A DNA stretch of 64,000 nucleotides from Massospora cicadina (Eukaryota; Entomophthoromycota; Entomophthoromycetes; Entomophthorales; Entomophthoraceae). A model generated the notes under the pieces. That model saw nothing but the letters and a program-made list of their open reading frames with translations, made no database searches and was not told the origin of the DNA. A program made the translations under genes and the position numbers. Shown piece after piece: positions 1 to 64,000 of this stretch; position 1 is the first letter of the stretch, and every line of letters starts with the position of its first letter. The stretch is from the NCBI GenBank assembly GCA_022478985.1, contig JAKSZP010002669.1, positions 124,001 through 188,000 on the forward strand, read 5' to 3'.

Positions 1-288
1 CACTGCAAATTACAGAATGAAATTGAGGAGCTTTAGCAGGGGTGAGAGACGGACGGTGTCACTACAATTTGGTCAAAGCAGAGCATATTGTAGACAAACT
101 TTTTTCTGCAACAACTGGCAAAGGAAGTAGGGGTGCATCCAGCGGTGGCTTTGGAAATGAATACCATGGTTTGGCCAGCAATTACCTCCTGGTTGTCATG
201 GCAGTCTCTTCCATTGATTTGACCTTTTCCTGGTCAGCTACGGCAGATTTGCAACCATCCTTGCGACCCTATTATTGCCCACAAGGGA

Positions 289-1200
289 ATGTTCCCTTTG
301 GCTGATAAAACTAACTTGTCTGCTCCTGAACCAGAAGCATGGAACCAGGTGAGTTTGTACAGATTGAGAAGTCACCACCTTTCTGTTGAGATGGGAAAAT
401 GCACGGATATTTTAAACTGTTTGAATTCGTTATGGAAGGAACATTGGACCAGCAAAGGGCAAAACTGTTGTTATCTGCTATGGATGTTGAGAGAGCCAAC
501 CAGATCACATGTTACCTTAATAGTAGTACTGTAACATATCAAAAGGTGAAGGATACTGTGTTCCATCTGTTTAGGGGTGTGGCAAAGATGGCATAGCGCA
601 AGGTATAGTTTATGACAATAAAATTTTAAAAGAACGATTCCTTGGTAGAGTTTGCGGAGCATTAATGGTTGAAGCTCATGCGTTTTTGAGAGCAAATATC
701 TTAACCAATGAGGATGTGGGTATAGCAATGATGGCAGCTGTTAAGCCATAATAAGAGCTATATTATGCCATGGCCCACATTCTTCAGAAAGATGCAAATC
801 TATTGCAAAATGACAATTACCTACGCCGTCTCTCTGTCACTTTTAGTGCTCCCTACGTTGAACAGAAAGCACCTGCAACCACCACCAATTCCCCATTGTG
901 AAATGAACAAAAACGAACAGGTTATAATCTGTTGGGTAATACTTGTCCACTAAATACTTTGGTGGGTCCTTTCCATCCTCCTAATGCTCAACCAGCTCAT
1001 CATTGGCTGAATTACAGTCCATCATATAACTTCCAACATGAACCTTTGGGTGTAATACAGAGATGAGAGTCATTTACAAATGCTTGTTTCTTGTGCGGCC
1101 AAAGAGGTCATTATGCAGCTAGCTGCCCTGAGAACCACATGTTTATGCATACCACCTGCCCTGATTGAACAGAGAAAAGTTTAAGTATAGTAGAGACGTG
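289..1200 (+). pseudogene. Gag relic of element A with CCHC zinc knuckle
   Basis: The segment 399-596 encodes LFEFVMEGTLDQQRAKLLLS and then a stretch resembling the capsid core of element C (minus strand 25220-24996), where the same helix pattern ending in a KxxxxxLF or KEF motif is seen. The knuckle at 1085-1126 reads C-F-L-C-x4-H-x4-C, a perfect CX2CX4HX4C nucleic-acid-binding motif. Gag would form the virus-like particle and bind the element RNA. The frame is broken between capsid and knuckle and stops occur throughout, so no functional product is expected. Confidence 0.7.
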
Positions 1201-1599
1201 ACGCTCTACCTCTGCTAATCCAAATTTATTTGTCCATGATGATTCCCACCAGTTGCTTTGTGTTGGTCTCAGTACTCACCCTAACGATTTATTATATCAA
1301 CAAACCCCCACGCTATCTTGGCCTCAAATCAAGAGAGAGACCAGAATAATACAGACTTAGAGTTCCTCCAAGATGTACAAAAGCTGTAAACCTGGCAAAT
1401 TCTTGAGTGGAACAGCACAGGCAAAGTCATACCTTCATTGGATGTCACTGCCCTAGTGTGAGTGAAAGTTACGATTCCAGTAGAGAAGATTGCCAGGAGT
1501 ATACTTAAGTTGTCACTGGTTTTATCACTTTTCTTGATAACATAAAGCCCTTGTGTGTTCATTTTATAACACAATTGGTTCATTATGAGTGTACATACT

Positions 1600-2030
1600 G
1601 TGATATTTTTATAGAATTTATAAATCTGAGCTTATATAGATACTAACGCTCCAGTTAATATAACATTCACCAAGCTCATGGATAAGCGTCCATTAATGCC
1701 TGTTGTGGAACATCAGTAACGTATGGAACCGTGGGGGCGCAGAGCACTGTGTTGGAGGGCGTTACAGCGCGTTGACTCTGAGGTTTGGTTTGGTCAGTGC
1801 ATCCACCACGATGGTGGTTCTGTCTAATAATAATTACAACATGTTGTTTGGTGCTGCATTCATGCGGTGATTTGGGGAAGTGGCCAATATGGCGGAAAAA
1901 ACATTTAATATTCTGGGTCATCGGATCCCCAACTATTTTATCTCCAGCGGAGTCCCAAAGGAATCAATCTGCTCCAGTCAAAGTAATCTTGCTTATAATG
2001 AGATGGTGTTTCCTATTTGCTATCAGTAGA
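1600..2030 (+). pseudogene. Aspartic protease relic of element A
   Basis: The codons from 1639 read D-T-N-A-P-V-N-I-T-F-T-K-L-M, aligned with DSGAPINIVSTKLVK in element B (5313) and DSGAPLNIISTKLVK in element C (24027, minus). The glycine of the catalytic D-T/S-G triad is replaced by asparagine. Farther on, YNMLFGAAFM around 1825-1880 matches the C-terminal hydrophobic strand (YDILIRMEFL in B). Together these identify a retropepsin with a lost catalytic glycine and several stops between the two motifs. Confidence 0.6.
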
Positions 2031-2039
2031 TGAAGCAGA

Positions 2040-2360
2040 AGACCAGAGATCTTCCTAACCAAATTTACAAGTACAACGGTATTCTGCTACAGTCTGCAAA
2101 TGCCATAAGTATACTTCTGGGGCATCAGGTTATACTGGGGATGGATCTTGAAATAGACATCCCAGAAGGGCTATATGGGAAAATTATGGGGTCCTACCAG
2201 CAATTGCAGCTCAAACCCCATGTGACTCTAGTATTTATTGTTACCAGTGCATAGGGAAGTGAAAGTATTTATAGCGAGCCTACAGAAGGAGTCTATGTTG
2301 GTCCAAAGGCATCAAATGGTGGCTTATTTACACTTGACTCCTATTGATGAGGTTCAACAT
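2040..2360 (+). pseudogene. dUTPase-fold-like segment between protease and RT of element A
   Basis: The frame contains IDIPEGLYGKIMGS near 2150-2190 and, after a frame change, RHQMVAYLHLTPIDEV near 2305-2350. The same two blocks appear in B and C. Their order and spacing recall trimeric dUTPases: a TG(I/L)xxxIPxGxxGxI strand, and a late hydrophobic strand corresponding to the xxRIAQL motif. About 60 codons of linker present in C, between the PI motif and the start of RT, appear deleted in A before B inserted. Catalytic dUTPase residues are not evident, so a structural or vestigial role is more likely. Assignment is by pattern only. Confidence 0.5.
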
Positions 2361-2370
2361 ATTAACATGG

Positions 2371-3543
2371 TGTTGGGATTTTTGCCCATATTCCCAGCCT
2401 GCTAGATTATCTGGTGTCACTAAGGGAAAATTCCCTAAGGCGAAGTGAATCAGAAATCAGTTGGCCTGAGTTTTGGAGGAACTACATTTGGGGGATTTTG
2501 GGATATTCACCTGGTCATATCTTTAAGGGATCGATCTGGATGAATACTTAATATCTCATCAGGCGGAGTGGCCAACGAAATAGGGGCATCTGATAGTGAT
2601 TAACTATCAGGTGTGCCAATTGGGATCAGTTGTGTTTCATAACCAACTGACTGGGAATGAATAGTGAGTTGTGAGGTGAGTGATGCCACCTACAACTAGT
2701 GATTTGATTGGTTGATGAAGTGACCTGCCATAATGGGTAATAAGTCCCATTACCTAAGCAGGTCGCTAGCCAATTATGGTTGGTTCGCTTGGATTGACAG
2801 GAAAACGTTGGGGACACGTTTTCTGACTCTATCCAGTTTGAGGTCTCAAAGATGTCCAATGATAGAATCCTAGCCAGGATGGGGAAGACCATCACTGCTG
2901 AGATGAGGAAGGGTGATTCAATGGCAACGGCTGCCATTTCATTGAAGAGGTGTCAACTGAGGGTTAGACAGCCGAATCCCCTACTATATAATTCCTAGGA
3001 TTTACTATAATAAAAAACACACATTAAAACCCCATTTTTTAGTAGAAACCATCATTTTATAAAACAGTATTATTAGTAGTAGTAGTAATATTGTTGATTT
3101 GGTGTATAGTTAGACTATCAGCTTCCATTGTTACATTCCATCTCAAGGATATTATTGCAGAAGGCAATAATTGGAAGACTCTCAGAGAGAAGAGTAGAGA
3201 TCTGAGCGGGGATCTAGAGATGAAGGGAACCACAATCAGGGATAGCTGCTGACTGTGTGTTGGGCTGAAAGAGACTGTCACTGGGGTATCTTGATGAAGA
3301 TCAGGTGGACAGGAATATAGGGAACAAATCCCTATGAGTATGACTTACAGAGTATTTAATTGGAAGTACTGGCTGAAGCGTTGGGCCTAATAATAGTTCA
3401 AACTCAACTATGGATAATAGTCTCCATACTATTATCAGATAATACATTCTATACAATGCAAAGTGCACGAGGAAATTGAACCTATGCAGTAAAAAGGTTA
3501 CTGGGTTGATGAATGATAATCAATCCTTAAGTAAATTTTTACA
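2371..3543 (+). repeat. 5' LTR of element B
   Basis: It begins TGTTGGGATTTTTGCCC and ends TTTTTACA, matching 10815-11987 along its full length. A well conserved block of about 150 bp (roughly 2840-2990) precedes the TATA box. This block is also recognisable in the divergent LTR at the right edge of the window, which suggests selection on the promoter. A run of AGTAGTAGTAGTAAT follows near 3070. The antisense frame at 2937-2626 is probably incidental. Confidence 0.9.
2985..2993 (+). promoter_or_regulatory. LTR TATA box, 5' LTR of B
   Basis: CTACTATATAATTCC places a TATA element at 2985-2993. The identical sequence lies in the 3' LTR at 11429-11437, and the related LTR at the window edge has CTCTATAAATTC at the corresponding place (minus strand, around 63860). 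Its position would set the U3/R boundary just downstream. This is an inference from sequence and conservation only. Confidence 0.55.
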
Positions 3544-3546
3544 AGT

Positions 3547-3557
3547 TGGTGCTCACT
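3547..3557 (+). other. Primer-binding site of element B
   Basis: TGGTGCTCACT begins 3 nt after the LTR end (ACA-AGT-TGG). Element C has the same 11-mer 3 nt inside its 5' LTR (26712-26722, minus strand). The TGG start fits pairing with the CCA end of a tRNA. I cannot name the tRNA from this sequence alone. Confidence 0.75.
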
Positions 3558-3588
3558 ACAGGGGTAGTTGAGTAAAGAATCTATTATA

Positions 3589-4860
3589 ATGTTGTATAAA
3601 GAAGAAATGCGCAACTTGTGGACTGAGATTGCCACTGTGAATCAGAATGCCTTAAACTCAGTGGACCATCAGGAGTTCATGGCCTTGGAAGAATGAGTCA
3701 CCAAGTTGGAGGAAGGAGTAGAAAATGTAGCCAACTTTGGGAACGAGTTACTCAGCAAAGTAAACTCATTGAAGAAGAAAGAAGGAGACCTTGTTTGAGA
3801 GGTTTTATTCCTGAAAATGGAGTGAGAAGCAGATTGCGTTTGTTTAAGAAAGTTTGGAGTGGATATCAAGAAATTGATAAAAGAAGTAGAGGACTTGAAA
3901 GCCCACAGATGTGCATGTGAGCCCAATATGGCCATTGATGCCAAAGAGAGAAGTCCTTGCATGATACTTGGGAAGATGAATACCCCAAGAAATATGCCAC
4001 CCACCTTTAATGCCATTTTGGAGATGATGCCTGAAGTCACTCCACAAGTTAGCCGAGTAGCTGAACTGAGAGAATCAGCCCAAAATGACTTGGAGGAATT
4101 TAGAGCAACACCAAAATTGCCAACATTCCATTGGGATAACGCCCCAGCATTTTTCTGACTGTTCAACATGACTATGAATGGATACGGGATCATCAAAAGG
4201 CGTTGACGGTCATGAACTGCCTGGACACCAACTGTCAGAACCTAGTGTTACCCCACTTGGAGGGGGACAGCTGGTCGTATGCTGAGGTGAAGGCGGCCAT
4301 AATGAAGGAGTTTGGGAGTCCAACCCGCATGTCAAAATGCAAGCAAGAATTTATGGGAATTCAAATTCCATAAAGATGAGTCTCTTGCTAGCTTCGAAGA
4401 TCAATTTTACCAGGAGTCACAGATCCTGGCTGGAGCAAAAGTGTTAGATGACTTTGATGCTAGAATCGCTTTGCAAGCGGCCCTTTGGCCCTATTGCAAT
4501 TTGCATCAAATGATGTCTTCTGTATTCACAATGGAGATAACTACCTCACAAATGGTAGACAACCTGAAGATTTTGGGAGCGACGTTTGATGCCCCAAATA
4601 GAAGCTTCAAGTCTAATCTGGTCCAAAATCTGAATCCCATGAAGGGAAATGAAGGAGCAAAAGAGGCTACCAACCAAACTGTGCCAGGAAATAAGCCCAA
4701 AGAATTCAGATGGTTAAGCAAGAAAGAGAAGGTCTGCTTTCAGTGTGGCGGGAAAGGACATTTTGCTGCACACTGCAAAAAGCCAAAGGATCAGATTAAT
4801 GTGGTCCAGGCCAAGGAGACAGCAGCCGCCAAAGATTTGGGAAAAGGGCCCACTGCCTAG
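3589..4860 (+). pseudogene. Gag relic of element B (coiled coil, capsid, CCHC knuckle)
   Basis: The likely start is the ATG at 3589, 45 nt after the LTR. It opens a heptad-rich segment (LYKEEMRNLWTEIATVNQNA) running to about 3900 through two or three stops. The capsid part is best seen at 4312-4620. The knuckle at 4735-4776 reads C-F-Q-C-x4-H-x4-C and lies in the open stretch 4312-4860, which ends with a stop before the pol frame. Element C has the same arrangement of N-terminal coiled coil, capsid and knuckle. Frame breaks occur around 3800 and 4160-4310. Confidence 0.75.
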
Positions 4861-4907
4861 ACAAGGAACAGTCTAGAGCAGCGGAGAAACCTGTTCCTCC
4901 CAATATC

Positions 4908-5700
4908 ATGAATGAAGAAATAGACATTAGCGATCTGTTCATAGATGACAAGCAGGATCAGCTATACCAAGTGGTCAACATGGATGTAAATGCCGTGACC
5001 AGAGCTGGGGCAAAGAAGATTGACCCTGAGATAATTCAGGAAGTTGCCCGGCCATACGCCCAACAACTGGTGGAGAAGATTAGGACCACTAAGAATCCTG
5101 ATGAGTTATCAGATGTCTGTTTAGATGAGGCCAATCTGTCAATCCCCCTTGGCGCGATAAAGGAATCATTTCCTGAATTATTGGCGCAGATTATTCATAC
5201 TCTAGATTCAGCTAATAACGCCGCCATTCACTCAGTAAATACTATATTACAATACTCTGAGTGTACATATATAGATATTCAAGTGAATTGAGTGAGGGTG
5301 AGGGAAATTGTTGACAGTGGAGCGCCCATCAATATTGTGTCAACCAAGCTGGTGAAGAGGATGAAGATCTCTCCAGACTTGGAACACAAGAGAGAATACA
5401 GAACAGCTGGGCTGAACACCACCAGTTTCCTGTGGAGTGTATAGTGTGCTGCCACTTATGATTTAGGTCATTGGTGGTATCTGCGCCAGCAATAGTTTTG
5501 GCGAACCAAAACTATGATATCCTGATCAGAATGGAGTTTCTGTGGAAGTACGGAGTTAAATGTAACTTTGAGGATAATATGTTGACCATCCTGGGTCAGA
5601 CGTTACCATTGGTATACCAGAAGGATGGTGAAGCTCCATTGAATTGGAGAAACAACTTCATTAATCTGATATACAATGATGGCATTGTATTGATTTGATA
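4908..5700 (+). pseudogene. Pol N-terminus and aspartic protease of element B
   Basis: An open stretch (4908-5291) leads into the protease: D-S-G-A-P-I-N-I-V-S-T-K-L-V at 5313-5354 is the catalytic loop of a retropepsin, here with the triad intact. YDILIRMEFLWKYG near 5513-5555 is the C-terminal strand. A TGA at 5290 and further breaks near 5440 interrupt it. The protease would cleave the Gag-Pol polyprotein. The frame change from Gag (stop at 4860) to pol (4908) means either frameshift expression or decay; the sequence does not decide. Confidence 0.75.
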
Positions 5701-5728
5701 CCAATTAGTTGGTAGGAAGTGACGAGAG

Positions 5729-6080
5729 ATGCCAGTGGAAATCCTAGAAAACTGGGGAATTCCATTAAGGATCAAGAAGGAAAGGACCATACTGGCCAGA
5801 TTGCAGATAATAGTTGACACAGGGTTGACTTTGGAGATTCCAGAGCTGTTGTATGGAGAAGTCAGAAGCCCCTGGAAGAAGTCCAGAGTGGAGCCATGGG
5901 TGGCTCCCAGGATAATAATGCCAGGCCATGGAGAAATATGAGTTCTCCTGGTGAATTTGAGTGAAAAACTGATGAAGATCAAGAGGAATCAGATCATCGC
6001 GTTTATTCATTTGATCCTGATGGCAGAATTGAGACTGATTCCACAATTTTGGGTCTCTTGATGAAATGGGATTACTGGCC
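5729..6080 (+). pseudogene. dUTPase-fold-like segment of element B
   Basis: Between protease and RT the frame reads VDTGLTLEIPELLYGEV (about 5813-5863), then VAPRIIMPGHGEI (about 5901-5939), a stop, and RNQIIAFIHLI (about 5980-6015). Element C has the same three blocks (TGLTI-x-IPEGLYGEV, VAPGIIIPGHQEI, RHQVVAYLHLIPI). They recall dUTPase motifs II, III and IV, but the catalytic aspartate expected after GVI is not conserved. dUTPase domains inside Ty3/Gypsy elements are known from some fungi. Here the family seems to have kept the fold but perhaps not the activity. Confidence 0.55.
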
Positions 6081-6229
6081 AGGGTGGCTGAAAGCATCAA
6101 CCTATTGGTTGATCAAGAGCAGCTTGCTGATCTTCTGGAAGGGCATAAGGAGGAGGTGCTCAAATTATTTGAGAAATATTGGGAAGTGTTCGCTCAGGAT
6201 GACCACAATTTGGGATGCGCATGAGACGT

Positions 6230-7110
6230 AATTAAAAGGTCAACACCGGGGAAAATCTACCAATAAGGATGAGACTGATCTGAAGATTGAAAGCTGCTGA
6301 AGCGGTAGTGGAGGATGAGATCAGCAAACTAGTGAAGCATGGGCTTCTAGTTCCGTCATCAAGTCCCTGGGCGAGTCTGATTCTGATTGTGAAGAAGAAG
6401 GATGGATTGAACTGGGTGGTGATTGACTACCAGAGGCTGAAAAAATTACAAAGAAAGATTTGTATCCCCTACCGAGGATTGACGATGTGCTGGATTGATT
6501 AGGAGAAGCGAAGTATTTCTCTGCGATGGATCTAATCTTGGGATACTGGCAGATTGACTTGCCAGAAGAAGACCAAGAAAAATATGCGATTATTACTGCG
6601 CAGGGGGTATGCCAGCTGATGAGGATGCCCCAGGGTCTTTGCAATGCGCCCATGACATTCCAGAGCACCATGGACGCAATATTAAGCGACCTAAAGTTGT
6701 CATGCGTCCTGGTATATCTGGACAATATCAATGTGTTCAGTAGGAGTTTACTGATCACCTTCACCACTTGGAAGAAGTTTTTAAGAGACTGTCCGCGGCT
6801 AACCTGAAGATCAAGCCAAGGAAGTGCCACTCTTTCAAGAAAGAGTTGAAATACCTGGGATTCATGATCAACACAAATGGATTGCAGCTGCAAACCCAGA
6901 AGATAGCAGCTATAGAGCACATGGCTATGCCAAAGAGTGTCTGAGACATCCAAGTATTCCTTGGGATGGTTGGATACTACAGAAGATTTATTCAGGACTT
7001 TGCCCAAATAGCCGAGCCTTTATTTCATTTATTAAAGGGATCCAAAAAAAGGATTCATATGGAATGAAGAGGCCCAGGACTCCTTTGATGAGTTACGCCG
7101 GTATTTGATA
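6230..7110 (+). pseudogene. Reverse transcriptase relic of element B
   Basis: Recognisable RT blocks are: VEDEISKLVKHGLLVPSSSP and SPWASLILIVKKKDG (6310-6400), a DYQRL block, FSAMDLILGYWQIDLPEEDQ (6521-6575), MPQGLCNAPMTFQSTMDAIL (6625-6690) and the catalytic box at 6715-6726. That box reads Y-L-D-N instead of Y-x-D-D, so one metal-binding aspartate is lost. The thumb and connection follow to about 7110 with several frame changes. RT would copy the element RNA; this copy cannot. Confidence 0.85.
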
Positions 7111-7500
7111 AATTTGCTGATTATGAAATATTTAAATTTTGATTGGGAGTTTATCATTCAAACTGATACTTCATTGATGGCAATTGGCGCCATACTGAGC
7201 CAAGTAGATAAACTTGGGGACAAGCATCCAGTGGCATATGTGAGCCAGACACTCTCAGCCGCTGAGGGGAACTACACCATGACTGAGCGTGCATGCCTTG
7301 CGGTCATTTATGCATGCAAGCAGTTTGGGTGTATGTCCATGAAATGCACTTTAAGGTGGTGACGAACCACTCTTTGCTGCGTTGACTGCACAATCTAAGA
7401 GAACCAGAAGGATGACTGGCCTGATGGGCACTTAAGCTTCAGGCTTATGATTATGAGATAGTCCACCAAGTGGGGGCTTCTCATCAGAATGCGGATGGCT
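7105..7500 (+). pseudogene. RNase H relic of element B
   Basis: The open stretch 7105-7362 reads [18 protein letters not shown], then HPVAYVSQTLSAAEGNYTMT and ERACLAVIYACKQF. These are the TDAS and S-x-L-x-x-x-x-N-Y-x-x-x-E-x-E/A signatures of Gypsy RNase H (first Asp and Glu present). After a stop at 7360 the terminal part continues in other frames, ending with a YDYEIVHQVGASHQNADGLS-like tether (around 7444-7503) before integrase. Confidence 0.8.
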
Positions 7501-7599
7501 TATCATGGTTGCCAATGGTCCAGTTGGTATACTCGCAGGCAGATGAGCTATTACAGAGAATGGTTAAGGAAGAATCAAGAATGAGCCTCGAGAAATCCA

Positions 7600-8735
7600 A
7601 GGTGCACTTTGAAAAGCGATGGAAAACACCAAGACTATGGATGGACAAGTATTCAATACAATCAATGGGAAGTGGCTATTATTTCTTAAACTGTTGGAAA
7701 GAGCAGCAATAGTACAATTGGCTCACAAGGTTGTCAGGCATGGAGGCCTGAGAAAAACAACTGACCATATTCACCAGTATTGTTACTGGGAATCAATCAA
7801 CTATGATGTTGCAGATCATCTGGCTTGTTGCGTGGAGTGCCAGCTGCATAAACCACATAAGAACACAACTGAATACCAACTGGTCCGCTCTGGATTTGCC
7901 TGGCACATGGTGTCCATTGACATGATGGGACCGCTGGTGATGAGCACAGGAGGAGTCAAGTACATCATAGTAGCATTGACCATCTGACAAGATGGGTTAA
8001 AATGAAAGCCCTAACCAGAGTTGACGCTACTAGTACTGCAAGATTCATCTTGTATCAAGTAGTATACTGGCATGTATGTCTGCAAGTCCTACTGAGTGAC
8101 AATGGGACCAACTTCACATCTCATGTGATCCCAAGGCTAAACAAAATAATGGGGATCCAAGGAGTTGTGTCAGTACCATACCAGCTGGAGACAAATGGAC
8201 TGGTAGAATGGGTCAATGGGATGCTGGCCATGACGCTGAGAAAGCTAGTCGCAGGGAGAACTTCCGCGTGGGGAATGTGCCTGAGTTTGGTGACGTTCGC
8301 CTACAACATTAGTCATCATACAGCAACCAGGAAAGACGCCATTTGAATTACTATATGGAAGAAAGGCCGCGTTGCCGCCAGTATTATATTTGGTAGTGGA
8401 ACCTACATTGGGGATGAGTACTGAGCAATACTTGAACTTACTGACAAGTATCCTGATCAATATGCAATTGCAAGCATTCAATACAACCTTGAAGAAAAGG
8501 ATACAAGCAAAATTGAAGGATGACAAGAACTGACCGGCATTAGAAGAATATCAAATAGGGGAAAGAGTCGCCTATTGCGATATGCATGGTTTCAGCTATT
8601 TAAACAAATTAGATGTGTTGTGGTCTGGTCTGTTCAAAGTAATTACCAAGACAGTGAATGATGCTTACTCCATCAAGAATTTCTTGGATGGAAGAGTTGT
8701 AAATTAAGTCCACACTAAGTATATAAAGCGTTGGA
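7600..8735 (+). pseudogene. Integrase relic of element B (HHCC, DDE core, GPY/F-like tail)
   Basis: The HHCC zinc domain is visible as VVRHGGLRKTTDHIHQYCYW and CCVECQLHKPHK (7728-7863). The DDE core follows: SIDMMGPL (near 7915), LLSDNGTNFTS (8088-8120) and NGLVEWVNG (near 8194-8220), so all three acidic residues are present despite a stop near 7985. The C-terminal tail at 8565-8735 (YCDMHGF, LDVLWSGLFKVI, DAYSIKNFLDG) matches the tail of A. No chromodomain is seen. Integrase would insert the cDNA with a 5-bp duplication, consistent with the flanks of B. Confidence 0.85.
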
Positions 8736-9169
8736 TTGAGGAAAAAAATTAAAAGAGTTCCCAGAGGACCAATGAACTATTAAGTTGGTCATGTCCTAAT
8801 GATTAGGTCAATTCCAAAAAAAGGACCTCTGAACCAATCTAGATGGTTAAGTCCGAATAAAGGACCTCTAAACCATGGAAAACTGCTAGGTTTAAGTACC
8901 CAGGACCCAGTTTGGGGGAAAAGTTGGACCTTTGAACTGAAACAAGGTCAAGTCCCATAGGAAAAAAGAAGAATAAAGATAAAAAACAGATAAAAAATAT
9001 TGGAAAAAAATATAAACCCGCATAGATAAAAAAAGCCAATATATTTTTATAATTTTATTTTTATTGATCATCCTAAGTATGGGGATGATTTCGCCTATGT
9101 CACCTCTTGGGGGAGGGAGGATGGATCGCGGTAGAAAGAAACAGCCCATCAAAATTGATATGCAATCAG
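8736..9169 (+). other. Spacer after integrase of B, no gene seen
   Basis: This stretch holds no recognisable coding sequence. A short direct repeat, AAAGGACCTCTRAACCA, occurs near 8820-8836 and 8861-8877. The end of the antisense frame probably lies near 9170. Confidence 0.4.
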
Positions 9170-10233
9170 ATGCTTGCGAGGGTGAGACCTACATGAAACC
9201 ACATTCATTGAGTGGATCCCGAACCCTGAGAAAATGTGACTAGGGAAGGAAAATTGAAATGTCAGAAGATGTCAATTGTGAAACCCCTGAGAGAGAAGGA
9301 AAACAGCAATAAAGAAAGAGGCAATTGGCGAATAACCCTGAGTAATCTGATAAGGCACTGGAGCTGGAAGATTTGTTTTGAGTGCCTGCTGATGGGCTTC
9401 ATTGAGAACACAAGACATGTGAGCCAGCAGCAAAGAAGGAATACTCAATGGGGGTTGTCAAATCGTGCCCCCAATTAATGCCATCAGTGGAAGATAGCGA
9501 TGGGAAGCTCCAGAGAAGAGGTAGTTGTGCAGAGAGTGGATTGCATTCTGCAACTGGTGACTACAGGCTTCACGGAAGCTAAAGCTGAATGACTGGTGGA
9601 AGCCAGGTGAGGCTGGAAGCTTCATCAACCAACTTCAAAGAACTTGGCCAGCAAAGTGAAGAGCATAAGCGGCAGCATCCCAATCCAGAAGGTTGTCCAG
9701 ATCATAGGGATTTAGCACTAATGTCAAAGCCTCAGTGACTTGGGCCCAGAGTTCAGCGTAGGGAGCTTGAAGTGTGTGCTGTTCCCAATTGAGAGTTCAG
9801 AAACCAGTATAGCGGGTTTGTAGAATTGACCAAGTCAGAAGAGGAACTCAGGGAGCAAGTCTGACCCAGCCAGGAACAAACAATCCAGCGTGACTGGCAT
9901 AATCTCCGGAGCATTGATGATGATGTTCAGAGCATTAGCAAAAGGAGCTGAATCCAGGAGGGTTTCAAAGTCCAACTCAGGAACTGACTATAAGGGAAGA
10001 GTCAGCTGAGAGTTGTTCAAAACGATGGCAAGCCTGGTTTTGGAGGGACTGGTTACCATTTCTGGTAATTTGATGGAAGGACTAGCCGCTTGCACCAGAC
10101 TAGCCATATGAGTCCTGGAAGGACCATAAAAGAGGTTCCGTCGAGCATCCTGACTCATCTGCTGGAAGAGATGGAGGTCTGTATCAGACAGACTGTTGAG
10201 GAGCTGCTGGTATTGTGACTTGTAATTTGACAT
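9170..10233 (-). pseudogene. Antisense accessory ORF of element B, unrecognised protein
   Basis: Read from 10233 toward integrase, the minus strand stays largely open for about 1 kb with only a few stops and at least one frame change (first stop at 9988). It starts MSNYKSQYQQLLNSLSDTDL and has a NLFYG motif at residues 33-37. It later carries SDLLPEFLF followed by a stop and LGQF (about 9850-9815), and then, in a shifted frame, AELWAQVTEALTLVLNPYDL (about 9770-9710). Element C has a collinear counterpart on the opposite strand (19281-20390): MS...Y...SL...F...NLFxG with constant spacing, GDLLAEFLFVLGHF, and SAVWAAFEALYL. This argues for a real ancestral gene, not a shadow ORF. I do not recognise its family. 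Antisense extra ORFs in this position are known in some plant Gypsy elements, but I cannot link them. Confidence 0.6.
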
Positions 10234-10262
10234 ATGAGCTGGACTAGAGGGGGGATGTCAGA

Positions 10263-10270
10263 CTTATATA
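10263..10270 (-). promoter_or_regulatory. TATA-like box upstream of the antisense ORF in B
   Basis: On the minus strand CTATATAAG lies about 30 nt upstream of the ATG at 10233. Element C has TATAAA at 19248-19253, about 30 nt before the ATG of its antisense frame (19281). The paired placement suggests a dedicated promoter, with a very short leader. Confidence 0.4.
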
Positions 10271-10801
10271 GAAGTTGACATAATGCACTCTATAATTCAT
10301 TAAGCTCCAATTTTGAAGAAATTAATTTTAAAATTAATGAGATAAGCTTTCCGAGGGAAGAATTAAGAATGACTTACAGCCAAGAGGTTATGAGCAAAAT
10401 AATGAGGGCGAATAGAAATAAGTATTTTTAATTAAGCTGCAAAACAAACATCTACAGCAAGATTCTCCTGTCTAAGACAAGGAGAGAATCAGGAATTCAA
10501 GGACGCCAGACTGAGAATCCTGAATATGACAGAGGTCATATACCCTGATGGGGAAAAACTGGATCCCAGGACTAATAATGTCATGAGTAAAGCGATCAGC
10601 CCAGCATGACAGAAGGTCATGGGGACCACACTCTGAGAATTTGGTAGTGAAAAGGAAGAGGAAGAACGCCATATGCCAAAGGTCATCCCAAGCAGGATTG
10701 AGTATTTATGAGTGTACTCCACTTGAACCAATAAAGTACTTGATTAAGTGTCCAAAATGGTGTTCTCATGCCCCAGTCCTTTTCTCGATGGAAATCTAGG
10801 C
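10271..10801. other. Non-coding interval between antisense promoter and PPT of B
   Basis: No gene is recognised. It contains a perfect 18-bp palindrome ATTAATTTTAAAATTAAT (10321-10338). The motif AGGTCAT occurs three times between about 10530 and 10690; its meaning is unknown. Confidence 0.4.
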
Positions 10802-10814
10802 AAGAGGGGAGATG
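10802..10814 (+). other. Polypurine tract of element B
   Basis: AAGAGGGGAGATG directly precedes the TGTTGGG start of the 3' LTR. Such a purine run primes plus-strand synthesis in LTR retroelements and fixes the plus orientation of B. Confidence 0.75.
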
Positions 10815-11987
10815 TGTTGGGATTTTTGCCCATATTCCCAGCCTGCTAGATTACCTGGTGTCACTAAGGGAAAATTCCCTAAGGAGAAGTGAATCAGAAA
10901 TCAGTTGGCCTGAGTTTTGGAGGAACTATGTTTGGGGGATTTTGGGATATTCTCCTGGTCGTATCTGTCAGGGATCAATCTGGATGAATACCTAATATCT
11001 CATTAGGCGGAGTGGATAACGAAATAGAGGCATCTGATAGTGATTAACTATCAGGTGTACTGATTGGGATTGGTTGGGTTTCATCACCAACTGATCAGGA
11101 ATGAATAGTGAGTTGCGAGGCGAGTGATTCTGCCTGCAACTAGTGAGTCAATCAGTTGGTGAAATGACCTGCCATAATGGGTAATAATTCCCATTACCTA
11201 AGTGGGTCGCTAGCCAATTATGGGTGGATTGCTTGGATCGAGAGGAAAACGTTGGGGACACGTTTTTTGACTCTTTCCATTTTGAGATCTCAAGAATGTC
11301 CAATGACGGAATCCTAACCAGGATGGGGAAGACCATTGCTGCCAAGATGAGGAAGGGTGATTCAATGGCAACGGCTGTCATTTCATTGAAGAGTTGTCAA
11401 CTGAGGGTTAGACAGCCGAATCCCCTACTATATAATTCCCTAGGATTTACTATAATAAAAAACACACATTAAAAACCCATCATTTAGTAGAAACCGTCAT
11501 TTTAGTAAAAAAGTATTATTAGTAGTAGTAGTAATATTATTGATTTGGTGTATAGTTAAACTATCAGCTTCCATTATTACATTCCATCTCAAGGATATTA
11601 TTGCAGAAGGCAATAATTAAAAGACTCTCAGAGAGAAGAGTAAAGATCTGAGCAGGGATCTAGAGACAAAGGAACCGCAATCAGGGATAGCTGCTGACTG
11701 TGTGTTGGGCTGAAAGAGACTGTCACCAGGATATCTGGATGAAGATCAGGTGGACAGGAATATAGGGAATGAATCCCTACAAGTACAACTTATAGAGTAT
11801 TTAATTGGAAGTACTAGCCAAAGTGTTGGGCCTAATAAAAGTTCAAACTCAACTACAGATAATAGTCTCAATACTATTATCAGATAGTACATTCTATACA
11901 ATGTGAAGTGCACAAGGAAATTAGCCTGTGCAGTAAAAAGGTTACTGGGTTGACGACCAATAATCAATCCTTAAGTAAATTTTTACA
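10815..11987 (+). repeat. 3' LTR of element B
   Basis: It is the same length and layout as 2371-3543, with TATA at 11429-11437 and the conserved 150-bp block before it. Differences from the 5' LTR are mostly transitions and small indels. The flanking CACGG at 11988-11992 pairs with CATGG at 2366-2370. Confidence 0.9.
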
Positions 11988-12615
11988 CACGGGCAATCAC
12001 CCTCCCATTTGGTCATGGCTATTTGGCGCTCAAAAGCTTCAGAGGAAGCTGTCTCCAATGAGGTGATAAATTGATTGAACAGGGGATGTAAGAGCTATCT
12101 AAGAGTCCCTGGTAATCACTAGTGATACTTTTTAGGAAGAAAGATGGCACTACTTGGGTGGCCATTGACTACTGGAAGCCTAATAGCATCACAAAGAAAG
12201 ATTAATATCCTCTTCTGAAGATTGATAATGCTTTTGATTGGCTTGTGTGGTGATAACTATTTTTTGCCATAGACTTGTTATTGGGGTATTGGCAGATCGA
12301 GTTGCCAATAGCAGAAAGGGAGAAATGCAACATATCACTTTGAGGGGTTGTTCCATCCCACGTGTATGCCTCAAGGGTTGTGCAACGCCCTGGCTATGTT
12401 CCAGCAGGCAATGGACACCATCTTGAATGATTTGAAACTGTCCTGCATTCTAGTCTACCTCTATGATATTAATGTGTTCTTGCAGATGTTCATAAAACAT
12501 CTCAACCACTTAGAACAAGTGTTCCCCCAACTTGCTGACTATAAAATAAAAATAAAGGCTCAAAATTGTCACTTTTTAAGGAGCGATTGGAATACCTCAG
12601 GTTTTTGGTAGACTC
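11988..12615 (+). pseudogene. Element A resumes: reverse transcriptase, N-terminal and palm part
   Basis: Joined across B, the A frame reads Q-H-I-N-T-G-N-H-P-P-I. Element C has H-T-I-D-T-G-D-H-L-P-I at the start of RT, which shows B inserted into a continuous reading frame. RT blocks follow: SEEAVSNEVI, a RKKDGTTWVAIDYW motif near 12137-12177, QGLCNALAMFQQAMDTIL (12363-12425) and the catalytic box at 12456-12467, which reads Y-L-Y-D instead of Y-x-D-D. The frame runs into the start of element C at 12616 within an LRFLVDS-type motif and continues at 28049. Confidence 0.8.
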
Positions 12616-12996
12616 TGTTAAGTTTTCAGCTGATGGTGCAAGCTAAAATATTTAACAGTGAAATTGAGGATATAAACTCACTTTTCAAATGAAACTCCTT
12701 ATTGTAATTAGGAAGTAGATTCTCTAATAAACTACAATAATAGCCAAGTAACTCCGGTATGCTCATCATTCTTAAGTCTACTGGCACCTACAAATACAAG
12801 ACCTTCTGTCTTTGTACAAAATCAGGAAATTATTCCTCTATAATCAGGACTACTTCTCTGGCAGGCAACTATGTACTTTTCTTTGGGAAGAATAAACACA
12901 CACAACTATCTAATATAGATGTAATGGTGACAGATACAAATATCTATCAGATGACAGATGGATAATAATTAATAAACTAAGCGACAGTAGTTATTA
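12616..12996 (-). repeat. 3' LTR of element C, distal piece
   Basis: It matches 26726-27110 of the 5' LTR (TGTTAAGTTTT...). It ends in GACAGTAGTTATTA (12983-12996), which is repeated at 18283-18296 as the target duplication of LINE F. Confidence 0.9.
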
Positions 12997-13518
12997 TTTT
13001 TAAATTTTTAAATCTAAAGTTATTGCGAGGAAGGCAACCATGGGATGGACACTTCCAAATTTGACCCAAAAGAGACAAAACTTAGTAACAGGGAAGGCAC
13101 CCCAGAGAAGCGATGCTATCTCTTGTTGCCAGTGGGAACGCCACTTATGGGGAGGGGAGGGAACGTGTGAAGGGGCCGTAGCCACAATTGAACATGTGTG
13201 GAGGAAAGAGTCTGATTTGATGAACTAAACTGGGAACCAGGAGGAGACCAGCTGTTGGCGACGCGGTAGGAGGTATCAAAACATCCACGCCTGAAAGTGG
13301 TCCACCAAATGAGACCGGAATCTGTGGACAGCTTCTGGGAGGGTGGGGGTGGAGCCTGTGATGGCATCCAAGACAATCGTGTGGATAGTCCACATGGCGA
13401 TTGCAATCACCAGAGCACAGAGGGAGGGTGAAAGGGGGAGGCCATTGATAAAGCAAACATATCACTTGACAGACTGAAGGGATGTGTTTGATCCTGGACC
13501 AGCAGACGTTGAACTTCG
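12997..13518 (-). other. 3' untranslated region of LINE F
   Basis: About 520 nt between the ORF2 stop (13519-13521) and the A/T-rich tail. Open minus-strand frames exist at 13116-13465, but they carry no motif I recognise. Confidence 0.5.
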
Positions 13519-16500
13519 CTATATCACTTTAGAGGTAGGACACTTCTCCAGGCGGTGGAACACCGTTCCATACTGGCCACACATGACGCAGGATGAGTGT
13601 AAAGCGTTGAAGCGCTCAGCCATACGTTACACCCGCCTCAGGCAGCGCCACTCATGGGAACAGATCTGAGGCTGCAACAGAGGATGGTGTGCGTATTTCC
13701 AGATAGTTTTTTGGGTCTCAATGGAGTAAGGGATGTCCATCATGTCCAGGTAGTCCACCCTGGATAGGACATGGGGCCGTGTGGGTATCACGCCATCTTG
13801 AATGGGTAACCCCTGTACCTCTTGTGTGAACTGAGGGGAGGGGCAGCCTCTCTGGGCTGTGTGTCCGCTAATACAAATTCTCCACTCAGCGCTCCGCATG
13901 GAGAGGAGGATTAATTTGTAGTGGGTTTTAGTCCTGTGAGGACCTGTGGCCGATGGGTGTGAAGCCAGGTATTTCATCAGGGAGTGAGGGTTTGATGGAT
14001 TTTTAAGGCCCAAGGCGTGGGAGAAGTTGGAGCTGGCCACGTGGGACCAGTGTTGGGAGGGGAGCATAGGGGTGGTGACGCCACAATCCAGGTGCCCAGG
14101 ATCTTGGCAGCATGGGCTTTGAAGGCAAGCAGGCCCATGCCTCCATGATGATGAGGGCCAAACATGACCTCTAGCCATACTGGTGGTGGGCGGCCTGACC
14201 AAAGCCATCCTTGCAGCAGGGCATACAAGGATTTGAAAAAGCTTGGGGAGAAGGGGATGGCGTGGGCTCCAAACCAGACTTTGGAGAGGAGCATAGAGTT
14301 GGCTAAAACAACCCTGCCAGTAAGGGAAGTAGGGTGGGCTCTGAGGGAGGCGATGAACTTTGTCACGTTGTCTAGGATATGACTCTCCATTACTGCTGAT
14401 GCGTACCCGCCTGCCTCCACCCACATGCCCAGATGGCAGACCGGCCCTATGGTAGGGCGTGGCACAAAGGGGAGCACCAGTGGGGCGGGGTGGGGTGAGC
14501 TGGGAGGGCGAGCACGTGTGCGAGCAGATGGGCCGGGCTGGGCACTGGTTGCTGGGGCCCAGCAGGTTTGATACTGACCAAGGAGGATGATTTTGTTTTG
14601 GAAGCATTCAGTGCAGCATTACTTACCCGGGAATACTCCTGTATGAGAGCTTCAAGTGCGCGTGCATCTTTATTATTAGACACCCCAACCACGCAGTCAT
14701 CTGCAAACGCCATCATCTTGACTGGGGCTTGGCCTGGCACATGGACCCCAGTGAGTTGGGCATTCACGTTTTGAAGTAGTGGGTCAAGGCTGAAGTTGTA
14801 TAAGAGTGGGATAATGGGGTCCCCTTGTTGCAAGCCCCTTTGAGGGTGGACTACTTCCGTTAGGAAGCCAGGGCCACGTACTGCCATTGTTGCAGATTCT
14901 GTGAGAAGAATCACCCAGTTGATGAAGCGAGGGGGTAGGCGAAATTGGTGGAGGCAGGCCCTGAGGTATTCCCAGTTTACTCTATCATAGGCCTTCTGTT
15001 GGTCCAAGAATACAAGTGCCCCAGAGGCTGTGGACTGGCATGCGTTAGCCACAGAGTGCACGTTGTCCCAAATCAACCTTCTGGGGATGAAACCGAATTG
15101 TTCTGGGGAGATGGTGGCAGATGCTACAATCCCTAAACAGTTAGGCATGATTTTTGTTAAAATTTTTGTATCCATGTTAGTTAAAGAAATGGGGCGCCAG
15201 TTGGCTAAGTCTAGCTTGTCCCCTTTCTTGAAGAGTGTGATGGTGAAGGCCTCTTGTCCTCCTGGTAGGAGGCGCGTTTCCAGAAGGTTTGGTTAAGTGA
15301 GGCAAGCAGTAGTGGGGATATATATTTGAAGTACTTTTTATAGAATTCATATGGAATGCCATCTGGGCCTGGGAATTTCTGGTTTGGTGCACCGCAGATG
15401 GCTGTCCATAATTCATTTGGAGTAATCATTTTCACTATTTCTGGGTATTGGGAAGTGATGCAGATGTGGGTTCAGTCAAGAAATTCTGCCACTTCAGCTG
15501 GCTGAATTGGATCAGATCGGTATAACTTGGAGTAATACTTTTGTGTTTTAATTGCCACTTTGGCTGGAGTTTCCAAAATGGAATCATCCGATCTTTGCAC
15601 CTGTGTGCAGGCCACGCTCTGGCATAGTGCGAAAAAAATAAAAAATATGCGGTGCACTTGTTGCCCTCTATAATGCGTTTGGCCCTGTACTGAACACAAA
15701 CCTGATGTTTGTGTTGCCTTTTGAGCGCGTTGATGTGGGTGGCTACCTCTGCCCAATTCTGGCCCCATGCAGGGCTGTATCCTGTGGCTGAGATGTTGGA
15801 CTCCAGGTGTGCCAACTCTGCCAGAGTGCGCGAGATGATGGCTGATGTGGCTCATGAGCGTCGGGAGGGAGAGGTGGTAAGAGTGGTGGATGGTATCCTC
15901 TTTGAAGGCTGCCTATGTGGATATGGGGTCCACGCAAAATGGTTTAACAAACTCTTTTTGCCAAAGTTTCTGATTCCACCCAAATGGAAAATCCTGGTGA
16001 CGCAAGTTTGGGAGGGCGGAGTTTGCACCAATGTGGGGCCTTAGCCACTGTGACAGGTAGGTGGTAGGTTATTGAGACCAGCCAGTGGTCGGAGAATTCT
16101 ATTTTTGTTGTTTGGAAGTGGGAAATGTGAGGTTAGAATTTTGCCGGTGTAGGATAAGGTCTACGCGGGTCATGGACCTTAATTAGCCATTGTGGATGTG
16201 GGGTTGCATCATGTTTTCAAGCAGCGGGGCTCGCCGCGGCAGCGCATCCATTAACCCAAGGGTGGCCTTTAGAACACAAATTTCTATGTGACCCTGGGGG
16301 TGTGGGAGGAGGAAGGCCAATGGTCCGTTGGTGTGTTTAGCCAACAGTTCATATTGCTGACTATGAAAGGGTCTGGGGGTAATGGGAGGGATTTGACTGA
16401 CAATAAAAATTCCTGACATTCTTGTGCACAGGTTGGGGCATAGATGTTGATGATAGCATGTGCCACGTCAGCCCATGAGAAAGTGACAACAAGGACTCAG

Positions 16501-16764
16501 CCATTGAGGAAAGATTCTGATGATAAAAATTTAAAAAAATTGTTTTTCTGAACTAGCACCCCACAGTGCTCTGACCAAAAGGATAGGGATGGGAGGAGCA
16601 TGGTTTTCCAAGCATCCTCAGAACCTTGCAGACAGTGGGACTCCTGGATGGCTAGGATATCCATGGGTAAATTTTTTTGTAAAAAAACTCAGTTTTCTAG
16701 CCCAGGATGGTGAGGCCTTGAATCAGGCAATATTCAATGTCCTTAAAGTGAAGGTTTCCCCCAT
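13519..16764 (-). pseudogene. LINE F ORF2: endonuclease, reverse transcriptase, C-terminal CCHC
   Basis: It starts at the ATG at 16764 (MGETFTLRTLNIA, then a stop) and ends at 13519. The endonuclease shows LAIQESHCLQGSEDAW (catalytic Glu, about 16650-16600) and IINIYAPTCAQE (near 16455-16420). RT blocks are PGPDGIPYEFYKKYFKYI (about 15370-15310), EQFGFIPRRLIWDN, GALVFLDQQKAYDRVNWEYL, RGLQQGDPIIPLLYNFSLDP and the catalytic M-A-F-A-D-D (14707-14696 for FADD). The C-terminus carries C-V-M-C-x7-H-x4-C (13590-13540), typical of LINE ORF2. It nicks target DNA and primes cDNA on it. Several stops and frame changes break it, but the longest open block, 15175-14447, covers the RT core. Confidence 0.9.
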
Positions 16765-18180
16765 CGCACCTTAGGTGTGAGGGGTGGGCACCTGGGCCCA
16801 CTAGCCTCCTCTAGATCCCCATGGGCCTTCACAGCAGCACAGGTGTTTGCAGCAATGCTATCAGTAGTTTTGTTGATTTTAGCAGAAAGGTTCGCGTTGG
16901 CTTTTGCCTTCGCTTTTTGTTTCCCCAACATTGAACAAATTTTTTGCGGTGCGGATGAGTTTGGTGCACCAATGATTGGGTTGAAAAAAAATTTTCAGTT
17001 AGGCTGGACCCCAAGTCAGTTTTTATCGGAGCTTGGTTGCAAAGATTGGGTAAAATTGATTCACCCATCGGATCCTCAGATTGGGTGGCTCAATTGGCAT
17101 GGGCTTCCCAATCTGATTGGTTGATGGATTCCCAAGTTGCTTCTGCCGCAAAGTTTTTGATGTCCTCCTAGCATTGGGAATGTGGGATAGTGGTGGTGAC
17201 TTTGGCTGCTTCCTTGGCCGTGGCCCTGCGGGCCCACTTGGCCTTCTTCTGCTCTTGTGGGAAAATGGGTTTTACCAGTAAGTAGCAGCCTTGTGCTCCC
17301 CATGGGAAAGCCTCTTTGGTGCTTGCAGTTGGTTCATAGTGCGCCTCTCTGCTGGCCATAGCTGCTGAGGGATGCTCTTGGAATGTGATGCCCTCCTTGG
17401 TGGGGCATGCATGTGCCTTATGGCCAAACGTGTCACAGTGGGTGCAGATGGGGGCGCGCTGTCCATGGTTACCTGGAAAGGGTGGGTGGTATGCCCTTCA
17501 ATATTGATATATGTGGAGTGTGGGATCTGGGTTAGGTCCTTTTCAATCTCCTTGGTTGGGGTCAGAACTGCAATGGCTTTGCTGGTGCACAGGTGTGGCA
17601 TCAGCATAAAGTGTTGCATCTCAAAAAATTGTATTTCACCATAAACGGTGAGATCATCTTTCAGGTGCTGCTCCAAAATGGCACATTTTACCATAGTAGG
17701 CAAAAAGTCAAACATGAGGAAAATTGGTTGGATTTTGTCCATCTGGTGCATTTAGTTTCGATGACCCATTGCCCTTTGGGGAGGTCAATCACTATGTGCA
17801 CTGCAGCAGCTTTGTCTGCTGCCTCCTTGTTTTTGGAACTGAGGTCCAGCCAACTGCATGACATGGAGTGAGATGCGACATACACCATGGTCAGGAAAAA
17901 GTGTGCACCTCCCCACAAATTTTTCCCATAGAGCTGTTTGTTGGATGTCCAGAAACACATGGACTCCATATTCTACCAATGAGAGTGGTTGGGAGTGCGG
18001 CATGTTGACGTACTGGTTGCATCATGCTTGCCAAGCGAGGATTTCCGGGGAAATAGTGACTGCCAGTTTTTTTATACTTTTTTCTATTCTGCCAGTTTCT
18101 CTGGGGCGTTTTTGAATGTTTGAGGCCGCAGGCCTACCACCTGCTCCTCTTACCTTACTTGCCCAACTGCTCCCAGACAT
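16743..18180 (-). pseudogene. LINE F ORF1: RNA-binding protein with CCHC knuckle
   Basis: A plausible start is the ATG at 18180 (MSGSSWASKVRGAGGRPAAS). The central part (17751-17460) ends in a domain resembling the ORF1 fold of plant and fungal LINEs. It is followed by C-T-H-C-x4-H-x4-C at 17446-17405. A Lys/Ala-rich tail (GKQKAKAKANANLSAK) ends at 16743, overlapping the start of ORF2 by about 20 nt, so the two ORFs were probably tightly coupled. Stops near 18010 and 17785 and frame changes show decay. Confidence 0.75.
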
Positions 18181-18282
18181 GGGCGCAGGGTAATCTCCTC
18201 TGTGAGATTATCAAACTAGAATCATACTTGAATTGAATAAGTTGCAAAAGTGATTGCAATGAGAGAGAAAAGTATTTTTTCT

Positions 18283-19227
18283 GACAGTAGTTATTAATGA
18301 TCAATAAACTAGTAAATGATGATCAATTGATGTTTTATTAATTGGCCAGGCGCCAGTATTATATATCTCTCAGGCATCTCCTGGCTGAACTCGTCTATTA
18401 GATGAGTTCATTCATATTATTCAATCCTCTGCTGGTCATGACAATAATTATGAAAAATCTCAAGTCAATTTGGCCCATGATTGACTAAAATAACAATCAT
18501 TTCAGCCTGATTGGAGGCAATTATACTCTCATAATTAGGACGACTTTGGGTTTTGAACTCAATATCAAAATCTTCCTAATTAGAACTACATCATAACTCG
18601 ACATCTAACAATAAATGGGGAATAAAAAATATATGATCATAAAAGATTATGCACCCCAATTTAGGATGTCAGCAGGCCTCTCAATAGCACTAATTACGCC
18701 CATAATCAGGATGACTTTGGATTTTGAACTCGACATCAAAATCTTCCCAATTAGAACTGCATCATAACTTGACATCTAACAATAAATGGGGAATTAAACA
18801 TATATGATTATAAAAGATGATGCACCCCAATTTGGGATGTCAGCAGGCCTCTCGATAGCACTAAGTATACCCATAATCAGGATATCTATGTTTAAGTGCT
18901 TAATTAACAATTTCATTAATTGAACCCAACTTCCACCTTAGTGCATTAAGATTAATGCACTAATTTATGAGGTGCAATTTAGTTAATGCTGTGGGACCAC
19001 TTTGCACCCAAGTGTACCCATAATCAGCCATAATATAATAATATCATAGCTATTAAAAGCTATGATAATTGGGCACCTCAGATGCAATTAGAGCCGTTAT
19101 GAGGTGAATCTGATTTATCAGATTATGCAGATGAATCAAAAGGATCAAAGGATTCATCAATGGAAGTAATCTATCAGTATTGATTGTTTTTCAAAGGGTT
19201 TATTTTAAAAACCATCAAAATCTAATA
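18283..19227 (-). repeat. 3' LTR of element C, proximal piece
   Basis: It matches about 27097-28043 and ends ...CATCAAAATCTAATA where the other LTR ends TCTAACA (one C to T change at the terminal CA). It contains two tandem copies of a 171-bp unit (18531-18701 and 18702-18872) plus a partial third. The same duplication is in the other LTR, so it predates insertion. Confidence 0.9.
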
Positions 19228-19243
19228 TTTCCCCCACTTGACT
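19228..19243 (-). other. Polypurine tract of element C
   Basis: On the minus strand AAGTGGGGGAAATA lies directly before the 3' LTR start. It fixes the minus orientation of C. Confidence 0.7.
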
Positions 19244-19247
19244 GGAA

Positions 19248-19253
19248 TATAAA
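19248..19253 (+). promoter_or_regulatory. TATA-like box before the antisense ORF of C
   Basis: GGAATATAAACCC places TATAAA 33 nt before the ATG at 19281, within 30 nt of the LTR edge. Element B has the same arrangement on its opposite strand. Confidence 0.4.
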
Positions 19254-19280
19254 CCCTGAATTTTACCAAATTCATTTTCA

Positions 19281-20390
19281 ATGTCTGAAAACAGCTCATC
19301 CTCTGCATACCACAATTTTGTCACTTCCCTCAAACCCAAACAGCAGCATCAGTTTAGTTATCTTCCCAGAAACATGTGCATGAATTTGTTTTGGGGCTCA
19401 CTCCAGGCAGCAGAGTTAGGCCAGCTTTTCTCATGCCAACTGTCATGACATCAACTCAGCCTGAAACCATCATTGAGAGGAAGTTGTCCAAGTTGTGGAT
19501 CCTACCTGAGGATCAATAGGGTATGAGCTCAGGTCTCGTGCTTCCACAACTGTCTCAGCAGACAACTTCAGCCGCTCTTCTGATCTGAGAGAGCCAGCCT
19601 TTTTGCTCCAGCTAGTTTATTGAGATGGTGATCTTCTGGCGGAGTTTCTCTTTGTACTTGGCCATTTCCCAATGGCCCAAAACTATAGTGCACTGCTGGT
19701 GTCAGCCAACTATTCTTGTTGAGGCCAACTGCTCAGCAAAACTTGGGCTGAATACAATTGTCTTTATAACCCCATTCATCTATTGCTGGTCAAAGATACC
19801 TCTGTTTGACCTCAAGAGTTTGTTCAGGTTGACAGCTTTGTGGAGGAGGTTCTTGGTTCCTAGTCCGAGCCACTTGAGAATTGGCCCAATTTTGCTTCCT
19901 CTTTGGGTTTGAATACCCATGACGTTCATGATATTCATTTTTGCTCAGCCGTTTGGGCAGCTTTTGAGGCCCTTTATCTGGATAACGCTGATGAATACCT
20001 CCCCAGGATGGCCATAGTCAGCCATCTTATGCGCCTTTTCCCTGACTGGATGCTTTCAGGTCATTTTTTTGCATGTTCCCCCTCTAATTGAGTGGTGGAA
20101 AACCCAGGTTTATTACGTTAGATTGTTGACCCCAGAAATTTATCAGTATCAAACTGATTTTCTAGTTGACTGTCTTCTCTTGGGTGCATGTTTCCCACCC
20201 AATTGCAGGCTCAATTGGGTAACTATAAATGGTTTTTGTGCCTCCTCTCCCCATAATTCGCTGTGAGTCATCTTCAATGAGTGCATGGCGCATCTGGCTC
20301 TATGCCATTATGGCCCTTTTTCTTGTTGCCAGCAACTAGATTGGGCTAAATTGGCGCGCGAAGACAAAGGTTTGGGGTTCTGAGTTGCCT
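19281..20390 (+). pseudogene. Antisense accessory ORF of element C, unrecognised protein
   Basis: Plus-strand frame running from the 3' LTR toward integrase, opposite to the other genes of C. It starts MSENSSSSAYHNFVTSLKPK and has NLFWG at residues 35-39. Later segments are DGDLLAEFLFVLGHFPM (about 19622-19675), SAVWAAFEALYLDNADEYLP (about 19935-20000) and, after a frame change, PLIEWWKTQVYYVRLLTPEI (about 20077-20140). The N-terminal residues Y, S-L, F and N-L-F-x-G are spaced as in the B antisense frame with a constant 2-residue offset. A stop follows residue 55 or so, and others occur. The function is unknown; conserved Trp/Leu-rich helices are all I can see. Confidence 0.6.
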
Positions 20391-20399
20391 CCCCCTTGA

Positions 20400-20620
20400 A
20401 GCTGAGGAATAAAATTCATTTTATTTATTAAAATTTATAATTTTATTTTTACTTGAAATATAAAATCTTATTCTCTTTTCTTTACTATGTATATAGATGA
20501 TTGAATTTTTATTCTTTTGCATTATTATATATTTTTTTATTATTATTATTCTTTCTCATAACTATTATTTTCAATTAATTATATATGCTTATATTAAAAT
20601 TCTTCTCTTTTGATTGAGCC
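20400..20620. other. AT-rich spacer between antisense ORF and integrase of C
   Basis: A strongly AT-rich tract (for example ATTATTATATATTTTTTTATTATTATTATT near 20520) with no coding signal. It probably separates the convergent 3' ends of integrase and the antisense frame. Confidence 0.4.
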
Positions 20621-21850
20621 ACTTTTTAAACTTCATTAGGAATTTAGCATGAACTCAATTATATACATGACCCAAATTTCTCTCCTTAATAGTGTAAGAA
20701 AAGTTTGAAGTCTTCTCTATAGCTTTGAATGAACCAACCCAAATGCGATTTAACTTGTAAATTCAGCCTGAACCATGGGTATTACAAAATAATACTTCAT
20801 CCCCATAGGAAATTTGGGCAGATTATATCAGGTTTTTTGATCTTTTTCATGTTGGGCCTTACAAAGTTTGAAGTTATTATTGAAAGCCTGGGCTTGCAGT
20901 TTAATTAAGGTCTCTGCAAGCCTCTTGACATACTGAGAATAGCTCAATTCTTGGGCTCTTGTAATAAGGAATACAACAATGGTGGTAAGGCTGTTAGTTC
21001 TCATATAGAAGTTGGAATGGAGACATCTTTGTGGCTGAATGGTAAGAGATGTAGGCAAAAATGGCCAAACTGAGGAATGTGCTTTATTCAGAGGGCTTCT
21101 GAGAAGTCAGCTTTCTTAAGATATTGACAAGTGTTCCATTAACTTGTTCTACTGCACTTGTCTCTGGGTGGTATGGAGTTGACAGAACACCATGCACCCC
21201 CATTAATTCATTAAGCTTCTGGAGAATAACTGCAGTGAAATTTGTGCCATTATCTGTCAATATAAATTGAGGACATCCATGCCAATGAATAACTTGCTCC
21301 AAGATGAATTTAGCAGTTGTTGAGGCTCCTAAGTCCTGAATAGCCCTGTCTTCGACCCATTTTGTTAAGTGATCAATTGCCATAATAGTATATTTGGCTT
21401 TCACATTGCTAATCATAAGGGGTCCAACCACATCTATAGATATAGTGTGCCAAGCAAATTTGGGCCGAACAAGCTAGTATGAAGTAGCTTTTTGAAAGGG
21501 TTTTTCCCCTTGGCACTCTTGGCAACAGCTCAAAGTTTCATGGATGTCAAAATGCATTGATTCCCAATAGTAATTTGCTTAAGCTGCTCCTTGGTTTTCT
21601 TAAGCCTCCATGGCCAGTAGCCTTATGAGCAGCCAAAATTAGACCTGCTCAAGCTGAGGAACGTGGAATATATATTTTTTATCAATCACCTTGAATAAGA
21701 CTCCTTTTTCAGTCTGGGTATCCTTTCTTAATTTGGAGAGAATTTTCTGCACTTGTTTGGGCTCATCAAAAGTTCCATTAACCATCTTCTGGAACAAGGC
21801 ATCCGCCAGCTGGCAGAGGGTTGCTACAATGGGCAGACGGGACAAACAAT
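20620..21850 (-). pseudogene. Integrase relic of element C
   Basis: The DDE core is well preserved: [40 protein letters not shown] and [20 protein letters not shown] within 21431-21084. The HHCC region lies around 21660-21480 with broken frames. The C-terminal tail (KLQAQAFNNNFKLCKAQHEK, 20920-20830) is weaker. The first aspartate of the catalytic triad (the IDMMG position of B) is just upstream of 21431. Stops show it is inactive. Confidence 0.8.
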
Positions 21851-21869
21851 CAGCATTCTGGTGCTTAGC

Positions 21870-22200
21870 ACCAGCTCAGTTCTTAATGGTATAGTCATAA
21901 GCCTGCAGCTTAAGTGCCCAGCGAGCCAAACGTCCTTCTGGCTCCTTCAAATTGTTAAGCCATCTTAGGGATGCATGATCAGTAACCACGGTGAAATGCA
22001 CTCCATGAAGGTATACTCGGAACTGTTTATAGGCAATATAATGGCCAAACACTCTCTTTCTGTTACAGTATAATTTCTTTCATGAGCATTTAGGGTCTGA
22101 CTAGCATAGGCTACTGGGTGCTCTTCGCCATCTTCTCTGACTTGAGACAAAATGGCTCCAATTGCTGTTAATGATGCATCAGTCTAAACTTTAAATTCTT
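21870..22200 (-). pseudogene. RNase H relic of element C
   Basis: The minus strand reads [20 protein letters not shown], then [20 protein letters not shown] and ERECLAIIL (22190-22040). This is the classical Gypsy RNase H pattern with catalytic Asp and Glu present. A frameshift near 22035 leads into the C-terminal part. Confidence 0.8.
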
Positions 22201-23110
22201 GGTCAAAGTCAGGATAGTGCAATACTGGTGTGACTAATAGGGCCAAACGAAGCTGATCAAATGCCTCCTGGCAGGCCGAATTTCACTCAAAAGAGACCTT
22301 ATCCTTAAGTAGATAAAATAAAGGTTCTCCAATTTGAGCTAAGTCAGCAATAAATTGGCTATGATACCCAATCATGCCCAAAAATACTTGAATATCTTGC
22401 TTGGATTTGGGCCTCTTCATCTTAGATATTGCTTCCAATTTGGCTGGTTGTGGCCGAAGACCTTCCTTATTAATTACAAACCCAAGGTATTCCAGCTGGT
22501 CCTTAAAGAATTGACACTTCCTGGGTCTTTATCTTCAAGTTTGCAGCTGCTAACCTCTTGAAAACCTCTTCCAGGTGTTCCAGATGTTCATTAAAGGTAC
22601 AACTGAATACGTTTATATCATCTAGGTATACTAGTACACATGACAATTTAAGATCGCCCAGTATGGTGTCCATCGCTCTCTCTGGAAGGTTGCTGGAGCA
22701 TTGCAGAGTCCTTGGGACATCCTTGTTGGTTAAAATAATCCTTCTTGGGTAATAATGGCGCACTTTTCTCACTCAGCTTTGTGAAGATCAATTTTCCAAT
22801 ACCACTAATTAAATCCATCGCTGAGAAGAACTTTGCACCCCCAAGCCTGTCTAGGGCATCATCAATTTGCGAAAGAAGATAGGAATCTTTTTTTGGTAAT
22901 GTTATTAAGCTTCCAGTAGTCAATAACAACCTGTTTGCTCCCATCTTTTTTTACAATGAGAATTGGGGCAGCCCATGGACTCTTAGATGGCATCAACATG
23001 CCACGGTCAAGAATTTCTTTAATTTCCTTTGACACAACTTCTTCAGCAGTTTTTGAACGTCTAATCAGCCTCAATCAGATAGGTAAATGGTCCCCAGTAT
23101 CTATCGTATG
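22200..23110 (-). pseudogene. Reverse transcriptase of element C, catalytic box intact
   Basis: RT blocks on the minus strand: RGMLMPSKSPWAAPILIVKK (about 23000-22940), a broken FSAMDLISGIGKL block (about 22835-22790), and SCVLVYLDDINVFSCTFNEH near 22640-22585. The Y-L-D-D box is intact, unlike A (Y-L-Y-D) and B (Y-L-D-N). At least two frame changes separate the blocks. C is therefore the youngest or least eroded of the three related copies. Confidence 0.85.
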
Positions 23111-23572
23111 GATCACTCCTCTCACACATCCAAGATCAAAATCATCCTTAGCAAATATCTCATGGTATTTCTCAAATAATCCCTGAACTTGGTCCTTTTC
23201 CTGATCATTTAGTTCCCCTAAATCGGCCACAGGTAGGAAATTATACACATATTCCAACTCATCACCAGGAGGCCCTAGCTCATCAAGGGTTCCAAAATCA
23301 TGGAAAGATTCAATATCCGTTATAGGGATCAAATGGAGATAGGCAACCACCTGGTGCCTTTTGATGAAGATTGGCCGATTCTGCATGTTTGCACAGAGGA
23401 CACTTATTTCTTGATGTCCAGGAATAATTATTCCAGGCGCCACATTAGGTTCAAGTCAAGTTTGGGACCAAGGTTGAAAAACTTCGCCATAAAGTCCTTC
23501 TGGGATTTAGATTGTTAGCCCAGTCAGGACTACTGCCTGCATTCCTGAGTCCAGAGTTAGCTCCTTGTTTGC
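23110..23572 (-). pseudogene. dUTPase-fold-like segment and linker of element C
   Basis: From 23572 the minus strand reads ELTLDSGMQAVVLTGLTI, a stop, IPEGLYGEVFQPWSQT, a stop, then VAPGIIIPGHQEISVLCANM and RHQVVAYLHLIPI to about 23318. A 70-residue acidic linker then leads to RT. The block order resembles dUTPase: a TGLxxxIPEGxYGxV strand, a motif II-like P-W-S, a motif III-like VAPGIIIPG-x-x-E-I and a motif IV-like hydrophobic strand. The motif III aspartate is replaced, so loss of activity is likely even before decay. This is the clearest of three copies. Confidence 0.6.
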
Positions 23573-24330
23573 TCAGAGGGGTATTCCCTTAGACTCATGG
23601 ATTTGCGTTGGCAAGGCCTTGACATGACGCTTTAATTTATGGTATTTGATAGGGATTATTCCATCTTGATAGGCCAGATTAATGAACAGATTAGGCTTCT
23701 TTAGTCCTGAATTCACATTTTTTGTATAAGAAATTGGGAGGGTTTGGTTCAAAATAGTTAAGGTATCATCATTATAGCTATTGACCAATCCATATCTTCT
23801 CATAAAATCAGTGCCAATAAGGACCTCATAGTTCTGATTTGGTAAGACTATAGCTGGAGCGGATACTACTATAGACCCAAATTTATAGGCAAGGCACTAT
23901 ATGCCCCAAGAGCTCTGGTGGTATGTGTTCCTGCAGTGCCATATACTTGATCGTGGGCAACATCTGGGGCTATTCCCAACTTCTTCACCAACTTAGTGCT
24001 GATGATATTTAAAGGGGCTCCACTATCAAAAATGGCCCAAACACGGACCTTATTGACAGCAATATCAGCATAGGTACACTCAGAGTATGGTTCAGAAGTG
24101 TTTATTAAGTGAATAGATTCAGAGTTGCCCAACTCCAAGTGTGATTTGTGGCAAGAACATATTTCAGGGAAGTTTTCCGCCAGAGTCTGCATAGGGATTG
24201 TGACCTGTACATCTTTTAGGGAGGGCAGGTCACAAGAGTGAGTAGTGTGAGGATCAAGGCCATGGTCCATAATTTGCTTGGCATATGATTTGGCCATCTC
24301 TATTTAGGCCTCTTCTGAGGCTTTACCTGA
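23573..24330 (-). pseudogene. Protease relic of element C
   Basis: The open stretch 24297-23869 carries D-S-G-A-P-L-N-I-I-S-T-K-L-V from 24027 downward, preceded by YSECTYADIAVNKVRVWAIF. The catalytic triad is intact. The C-terminal strand and linker follow in 23803-23573 (MRRYGLVNSYNDDTLTILNQ). B has the same YSECTYIDIQVN lead-in, which marks the family. Confidence 0.8.
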
Positions 24331-24339
24331 TTTTTGGCC

Positions 24340-26686
24340 TTTTCAAGATCTGGTTGTAACCATATATACATTGTCAGCCATAATATGATTTAATGAATCT
24401 TTGCCAATTGAATTGGACACAAAAAATTTGTCAGGATTGGGAGGAATGTTTTCATCATGATGGGTGGTAGTAGAGCATTTCGCCTCTACTCCACCTGCCC
24501 TTTTCCCAAATCTGTGCCCTTTTTGACTTTGTAAGCCACATTAACTCCTGTTTTTCCATCTATTTGGGCATAATACTTGCTGGCGATGTGCCCTTTTCTA
24601 CCACAATGATGACAAGTGATAGCACTAGATTTGGGACGGTTAGATTTCTGCTCCTTGAGATTCCCATTTCTTTCTTGACTGTGGCTCATATTACTAATTT
24701 TATGTTGAGGGCGTACCCGTTGCAGATTGTTTGGCCAATTTGGCGCATCAAAGCTTCTTGCACAGCGGTGTAAATAGTCTACAAGTCTATTTGTCTCCAT
24801 AAAGTGATTAAAAGCAGGAATCATTACTCATTACAAATTATGATATGGCTGTGTAGCATGTTCCATGGCAGTTAATGCATCATATTTTGTCATAATGTTT
24901 GATCCGAGGAGTACTTAAGCTTCATGGTAAAATTGATTGGCAAACTCTTTGATAGACTCATTAGGTCTAAACTCGATATTTAAGAGTTCCATCTCTCATG
25001 TTGACAGCTTTTCAGGCCCACTGAATTCCTTAATGATGGCCTGTTGGGCCTCATTATAAGACCAATCTTCCCCTAAATAGGGCATTACAAGGTCTACGCT
25101 GTGTGAGTCCAGACAATTGATAAGCGCCGTCGCCTTTGCATGATCAGACGCCCCTCTCATAGCCTTCTCAAATAGCTTCAAGAAAGAGTATACTCTGCCA
25201 TCTTTATTAAATTTTGGCAAGTTAAGTGGTTTGAAGTCATCTCTGCCTGAGTCCCTAATTGGAGAGGCAGTTTCTCTTTTAAGTTTGACTGACTTGGGAA
25301 CCTTCAGGAAGAATGGGATGCTGTGAATGACTTGGAGTGGGCATAGAATTAAGAACTCGTGGAATGGTTCATGTATTCAATACATCCATCCCATAATCTT
25401 CATCTGCCTCATGATAATCATCCAAATTTCTTGACTCTGTTTTCTGAAATTGGGACTGATGTGGCTTCTTAAGTGCACTTTGGCGTGCCTTTAGAGCTGC
25501 TTCATCAACCTCCCCTCCCCCCAGACTGGTTGCACACTTGCATCTATTAGTCTTAAGATACTCCATTTCCTTGTTGGCTTAGAGAGATCTGCTTCAGCTA
25601 ATGTCACTCAGGCCATAAGTGCCTTCATTTCTTCTGACATTCTCGACATCCTTGTTTTAGCAAGTGCCAGTTGACTCTCCAAATTGGTTTTCTCATTAAA
25701 TAAAATTGTATTGGAAGTACAAAGTTCAGAAATACTTGACCATAAGTTGGCTAATTCAGCCTTGATATCTGAATTATCCAGTTGTTCTACTGTAGTAAGA
25801 GGTAACTGGGCTAAAGCTTCAAGATCTCTCTGCATAGCTGAAAATTCTGTTCAAATATAATTTTCCAAATTGACATTTTTTTCTCCAACTCTCTTAGGGT
25901 TTTTCTTGAATCTTGACCCTGTTGGAGAAGGTTTTCTGTATTGGCTGAAACATAATTATACTGTGTCTCAAGTCTGATGCAGTGGTTGGTGATATCCTGT
26001 TTCCACTGACTTGAGAATCCCAAATTGTTCATCACTTGTGTAGCTATCTTTGGGACGCCTTCATTAAGTTGAGTTACCAACTCATCAATTCAGCCATGGG
26101 CTTCTGCTGCAGCTCCAGTGTTTGAAATGATTGCTTTGCGCACTTCTGCAAAGCAAGTATCCAATTTCTCTAATAAGCAAGCATGAGCTGACCATTCCTC
26201 ATCTTGAATACGGTGAATGTGAGAAAGTTCAAGATTTTGACATGCAAAGATGCATTGAGCATGCTTAATAGATGGCTGTACAAAATTAACTAAATATTCA
26301 TATGTGTTAGCCTGACTCTCCTGAAGTCTTCGGGCTAAACCAGCCATGGTGGCTTCTCTATATTTTTGATAAATTTCGTTCTTCAGTGCTTGATCCTTCA
26401 TGTAATAAAATAGACCAAATCTCAGGTCAATTGTTGAAGAACCATCCTGGTAGCCTCAAAACAGGGTTTCCAGCATTTCCTTGATGTTAGCCTGGGTAGA
26501 CTCAGCCAGATTAGAAGATAAAGTTGGGCCTGTTCCAGTCGCTATTAGCTCTAATTAGTACCTATTCCCCTCCTCATTGTCAGAATGATTTGATGTAAAA
26601 TGTTCAATAAACTGAACATCGCTTATTTCCATTTCATTGTCACTGTACTTTTGGGCATATTCTGAAAGCTGATCATCCATATTCAT
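24340..26686 (-). pseudogene. Gag of element C with long coiled coil, capsid and altered zinc knuckle
   Basis: The start is the ATG at 26686 (MNMDDQLSEYAQKYSDNEME), 40 nt inside the 5' LTR edge. The N-terminal region to about 25370 is rich in heptad-like Leu/Glu/Lys/Gln and predicts coiled coil (for example ELANLWSSISELCTSNTILF). The capsid core is at 25220-24996. The knuckle at 24614-24573 reads C-H-H-C-x4-H-x4-Y: the fourth ligand is Tyr instead of Cys. Stops occur, but the whole 2.2 kb is largely readable. Confidence 0.75.
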
Positions 26687-26711
26687 ATTAAGGTAGTTAT
26701 TGTTTTTTTTG

Positions 26712-26722
26712 AGTGAGCACCA
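26712..26722 (-). other. Primer-binding site of element C
   Basis: On the minus strand TGGTGCTCACT lies 3 nt after the LTR end (ACA-TTT-TGG). It is identical in sequence and spacing to that of element B. Confidence 0.75.
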
Positions 26723-26725
26723 AAA

Positions 26726-28043
26726 TGTTAAGTTTTTAGCTGATGGTGCAAGCTAAAATAACTTAACAGTGAAATTGAGGATATAAACTCACTTTTCAAA
26801 TCAAACTACTGTTTGTAATTGGGAAGTAGATTCTCTAATAAACCTCAATAATAGCCAAGTAACTCCAGTATGCTCACCATTCTTAAGTCTACTGGCACCA
26901 ACAAATACAAGATCTTCTGTCTTTGTACAAAATCAGGAAATTATTCCTCTATAATCAGGACTACTTCTCTGGCAGGCAACTATGTACTTCTCTTTGGGAA
27001 GAATAAACACACACAACTATCTAATATAGATGTAATAGTGACAGATACAAATATCTGTAGATGACAGATGGATAATAATTAATAAACTAAGCAACAGTAG
27101 TTATTAATGATCAATAAACTAGTAAATAATGATTGATTAATATTTTATTAATTGGCCAGGTGCCAGTATTATATATCTCTCAGGCATCTTCTGGCCAAAA
27201 TCATCTATTAGATGAGTTCATTAATATTATGCCAATCCTCTGCTGGTCATGGCAATAATTATAAAAAATCTCAAGTCAATTTGGCCTATGAATTGACTAA
27301 AAATAACAATCGTTTCAGCCCAATTGGAGGCAATTTTACTCTCATAATTGGGATGACTTTGGGTTTTGAACTCATCATCAAAATCTTCCCAATTAGAACT
27401 ATGTCATAACTCAACATCTAACAATAAATGGGGAATAAAAGATATATGATCATAAAAGATTATGCACCCCAATTTGGGATGTCAGCAGGCCTCTCAATAG
27501 CACTAATTATGCCCATAATCAGGATGACTTTGGATTTTGAACTCGACATCAAAATCTTCCCAATTAGAACTGCATCATAACTTGACATCTAACAATAAAT
27601 GGGGAATTAAACATATATGATTATAAAAGATGATGCACCCCAATTTGGGATGTCAGCAGGCCTCTCAATAGCACTAAGTATACCCATAATCAGGATATCT
27701 ATGTTTAAGTGCTTAATTAACAATTTCATTAATTGAACCCAACTTCCACCTTAGTGCATTAAGATTAATGCACTAATTTAGAGGTGCAATTTAGTTAATG
27801 CTGTGGGACCACTTTGCACCCAAGTGTACCCATAATCAGCCATAATATAATAATATCATAGCTATTATTAGCTACAATAATTGGGCACCTCAGATACAAT
27901 TAGAGCTGTTATTAGGTGAATCTGATTTATCAGATTATGCAGATGAATCAGGAGGATCAAAGAATCTATCAATGGAAGTAATCTATCAGCATTGATAGTT
28001 TTCTCAAAGGGTTTATTTTTGAGTCAACCATCAAAATCTAACA
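26726..28043 (-). repeat. 5' LTR of element C
   Basis: 1318 bp, TGTTA...TAACA ends, matching the split 3' LTR with most differences in the first 250 bp. It contains a 171-bp tandem duplication (27344-27514, 27515-27685). The flanking GACTC at 28044-28048 equals that at 12611-12615. Confidence 0.9.
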
Positions 28044-28383
28044 GACTCCAAAGGGCTCAAACCTCATCCAGTGAAGGTGGAAGCTATATGTAAGATGACT
28101 TGGACAGGTAATAAGCAGGATGTCCAGGTGTTTTCTGGGGATGGTCAGTTACTACTGGCAATTCATTCCTTAACTTCAGCTGTATTGGGGCACCACTTTG
28201 AGTTTTTAAATAAAAATGCCACCCTTGACTGTACTGAATGATGTCAAAATGCTTTAAATGTCTTGTGAACTGCGCTGTCTAGCACACCAATTTTCAATAC
28301 CCTAATTTGAAAAGTAATTTATTAAGCAAATGGATGTTTAACTTTCCGCTGTAGGGGCAGTATTATCCTAGAAGGATGATAAT
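28044..28383 (+). pseudogene. Element A resumes: RT C-terminus and start of RNase H
   Basis: After element C the A frame continues as SKGLKPHPVKVEAICKMT, aligned to NTNGLQLQTQKIAAIEHMAM in B. It then reaches FIKQMDV and AVGAVLS (28317-28365), the start of RNase H. It stops at the solo LTR inserted at 28384. Confidence 0.7.
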
Positions 28384-29015
28384 TGTCAGGGACTGGTGTA
28401 CAACTGACCTGGTTGGAAAAGCTAGCCATGAGCTAGCATAACCAAGGGGTTTAATTCAGTATGACATGGATACTTGAGGTATCCAGGCATAAGGTATGGT
28501 GGGTAAGCTGGTATGGAAGTTTCCTAAAAATATGGTTTTAAAGGGGGAAAGTTGGAAGGGATTTCTTGTAGGCTGGGGTGGTAGATCAGGATTTGATAAC
28601 ACTTTAGTAGTAAATTTAAAAGTGTTTGCATGATAAAAGAATATTTTATTGACCACAAAGATTAACCATATGAACACTTTATTTATATACTCCATCCAGC
28701 TTTCTGGACTTAACTAGGCTTAATTAAAGCTCTGACATAGTACTGATATTCCTCTAAGCTTCTGGAATTGTGCTGTGCATATGATTTTGAAAGGTAGTTG
28801 GAATTGTATCCGTCTCATTGATAATATGATTTTTGCAATTAGTTAACCCAATATCATCACAATTAAGGTAAGTTAAGCAATAAATTGAACCAATACAGCT
28901 GTAATTATGATTTGGTATGCAATTAATCGATCTAACTTCAACACATATTTTCTTGATCTGGTGGACAATATCTGCAATCTCAGGGATCCTATTCATGTCA
29001 GGCTTTATTTTTACA
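28384..29015. repeat. Solo LTR inserted in RNase H of element A
   Basis: 632 bp beginning TGTCAGGGACT and ending TTTTTACA, flanked by ATAAT (28379-28383) and ATGAT (29016-29020). Removing it and one 5-mer rejoins the A frame as K-D-D-N-V-V-K-H-L, matching D-K-L-G-D-K-H-P of B. This supports a solo LTR left by LTR-LTR recombination. It resembles neither the B, C nor D LTRs, so it marks a further family. Confidence 0.65.
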
Positions 29016-29520
29016 ATGATGTTGTGAAGCACCTCATCAAATTTTGTAGCCAAAGCTTAAATTGTCATAAACATAATTACATTGTGATTGAGTGGGTGTG
29101 CTTAGCAATGATATATGCATATAAACAGTTCTGGGTATACCTCCATAGGGTGAAATTACAGGTAATGATGGATCATGGATCCTTGCGTTGGTTGCAAAAC
29201 CTTTGGGTATTTGAGGGGCATCTTGTGCAATGGGCTTTGAAGCTCCAAGCTTATGACTTTGAGATAGTACACCAGCCAGAGGTGAAACATCAGAATTTGA
29301 ACTGTCTCTCACAATTACCAACGGTCACCATTATGGTGGATTTGGCAGACATAATTTATGAGAAGATAATTGTGGGAAAATATCATGATGGGCTACCACA
29401 TTTGATCAAGGTGCTAGATGGGCTTAGATGGGATACCTTCTTGCACAATGGAGACTATATAAATAATTGGAGAGTCAATGCTGAGTTTTCTGAAACCTTC
29501 TGATAGATCAGCAATTACTA
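29016..29520 (+). pseudogene. Element A: RNase H remainder and tether
   Basis: SQSLNCHKHNYIVIEWVCLA aligns with [20 protein letters not shown] of C. It is followed by MDHGSLRWLQNLWVFEGHLV and DFEIVHQPEVKHQNLNCLSQ, the C-terminal RNase H region. The frame is open from about 29020 to 29503. Confidence 0.75.
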
Positions 29521-30240
29521 TGGATGTTTATTGGGGGGTAGGATATGGTGGGTTGTGGAAAACATTGGAGTTTTTGTGACCCTGCTACTATTGGGAGAGC
29601 ATGCATTATGGCATGCTGGAGAGTCAGAAAGCTGTTGTTAGTGCCAATTAGAGAAACCTTTCCACAAGACCACATACCAGCTGGTTAAGCCTCAGTTTAC
29701 CTGGCATACCATTTCTCTTGATGTGGTGAGGCCTCTGCCAACTGGTGCAAACTGCTCCAAGTATATACTAGTAGCAATTGATCACTTGAAAAGGTGGGTG
29801 GAAGCAAGAGCCATCAGCAATTTAGGGGCTGTCACCACCACTAAGTTCAATATGTAGTGTGACATACAGTGACATGACTGCCCAGAATTTATTCTCATGG
29901 ACAATAGAACAAATTTTGTAATGCATGTCTTGCCCAACATGAATAAACTAATAGCAATCTGTGGGTCTCAATGACACCATACCACCCTGAATCTAATGGG
30001 CTGGTTGAATGGGTTAACAGAACTTTGGTGAACATTCTCCACAAGCTTGTAAAGGATTTCCCCTCTGAGTGAAGTACCCACCTATTCACCACCATCCTTA
30101 TTTATAATACTAGCTACCATTTTTGACAAGGAAGAGTCATTTCCAATTACTTTATGATAAATATCTGGCTTTTCCAGCATTGCTTTACTCCTGTGTGGAA
30201 GACATCAGCAGAGTATAACCACAGCATTAACTGACCAGCT
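29520..30240 (+). pseudogene. Element A: integrase zinc domain and DDE core
   Basis: Blocks seen through frame changes are: CCQCQLEKPFHKTTYQLVKP (partial HHCC, about 29632-29690), ISLDVVRPLPTGANCSKYIL (about 29712-29770), FILMDNRTNF (about 29890-29918) and NGLVEWVNRTLVNILHKLVK (about 29997-30055). The catalytic D, D and E are still visible. Confidence 0.75.
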
Positions 30241-30714
30241 TAATGGACACATTGATAAAACTAAAGCTTAATCCACTAGTTTAGCTAAGAAGATTTGCAA
30301 TCATATAGCTGACCAAATTAGATGTAGGAGACTCCCACAGCTCGTTGTAGGAGATTATATCTTGTTCCATGACCAACATGGCTTTGGAAGGAAGAACTTA
30401 ATGGACACGCTGATAAAACTGAAGCTTAATCCACTAGTTTAGCTAAGAAGATTTGCAATCATATAGCTGACCAAAGTAGATGTAGGAGACTCCCACAGCT
30501 CGTTGTAGGAGATTATATCTTGTTCCATGACCAACATGGCTTTGGAAGGAAGAACTTAATGGACACGCTGATAAAACTGAAGCTTAATCCACTAGTTTAG
30601 CTAAGAAGATTTGCAATCATATAGCTGACCAAAGTAGATGTAGGAGACTCCCACAGCTCGTTGTAGGAGATTATATCTTGTTCCATGACCAACATGGCTT
30701 TGAAAGGAATAACA
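30241..30714 (+). repeat. 158-bp tandem triplication in the integrase tail of A
   Basis: Three near-identical units at 30241-30398, 30399-30556 and 30557-30714, each beginning TAATGGACAC. The unit encodes the pre-tail segment (KKICNHIADQ, RCRRLPQLVVGDYILFHDQH). 158 is not a multiple of 3, so each copy changes frame. Copies 2 and 3 are almost identical, so the triplication is recent relative to the age of A. Confidence 0.9.
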
Positions 30715-30879
30715 AGCTTGCTAACATATGGACTGACCATTTAAGATAATTGAGAAGACTGGGATCAATGCCTACACCATCAAGGAACCTGCAGATGGTC
30801 AGATCATTAATTGAGTACACGCCAAGTTCCTGCAGTCTTATAAACAATAAGGGACTTATCATTCAGTCAAGGGGTGTAA
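30715..30879 (+). pseudogene. Element A: integrase C-terminal tail and PPT
   Basis: The segment reads KTGINAYTIKEPADGQIIN and then VHAKFLQSYK, equivalent to VNDAYSIKNFLDGRVVN and VHTKYIKRWI at the end of B integrase. CAAGGGGTGTAA just before 30880 is a candidate purine tract. Confidence 0.6.
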
Positions 30880-31374
30880 TGTTGAGAAATTGGTATGATT
30901 ATACAATAAGCTATATGTTTGGCAGATTGTATCTCGAGTATCAAAGTGAGCCTCAAGGTTTGAGTAATTTTATATCAACTTAAAGTGAGCCAATGAAGGC
31001 AGGCATAGTTTAGCAAATAGCTGGAATTCTGCCAAAGCCTCAATGATAGGATCAAACCCCTAAAATTGTGGTGAATAGAGAGTTCCCAAGCTGATGGGTC
31101 AAAATTGAATAATAATATTGAAGGTTAAGAGCTGAACGAGAGAATAGAAAGGGTGAGGAATTTTGGAAGAGAAGAGAAAAGAAAAGGGGTTAGTGGAAGT
31201 AGTCCATTATTTTATTATTGAATAAATTGGTATCCACCGGGGCAATAACTCCTTGTTTATTACTTTATTAATTACCATGGATTGGCAATTTTCATATCAT
31301 CCATCCGTTGCTCAGTGGTGTTAAACCTGTGCAACCAGCCTAGTGAATTTAATCAATACTGCCAAAAGTTAACA
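30880..31374 (+). repeat. Putative 3' LTR of element A
   Basis: It starts TGTTGAGAAATT after a purine-rich tract and a plausible end is TTAACA at 31374 (495 bp). The 5' LTR lies outside the window, so neither the match nor a target duplication can be checked. There is no antisense ORF between integrase and this LTR, unlike in B and C. Confidence 0.45.
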
Positions 31375-32986
31375 GACGCATTGACTACTGCCTCCCAAGT
31401 TCAATCCTGGTAGATAAACTTTGGGTAGGGGGCAATCATGACTGTGTTGGCATCGCATACCAATGCCCTGAACTGTAATAGCAAATAGCAAGGCAGTCCA
31501 TGGGGTTTCTGGCCTATCAGAATGCCACACATGGAAGCTTGCTAGGATTTATCCGCCTTTCCCATCCATTCAATTTCCCCATTAATTGGTGTGGTATTGT
31601 CCCCAGGTCAGCCTACCTCAAATTTAAAATATAGTATAACATAATGCACCCCTCCCCTCAATTACCCGCCCACTTAGCTTATAAGGCAGCCGTCCCCAGC
31701 AGGTTCTGCTGGCACTCCATTTTATTTTCCCACCCCCTTTAAACTTTATAAAATAAAACGTTTGATTCCCAATTTCATTCTCAAATTAAGAAACTTGGGG
31801 GTGCCAAATTCCACCCGTGTTCAAATTTTGGGATTACCTGGCAAGTTTGGTGGGTTCCCTATTCATTTCACACCAGATTGGGGATGGGTGTACCAGTGGA
31901 CTGGAGTGTTGCTACGGGTGGTAACGTATCCTGGGGGCAGCCCAGCCTTATCTATATCAGCGAGCTCCATGACATGAGCACTCGATGGGCACTATACCAC
32001 ACTTATAGGTGACTCAAGTTCACAAAAATGATACGCCCCCAGGTATAAAAGCTGTACGCACTATGGTTTAGAATAACTTTCACCCACTTTTAACTGGTTT
32101 AAACTGGCACCTGTTAGAATATCGCTACAAGGTTCGACTTCGAACTGGGTTACAAAGGTAAACCCAATCTCCGATCGGTACCTGACCATCTTCCAGGGAA
32201 ACCTAAAATCAAATTTAAATTTACCCTTTGTAATTTTCATCATGAAATTTCTGTACGTCTATAGTCACCCACCCGGTTACCATGTAGTTTTTTAGGCCAC
32301 TACCACCTACCTTTAATCAAAGTCTCGCGCCCGCCTTAGGGTTAGGCTTAATGTTTATGGAACACTTTAGGAAAGCTCCCCAGTTAAGCCTATAAGCGCC
32401 TTAAAATTTCTAGATTATCGATACCCTTATCCAGGCTGATCAGGCCACAACTTGGCGTACGTGTTGGGATGATACACTTAAGTTTAAACGGCAGCTCGCT
32501 TGCATCCAGCAACCTCGGGTGTAGCGTTGCTTATGGCGAACGCCTAAGCTTTACATCTTTACGATAGAATCGCACCCTCTAAGGGGTTTTAGTAGCGACG
32601 GTGGGGGGTTACAACTATAGTAAATCTAAGGGTAAAGGCTTAAAAGCTTTCAAGCCGTAGCCCATTGTTAATATCACCTTTTGAGCCCCTTTGAAGGTTC
32701 AACTTGGTGGACCACCAACTAAGGCCGAGGGCGTAACCCAATTGGTTGGAAACTTTAACAGCCGGTTCGATAGCTGAGCGAGCTGAACCGCATGCGAAAC
32801 CTTTTTAAATGGGGGGCGAGGGTTGGGGTACCTTAGATGCGCGAGCCAACCCAACCCAAACCGGTGAGGTTAGATGGCGCAAGCGTAAGGTATAACTTTA
32901 TAGGTACGGGCGTAAAGGTATAAATGAGGGCGGGATAACGGATAGCTTGGGTCACCCGCAGCGCCCGGGGTGCAAGGTTAACCCAG
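31375..32986. other. Intergenic region downstream of AROM
   Basis: No gene recognised. It is less AT-rich than the retroelement stack and contains short open frames without family features (for example 31762-31977 plus and 32061-32243 minus). It ends at the AROM stop codon. It may include the AROM 3' UTR and terminator, which I cannot delimit. Confidence 0.5.
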
Positions 32987-35900
32987 CTATCGGCGTGCTT
33001 GGAAGGCGGCTCGCACCGCCTGGGCGGCTATGGTGGGATCCGCGCGGAGCCCCGTCCACAGGTGAAACTGGTGGAGCGCCTGTTCGATGAGAACCTCGTG
33101 CCCCGAGATCTCGATCACGTTGGGCGGGGGGCTGGGTAAAGCTGAAGCCGCGCCATCTTCAGGGTACGCGGCGTAGGCTAGCCGAACCAGGATCCCCCGG
33201 GTCGAAGGGGGGAACAGCTTTAGGAGCCATTCGTGGCTGCACACGTGGGCGGAACCGGGGAGCGTGTCCACGACCAGGCCAACTTTGGCTTGGGCGACGA
33301 ACGCTTCGAGGGCCGATTCCCCCACCACGGGGATGACGTCAAACCGCTCGCTTAGCTCCCTGATGCGTTCGGCGGATCGGTTGTACACGGTGACCGAGTA
33401 GCCCAGCTTCTGGAGGGCGTAGATGGCGGCGCGCGAGGTGCCACCCGCCCCCAAGACGAGCGCCTCGGATGGGACGTCGGATGCGGCGTTAGCCCTTCGG
33501 ACGGTGTGAAAGATCCCCAGCCAGTCCGTGTTGTGCCCGGTGAGGGTCCCGTCGGCCTCCACCACCACGGTATTGACCGCACCGATGGCCTGGCACACGG
33601 GCGAAAGCCGAGCTAGGTGGGGGATAACGGCCACCTTCAAGGGGATGGTGACGCAAGCCCCACCAAAGTCGGGGGCCCCGAGGGCTGCCGGGAGCGCCGC
33701 GGCATCGTTCAGCTCGGTCGCCTCCAGGCGGTGAGGAAAGCCAGCGGCGCGGAAGAGCGCGGAGTGCAGGGCGGGGGAGGGCGAGCGGGAGATGGGGGAC
33801 CCAAAGAGGTGGAACTTACCGGGCGCCAGGCGGCCCATCAGGCATAGCCCAGCGATGATCTCGGCAGCGGACAGCTGGCCAGGTGCGGCCACGGTGGGGA
33901 GATCGGGGTGCGTCGTTGGGGTGAGGAAACGGTTGGTGATCCGGGAGGCCTGGCCCACCCGGCCCATGTTGATGGCGATTAGTGGGCAGGGGGCCTGGCC
34001 ATCGCCTGCCGCGTAGTATTCCTCCAGGTAAGTTTCAAGCGCGCGATTGGTACGGGGGTGGGTGGCAACCGAGACCAGCTTCACCACTTGGCCAAGCTGG
34101 CTACCACGCTGGACGAGCTCGCGACACTGGGCGCCGCCCCATTCAAGGTCACCCTCTAGGTGGTGGTAGGATGCTAGGATGAGGCTATGGCCACGCTGCA
34201 TCGCCACCTTTTCGGCGAGCGGGTGCCGCATCTGGACATCGATGAGGTCGCACCCCAACCTCACCCCCAACCTATACAGCGCAAACAGATCGGGGTGGGG
34301 CAGTTCGGGGAGCTGGCCGCCCTCCGACTCGGTTCGCAAAGTGTAAACGATGGGCAGGTCGCCGACGTGGTGGCGTAGCATCGCCACCTGACCCCGGATG
34401 TGCTCCTGGTACGCTTCCAGGTCGATCGGCGTGCTGTGGTGGAGGAGATCCACTCGGAGCTCCACGGCATGAGCCGCTCGCAACATGCGTGGAAGTTTGG
34501 CCACAATCGCATCGAGATCGGGGGCGGTAAGGCACAGCATGAAGGAGGGCGTGGCCGAGGGCAGGATGGGCGCCGACCCACGCGCGTGGCGCACCAGCCT
34601 GGTGAAGGCGTCCACGTTGCTTGGCGTGGGGAGTGACACGAACTCGAGCGAGCTGCACTGCTGGTACCACGGCTCGCGACGCGAAAACACCGCCTCAACC
34701 GATTCGCGGCCGGCGTACTCGGGCCGGGTGGCGTCGGCGGCCAGATGGGTCCGAATCTCCGAAAGGTTGCGGCGCAGATGGATGACGGAACCACCCCGAG
34801 CCATATGCCCTAGCAGCAGCTGGCGGTTGTCCTCAAGCTCGACGATCCCCCCGCCACAAGCGATGATGGCATCCTGCGGGTGACGTTCCAAACCATCCAC
34901 CAGAAGTTTGCGCTCCTGGCGGCGAAAGGCCTCCCACCCCTGCGCCCCGACAAACGCAGCGACGGTGGTCCCGACGGCGGCTTCAAAGGCCTCGTCCAGA
35001 TCCACGCAGGTGAGGCGAAGCGCCTTGGCGGCGGCCTTGCTAAGGGTGGTTTTACCCGCCCCCCGCATCCCGATAACGAGGACGCTCAAGTTCGCCCCGC
35101 AAGGTCGGTGGGAGGGTACCGGGGGCGGTGCGGGCACCTGCGCGCCGGTAAGCTCAACCGAGAGGTCGTGATGGAGCGTATCCCACCACCCCGGCCACGT
35201 CTTTTCAACGCACCGCTTCTCGTTGAGGATGGTCCCGGGTACGCGGGTGGAAAGGACGGCAAGGCTCATGGCCACGCGGTGGTCATCGTAGCAGCGGATA
35301 CCGTGGGAGGGGGCGTGCAGCCGTGCCATGTCACCGGCTTGCACGGCGATGCCGTCCGGGAGCTCCCACGCCTTCGCGCCCATGGCCGCGAGCTGCTCGA
35401 CCATGGCGGCGATACGGTCGCATTCTTTAACCCGCTGGTTGGCGATGCCGGTGATGCGGGTGACGCCTTCGGGAGTCCGGTTGGCAACGGCCGCCAGTAC
35501 GGCCGCAGTGAGGAAAGCGTCGGTCAGCTGCTCCATGTCGATGGTCGGGATGCACGCCAGCTGGCCGAGCGGCGGGCCGGTTACGGTGGTGGTCAGCTCC
35601 GTCTGGTCGACTTGGCACCCCATCGGGCCGAGGACGCGGTTGGCAAAGGCGGCGTCCCCCTGGAGGGAGCGGGACCCAAGGTTGGTGACGGTGACGCGCG
35701 TGCCGTTGATGGCCGCTACCGCGAGCGGGTAGGTGGCGGAGCTGGCGTCCCCCTCGACAGCATACTCGGTAGGATTTTTGTAGGTGGCGCGCGGGATGCG
35801 GTAGGTGTGGTTTGGCAAGCGCTCGACTTGGACCCCGAATTGGGCCATCATCTTTACCGTCATGTCGATGTAGGGCTGGGACACCACATGCCCCCCGACC

Positions 35901-37636
35901 AGCTTTAGGGTAACCCCCTCGGCCATGTAGGGGGCCGCCATGAGGATGGCCGACACGTACTGGGAGGACACCTCGGCGGCGAGCTCAATTTCCCCACCGC
36001 GTAGGCCACGTGCGGTAAAGGTTAGCGGTAAGCAACCCGCGTTGCCGTCGTAAATAATCGCCGCCCCCTTCGCGCGTAGGGCATCGACAAGCGGTCCTAT
36101 CGGGCGCTGTCGCATCCGGGCATTGCCGGTGAGGGTGACGGGCGTATCGCTAGTAGGAATAAGGGCACAGACCGCGGTGAGAAAGCGTGAGGCGGTGCCG
36201 GCGTTTCCGAGGTAGATGGCGTGGGCTGGGGCCTGGAAGGCGTGCGTACCACCGCAGCCTTGGATTACGAGGGTGTGGCCGCCGTCCTCCCACTGGTACT
36301 GGAGGTTGCCGATGGACCTTAAGGCTTCCAACATGACTTGCGTATCATCCGAGTGGAGCAACCCCCTGAGCCGACACTCGCCGCTTCCCAGCGCGGCCAG
36401 GAGCAGGGCGCGGTTGGAGATGGATTTGGAGCCGGGCACCGTAACGCGGGCCGCCGTACGCGTCGGAGGCCCCGTCACCACGATGGCACGCGCCATGGCT
36501 CGGACAAATTCGGCATCAGCAACTGGTTCGGCATGCCTAGCGCGCGTGGTGCCTATCCCACTTAATATTACCATTCGCTTGGAGGTCCCGACATTCTTTT
36601 TATCCAAGCGGAGCACGGCCATGAGGCGATCAAGCCCCAACTCCCGATCGTCTGGACCCAGCGGCAGGTGGCTGTCTTGGAGGGTCGTGGGCAAGCGATA
36701 CAGCTTTAGGACCCGGGTCAGCCGGGCCAGCGTCACCTGGCTACAGGCCCCTAAGCTGCGTGCAATCTCCGCCTCCTGCACCATCCCCAACGCCACGCAC
36801 TCGCCGTGGAGGAGCTTGGGTGCGAGCAGCGCCTCGATAGCGTGGCCGATGGTGTGGCCGAAGTTGAGAAGCCCCCGAAGGCCGGACTCGCGCTCATCGG
36901 CCGTCACCACGAAAGCTTTAAAACGTATGGATCCCAGCACTACCGCCTCAAGCCCTGAGGCGTCGGTGGCTAGCGCATCGAGGCCGGCGCCTTCCAAGCG
37001 CTCAAAGCTCGCCGGATCCGAGATGACGGCCGACTTGATGATTTCCGCCATCCCGTTGGTAAATTCACGCCGGGGGAGGGTCGCGAGGTAGGCGAGGTCC
37101 ACATAGACCCTAAGCGGCCGCCAGAAGCAGCCCACCAGGTTCTTGCCCGCCGGCACGTCGATGGCCGCCTTCCCGCCAATTGCGCTATCGACCATGGCTA
37201 AAAGCGACGTGGGCAGATGGACCACGGGCACGCCACGCATGAAGGTGGCGGCCACGAACCCCACCAGGTCCCCGATAACACCCCCACCCAACCCAACCAT
37301 ACAGGTATCCCGGGTGCAGCCGTTAGCGAATAGGAAGTCTTCAATGGCCGCCTTGGTCTCCCGGGATTTCGACCCCTCACCCGGGCGGATCGTATAGGTC
37401 AATAGCCGCGAGGTGCCCCCGCGCGCCTCGAGCTTCCGTTCGAACGCACCCTTCAACGCCGGGAGGTGAAGTGGTGTGAGGTTGGTATCCGTGATAATGA
37501 CGTAGGTGCTACTTTTACTTATGGCGAGCAGGTCATCCACGACGTAGGCGGTGAGATGGTAGCCGACGACGATCGAAGCTTCCCCCAGTATCTCCACTCT
37601 AGTCACCTCCCCATCCTTGAAAGCTGGCGACTGCAT
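32987..37636 (-). CDS. ARO1: Pentafunctional AROM polypeptide (shikimate pathway)
   Basis: Intact 1549-codon intron-less gene that catalyses the five steps from DAHP to EPSP, minus the chorismate synthase step, in the cytosol. Domains in order: 3-dehydroquinate synthase about 1-382 (GLGGGVIGDLVGF 115-127, zinc ligands E198, H261, H277); EPSP synthase about 386-830 (PGSKSISNRA 401-410, LGNAGTASRFLT 476-487, YDDHRVAM 783-790); shikimate kinase about 850-1015 (Walker A GMRGAGKTT 856-864, CGGGIV 927-932); type I dehydroquinase about 1030-1265 (ELRVDLL 1059-1065, SYHH 1156-1159, Schiff-base Lys 1186); shikimate dehydrogenase about 1272-1549 (SPISRSPSPALHSALF 1280-1295, Lys 1334, NTDW 1369-1372, GAGGTSRA 1396-1403). 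The length is close to other fungal AROMs (nearly 1600). The start at 37636 fits the usual N-terminus; no other in-frame Met follows until about residue 113. The gene is strikingly GC-rich against its surroundings, and all catalytic motifs checked are present. Confidence 0.98.
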   Translation of the reverse strand: MQSPAFKDGEVTRVEILGEASIVVGYHLTAYVVDDLLAISKSSTYVIITDTNLTPLHLPALKGAFERKLEARGGTSRLLTYTIRPGEGSKSRETKAAIEDFLFANGCTRDTCMVGLGGGVIGDLVGFVAATFMRGVPVVHLPTSLLAMVDSAIGGKAAIDVPAGKNLVGCFWRPLRVYVDLAYLATLPRREFTNGMAEIIKSAVISDPASFERLEGAGLDALATDASGLEAVVLGSIRFKAFVVTADERESGLRGLLNFGHTIGHAIEALLAPKLLHGECVALGMVQEAEIARSLGACSQVTLARLTRVLKLYRLPTTLQDSHLPLGPDDRELGLDRLMAVLRLDKKNVGTSKRMVILSGIGTTRARHAEPVADAEFVRAMARAIVVTGPPTRTAARVTVPGSKSISNRALLLAALGSGECRLRGLLHSDDTQVMLEALRSIGNLQYQWEDGGHTLVIQGCGGTHAFQAPAHAIYLGNAGTASRFLTAVCALIPTSDTPVTLTGNARMRQRPIGPLVDALRAKGAAIIYDGNAGCLPLTFTARGLRGGEIELAAEVSSQYVSAILMAAPYMAEGVTLKLVGGHVVSQPYIDMTVKMMAQFGVQVERLPNHTYRIPRATYKNPTEYAVEGDASSATYPLAVAAINGTRVTVTNLGSRSLQGDAAFANRVLGPMGCQVDQTELTTTVTGPPLGQLACIPTIDMEQLTDAFLTAAVLAAVANRTPEGVTRITGIANQRVKECDRIAAMVEQLAAMGAKAWELPDGIAVQAGDMARLHAPSHGIRCYDDHRVAMSLAVLSTRVPGTILNEKRCVEKTWPGWWDTLHHDLSVELTGAQVPAPPPVPSHRPCGANLSVLVIGMRGAGKTTLSKAAAKALRLTCVDLDEAFEAAVGTTVAAFVGAQGWEAFRRQERKLLVDGLERHPQDAIIACGGGIVELEDNRQLLLGHMARGGSVIHLRRNLSEIRTHLAADATRPEYAGRESVEAVFSRREPWYQQCSSLEFVSLPTPSNVDAFTRLVRHARGSAPILPSATPSFMLCLTAPDLDAIVAKLPRMLRAAHAVELRVDLLHHSTPIDLEAYQEHIRGQVAMLRHHVGDLPIVYTLRTESEGGQLPELPHPDLFALYRLGVRLGCDLIDVQMRHPLAEKVAMQRGHSLILASYHHLEGDLEWGGAQCRELVQRGSQLGQVVKLVSVATHPRTNRALETYLEEYYAAGDGQAPCPLIAINMGRVGQASRITNRFLTPTTHPDLPTVAAPGQLSAAEIIAGLCLMGRLAPGKFHLFGSPISRSPSPALHSALFRAAGFPHRLEATELNDAAALPAALGAPDFGGACVTIPLKVAVIPHLARLSPVCQAIGAVNTVVVEADGTLTGHNTDWLGIFHTVRRANAASDVPSEALVLGAGGTSRAAIYALQKLGYSVTVYNRSAERIRELSERFDVIPVVGESALEAFVAQAKVGLVVDTLPGSAHVCSHEWLLKLFPPSTRGILVRLAYAAYPEDGAASALPSPPPNVIEISGHEVLIEQALHQFHLWTGLRADPTIAAQAVRAAFQARR

Positions 37637-38782
37637 GGAGTTCGTAATCGGCTTGAAAGGTTGCGTAAGAGCTAAACTATGCCGATTAAAACGTTTAACT
37701 TGAGTTGCGATAACAAGCTATGTCAAGTATAGGATCAGATTATCAAAACGAGCCGCTAAAAACAAAGCCGTCGATTCAACTCAATGCCACCGAAATTTAA
37801 ATATAAGATCGATGGATGCTTGGCCGAAAAGGGTAAGGTTATCTAGTAATAAACGGGTAACAATTTTGAACCAACAAGGCGACCAACGAAACCGGGTTCA
37901 CCAACTAAAAAATACCTGAACCGACAGAGCGATTATTGGAACCTTCAATTTAATAAAAATAAACGATACGCCAAGCGGTTTGGCCTTCTAACCCCTTACC
38001 GGTTTAATGTAAACTTACCTACTTTAAAAAGACTTCCTTCCCCGAAGTATATAAAAGTTAAGCTCAGTTCCAACCTCGTAACTTTATAGTCAATCCAAGC
38101 CGTCATCCCCCAGCCTTTGAAAGGTGGCTCCATCGAGCCACCGAGATTTGTCGATCTCTTCCTAGTCCCAAATTTAGTAACTACTGATTTATCATTCGAA
38201 AGTGTTAACCTTCATTAAAATCAATCTTACTCGAGTTGATCAGTTTCCCACCAATCAGATCCAAATTTCCCGTTTGGCAGAAGTTTGATTCCAATCCAAG
38301 GTTTTAGCCTTTACCCATCCAATCATCACCCAAGTCATGAAAATATTGGATGGAATTAATTACGCATTAAGGATCTTTTTAACCGACTTTGAAAAGGGAG
38401 AAGGTTCTCAATTCGACCTGTATATATGTTTTTTTTCTTTTTTTTTCTATGTTTGTTCGCGCATAACTCTGAAAATACTGGACCGATTTGGATGATCATC
38501 TCCAAAAATCGAGGATGCTCCAACTTAGGTCCCATTTTACTTTTGTAAGTATTGGGCAAGTATATGCCCATTAATTTAGCAAATATATCAAAATGGACTC
38601 GGAAGCGATGGATACTTGTAGGATTAATATAACTCCGGATAAATTAAATTCCGGCATCGGTGAATCGATAGCTTTGAAGCACTTTTGATATGTCCTATGG
38701 CTGGGGGTGTTTAAAATTTAGTCAATATGAGCTCATAGCGGGTTGAGCTTAAATCATTATAGTTGGCTATCGTCTTGTATAA
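37637..38782. other. Upstream region of AROM
   Basis: About 1.1 kb with no gene seen; it should hold the AROM promoter. The base before the ATG context is pyrimidine at -3 (CTCC-ATG), a weak start context. No clear TATA box was found. A stretch near 38455-38500 (GCGCATAACTCTGAAAATACTGGACC) resembles sequences I associate with dispersed repeats, but this is unproven. Confidence 0.4.
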
Positions 38783-39070
38783 TTTGACCAATAAAATCAA
38801 CTAAATTTGATAAAATAAATTATTTTAGATAACGATCAATAAATTATACATAGATTGACTAACAAAAGCAACCAAATCTAATAAAATGAATTACTGTAGA
38901 TGGCAATCGGTAAATTCAGCATATGTTGACCAATAAAATCATCTAAATTTGATAAAATGAAGTATTATAGATGGCAATCAGTAAATTTAGTATAATTTGA
39001 CCAAAAAATTTAACTAAATTTAATAAAAGGAATTATTATTATACTAGCCGTTTACCCGTACTTCGCTACG
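38783..39070 (+). repeat. Tandem repeat, period about 71 bp, four degenerate copies
   Basis: Units begin TTGACCAATAAAATCAACTAAAT at 38783, 38854, 38926 and 38997 (spacings 71, 72, 71). Each contains AAATTTGATAAAATGAATTATT and ATGGCAATCAGTAAATT variants. AT-rich and non-coding. Confidence 0.8.
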
Positions 39071-39520
39071 GTGTCTATAAAATTAAAGATTTTCAATCTA
39101 TTAATTTAGATTTTATATTGTAGACAAACAAAACCACTCAGCCAAATCTAATTGCTCAATCGAATCAACCAAAATCCACTAACCACTCAGGTAAATCTAA
39201 CTGAACTTATCAAAACAACCAATAACTAATCACCCCTCAAAGCTAAACTGTGTCCTATCGATTCAAACAAAAGCCATCAACCACTCGGCCAAACAAAAAA
39301 AACCTATCGAATCAATCAAATGACACCAACCTGCTACCCGAAACATCTCTTTGTACTTAAAATCATTGAGCAAGTGACATATCTTCCAAACTACTAAATC
39401 AATTTCGACTTAACTTGCCAAAAGTATTTTATTAATTAGGTGAACCAAATTAGGCAGGTTTTTAAAATTTATAAACCTAACATCCAGATACCCATGCTTC
39501 GCTACAGTATTTAAAGTTTA
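39045..39520. repeat. Segment bounded by a TACCCGTRCTTCGCTACGG-type repeat
   Basis: TTACCCGTACTTCGCTACGGTGTCTATAAA (39050-39079) recurs in degenerate form as ATACCCATGCTTCGCTACAGTATTTAAA (39488-39515). The core is a short hairpin (CCGTACTTCGCTACGG). It could be a terminus of a small dispersed element such as a Helitron-like or MITE-like unit. The type is not established. Confidence 0.4.
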
Positions 39521-39671
39521 TCAGATGATAAGCTCACATTGTAGCCTATAAGCTGTGCCAGCACTAATCTCGAGCCACTCAGACTAACAGCTCCACTGTT
39601 GCTCTCGTGGCTGGTGAGTTGATTATCCTAACTACTTAATCTACTTAAACTCTAATACTGATTTTTGTTGA

Positions 39672-39920
39672 GTTTCAGGTGAGCAATTTGGTGAATTATT
39701 AGATAATATTCACCAATTCTCACCCACTCACCCAAATAAATTAAACTTATCAGACTTGATTAGCTTCAGATGAGCAAATTGGTGAATTATTAGATAATAT
39801 TCGCCAATTCTCACCAACTCACCCAAATAGATTGAACCTATCATACTCAATTTTAGATTTGATCTTCTTTGCCAATTCTCACCCACTCACCCAAATAGAT
39901 TGACCCTATCAGACTCGAAG
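39672..39920 (+). repeat. Tandem repeat, period 91 bp, two full copies and a partial one
   Basis: GAGCAAWTTGGTGAATTATTAGATAATATTC occurs at 39681 and 39772. CCAATTCTCACC occurs at 39713, 39804 and 39872, the last unit being shortened. Non-coding. Confidence 0.8.
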
Positions 39921-40178
39921 GTTTCAGATGTCAGTCAGTGAGTAAGTGAATATGTTTTATCAAGTAGATTTGTTTATAAGATACTATATATAATAGATAT
40001 ACAATAAGTTTTAATTTTATAGAGAAATAGTTAGGGGCAAAAACAATATATAGAGCTAGTAATATTTAATAAAAGTAGGAAAAAGAACCACTTTTAAAAA
40101 TGCACTAATTTTTTGAGGGGAAAAGAGAGAGGGGGTAAAATTTTTGGGAAAAAAAGAACATTCTTGAATAAAAAATTG

Positions 40179-40510
40179 GGAAAAAAGAACCTCCTTTAAA
40201 AAAAGCTTTAAAAGTATGAAATAATTGAGAAATTAAGCCTACTCAATAAAACCCTTTTTTGAAGTTGGCGCCATATTTTAACAGATCTAATAGTTGTTTA
40301 TAATTTATATACTCAGTACTATTTATTCTAAGTTGCTTATAGTTTACACTTGGACACAATCCAGATATGAGATAATTTGTATTTATGAGAAAAATTTATA
40401 ATTCAGTTTTAAATATGGCGCCAACTTCAAAAAGGGTTTTATTGAGTAGGCTTAATTTCTCAATTGTTTCATACTTTTTAGTGCTTTTTTAAAGGAGGTT
40501 CTTTTTTTCC
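40179..40510. repeat. Foldback element with 100-bp inverted repeats
   Basis: 40179-40278 and 40411-40510 are near-perfect reverse complements (for example TTGGCGCCATATTT versus AAATATGGCGCCAA, and GAGAAATTAAGCCTACTCAATAAAACCC versus its complement). The loop is 132 bp. The outer ends are A- or T-rich. It could be a MITE-like or foldback transposon, or give a hairpin RNA. No target duplication was identified. Confidence 0.85.
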
Positions 40511-40635
40511 AAAAAAAATTTACAAACTCATTTTCTATAGAGACCCACTAAAATTGACCTCAAGGTAGTTTAACAAGACCTAAACTTATTGTTTATACAA
40601 ATATTTAATCTGAAGGTAGTTATAGTTGAAAATTT

Positions 40636-41342
40636 TGTCAATGTCATTATTAAATGATATGATAGTAGGGATAAAGTGTAATAATGAGGCGGAGCATGAT
40701 GCAGCTAAGAGGAACAAGCTGACAAACCTGCTTGACCTGAAGCGCACCCTGGACCAACTCTGGGTAAGGGCAAAATATACCCAAGTCAATCTATTGTGCA
40801 CATGATAGATATAAGGTATTACATCCTTGGTCTTGCGGTGCACCAGTTATTTGTTAAATGATACTATATTTGCTAGTAAAACAGGGTTTAAAACCTGTTT
40901 GGTTTATTGTACTGCTAAATTGGATAAAATCCAATTGTAATCAATCACCCAAGTGTGAGGATATTTGAGCTATAGTACCACAAGAGATGGTAATGTGCGC
41001 TTATTGGTTGGATTGGGTGCAGTGCATCACCCAATAGGAAATGCCCCTCCCCTGATCCTTTATGATCACTATCTCATAGTCAACCTTCTTTATTAGTCAT
41101 TGGGTTGTTGATAAACCCCATCCAAATTATCTTAATAAAAGTTATCTGTTCCTGTTTGCTGACCTCCATAGGGCAATGTATAATAAAATTTATGCAACCC
41201 TCATCCTGGGCCCTCTGTGCACTATTCCCCTTTGTGGTACTCCATTTCCCTCTTGTTAACAAACTGTTCCCAGGTTATGGGGTGGGGCCTTCCCCACCAG
41301 CTCTACAGAGATGGGAGCATTACATACACACTCTCAACATTC
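40636..41342 (+). repeat. Relic of a D-family LTR, plus orientation
   Basis: 40729-40788 (AGCGCACCCTGGACCAACTCTGGGT...) matches the reverse complement of 50530-50590 in the 3' LTR of D. TGTGCGCTTATTGG (40993-41006) matches the complement of the segment near 50310-50325. The ends are uncertain. A TGTCA start at 40636 is suggested by the TGTC start of D; no target duplication is seen. Confidence 0.5.
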
Positions 41343-44199
41343 AAAGTTAAGTAACTTTGTGAACTAAAGCACAAGTTGAGGCTCTGAAGCCTACTTAAAC
41401 TCTGAAAGGGATGATACTTTCCAAACCTAAACCTAAAATAGTAGGTAGCTAGGCTAGCAAAACCCCTAGAGCGCTAATTTCAAGCCTTGTCAGAGGGTAT
41501 GAAGTAATGATATATCCCAGAGAGTGATTACCATATACAAGTCATTCAGTTTAAGGCTGGTGCTTTTATACTAGCCCAGATATCAGGCCTATATTGAGGT
41601 ACCTATACTCTGTTATCTGCTGTAACTAAACTTTTCACAACCTATAAAAGTGAGGGCCCGCCTCCTCTATAAACCCTTGAAGGTGATTATTTCAATTATA
41701 TCTCAAGTAAAATTAGATGTAAGCTATCACCCTAATAATAGATTACAGATCTATCATCAGGTTAAAACTTAATTTTATAGATTAGTGTAAGGGTTGTGAG
41801 CACACTGCCAATTATACTTATAGATTTAACCATCCAGAAAAAAGACAATGATAGATTCTTAGACAATTCTATTAAAAGTCTGGATAGTCTCAAATATGTA
41901 TTTGATAAACATTAAGGTAAAGTTACTAAATTAGAGGAATCTGTATTGGGATCAGGGTGTCAGACCTGCATGGTTTATGGGTCTATCCTTTATAAAAATC
42001 ATGGTCCTTCCCTAGAAATTTACACCAAATTTAACCAGGTCAATCTTCAAAAACTGCAATAGATGAAAAAACCCCAAACTATATAAAATAGGGTGAATTA
42101 GACAGGTTTGGTTGGACCCCATGGTAACTCTATGACTATACCTACCCTATCAGGGTGATAAACTAGCGGAGGTCTTAGATGGAGGTTGCTGGTTTTAGGC
42201 TTTTCAATCTAATACAAATATCAAACTTAGAACTAAACTATATAATTTATTATTCAAACATATTAATTGCAATCATCACTTTAAACAACCCAAATCTACT
42301 GATGTGATCCCAGCCCCTGAAATTTATACAATATAGATGAGGGTCTTTGCTGCTGGAGTAGCATTGTTAAGGTTGTGTAACAAACAGTTTCATTTGTAAT
42401 CGTTTCCCTAATGCTAATATATAAGTTGATTTCATCACAGGGATGGTTGCTGTCACAAAAAAGGCTAATTAACTAAGACTAGCCCACCATTCTGGATGCA
42501 TAGACACTAAAGAGACAAGCCAAAATACCTGAGGTTTAGATGACCACAATACTATATATTTATTAGAGATGGGAAGGACTTGGGGCTGAAAATTTGCAAC
42601 AAGAGTTACCAATACCCCCAATAAGCCCAAGTGGTAGTTCAGCCACAGATGATCTAAGAGAGGCAGCTATTGCAGGCACAGACTGCACCATAGGATAATA
42701 TCTGGCCGCAGGGGAGGGGATCTCATAAGATTATCTTGGAACTTGACATTTAGGTATGGGATCCCCTCAAAGAGCAAGGTAAGATTGTGATGCTTCAGAG
42801 CATCAAGTATGGGAAGAATCTTAGATGGGACCCATACTGGCACCCCCATTTATGTAAAGAGGGCAAGAGCATGGTGATGATTGCCACTAGGTCCAATCAT
42901 TTTGGAGACTGGTGGCATGACAACTAAGAAGTATCACGGTATACTACAAGTTTAAACTTAAAGGGTCTCTTTAGGGAGTAATTTTTATTAAAACAAAATA
43001 AAGAAATTGAATGTTGGCAGAACCTTTTGGGGACTGCTGCCTTAAAAGATATATGGGTGGGGAATAAGGGTGTGCATTAAGGTCAGAGAACCTCTCATAG
43101 CACAATTTTGGAAGATTGGCACATTATAAACTTCTCAATATCAATTTAGATTCACCCTAACAGGTCAAATTGCTATCCAAAGCTTACAATATTTTTTGAA
43201 TCATTCATCTTACCAGATGTTAATGATCCATTTGGTAGGCTGACAGGTTGACCCACAGACAGGGAAGGTAGGGCCAACCCCATCTTTAATTGAATGGGGT
43301 TGGCAAGCTCAATCCTACTGGGGGATGGGATTGCCTTCTCCAAGGACAAGTTGGATAGTTGGGCAGGGGATTCCAAACTTGAGTTTGATCTGATTGATTT
43401 TTTCATTTGGAATCAAGTTAAACCCTTGGGTCAAACTGAACCTCATTTTAAATATTCTGCCATCTAAGGGGTGAAAACTTAGCTGCTGGCAATGATCTCA
43501 GGCCACCACATCTTCCTTACACTGCCCCTGGATCATATCCACCAACTCTTTGGCGTTGAAAAAGGATTGGCAGGAGAAACCTATTTAGGGGATAGGCTGT
43601 TACCCACCGCTCATCTACAACATTGGCAAAATTGCCTAGTTGGTGAGAGGTGTAAGACTATCCACAAGAGGTGATAAGCCAGGTGTTGCTTGCTACCCTT
43701 TTTATTATAAAAAGCTCACTTCTATCCCCACTTTGCCTAGTTGAATGTATGTTGAGCAGAATAGGCTCTTGTATAGAGAAATCCCTAAAACGCCACTAAA
43801 ATGGTAAAAATTAGTCCTAGTAACCTTCATTACTGCTGCCCATTATCAGGAATAATTTGAGTTGCGCTGATATGGATAAGATTTAAATGGGATCTGATTT
43901 GCAACCTGACCAATGGAGCTCCACTGTTTTAAAAATATCAAAATTGGTAAGGATAATGAACTTCTAAAACAGTAACTCTTTCGCTTCAATATATAAATTG
44001 AAGCCAAATTTAGATTTTTTTAGAAAGATACAAAAATCCATTTGATCAAGCCAAAGCTTACCAATGTTGATGCCATTGATGCCTGCTGTCCCAGCTTGGG
44101 GTGGTGGTGCACTGCCATCTGGCATCTTTCAGCCGCCGCTGAAGTGCGCCCAGGATGGCTCTGCTAGCCCCCTAATGCTACTGGGCGTTATGTCCCCCC
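41343..44199. other. Decayed, unrecognised DNA
   Basis: No gene recognised. 41825-42080 reads as a fairly open plus frame with Lys/Asp/Leu heptads (KDNDRFLDNSIKSLDSLKYV), and 42130-42400 also looks coding-like (DKLAEVLDGG, NTNIKLRTKLYNLLFKHINC). Both could be decayed Gag. A segment at 43590-43650 (GATAGGCTGTTACCCACCGCTCATC) is shared with 56495-56560, so both belong to one dispersed repeat. Confidence 0.4.
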
Positions 44200-45150
44200 T
44201 TTGAACCTGGCCCATCATTTCACAAATTCCCAGGTGGTGCTCCCACGGAGCAACTTGCATTTCTGCCTCTGGGTCAAATATGGAAACCTTTTACCATATG
44301 CAAGTGTGGCCATCATCAGGATGGCCATGGTGGTGTTTAAACCTGCCAGCTTCATTGATTTCTGCCCCTTTAAGGGGTATTTTGAACTCAGTTTCCATTC
44401 CAAGGCCAATGAAAATGCAGCATCTAAGCTGCAATTAGTTTGTAAAAAATCCCACTCCCAACTTTTTGAACCTAGCTCCCATATGAGGCCACTTTGGTGG
44501 TCCAGTTCGCCAGGTTGCCTTCCCACCTTCCCCCAAACGCTTCTGCCACAAGGTCACTGAGGGTTTGGCTGTTTATGGTATAGACCCTATGTTGCAATTT
44601 GTGGTTCCAAATGGAGCAGGTCGTTTGGCAGGGCTGCATGCCTTTATGACAATCTTCCCATTTAATTGTGATGCCCACCTTGCAATTCCCCCTTGCACAG
44701 TGATCAGATCTTCCCCTGATCACCCATTCTGGGCGCACGTCAATAATGACTGCACCATTTGCCCCTTGTGCTTCAAGCTTGATCACTCAAAGTGCAAGTG
44801 CCCTATAGCTTCCACCTCCACCACTTCCGCCACTCCTCCCTACAGCAATGGGTCAGCAGCCAGCTCAGCTCAATTTTTTAAATGGGCTCAATCCTTCCGC
44901 CCCCCACCTCAGCAAATTATGGTGCTGCTTTCAAGGTATAAGCCAATCAAAATCTATAATTTTTAAAAAGTATAACAATTTGACCAGATTATGGAATCCT
45001 GAATCAATGGCTAACTCAGTTTCAGCTGAGCTGCCATGGTCAACGGCACATGGCCAATCAGCTTCTGCCACTTCACCAATTCCAGAGGCTGGCCCAGTGC
45101 TGGCTGAATCCAATCCATTTGAGGCTCTTGAATGGATTGATGAGAATTAA
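44200..45150 (+). pseudogene. LINE ORF1 relic H with CCHC knuckle
   Basis: Open segments at 44201-44560, 44565-44966 and 44848-45150 in shifting frames. 44565-44966 carries C-P-L-C-x4-H-x4-C (44760-44801) after a domain like LINE ORF1. The last segment ends NPFEALEWIDEN and a stop at 45150, a typical acidic ORF1 terminus. No endonuclease or RT follows, so only the ORF1 part remains on this strand. Confidence 0.5.
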
Positions 45151-45268
45151 TGGCCATACCTGTCAAGTTGGATTTCGCTTTGGGGAAATTTTTTGTTGAT
45201 CCTCCCAAATTGTGACCCCACCATTTTCACCCTCAAAACAGGTTTCCATTTTCAAAATTAATAACAAA

Positions 45269-45736
45269 ATGGCAGTTGAGGCTGCAGCTGCCCCTGCCAA
45301 CACCATACTTTGCTAGCAACTTCATGAGGCGATGGAGCCCCTTGTTAAGGGTATTCTTATCTCCAATTTTCCCCATGATTTTGAGGAAGATGCAAAGTAT
45401 GAAATTGAGGAGCTCGCTTTTGGTGCGAGCCATGCTTGTATCAACGTGGCAAAAACTTCTCTTTTTAACCATGATTATCCTGAAACCCACCGGTAAATCA
45501 AGTCTTTCACTTGTGTTCTGGATCTCATCACTTTTGCTGAGCATCAACTTGCTCAATATGTTGAGGCAATGGACACCGCTAGCCTCATAAATGAAGAAAA
45601 CTCGCAACTATACCTCCTTATGCCCCATGTCACTGATGCTACCACCCCAATGCTGTCCGCCATGGTCTGCCAGCTAAAGCGGGTGCTAGACAAAAGTTTC
45701 CCTAAGGCTTCCTCACCTTCTTATATGGCTTCCTAA
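45269..45736 (+). pseudogene. Decayed ORF, about 155 codons, unrecognised
   Basis: Starting at the ATG at 45269 (MAVEAAAAPANTIL), one frame reads through to a stop at 45734-45736, interrupted only by a TAG near 45314 and a TAA near 45494. Segments include LHEAMEPLVKGILISNFPHD, AKYEIEELAFGASHACINVA and FAEHQLAQYVEAMDTASLIN. The length and low number of breaks argue for a real former protein. It sits between the LINE ORF1 relic and the Gag of element E, and might be the N-terminal Gag of E. Family unknown. Confidence 0.5.
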
Positions 45737-46499
45737 ACTGTTAGATGAGATGCCATATTAGGAATTTTTATTTCTAATAATCCCTTTGTTTGGCCCATTC
45801 ACAAATAAAGATGCGTGGCAGCTCCCCCTTTTGAGTTGGGCACCACAAATGCTAAAAACGAGCTCCTAAAACAGTGATTGAAACCCTGAACCCTTTCAGA
45901 ATCTGCCAATTTACCTGACAAAGGCGCCAATTCACTTGACAAAGATATTGCCTTTTAAAGGTCACAGGAAACTGCTGCCACAATCAAGAAGGACCAAGTG
46001 CAACAACAACCTATGCATTCCGCTGCGCCAATCAAGAGATCTCTTAACTGACTTAATTTTAATTTTCTCACAAGGGCTATCCTAAGAAATTATGTTCTTG
46101 CACAAACCTATAATATCTACAATTTCCGCTAAATAAAGATACCTTCAGTCTTTCCTAGTTATATTACTTGAGATTTTTGCCTGTTTTATACAGAGATCCT
46201 TCCTGTTTGAAGTCAACTGAGATTGTCTCAATGACAAATTTATGTTGAGATATTGCCTTAGGGAAGAAGAAACTCTAAGTGATTTCCGCTGGAGCTACAT
46301 TTGACTAATAATCGAGTAGCTTTCAAAGGTTTCAACCTTTTAAAGAAAACAACAATTCCCAACACTGGTGCTCTCTTCCAAGTCCTTCTGAGGCTACCTA
46401 CTGAAAACTATCTTCAGGATGAATAGTACCAGCGATGATAGCCCAACCAATATGAAGGTGAACAGGAGTTTTGACCCAATGAGCCATTACCAATAACTA

Positions 46500-48560
46500 A
46501 GATATGCCTCTACCTCACACTCAAGAGCTTGAATTCAATGTAACCATGACCCTTACTATTTCAGCCCAAGATGATTCACTTTACAAAATCCAGGCTGCCA
46601 CCATCGTCAACACTGTCTCAGCGTTACTGGATAAAAACTATCACCCTGGTGGGAGATCCAGACATAGCAGTTCTTCACGAATTGCTAACAGCATGACAAA
46701 CCTATATTTCCCACCTGACCTTCCTGGAAATGAAGTAGGAGTAGTCAAACGTAAACCTACCTTCAGTTATTCATTCACCCCTCTATAAACCATCAAATGC
46801 AGTTACTTGGGCTACATCACTTGGAGATCTAACAGCAACTTGCACTATCTTGTCAAATTATGCCCAGCTTCTTATATTGTATGAAGCTGAGCCTACTTTT
46901 GGTTGAGACAATCGTGAGGCCATTCTGGACAGTCACCAGAAGATCAACAATATTAAACGTCACTTGGCTCAGATTGACACTGGAGTTATCCAATACCTGC
47001 AAAATGAACTTTCCCAGCGGGTGATCCATCCCTACTGACATGGAACAATGAGTGGAACGTGCTTTGTCTAACTTTATCAATTGAATCTCTGAGAATCGCC
47101 AAAGCACTAATTCCCAAAATGCCGCCTTAGATGCCCAGATTCAGTAGTTGAGCAAACAAACCACATGCTTCTGATCCAGGAAGTTTCTCATTCAAAAAGG
47201 ACCTTCAGGAAAAACTAACCTAGTGAGAAGGAAGGAAAACAAGGCCTTTCTGGGCTTGAAGGTCCTCGTGGTCCTCCTGGATCCTCTCCACATGTTAACC
47301 TTCATTTGATGAAAACCATGATGCTCATATCAAGGCTCTTGAGCGACAACTACCAATGATGGTCTGAGGAGCAGAGATTACTATTGAAGGAGATTATCTT
47401 GATATGGATTCAACCTTTATCTCCTTGTACAACAAGTATCAAAAAACGACCAAAAACTGTTCAGACCTGATTGACTCCCAGGCCAGGTGAACCACCAATT
47501 TAAGCAAATAAGTGCCAAGCTTCAAAAAAATGAAGCTAAACAATATTCTCTCTTTGCTCAATTAGCTCTTCAATATGCCAAGATTGAAAAGCTCCATTAA
47601 CTTTTAGATACCAAGGCCCCACTTACGCATTTCAATGACTGTTACACTGCGCTCCAGGATGATATGGATGGATTCTGATGCCAATTTGACAAGGCTATTT
47701 CTTATACTAACATGGGTACCATGGAACCCACTGAATTCAAACGACCACCTTCTATGGCTATCCATGTTCTCTCTATACCTGTTGGATATTTTAGACCCAG
47801 CTTCAAATAGAAGTACATGCTGGGACTGAAACCATTCAATGCTGCCTCTTTGTGTATGAAGGTACAATGAACAAACTATGGATTGTCAGAGATGGCAACA
47901 CATTTAAAGCTGTATGGATGGCAAGGCTTGAGAAATCATGATGCCGTACTCAAGATGTGTACCACTTAAGCGGTTATAAAGGATGCCCATATTAAAGAAT
48001 TTGGAAGTAACATCTCCCTTTCTAACTGTAAACAGGACTTCATGCAAATCTTCCCAAGACGTGGAGAAACCAATATCAAATTTTCTGAGGAGTTTTATCA
48101 TGAAGCCCAGGACCTTGAATCCAGTATTTGAGTTAAATTAGATGACGCCATTGCAGACATCCTCTCTGCGTATCATCAAAGTACCAATCTTGTGCTCTAT
48201 TTCCAGAATACCAAAAAAGATGTACAAGTCTATCCTCAATATTAAGGAATCTGTAATGGAGTTGCCTAAGCTGGAAGTGCGTCACTATCTAATAAGGGGA
48301 ACCAGTCTCACATTCATAAAGTTGGGTGATTCCAGAAATCTAAACCCTGTCACAACCCTTGCTCTTATTGTGGATTTTTTTGCCATCAAGAAGACTCCTG
48401 TTGTAAGAAAAATGACAGTGAGGCAGGAAAAGTGGAGTCATTTTGGATGTGAGGCACCCTCTGTTGATGACGCCACACCTCATTCTCAATCTATCGCCAC
48501 TCTGCGCATTGAATGTTGTGTTTATACAAATCTGATAAATTGGATGTTCCAGACGTTCTG
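46500..48560 (+). pseudogene. Gag relic of element E (coiled coil, collagen-like repeat, capsid, CCHC)
   Basis: A first open stretch (46504-46788) precedes a coiled-coil-like segment (REAILDSHQKINNIKRHLAQ, about 46910-46970). At 47234-47281 the frame encodes five Gly-X-Y triplets, GKQ GLS GLE GPR GPP and a further G. A capsid-like segment follows (FPRRGETNIKFSEEFYHEAQ, about 48050-48110). The knuckle at 48360-48401 reads C-S-Y-C-x4-H-x4-C. Many stops and frame changes occur. E is a Gypsy element distinct from A-C and D. Confidence 0.6.
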
Positions 48561-48639
48561 ATTTCAAATAAAGGTTATAATTCTTCTTAATAAGCCCTTT
48601 CTGGACTCTCTTTTTCAGAAAAATCAATTATACTCAACC

Positions 48640-48990
48640 CCTATTTTGATACCAAAGTCACTCAAGTAGAATTATTCATCCATAAAGTAAAATTTATGGC
48701 CATAGTTGAAACTGGATCCTCAGTTAATGTCATTTCTCCCTAACTAGTGAAGCGGATAAAGGTCATAACAGATCATATACACCTTAAATTATGGTACCAC
48801 GGGACCTCATCAGAATCGTTCTCTGGGAGCCTACTCATTCCTGCCATTTCAGTTTAAATCACTGGTAGGGATGGCCTCAGCCATTATACTAGAGAACGAT
48901 GGTTATGACCTTCTTATAGGCACAAAACTCCTGGTTGAATTTATTACTCAGATAAGTCATAAGGGATTATGTTTATTTATTTTAGGGTAA
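48640..48990 (+). pseudogene. Protease relic of element E
   Basis: FMAIVETGSSVNVISP at about 48693-48740 is the retropepsin catalytic loop with the aspartate of D-T-G changed to glutamate (GAA at 48708). LVKRIKV follows, and NDGYDLLIGTKLLVEF near 48898-48945 is the C-terminal strand. Stops occur between them. Confidence 0.65.
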
Positions 48991-48999
48991 CACATCCCC

Positions 49000-49799
49000 A
49001 TAGTCATAAAGGATATCCCTAAAGATATAGAAAAGAGAAAGCCTAGGGGCTGTTTACTAAAAACTCAAGCACCATTGAACGGCTAGAGTACCAAGTAGTT
49101 GGAGCAAAGGCCAAAGTGTTACCTTCCAGTGCAGAGGTGGTAAGGGATGCCTGTATATAAAATTAATTGCTTGACCATACCTCTAAAATCTTATATTCTA
49201 TTGGACACTGAGATTTAAATTACCAGACTGCCAGACCATTTACTGGAAATTTGTGGAAATCCTATTCTGGCCATTCAGGAAACACTCAGCTGCCCTGGGT
49301 TGCTGGATTCAGCTTACCGGCCCTTTAACTATTATGATGGGTAACTTTACTTATCAAACAATGCAAATAATTCAAAACCAAATTGTTTCATATGTTAGAA
49401 CTCTACCCTCTGATCAAGTTGAGCCCTTTTGTGGGTATGGAACTTTTTATGACTTAGAAAATGACAAAAATGCTACAATAGCCCATGTTGAAGTAGAGAT
49501 AGGTAAAACATTTTCCTTTGATAAAAGTAACAAACAAATGCTTTTATCAAAGAGTATGCTGACATTTTTCTACAGGCCAGACGACTTTGAATGACGAAGG
49601 GGGTGCAGCACAGGGTGCTTACAGATGAAGCCTTCCAATATGTGCTTGTTCCTATCAGAAGTCCAAGGTTTAAGGGTCCCAGGTTAAGAAAGAACTAAAA
49701 CAGCTCCTGGATGCTGGATTGGTAAAACTGTAACAAAGATTTGGGCCTCACCGTTGCTGCTTGTAAGAAAAAAGGATGGAGGAAATCATGTCAAGATAT
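49000..49799 (+). pseudogene. Element E: protease-RT linker and start of RT
   Basis: The open stretch 49253-49594 has no motif I recognise. After a stop the frame reads GVQHRVLTDEAFQYVLVPIR, LRKELKQLLDAGLV and LLLVRKKDGGNHVKI (to 49799). This is the finger region leading to the KKDG motif of Gypsy RT. The E sequence is cut there by the LTR of D and is not found again beyond 55818. Confidence 0.65.
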
Positions 49800-50683
49800 T
49801 GTCTATAACTCTTAAGTTCCCAGCGAGGTGTAGTGCAGTGTAAAGCCACAAATCTAGGATTTTGTAATCAGAATTAAGGTAAAAGGGGCACCGCGAAGGG
49901 CACCAGATCCAAAGTAACCCTGTGTGAGGGTGTATAACGTGGTGTATATGAGTTAAAAACAATTAAATAGCAACATTTGGGTGGACCCATGGGGGAACCC
50001 ATAACCAAGCGGAAATCAGTTCTGGAGGGTTTGGGTGCCTCAGTTTGGAGGGAACTAAGGGGCCCAATGGTGCACTTGATTGGATATAATATTTTAGTGA
50101 AAAGAGAACGTCCAACTTTGTTGAAGACCTCCTCAAGGAGGTATGCACACAGGTTCTCACTAGTAATCATAAATTCAAAGACTGTAATTGAACGGGTGAT
50201 TTATTTAAAGGAAGACAACCAACAAGGAAAATTGTTCTTGATAAAACATATTTAAACAAATTCAGGGGAATCAAAAGATCAGTGGAAGTGGTGCTAAGCC
50301 CAGGTGCACCAATAAGCGCACTCTTCCATTGGACAGGATACTATAGTTGGTAATTGACCAAACTTGGTTATCAATTGAAGGCAAGGCCAGCCTAAGTTGA
50401 AAATTTCGAAAATTGAATGTGTTTCAAAACCACATTTTCCCATCAACAAAATGAACTATCATCATTTAGAAGGTAAGTCATTCATTTTAACGCCACTGCC
50501 ATAATACCTGACTGAGCATCTTGAATCTCCCTAAACCAACTTGAGCATATCTAGCCTGCACCCAGAGTTGGTCCAAGGTGTGCCTTAAGTCACAGAGGAC
50601 CTGTAACTTGGCCTTATTTGACTCTTGTTGCCAAGCCTTGTCATGGCAGTTGGTCACCTCAATAAAATCATGTAAACATGGCA
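49789..50683 (-). repeat. 3' LTR of element D
   Basis: It shares the block CTATAACTC...CCCAGCGAGGTG, a GGGTGCCTCAGTTTGGAGG block and the terminal AATAAAATCATGTAAACAYGRCA with 54928-55818. The left boundary is either 49789 (TGTCAAGA) or 49800 (TGTCTATAAC). On the minus strand the first 200 nt contain an open frame (50684-50487) with TLDQLWVQARYAQVG. Confidence 0.75.
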
Positions 50684-50702
50684 TTACTCTCTCCTCTTTT
50701 TG
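50684..50702 (-). other. Polypurine tract of element D
   Basis: On the minus strand AAAAAGAGGAGAGAGTAA directly precedes the 3' LTR, fixing the minus orientation. Confidence 0.65.
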
Positions 50703-50819
50703 AGCTCCACCCCCCTCCAGGGGTCTTTGCTAAGGAAAAGTTTTTGTGAGCGAGGGCCAATTTCATGGCATCAATGGCTTGTCTGGGCTTGGAACCTGCA
50801 GCCTCAGGGAAACGCTTGT

Positions 50820-50985
50820 GGAATAATTCAATTATGTTTTAGCATGGGCACAGTCACGCGCTGGGACCTAACTGTTCTCCGCAGCATCAAATCCCTTTTA
50901 GGATACAAGATACTCAAGTCTTCTTCTTACCAGATGGGAGGCTACTATCCCCTCCACTTCCCACTCTGGCGCCCCATCCATGAGA
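50820..50985 (-). pseudogene. Chromodomain at the integrase C-terminus of D
   Basis: The minus strand reads EWEVEGIVASHLVRRRLEYL, VS, a stop in the place of the conserved Trp, KGFDAAENS and a stop. This is the chromodomain pattern EVExIL...RxxxxEYLVKWKGF...NSWEP. Chromodomains in this position target chromoviruses to methylated histone H3 in heterochromatin. Two tryptophan positions are stops (TGG to TAA or TAG), consistent with G to A decay. Confidence 0.8.
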
Positions 50986-51900
50986 TAATCCTCATGAGTC
51001 TCTGGTGGGGAGTAATCAAACAGCGTAAGCTTACTTTCATGAAAGACTGAAAAGATTTGGAACGATGGGGGAAGATTAACTGGTATGAGGCATGTACCAC
51101 CTTTCTAACAATGTGATAAGGCCCAATCCTCTTTTGTCCCAGTTTTTTGCATGGTTGTTTGATTGGCATGTTTTTAGCATCCACCGTTACGAGATCTCCT
51201 TCCTTGTACGCTGGTCCAACTCGTCTCTTAAGATCAGTGTTCTCCTTGTAAGCTTGCATGGCCGCATCTAAATTCATGCTTCCCCTGGTGTACTTTCTTG
51301 ATCATTTTAGCAAACTTCACTACCGCTTCCACCTTGTAACACAACTGGGCTCCATGTTGAAGGAGGGAATGAATCCATAATTAGCAAAGAAGGGGGAACA
51401 CCCAATTGATGCATGTTGGGCGTTGTTGTAACAGAATTGGGCCATGGGGATATAGGAAACCCAATATGAATGATCTGCTGCAGTGTAACACCGCAGGTAC
51501 TGTTCTAGGCGCTGGTTCACTCGTTCAGTCTGCTCATCTGATTGGGGGTAAGGGCAGTTGAACGGCAGGGGTGAATCTGAAGAGTCTTACACAACTCTTC
51601 TCAAAAGATGGAGGTAAACTGGGGTCCTGATCAATAATTATTTCTTAGGGGACCCCATGGAGAACAAACACATGAGTAACGAAGAGCTTAGCCATCTCAG
51701 CCGCATTTACTATGGTTCTACAAGGAATAAAGTGGGCGAACGTCGTTAAACAGTATACAACTTCCATGATAGCATCATAGTCATCAGATACAGGAAATTC
51801 CAAAATAAAATCCATCAATAAAAAAGTACCAGCCTCGTCAGCCTTTTGAAATGATATCAACACTCCCACTAGTGGCTGGCGATTTTGTTTCATATGATTT
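50985..51900 (-). pseudogene. Integrase relic of element D
   Basis: 51893-51645 holds the first part of the DDE core (LLMDFILEFPVSDDYDAIME, catalytic Asp). A DQDPS motif follows near 51635. 51520-51320 holds MNQRLEQYLRCYTAADHSYW (catalytic Glu region is N-Q-R-L-E-Q) and FCYNNAQHASIGCSPFFANY. 51277-50945 holds the tail with KRRVGPAYKEGDLVTVDAKN and the GPY-like motif KRIGPYHIVRKV. These are typical chromovirus integrase features. Confidence 0.85.
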
Positions 51901-52199
51901 CAGATCATGCACTCTTTACAATACCTGCCCACCTATGCGGCTAACCCTTCCAGTTGCAAGTAAGACAAATTAACTCTAGAGTCTTCGCCTTCCCAGGATG
52001 ACCAACAGTGATTCCGTAATTATGGTATCAGATGATTTCCAGGCGAAGTGGTCCAGCGGAACCCATAAGCACCCCTGAAACCACACCATCTCATCCTTCA
52101 CGTGATAACCACTGGAAATATCCTCCTGATTAAATGCGCTCTTAGCAAGGACCATAGTATATTTGGCTGACAAAAGTTGGGAAAGGACTACCTTTCTGA

Positions 52200-52700
52200 A
52201 CATACCATATTCATCTGCATTTTCCAGAGGAGCAAGCGCTGGCCAGTTGCCAAGAGAGAGGAAGTTGAGATACAATCTTACCTGGCGGAATCATCAATTG
52301 GGTACTATGCACCTCTACCTCCTTAGGATTGGGAGCTAGTGCAGGGTTGCAGCTCAAAGCATCCGCCAACCCATTCTCCTTGCCCTTAGTAAAATCATAG
52401 GAAAACACAAATTAGTCTAGGGTCTCATACTAGCAGGTTTGCCGTGGGGTCAAGACATGAGGTGCGTGGTAGTAAAGTAAGGCACGGTGGTCTTTACATA
52501 CATGGAAAGGTTGGGAAGAGCCATGCAAGTGATGACGCCAATAAGTCAGCGCCTCAACCACTGCTAGTAACTCTTTATCATATATGACATAGCTTAACTC
52601 AGGCAAAGACATCTTCCTGGAAAAACAATCCACCCGGATGCTCTATTCCATCTTCACCTACTTGTAATAGGGCTACACCTATGGCGAAGTTTGAATCATA
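52200..52700 (-). pseudogene. RNase H relic of element D
   Basis: 52633-52430 reads FSRKMSLPELSYVIYDKELL, AVVEALTYWRHHLHGSSQPF and KDHRALLYY, the S-x-K-x-x-x-x-E-x-N-Y-x-I-x-D-K-E-L-L pattern of chromovirus RNase H. 52408-52211 continues with FSYDFTKGKENGLADALSCN, the tether containing the last acidic residue (ADALS). Confidence 0.8.
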
Positions 52701-52749
52701 CAAAGCCACAATAAACTCTTTATTAGGATATACATGGCAAAGGATGGAC

Positions 52750-53480
52750 ATGGACAGAAGAGTGCAATTTACCTCCTAGAAGGCATCCTAAAAAATTAGG
52801 GACCACTGTAGCACTTTTGCCCCACTTGCCTTATACAAGGGCACCGCCACTTTAGATTGATTTGGTGTGAATTTCTTAAGGAACGTACACATCTCCAAAA
52901 AACTCCTCAATTCCTTGACCAAAGTTTGAGTGGGCCACTAATGAATCTCCTTCTCCTTGTCTGGAGTTCTTATGTGCCCTTGGTCAAATATGGCGTTGCC
53001 CAGGAATGTGACTTGGGACTTGAAGAATTCAAATTTTCTTATTTTAGACGTAAGGTCAGCTTCCCTCAAATGCTCTACCACCTGCCAAAGGTGTAGTGCA
53101 TGGGACTCATTATCAGGGGAGAACACCAGAATATCATCCATGTAAGCTACCGCCTACACCCATCAAGTCCCCCAAAGCCACATCAATACGGCGTTGAAAG
53201 ATAGCAGGGGCATTTTTAATCACATAGGGCATAATCCAATAGGAAATTACTTTTCTGGTATGAAATGCATTTAAACACTCTTGGCCCTTCTTTATCCGGA
53301 TCTGATTAAATGCTTTTAAACAATTCAGTTTGGAGAAGACTCTCGCCTTCTCCACATAGCATGCAATCTGTGAGTCTAGTGGTATGGGATACAAGTCTGG
53401 TACTGTGACGTTTTTTTGAGATTACCATAATCTATGCTTGGGCGTAAGGTGCCATCAGCCTTTTCCACAAAGAGAAGTGG
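52750..53480 (-). pseudogene. Reverse transcriptase of element D, Y-M-D-D intact
   Basis: 53394-53134 reads YPIPLDSQIACYVEKARVFS, KLNCLKAFNQIRIKKGQECL and NAFHTRKVISYWIMPYVIKN-APAIFQRR. The catalytic A-Y-M-D-D-I-L-V-F-S follows at about 53147-53115. 53141-52938 continues into the thumb with FLGNAIFDQGHIRTPDKEKE. A frame change of a few nucleotides near 53140 is the main break. Confidence 0.85.
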
Positions 53481-53483
53481 GGA

Positions 53484-54130
53484 TCATATGGGGGAGGTAC
53501 AATGAAATGTCGCACCTTTGGCTGACTGCTTCTCAACCCACACATCCAAGGTTGCTTCTTCCCATACAGTCAAAGGGTAAATTTGGGAAGATATATGCAC
53601 CAGATTAACAGTGAGCTTGAACTCAAAATTATACTCTGAATGAGATGGTAGTATATTGTCTGAAGCTGCATCAAACAAAGATTCCAACCCCTCCAAACAG
53701 GAAAGTAAGGGTACCTCCAAAGAGGGCTTCAGCAACGGAGCAAGACTGAGTGTATGAATATTGGGCCAGTGGGGAAGATTGCCCTGAGAGTTTGCTTCAG
53801 CCAAGAGAAAAACTAAAAAATGACCATTCTTTAAAGTTAAGGATAAGATATTGTCTTTCAAGTTTGTTCTGACGCTAAACTTTTGCCACCACTCTACACC
53901 CAAAATGTTGAGGTACAAGATGTATTTGATAGCTTAAAACGATCAGCCAAATGATATTTGCTAACTTGACAATCCACTAACCCCATAATTTTCAGCGTGA
54001 AAATACCTTGGAAAGCCCCTCCCCTAACCATACCACCTGGCAATTAACTCAACTAAAGTTAGTCGGCTTGGTCTTGGTCAATAAAATTCTCAGAGGCTCC
54101 TGTATCCACCAAAATAGTTGTGCTGATTTT
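53484..54130 (-). pseudogene. Protease and RT lead-in of element D
   Basis: TTILVDTGASENFID with the D-T-G triad at 54106-54098 marks the protease. LNILGVEWWQKFSVRTNLKD (about 53915-53855) is its C-terminal strand. The rest of 53918-53484 leads into RT. Confidence 0.75.
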
Positions 54131-54133
54131 CCA

Positions 54134-54619
54134 TTAAAGTGATAAAAGGGTAGAAGTCAACAAAAAATATCCAGAATGGTTTTTATTCATAGTAGACAAC
54201 GCCAACACCTTACCATAAACATCTTCTTCAGGCATAATCATGCCTCCAGGGTACGTTTCTGCATCATAGAATGGAGTGGGATAGTTAGCCACTCTTACTA
54301 CTGAGGTCACATATCCCACCCTATCTTCAGCAACTGCATAAACACTTTTATATTTAAAAAGCAACTCCTTTTGTACCTCCTGTGTTCTGCGGATTAAAGT
54401 TGTAGTCAAGCGTGGGTTATCTGGGGTAATTTGGTACACTGAGATGGGTACCAAATCAGAGTTATAAGTGAAGATATTAAGCTCATTTTTATATAAGGAA
54501 ACTTTGTTATAAAACGCGTTTTGGGCTGCGAATGTCATACCCACTTTGACAATGGGTTGTGCATTGTTGTCCAAAGCCATCACCACCAGGCCCTTCATCA
54601 ATGATTCCGCCTGCATCAT
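54134..54619 (-). pseudogene. Pre-protease segment of element D
   Basis: An open stretch of 161 codons (MMQAESLMKGLVVMALDNNA...) upstream of the protease. I see no capsid or knuckle motif. It may be the end of Gag or a Gag-Pol linker. Only about 300 nt lie between it and the 5' LTR, so most of Gag seems deleted. Confidence 0.5.
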
Positions 54620-54927
54620 CCAAATGCGGTGCCAAGAAAAATCATTTTACTAATAATGGTTTTGTCAATTTTGGGGGAAAGTCAGGGAATCATGACTCTT
54701 GGATCGCAAAACATCCAAACCCACCAGTTACAAGCAAGAAGGTTGGGTACTTCCCAGTTGGGGGTAGCAAGAATAACGCTGAGATGCTCCAACTAGTGGC
54801 AAAATGAGAAAATGGTTGTGAGCCCCACCGCAGTCATGAACAACAGCTGGCGCAGCCATTTCACACTTTGTAAAAGTCCCATACAGATAATTCTAGTGCA
54901 CATAAGAACATTAAGTTGGTCATCTAA
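54620..54927. other. Short leader between 5' LTR and pol of D, Gag missing
   Basis: An expected Gag of at least 900 nt does not fit here. A plus-strand frame at 54559-54807 is probably incidental. The expected TGG-type primer-binding site is not evident next to the LTR edge. Confidence 0.4.
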
Positions 54928-55818
54928 TGTCAGAAAATTGTCTATAACTCTCTCATTCCCAGCGAGGTGGTGCACAGTGCACAGCCACACAGCCAGGGAA
55001 CTAGTCATTGTTATGGTGAGCATAGCCCCGCAGAGGGTGCTGAAGCTAAAGTAACATAGGGCAAGTGTGTACAACGCAGTATATATTAATATATAGTGAA
55101 TAAACAACAAGACTTGGGTGGACCCCAAAGGAGAGTCCATATACAAGTGTGAACTGGGCTGGAGTGATTGGGTGCCTCAGTCTGGAGGATACCAGGGCGG
55201 CCCAGCGTTGCATCAGATGCAAGAAATAATTTTGTACAAATAAAAAAGGCTGTCATTGTTAGAGACCTCCCCAAAGATGTCCATGCACAGGTTCACTCAA
55301 GTTAACATAATAAAAAACATAAACTAACAGGATTTTATTCATAAAGAGGATGACCAATGAGGAAAGTTGGTTTTGAGAACCATACTTCAAACAAGGAAGG
55401 CGATTCATCAAGTGGGAAAAGTGGTTCCAAGCCTAAATGAACTAATTGGCGCACACCACCATCAATCAGGCTACTGTAGCTCAAGATTGGATGAACTTGA
55501 GTGATTAATTGCAAGCTGAGACATTCTGATTTGGAAGTGTTGTAGATTGAACGGGTTTTAAACCTTAATTCTATGAGCAACTGAACCAAACCATTGTTAT
55601 TAGGAAGATAGCTAGTCCGTTTTAACGCCACTTCTGTGAAACATGGCTGGGCATCATGCATTTCACCTGGGCCAACCTGGACATATCTGGCCTGAACCCA
55701 GCGTTAGTCCAAGGTGTGCTTTAGGTCTAGAGATCCCGCAGCTTGACATTTTTGGCCTCCTGACATCCAGCCTTGTCTTGGCAGTTGGTTCTTTCAATAA
55801 AATCATGTAAACACGACA
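54928..55818 (-). repeat. 5' LTR of element D
   Basis: It shares ordered blocks with 49789-50683 but has many differences. Its outer end reads AATCATGTAAACACGACA. The open frame at 55661-55335 (minus) and the segment with HTLD-x-RWVQARYVQVG just before it correspond to the frame in the other LTR, but it is broken by a stop. Confidence 0.75.
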
Positions 55819-58221
55819 AGTGTGTCATGACTTCTTAAATAGATGATCAATTGGGGAATAGCTTAGGAAAGCGTGGGATTGAGGCCCTTGATATTTGACC
55901 TAAACTAGCAAACTTTGAGCGAGAGGGAAAAAACTTATTTGTAACCAACTTAGAATTATCAGTGATGGGATGAGTCATTGTCAGTTTGTATACAGATGCA
56001 AATATTGTTTTTTTTGTGGTTCTGACAATTAGTTTGATGATATCTCACCCAACAGCAGTGGGAACCTCCCAAGGCCACCCCGTGTAGAGCGGTTCTAAGA
56101 GGTCAGTAATGGGTTCAGGGCGCCCAACTCGCCCACAACCACTTGCTTCAGCGTCCATTTAGCTAAGCAGGATATTTCAAACGAAGATTTTGATTTTTGG
56201 GGAGGGTTTTAAACTGGCGGCAAAATTTCCAAATGGCCCAATGCCATTGGAGAGTTTTGCCAAAAATTTGATACTAGACGCTTGATTTTCCAAAAAGCAT
56301 ACACCCATTGAGCTTTGTTGCCAATGGTTTGGGGCTCTTGGGCCGTGATGCCAAAGGCTCATTGCCATTGACTTCAATAAACCTTTCACCACATGAGGAT
56401 GACAAATCTCCCATAGCTCTACAATAAATTACCTTGATTTGCAGTACAAGATTTGACTGAAGTTAATACTGGGACAGGTGGCGGTGTCCTCAAAAATAAG
56501 CTGTTACCCACCGCTCATCCACCACATGGGCGAGGTCACCCTGGGAGATGAGAAGGCAGCTGGCCTTCTTGGACCTTTTTTGATGGGAAGGGAACGCCAC
56601 CCGGTTCAAGTGGAGGTGCACTCTCACAGACTTATACTAAGATAGCTGAGAGCACTGGATTTTACCCCAAAGATTACACTAGAAGACACATAAGAACATT
56701 TGGAACCTCTACAAAACCAAGTTTACTTAGTTAACTTTACAATGGTTCAAACTGAATCTGATAAGACTTATCTTACTGCTCCTCTGAATATGCCTTAAGT
56801 AAATATAACCTCAATCAGATTTTTCTGACATTTAAACAGAATACTAAGAGCTAGATGAAGGAAAATATTTTTACAGATTAGATTTATTTAAAATGAACAC
56901 CTTATTGCCTTTGACAATTGCTTCTACGCTGTTGCACAAGAGCTTCCAGATGTAAATATGCTTACTCATGATGGGCAACTGCTACCATCTTTTCTGAAAC
57001 TAAGTATGACCGTTATACACCACTGTTTATTGAAGAAGTGAAGAGGTACTTTAAATTAAAAAATGCCATCTGGAAAGCCTAAACGAAGATTATATATTAC
57101 CCAGGCAATGTTCTCAATCAACCTCCTCATCACCTAAAGGCACACCAATATCAATCTCCAGTGATTGTATCTCAGTCCTAACTTCCAGGGTCCCAACTCT
57201 GAAGCACCTGTTAACCAGCTGGGAAAAGAACAGTCAGCTTAGGGATAAGTATAACTAACGCCAATCATCACACTGTACCTAAACCAACCGCCTCCCATTT
57301 ACAAAGTAATCCACAAGTGTAGCAGACATATCAGCCTTTCAAAGATTAAATAATAGATATCAATGATTCGGTCTACAATTCTGATGGCCTTAAGGTATTA
57401 TAGACAGCATTTGAGTTTTAATTGAAGAAACATCTCCCATTTATAACCTAAGTCAAAATTGTAACAAACACAACAGCCCTATTAAAAAAAGATCTGAAAC
57501 TCTGATGATTATGCTTACAGCCTTGATGATTGCATTGACATTACAGATGTTGTTGGGAATAACATGAAAAAAACACCAAACGGACAACATGAGCCTACCA
57601 AACTCTAATGACAATGTGAAAGGGGGCGAAAAGGAATCTCATTAAGAACATGCCTCCAACCTCTTGATCCTAAGCTTGCCACGTTACACCAGACTTTTAG
57701 CTACACAGTACAACTACTTGAATATACATGAACACAATACCATCTTCATTGCTACTGAATAACAAACATCAGCTAACAATTGGAATTTGAAAAGTTTGGC
57801 AGCATGTACATTGTGACGCCCTTTCATCGCTGATCCAAAATACATCCTAATGCTCAATCCTGGGTTAACAACGGAAGAATTTAAATTAGGAAATTCTCAG
57901 TGTTGAGACTATGAGTCTACCTCCTTAACTTAACCAATACTTGACCTTGCCGGACATTATCCTTCTCAACTTAAGAAAAAGAATGTTGGAGGTATTAGGG
58001 CTCCTGAATCTGCTACCATGATTGGCCCATCTCCTGCCCAATCCACAAATAATATTTTGGTTATTAATGATATAAGTACCAATGGCGAAAAGACCTTGGC
58101 GGATTCTCAGTGGAATCCTAACTCTTGGGAAAATACAGTTTATCATAGAAATTGGCTTAAAAAGGTAATAACTAATAATAGGATTACTCCAACTTCTCAG
58201 CTGAATATGGGGTGTTTGATA
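55819..58221. other. Decayed, unrecognised DNA right of element D
   Basis: No continuation of element E RT is found. A block at 56495-56560 is shared with 43590-43650. 56895-57030 is a fairly open plus frame (EHLIAFDNCFYAVAQELPDV, NMLTHDGQLLPSFLK) of unknown family. The rest shows nothing I recognise. Confidence 0.4.
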
Positions 58222-58660
58222 CCACATGAGTCTGCCACCACCAAGGTGAGAAGATTTTACCCATTGATGATTGGGTACAAATTAACAAATCATTACCACC
58301 TGAGTCTTACCATCACCAAGGTGAAAAGATATTACTTGTTGATGATAGGGTGCAAGTTAACCAATCATTACCATCTGAGTCTGACCACCGCTGAGGTGCA
58401 AAGATTTTACTCGATGATGATAGGGTAAAAATTAACCAATCATTACCACATGAGTTTGACCACCGCTGAGGTGAAAAGATTTTACTCGCTGGTGATTGGA
58501 TACAATTTATCAAATCATTACTACACGGGTCAGTTTTGCCTCAAAATATTTCTCTTTGATCTGATAGGCCAAAAGCCTATATTTCCTAATTTAGATAACT
58601 CAGCTTTGCATTTTTTTGCCTCGAATACCCATGGTCTTGAAATCTGAACTAGTTTAAATA
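58018..58660 (+). pseudogene. Unrecognised decayed ORF containing the 25-residue repeats
   Basis: The frame starts at an ATG at 58018 (MIGPSPAQSTNNILVINDIS), runs through the repeats to 58428 and resumes in frame at 58450-58647. The part before the repeats has no motif I recognise. It may be a fragment of a larger retroelement protein or a host-like gene relic. Confidence 0.35.
58222..58521 (+). repeat. Four 75-bp tandem repeats encoding a 25-residue unit
   Basis: GGTGAAAAGATTTTAC-type motifs occur at 58245, 58320, 58395 and 58470, exactly 75 bp apart. In the plus frame starting at 58018 the unit reads NHYHLSLTTAEVKRFYSLMI followed by GYKLT. The frame is open through three units and broken by a TAA at 58426-58428. 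The antisense strand is also open (58513-58313). The period is a multiple of 3, which hints at a repeat inside a former protein. Confidence 0.85.
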
Positions 58661-60100
58661 GGAAAAACTAGTATTGAGGAAAGGACCTTTCCTGGATTTG
58701 TCCCGCTTAAAACAATAAAAACATAAAAACTTTAACAAAGCACTATTTTGTACTTTTATTAAAAAGTGAATATCTTACTTTAATAAATTATTTGTGGCAT
58801 CCATTGGCGGATCCCACAGACCTAGACCCAAAAGGAACATGAAATGGATTCCTACAATTTTTTCTGCTTTTAATATTATTTAAAGGGGTTCTATTGGATA
58901 ATCCAATATCTGCTTTATAGTGAATATAATATTACGCATTAACCATACCATCAAATACCCAGTCTATAATTTACTTTAGGGGCAGTTATGATAAATATTA
59001 AGTTCTATTATATATATTATCTATACTAAAACTTATTTAAAAAAGTGTTTTCAGTTGAATAAGCCCCTTTTATAAGCTTTAAGGGGGTTACAACGGGTAC
59101 ATATATATTTCTCACGCTTGATTGGCTAAATCAAAGACATCTTTACTTTACAATAACAACTACCTTGCTTCCAATTGGTTAGAGCCTGCATATCAAAGAG
59201 AAGATATTGTTTTACTTATGACTGATTGGTTAAAGCTGAAGAAGTTACAACAAAGTGTATATTTGTATAAAACTCAAATTGGTTGCAAATAAGATTCCAT
59301 TTATTTTAAATTACATGTGACAATACAAACCCCAGATATGTGTAGCAATATTGAATTATATAGAGACCAATCTAGCATTGTAATTAGTTTCTACCACACA
59401 GATTAGTAAACTACCATAATGAAATGTTACCTATATTTGTGCGTATCTATTTATTCAGATTATGCAATATCAGAAAAACAATATTCCATTTGAAAAAGCG
59501 TGACATGCTTCTCCTTCCACATGTGACTCATCAACTCACAAGAGACATGCAAAATTTTTTGACAAGAGGTTTCACGTCTCATTAATTTTTCAACCTTAGA
59601 ATATTCCCTTAATACTAATATTTATATAGAAAGGTATAAAAGCATATTATTTGTATCAAATAAAATAAAGTTTTATACCCAAATTTACTTATCTTACCTA
59701 GTTCCTTGTTTTTATAAAGGACGTTAGTTTAGTAACCTTAGAAGGACAACTTTGTTATCCTCTCTTAGGCAGCCACAAACTACTAAGCATACATATTTAG
59801 CATTAGGTGGTCCCAACATGAAGGGGGCTTTACTGATCTCTATATAATCACACCTGAGCTACTAAGAGCATGAGGCTAAGGCAGGGATAAGTGGAGGATT
59901 CAAGAAAAATGGGAGAAGGGTTTACAGAGACAGGTGTCCGCTTGAACTGGCCTATTGGTACATGTTAACATGGTAAATACTCTCAGGGCAATCTTGAATT
60001 GAGCCTAAAAAAGTGGGTGATCATGTGGGGCAACATCCACTGGTTGGAGTCAAAGGCAGCGTTAAGTAAAAATTATGTATTGTCCATAATGCTATGCCAA
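58661..60100. other. AT-rich intergenic DNA
   Basis: No gene recognised. A short palindromic motif, GGAAAGGACCTTTCC, lies at 58678-58692. The right boundary with LINE G is not defined. Confidence 0.4.
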
Positions 60101-61199
60101 CCGCCAGAGCTTTGAGTGAGCAGGGGCAGTTCGTTAGTGACTGTTCAAACATTATGTCTTGAACTGGGTGTCCACCCTAAGGCTCTGCCTGAAGGATTAC
60201 TTGGACCTTGCCCCAGAAGAGGGTGACATGAGGTCAGGTGAAATATCAGTGAAGGTGTGTGCCAATCAGCTCATCGCATCATGGGCAATTCTTATGCTTG
60301 AAGGTGGGACCAGTTTGATCTCCTGTCCTATAGGAGCAGCTGAGAACTTGCCACACTTTGAATTTTTTTCTGAAAAAAAAGGGTTGTTGACATCCATAAA
60401 GAGTGCCTTAGAGTTTTATTCCCCTGAAAAGGTAGGAGCTTGAGGAGTCAAAGCCAAAATGGAGGCCTGTCCATTAGGTTAAGTTGAGAATGTACAATAT
60501 TTCATAATGAACCAGGGTGTTAGAGAAAGCTAATGACATGAACAATTCTTATATAAGGAAAGGCGTGGTACGCCTTTGCACCTACCCTTTTGAGGGCAGT
60601 AGGGCCTGATTCCAGTATATACTTTAGGATGGTATGAATTAACAACCTAGATGGTTTGTTAGCCATTATCCAATTGTTTTTGGAGAGGCTCAAGGGAGTC
60701 CCAGGGAAGCTGATATTGCTTGGCGTAGTGCTGAAGCCTACTGAGACATGGGAGTCATCTTCAAGTAGATACTGGGTCTAAGGAATTTAGTTAATATCAT
60801 GGTGGCATGAGCCCTGGTATTCAGGAGACCCAGGGATCCCTCTCTTCATGGTCATAATATTGTTGTCAGAGCAGTAGGTGGGTGGTTTTATCCCCTTATT
60901 TAGCATTAATATTTCACGTTAATCCTAGAGTAGAAAATTTCTGTAAATGGGAAGATATGGGAAAGGAGACACACTTTTGACTAAAGAAGCACACAAGCTA
61001 TCAGGGTCCAACCTTTAGGGATGATTCAGCGGCAATTTAACTTGCTATTCAGAATTCGTTCTTTCAGCAAGTGGTCCTCATTGTCCTTGATTGCAACCAC
61101 CTGGTGTAAGTAAAAGCACCTAAATGACAAAAAGTCTCACAGGTAGGTTCTAGGACAAATGGGTGTGGGAAGGCTAATTTGTCGACTTATATAATTATA

Positions 61200-62100
61200 A
61201 AATTTGTATGTTTAACCCTTGCATTAGACGCCTTAGTGTAGTCATTAAGAGATGCAATAGTGATATCAAATTCTTTTTTTTTGCAGCCAACTGCAACCGG
61301 TGTGTCATTGACAAAGGCTATAGTACAAATAGGAGGCTTCCAGGGACTGGAATGCCTGATAACTATTCATGCAACAGGTCCAGTAGAGGATCAAGGGTGA
61401 GGTTGTATAGGATTTAGCTCAACGGAACCCCCTTGATGAAGACTCAATTCAATCATAACTGCTGATGTAAAGCCCATTGGGGCCAGTAATATAGTGTGTA
61501 GATGATCATAGAGCGTTGAGATACATCACCTAGCTCTTGGTGGAAAGTGAAGGCGGTAAAGGGAGGCATCAAGATACTTCCAGGCCACAGGATCAAATGC
61601 CTTTTCTATATATAAAAGCACCACAAAAGATTTATTAAGAGGGGAGTTAGCTGTCAGGGTCGCGTGAAGCTCATTATAGATGGTCAACAGTGACCAACCC
61701 GGAATGAATCCATATTGAGTGGGGTTAAGGCGGGTTGCTGCCCACTTAGTGATACAGTTTTCTAAAGCTTAAGGAATTTCTTATGATCTGTATTAATAAG
61801 TGAGACAGGTCGCCAGTTCAAAAGATCTTATCAGCTCAACTTTTTGTGAATTAAGGTGGTAATCAGGCCCCTTGAATCAGGTAGAACCCCTTCATCCAGT
61901 AAGGTCGAGAAAAGGGCCTGGAGGGCCTTAGTCACTTGGCACATGAACTGAAAGGTATACTTAAAAGGAATGCTTTCTGAGCCTGGGGCATAAAGTATGG
62001 GGTCTGGAGTAGGATTTCCATAACCTCTTGGCAAGTAACTAGAGCTAGGAGTTCGTCCTCTTTTGAGGGTCTACTGGAACCCCTAGTATCCTCTTAAAAA
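61200..62100 (-). pseudogene. Reverse transcriptase relic of LINE G
   Basis: Contains the blocks named for LINE G. The active-site change A-D-D to V-N-D removes a metal ligand. Stops and frame changes are frequent. The segment 61430-61830 still reads TQYGFIPGWSLLT near 61710-61670, equivalent to EQFGFIPRRLIWD in LINE F. Confidence 0.7.
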
Positions 62101-62873
62101 ATTCCTGAACATCTGAAGGTTCATCTCAGGCAGCTTAAAAGAGGCTAAATAGTATTGGGGGATTTAATGAATTATTGCCCCATTATTTGTGATGGTAGAA
62201 TTCCACACCATAAGGATTAAAATATCCTAATCCTCTAAAAGGGTCTTCAGCTTTTGGTAGGAAAGCTGGGTGGGCTTTTTCTCTAAGAGTAATAACTTGA
62301 GTACGTGAAGTTTGACACCCAACCTTCTCGTTAAATTGGTTCCAGGAATTACATCTCTTGGGCTACTTCCCATACTTATAACTATTAGAGGAAGAGATTA
62401 GTTGGAAATTCTTTTCAGGTGTTGTATTCTAGATTCAAGTCTTCTGAAGTTAGCATGAGTCAGAGTCATTTGGGCTTTAACAATCGTAGGATACCTTTAT
62501 CATTGATTTAGTCATCACCCATCAGTCTTTACAAGTTTGCAAATGAGGTGATGCTAGGTGTTCAGACACATGAATGGCATAGATAAACTTCTCTTTTTCA
62601 AACTAGTCTCTTTAAAATTCCTGAAGTTATACTTGGTCAAAACCTACACGAGAGTCTGAGGATGGTTGCAAGGCTTATTATAAAGATTCTGTGATTGCTT
62701 AATGTTTTATTAAAGGTTATGGGAGAGGAAACTTGACTGACTAGCAAGGGGCCAACTAGGGCCATATCAATCCATGAAGCAGATCTGAATCCCTGGCCTG
62801 CATATTAAATCCAGGACTTGCAGTCAAGGCCAGATGCTGAAGGGAGGAAGGCATCATTAAATTTTCTTGATTT

Positions 62874-63095
62874 TTAGAAAACCTGAAGCAGAGTAGCGCC
62901 TTGTCTAACCTGTATGGTAGGGAGAAGTATGTCACGCATGTGACTTAATGTATTGTTGAAGTCACCCATCAGCACTGTGTTGCGTGGGAGTTGTAGTAGA
63001 GCAAGTAATCCCAAAAGATGATCTTTTTCAAGACCTGCTGTTAAAATCTGGGCATTCTGTTGTTCTGACAGGTGAGTTTTGGCCCTAGATTTCAA
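62874..63095 (-). pseudogene. Endonuclease fragment of LINE G
   Basis: LLALLQLPRNTVLMGDFNNT contains the G-D-F-N motif of the exonuclease-endonuclease-phosphatase fold used by LINEs to nick target DNA. Confidence 0.7.
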
Positions 63096-63100
63096 TAATA

Positions 63101-63849
63101 TAGCAAGTGCATGAGTATTGAGTCTATTGACTGCTATTGGTATGATATGTGTAAAACTTTTAATCTGCAGATGAATATTATTTTTATAATAAAGTTGGGT
63201 AAACTACTTTTTATTTTTGCTTAGTAAAACAATCAATCCTTTATTATCTAAAGCCTCCCATCATTTAAATACTTGGAAAATTAGTGGAATGTGGGGTTTT
63301 CATAATAAGCGGATGCTGCTCAATTTATATAACTGGCAATTGGGCCTATCAGAGAGCTTAAAACACTTTTCAATCATTGTTAACATTTAGGAACTTTAGT
63401 TGATTGTTCATGACTGATAACTCCTAATTGATGAAAGCACAGGTTTGGTATGTGCACTCTTTGCGTTGTCTGGATAATAAAAAGAAATTCAATTGATAAT
63501 AGTATGAAGACTATAATCTGTAGTTGAATATATAACCACTTCTGATCCAATGCTCAACCTATATTTCTCCTCAAACTACTACTGATGTCTTCAGTAGGAA
63601 TTTATACCCTTATCTGCCTAACTTGATTTACGCTCAGATCCCTAGTTTACAGCTTCTTCTCAGATGACACAAAGCATTATAAATACCCATATAAACTCAG
63701 CTTCTCTTCTAGGATCCTTTGATCCTTGATCCTTACTCGTTATACTACTAAAGAGTCCCCAATTAAAGCACACAGCATTAAATTTCTGAAGATTAATAGA
63801 ACTAAAAGCAATATTGAATTCTGCTAGATTAGACCTTTTTTGTGAATTA
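63101..63849. other. AT-rich DNA before the edge LTR
   Basis: No gene recognised. It may contain the rest of the B-type LTR or of LINE G, but no clear match was found by eye. Confidence 0.35.
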
Positions 63850-64000
63850 TCAGGAGAATTTATAGAGGGAATTCAGCGCCCAACCCTCAGTTGGTGCCTC
63901 AGCCATGAAATGACATCTGTTGCCATTGAATTTCCCTTTGGCGTCTCACCAGCAATGGTCTTCCCCATCTTGGTTAGGATTCTTTAGTTGGACATCCTTG
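63850..64000 (-). repeat. Part of a B-type LTR, cut by the window edge
   Basis: The reverse complement of 63884-64000 matches about 2843-2965 of the B LTR (for example ATGTCCAA, AATCCTAACCAAGATGGGGAAGACCAT and TTCAATGGCAACAG). The following TATA-type sequence CTCTATAAATTC is also conserved. It is more divergent than the B LTR pair, so it is a separate older or related copy. Confidence 0.7.

What the first reader, a model, noticed from the sequence alone, without database searches (positions are those of the whole stretch)
9170..20390. Conserved antisense gene in two different Ty3/Gypsy elements
Elements B (9170-10233, minus) and C (19281-20390, plus) both carry a long antisense frame between integrase and 3' LTR, starting near the LTR and reading back toward integrase. 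The N-termini share M-S, Y, S-L, F and N-L-F-x-G with a constant offset of 2 residues. Farther in, SDLLPEFLF-x-LGQF (B) pairs with GDLLAEFLFVLGHF (C), and AELWAQVTEAL pairs with SAVWAAFEAL. The order is the same in both. A shadow ORF would not keep these spacings while the flanking DNA is not alignable. Antisense extra ORFs are known in some plant Gypsy elements, but this protein is not one I recognise.
Basis: partly seen in the sequence, partly recalled or inferred. Interest (0 to 1): 0.85.

Follow-up and report, generated by a model that had tools for sequence, protein, structure and literature searches.

The report
Backwards gene in fungal retrotransposons
Two related families of jumping genes in a giant fungal genome, probably that of the cicada parasite Massospora cicadina, share an extra gene written backwards behind their enzyme genes; selection kept its protein sequence while the elements were spreading, so it likely makes a helper protein for them.

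Summary
The finding is real. Elements B (sense +) and C (sense -) are sister Ty3 LTR-retrotransposon families, and each has a homologous gene of about 352-360 codons antisense between integrase and the 3' LTR. The window copies are dead, but 39 further genomic copies of each family were read. The longest stop-free stretch is antisense in 40 of 40 B and 31 of 40 C copies. Profiles of one family hit the other only on the antisense strand (42 and 34 hits; best E 6e-15). Variants shared by four or more B copies are almost all synonymous in the antisense frame (9 N: 55 S, against 221: 73 for single-copy variants; p 5e-20), a signal as strong as integrase's; flanks and LTR show none. dN/dS among subfamilies has median 0.29. 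A TATA box lies 33-37 nt before both start codons. No relative was found in Pfam, NCBIfam, PHROGs, PDB sequences or 5.8 billion proteins. The host is very likely Massospora cicadina. The layout is a known kind (antisense aORF-3R: Grande, RIRE2, Retand; fungal Boty brtn); I found no description of this protein family. Function is inferred: an accessory protein aiding element propagation.

The parts
2371..3543 (+). Element B 5' LTR (TGTTGGG...TTTTTACA)
   Evidence: Repeat pair with 10815-11987; 104 differences in 1171 aligned sites, 51 of the 81 transitions of CpG type
10815..11987 (+). Element B 3' LTR; 5-bp flanks CATGG / CACGG are a likely target-site duplication
   Evidence: preceded by the purine tract GCAAGAGGGGAGA
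4312..4860 (+). Element B gag piece with CCHC zinc knuckle
   Evidence: ORF; zf-CCHC E 0.0024, 18.3 bits, below Pfam's cut-off of 20.8
7619..8746 (+). Element B integrase region (H2C2 zinc-binding domain at the start, core, C-terminal end)
   Evidence: Pfam Integrase_H2C2 E 7e-11; homology to C; the sense frame of 7500-8760 is under selection in 35 copies
9150..10233 (-). Element B antisense gene (about 360 codons; the window copy is broken by stops and a frameshift)
   Evidence: homologous to C
10264..10270 (-). TATATAA, predicted TATA box of the B antisense gene, 37 nt before its ATG
   Evidence: TATATA at -35 to -37 in 36 of 39 copies that cover it; third most conserved of 554 7-mers in the upstream stretch
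18280..19227 (-). Element C 3' LTR (element on the - strand); outer boundary approximate
   Evidence: Repeat pair with 27090-28043; 57 differences in 952 aligned sites
27090..28043 (-). Element C 5' LTR; outer boundary approximate
20609..21767 (-). Element C integrase region
   Evidence: Homology to B integrase, 29-51% identity in pieces
19281..20339 (+). Element C antisense gene (352 codons, stop at codon 353 in 37 of 39 copies; the window copy is broken)
19248..19254 (+). TATAAAC, predicted TATA box of the C antisense gene, 33 nt before its ATG
   Evidence: TATAAA in 20 of 21 copies; TATAAAC in 90% of 40 copies, rank 10 of 74 7-mers

Best explanation
B and C are related Ty3-type LTR-retrotransposon families that share a homologous protein-coding gene on the strand opposite to gag-pol, between integrase and the 3' LTR, and this gene likely makes an accessory protein that helps the element propagate. 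Shown: the antisense frame of about 352-360 codons, its homology between B and C and in intermediate families, and purifying selection on it while the elements were multiplying. Inferred: it is transcribed as a separate antisense mRNA from a promoter between it and the 3' LTR, marked by the TATA box at -33/-37. Inferred: because selection on a multicopy element acts through which copies transpose, the protein aids the element's own spread. The most likely way is as a regulator, for instance by limiting host silencing or tuning gag-pol output, since gag and pol already supply the enzymes and shell. The copies in this window are dead and decayed, in good part by CpG-to-TpG mutation.
For: Homology on the antisense strand only: hhalign probability 97.7%, E 2e-12, 310 columns; at E <= 0.1 the B profile against six-frame segments of 40 C copies gives 42 hits, all antisense, in 37 of 40 copies; the C profile against 40 B copies gives 34 hits, all antisense, in 29 of 40. 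Selection in B: shared variants (4 or more copies) 9 N: 55 S against singletons 221: 73, ratio of ratios 0.054, p 5e-20; transversions only 4: 13 against 110: 22, p 1e-6. Selection in C: 11: 14 against 212: 56, p 3e-4. Codon positions of shared B variants 9/1/39 against singletons 85/66/64. Positive control integrase 20: 42 against 273: 71, p 8e-13; the 8770-9140 gap, the 10240-10810 stretch and the 3' LTR show no codon signal in any of six frames (smallest p 0.29). dN/dS: 13 copies (L059 and 12 others 55-82% identical to it), 78 pairs, median 0.29. The longest stop-free stretch is antisense in 40 of 40 B and 31 of 40 C copies. Of the in-frame stops at positions where more than 10% of copies have one, 110 of 128 (B) and 84 of 92 (C, before codon 353) are TGA; at the B site inspected other copies have CGA or CAA. 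TATA boxes. The same layout next to integrase is seen in a 55%-identical family (L087/L097).
Against: No expression data: transcript, promoter and protein are unseen. No sequence relative or fold supports any biochemical role. The C signal is weaker than B's (ratio of ratios 0.21 against 0.05) and was not significant with the first 21 copies. In 9 of 40 C copies the longest stop-free stretch is on the sense strand. The p values treat linked sites as independent. A mirror signal stands in one frame of the opposite strand (20: 31 and 19: 17 shared), weaker than the antisense one. The TATA box at -33/-37 would put the start of transcription almost on the ATG if spaced as in most eukaryotes (recalled), and a TATA-like site in that window has a 4-6% chance per family. 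Of two intermediate families checked for integrase beside the gene, one showed it and one (L098) did not.
Confidence: 0.72

Rival explanations
1. The antisense frame is a shadow ORF: chance openness on the strand opposite to a sense gene or an unconstrained stretch.
For: Window copies are broken in every frame and the raw B/C match is weak.
Against: Over 8300-10813 in 21 copies the sense frames have 39, 42 and 59 majority stops, the antisense frames 34, 24 and 37; selection sits in the antisense codon positions; all 76 cross-family profile hits are antisense.
Confidence: 0.02
2. The antisense RNA, not a protein, is what matters: it pairs with gag-pol RNA and feeds RNA silencing or limits copy number.
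For: Discussed as a possible role of antisense transcripts in plant elements (PMC7264820, passages); an antisense transcript would give double-stranded RNA.
Against: A purely RNA role does not predict constraint on codon positions 1 and 2 with free third positions. It could act in addition.
Confidence: 0.06
3. The gene is cargo: a captured host gene or the gene of another mobile element nested in reverse, carried passively by an ancestor of B and C.
For: The origin is unknown; antisense genes may arise by capture, as discussed for plants (PMC7264820, passages).
Against: Passive cargo would not be constrained like integrase over many subfamilies; no relative in a database of 5.8 billion proteins, which holds Entomophthora muscae proteins, though that search only reaches relatives sharing short exact words. 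Capture followed by use remains possible and does not conflict with the best explanation.
Confidence: 0.08
4. The protein is envelope-like or structural (particle or membrane protein) rather than regulatory.
For: Extra genes between pol and the 3' LTR include env-like ones in sense orientation (PMC7264820, passages); leucine-rich, 19-residue hydropathy maxima 1.2-1.7 in four natural pieces, the upper ones borderline for a membrane segment.
Against: No strong hydrophobic segment in those four pieces, with the caution that CpG decay has altered arginine codons; signal peptides were not tested; antisense orientation is not that of the env-like genes described.
Confidence: 0.1

Closest known systems
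Boty-like elements of Botrytis cinerea with antisense gene brtn (Zhao et al. 2011, not seen; cited in PMC7264820 and PMC8365987, of which passages and, for the first, section 5 were seen)
   Same: Fungal gypsy-type element; extra gene antisense between pol and 3' LTR
Plant aORF-3R of Grande (gene23), RIRE2, Retand, PvRetro13 (PMC7264820, passages and section 5; PMC11963269, passages)
   Same: [quoted passage not shown] in Grande with its own upstream promoter
   Different: No match to the TRP28 domain (PF04195) that 97% of Retand clusters carry; host is very likely an entomophthoralean fungus; strength of selection measured here beside integrase
Antisense genes of deltaretroviruses (HTLV-1 HBZ, HTLV-2 APH-2; as described in PMC11963269, passages)
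   Same: Antisense gene whose product works in the nucleus and affects the virus life cycle
   Different: bZIP-type regulators of a retrovirus (bZIP recalled); no sequence relation tested or claimed

Membership tests
Antisense additional ORF between pol and 3' LTR (aORF-3R) | Lies between pol and the 3' LTR on the strand opposite to gag-pol | tested here: met
   integrase on the opposite strand also beside the gene of family L087/L097, not found beside L090/L098
Antisense additional ORF between pol and 3' LTR (aORF-3R) | Present in most copies of the family | tested here: inconclusive
   Very many copies carry it (150 of 150 and 145 of 145 scored candidates match), but candidates were picked by the gene itself, so copies without it would not have been seen
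Antisense additional ORF between pol and 3' LTR (aORF-3R) | Protein sequence conserved like other element proteins | tested here: met
   Ratio of ratios 0.054 (B gene) beside 0.124 for integrase; dN/dS median 0.29
Antisense additional ORF between pol and 3' LTR (aORF-3R) | Transcribed from an own antisense promoter | tested here: inconclusive
   TATA box at -37/-33, conserved; no RNA data
Retand TRP28 protein (PF04195) | Match to the TRP28 domain | tested here: not met
   No Pfam family at E <= 5 in 5 B and 6 C pieces
Boty BRTN protein | Sequence similarity to BRTN | not tested
Ty3/gypsy LTR retrotransposon (elements B and C) | Two LTRs, zinc-knuckle gag, reverse transcriptase/RNase H before integrase, purine tract before the 3' LTR | tested here: inconclusive
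   LTRs and purine tract, integrase domain and a weak zinc knuckle by Pfam in B, collinear gag-pol homology of B and C are met; the RT domain was not scored by Pfam in B or C and no RT tree was made

The most novel reading that the evidence does not exclude
A previously undescribed protein family, encoded backwards in Ty3 elements of an entomophthoralean fungus and constrained at least as strongly as integrase, is an element-made counter-silencing factor that let these families reach enormous copy number (24,964 and 9,938 unscored first-look places for B- and C-type genes) and helped inflate one of the largest known fungal genomes.
Probability: 0.15. Interest if true: 0.85.

Novelty: new member of a known kind. 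Interest (0 to 1): 0.6.

Why it matters
Antisense genes of LTR retrotransposons are described mainly from flowering plants, and their role is open (PMC7264820 and PMC11963269, passages). Here one is found in a lineage far from plants and from Botrytis, in a great many copies, and the copies themselves show that the protein was under selection about as strong as integrase. That turns 'a conserved ORF of unknown relevance' into a gene whose loss was costly to the element. It gives a system in which expression, location and effect on silencing can be tested, in a genome whose size is driven by such elements (92% TEs, 73% of them Ty3, in Massospora; PMC9584336, passages).

Tried and rejected
Shadow ORF or chance: rejected by strand and codon-position tests. 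Plant Retand membership: no TRP28 match. Known domains or solved structures: none; two PDB hits at E 0.75 and 1.2 to one enzyme and one PHROG hit at E 0.15 were treated as chance. Database relatives: none (1881 candidates, E <= 0.01; 7997 candidates, E <= 1). Viral contigs: the scan did not run because the alignment had no conserved stretch. Other copies of the gene in the rest of the window: no profile hit; no further LTR pair was seen at 28-64 kb. The window B copy's own frame gave a blurred selection signal (30 N: 31 S shared in its best frame) because of its frameshift; natural copies L017 and L022 were used as frame references instead. The first C test with 21 copies was not significant (6: 8, p 0.08; 4: 3, p 0.36; overlapping pieces); 19 more copies were then added and the result became significant. 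Net charge of the protein (pI 4.9-5.5) was not used as evidence because CpG decay changes arginine codons. Structure prediction was not run: its stated rule lists the sources of sequence it takes and does not name loci fetched by the genome search or the fetch from genomes, and the window copies are broken.
Full report
What the window holds. The window lies at C2307:124001-188000 of a genome of 1.47 Gb in 16,968 contigs. The clear host gene found in it is an AROM polypeptide in one uninterrupted frame (32987-37636, minus) whose nearest named relative is from Entomophthora muscae (73% identity over 77% of the query). Contig C1 is 1,107,499 bases long. The published Massospora cicadina assembly is 1.488 Gb, 41.1% GC, with a longest scaffold of 1,107 kbp (PMC9584336, passages). 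The host is therefore very likely M. cicadina, an insect-pathogenic fungus, not a plant.

Element anatomy. B is on the + strand with LTRs 2371-3543 and 10815-11987, a purine tract directly before the 3' LTR, and flanks CATGG/CACGG that look like a target-site duplication with one CpG change. C is on the - strand with LTRs near 27090-28043 and 18280-19227. Their gag-pol regions are collinear and homologous (13 tblastn stretches of 29-67% identity, E down to 6e-121), so B and C are sister families rather than unrelated elements. The LTR pairs differ at 104 of 1171 (B) and 57 of 952 (C) aligned sites; 51 of 81 and 20 of 43 transitions are of CpG type, so these are old copies with CpG decay.

The antisense frame in the window. 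Both copies are broken. Compared with each other alone, the antisense strands give three collinear weak matches (E 0.012, 0.06, 0.06) whose spacing agrees to within about ten codons. That would have been suggestive only.

Other copies. A DNA search with the B gene scored 40 places from 7104 candidates and with the C gene 40 from 642. I took 39 B copies (3.5-5.5 kb each) and 39 C copies (1.0-1.3 kb each) plus the window copies. The longest stop-free stretch is antisense in 40 of 40 B and 31 of 40 C copies, up to 266 and 263 codons. At positions where more than 10% of copies have an in-frame stop, 110 of 128 stops in B and 84 of 92 in C (before codon 353) are TGA; a TAG at codon 353 of C is carried by 37 of 39 copies. 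At the B site inspected, the same codon occurs as TGA, CAA or CGA in different copies, the mark of CpG decay. Two B positions have TAG in 5 of 40 copies each, which CpG decay of CGA does not explain. For B a majority stop in the antisense frame lies at 9151. So the gene has about 352 codons in C and 360 in B.

Homology. Profiles from natural pieces (5 for B, 6 for C) match each other over 310 columns (probability 97.7%, E 2e-12, 15% identity). As an orientation control, the B profile searched against six-frame segments of all 40 C copies gave 42 hits at E <= 0.1, all antisense, in 37 copies (best E 6e-15); the C profile against 40 B copies gave 34 hits, all antisense, in 29 copies. The C-terminal block around DCLxLxxCFPP and the LPxMA block are the clearest shared parts besides DLLxEFLFxLxxF.

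Selection. Variants seen in one copy only are mostly later than insertion and neutral; variants shared by several copies mostly arose in the active lineage. With CpG-type sites left out, single-copy variants in the B gene are 221 non-synonymous: 73 synonymous, shared ones (4 or more copies) 9: 55 (ratio of ratios 0.054, p 5e-20); with 8 or more copies 0: 21; with 2 or more 99: 102 (p 4e-9); with transversions only 4: 13 against 110: 22. The shared variants fall at codon positions 9/1/39 against 85/66/64 for singletons (L017 frame). Of the other five frames, one on the gag-pol strand shows a weaker mirror (20: 31 and 19: 17 shared); integrase shows the same kind of mirror on its opposite strand (26: 36). 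Integrase in its sense frame gives 20: 42 against 273: 71 (p 8e-13), while the gap behind integrase, the stretch before the gene and the 3' LTR show no frame with a signal. In C, 40 copies give 11: 14 against 212: 56 (p 3e-4); with the first 21 copies the result was not significant. The p values are nominal because sites within copies are linked.

More families. A protein search with a C piece (L059) gave 146 matches from 145 scored candidates of 9938, with identities from 55 to 100%; one with a B piece gave 150 matches from 150 scored candidates of 24,964, 77-100%. Only the best candidates were scored. Ten stretches of 55-76% identity were fetched. With L059, L051 and L054 these make 13 sequences and 78 pairs; dN/dS has a median of 0.29 (range 0.20-0.92). 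A pair within the C family (L051-L054) has 0.92, as expected if recent mutations are neutral. The other five frames have medians of 0.39-1.11 and 10.8-20 stops per copy against 2.0. The lowest of these, 0.39 on the gag-pol strand, comes with 20 stops per copy; I read it as the mirror of the free third positions. In one of two such families checked, integrase lies next to the gene on the opposite strand (L097); in the other (L098) none was found in 2.25 kb.

Promoter. A TATA box stands about 37 nt (B; TATATA in 36 of 39 copies) and 33 nt (C; TATAAA in 20 of 21 copies) before the ATG in the antisense direction. In B it is the third most conserved of 554 7-mers upstream; in C only tenth of 74. 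Chance of such a site in that interval is 4% and 6% by shuffling single letters. This is suggestive of an own antisense promoter; the spacing leaves a very short leader.

What it resembles. No family in Pfam, NCBIfam or PHROGs, no PDB sequence and none of the database of 5.8 billion predicted proteins is a credible relative; the last search only reaches relatives that share short exact words. The layout is known as aORF-3R in plants (Grande, RIRE2, Retand, PvRetro13) and in Boty of Botrytis and Sclerotinia (PMC7264820, passages and section 5); Retand proteins carry TRP28 (PMC11963269, passages), which is absent here. The Entomophthora genome paper reports that Ty3 elements make up most repeats of these genomes, 56.8% of the M. 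cicadina genome, and the word antisense does not occur in its main text (PMC11105155, passages). Four searches of the held library listed no paper on an antisense gene in entomophthoralean elements; the lists are capped and subscription papers are mostly missing from that library.

Reading. The gene is real, shared by B, C and families between them, and constrained like integrase. Since selection on element copies acts through transposition, its product most likely serves the element. Gag and pol already provide particle and enzymes, and antisense genes elsewhere are regulators or suspected regulators, so a regulatory or counter-silencing role is my preferred guess; that step is untested.

Noticed in passing
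window 32987-37636 (-): AROM gene of 1549 aa in one uninterrupted frame, in a stretch of GC 0.57-0.66 inside a window mostly near 0.40; nearest named relative from Entomophthora muscae.
   Followed up: yes
window 13627-15855 (-): Broken LINE-like element with a clear RVT_1 domain (14450-15175), between elements B and C.
   Followed up: partly
window 10247-10260: A second purine run followed by TGTC lies just before the start of the B antisense gene, about 560 bp inside the 3' LTR; it resembles a purine-tract/LTR border and may be a relic or an internal priming site.
   Followed up: no
window 30239-30712, 38779-39035, 39665-39914, 58235-58534: Tandem arrays with units of 158, 71, about 68-91 and 75 nt.
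   Followed up: no
window 40176-40512: Inverted repeat, arms of 84 nt, 92% complementary, 169 nt apart; possibly a small inverted-repeat element.
   Followed up: no
L009-L047 and the two LTR pairs of the window: CpG decay (TG/CA/CG polymorphism at the same sites; 51 of 81 and 20 of 43 LTR transitions of CpG type), consistent with cytosine methylation of these elements.
   Followed up: partly
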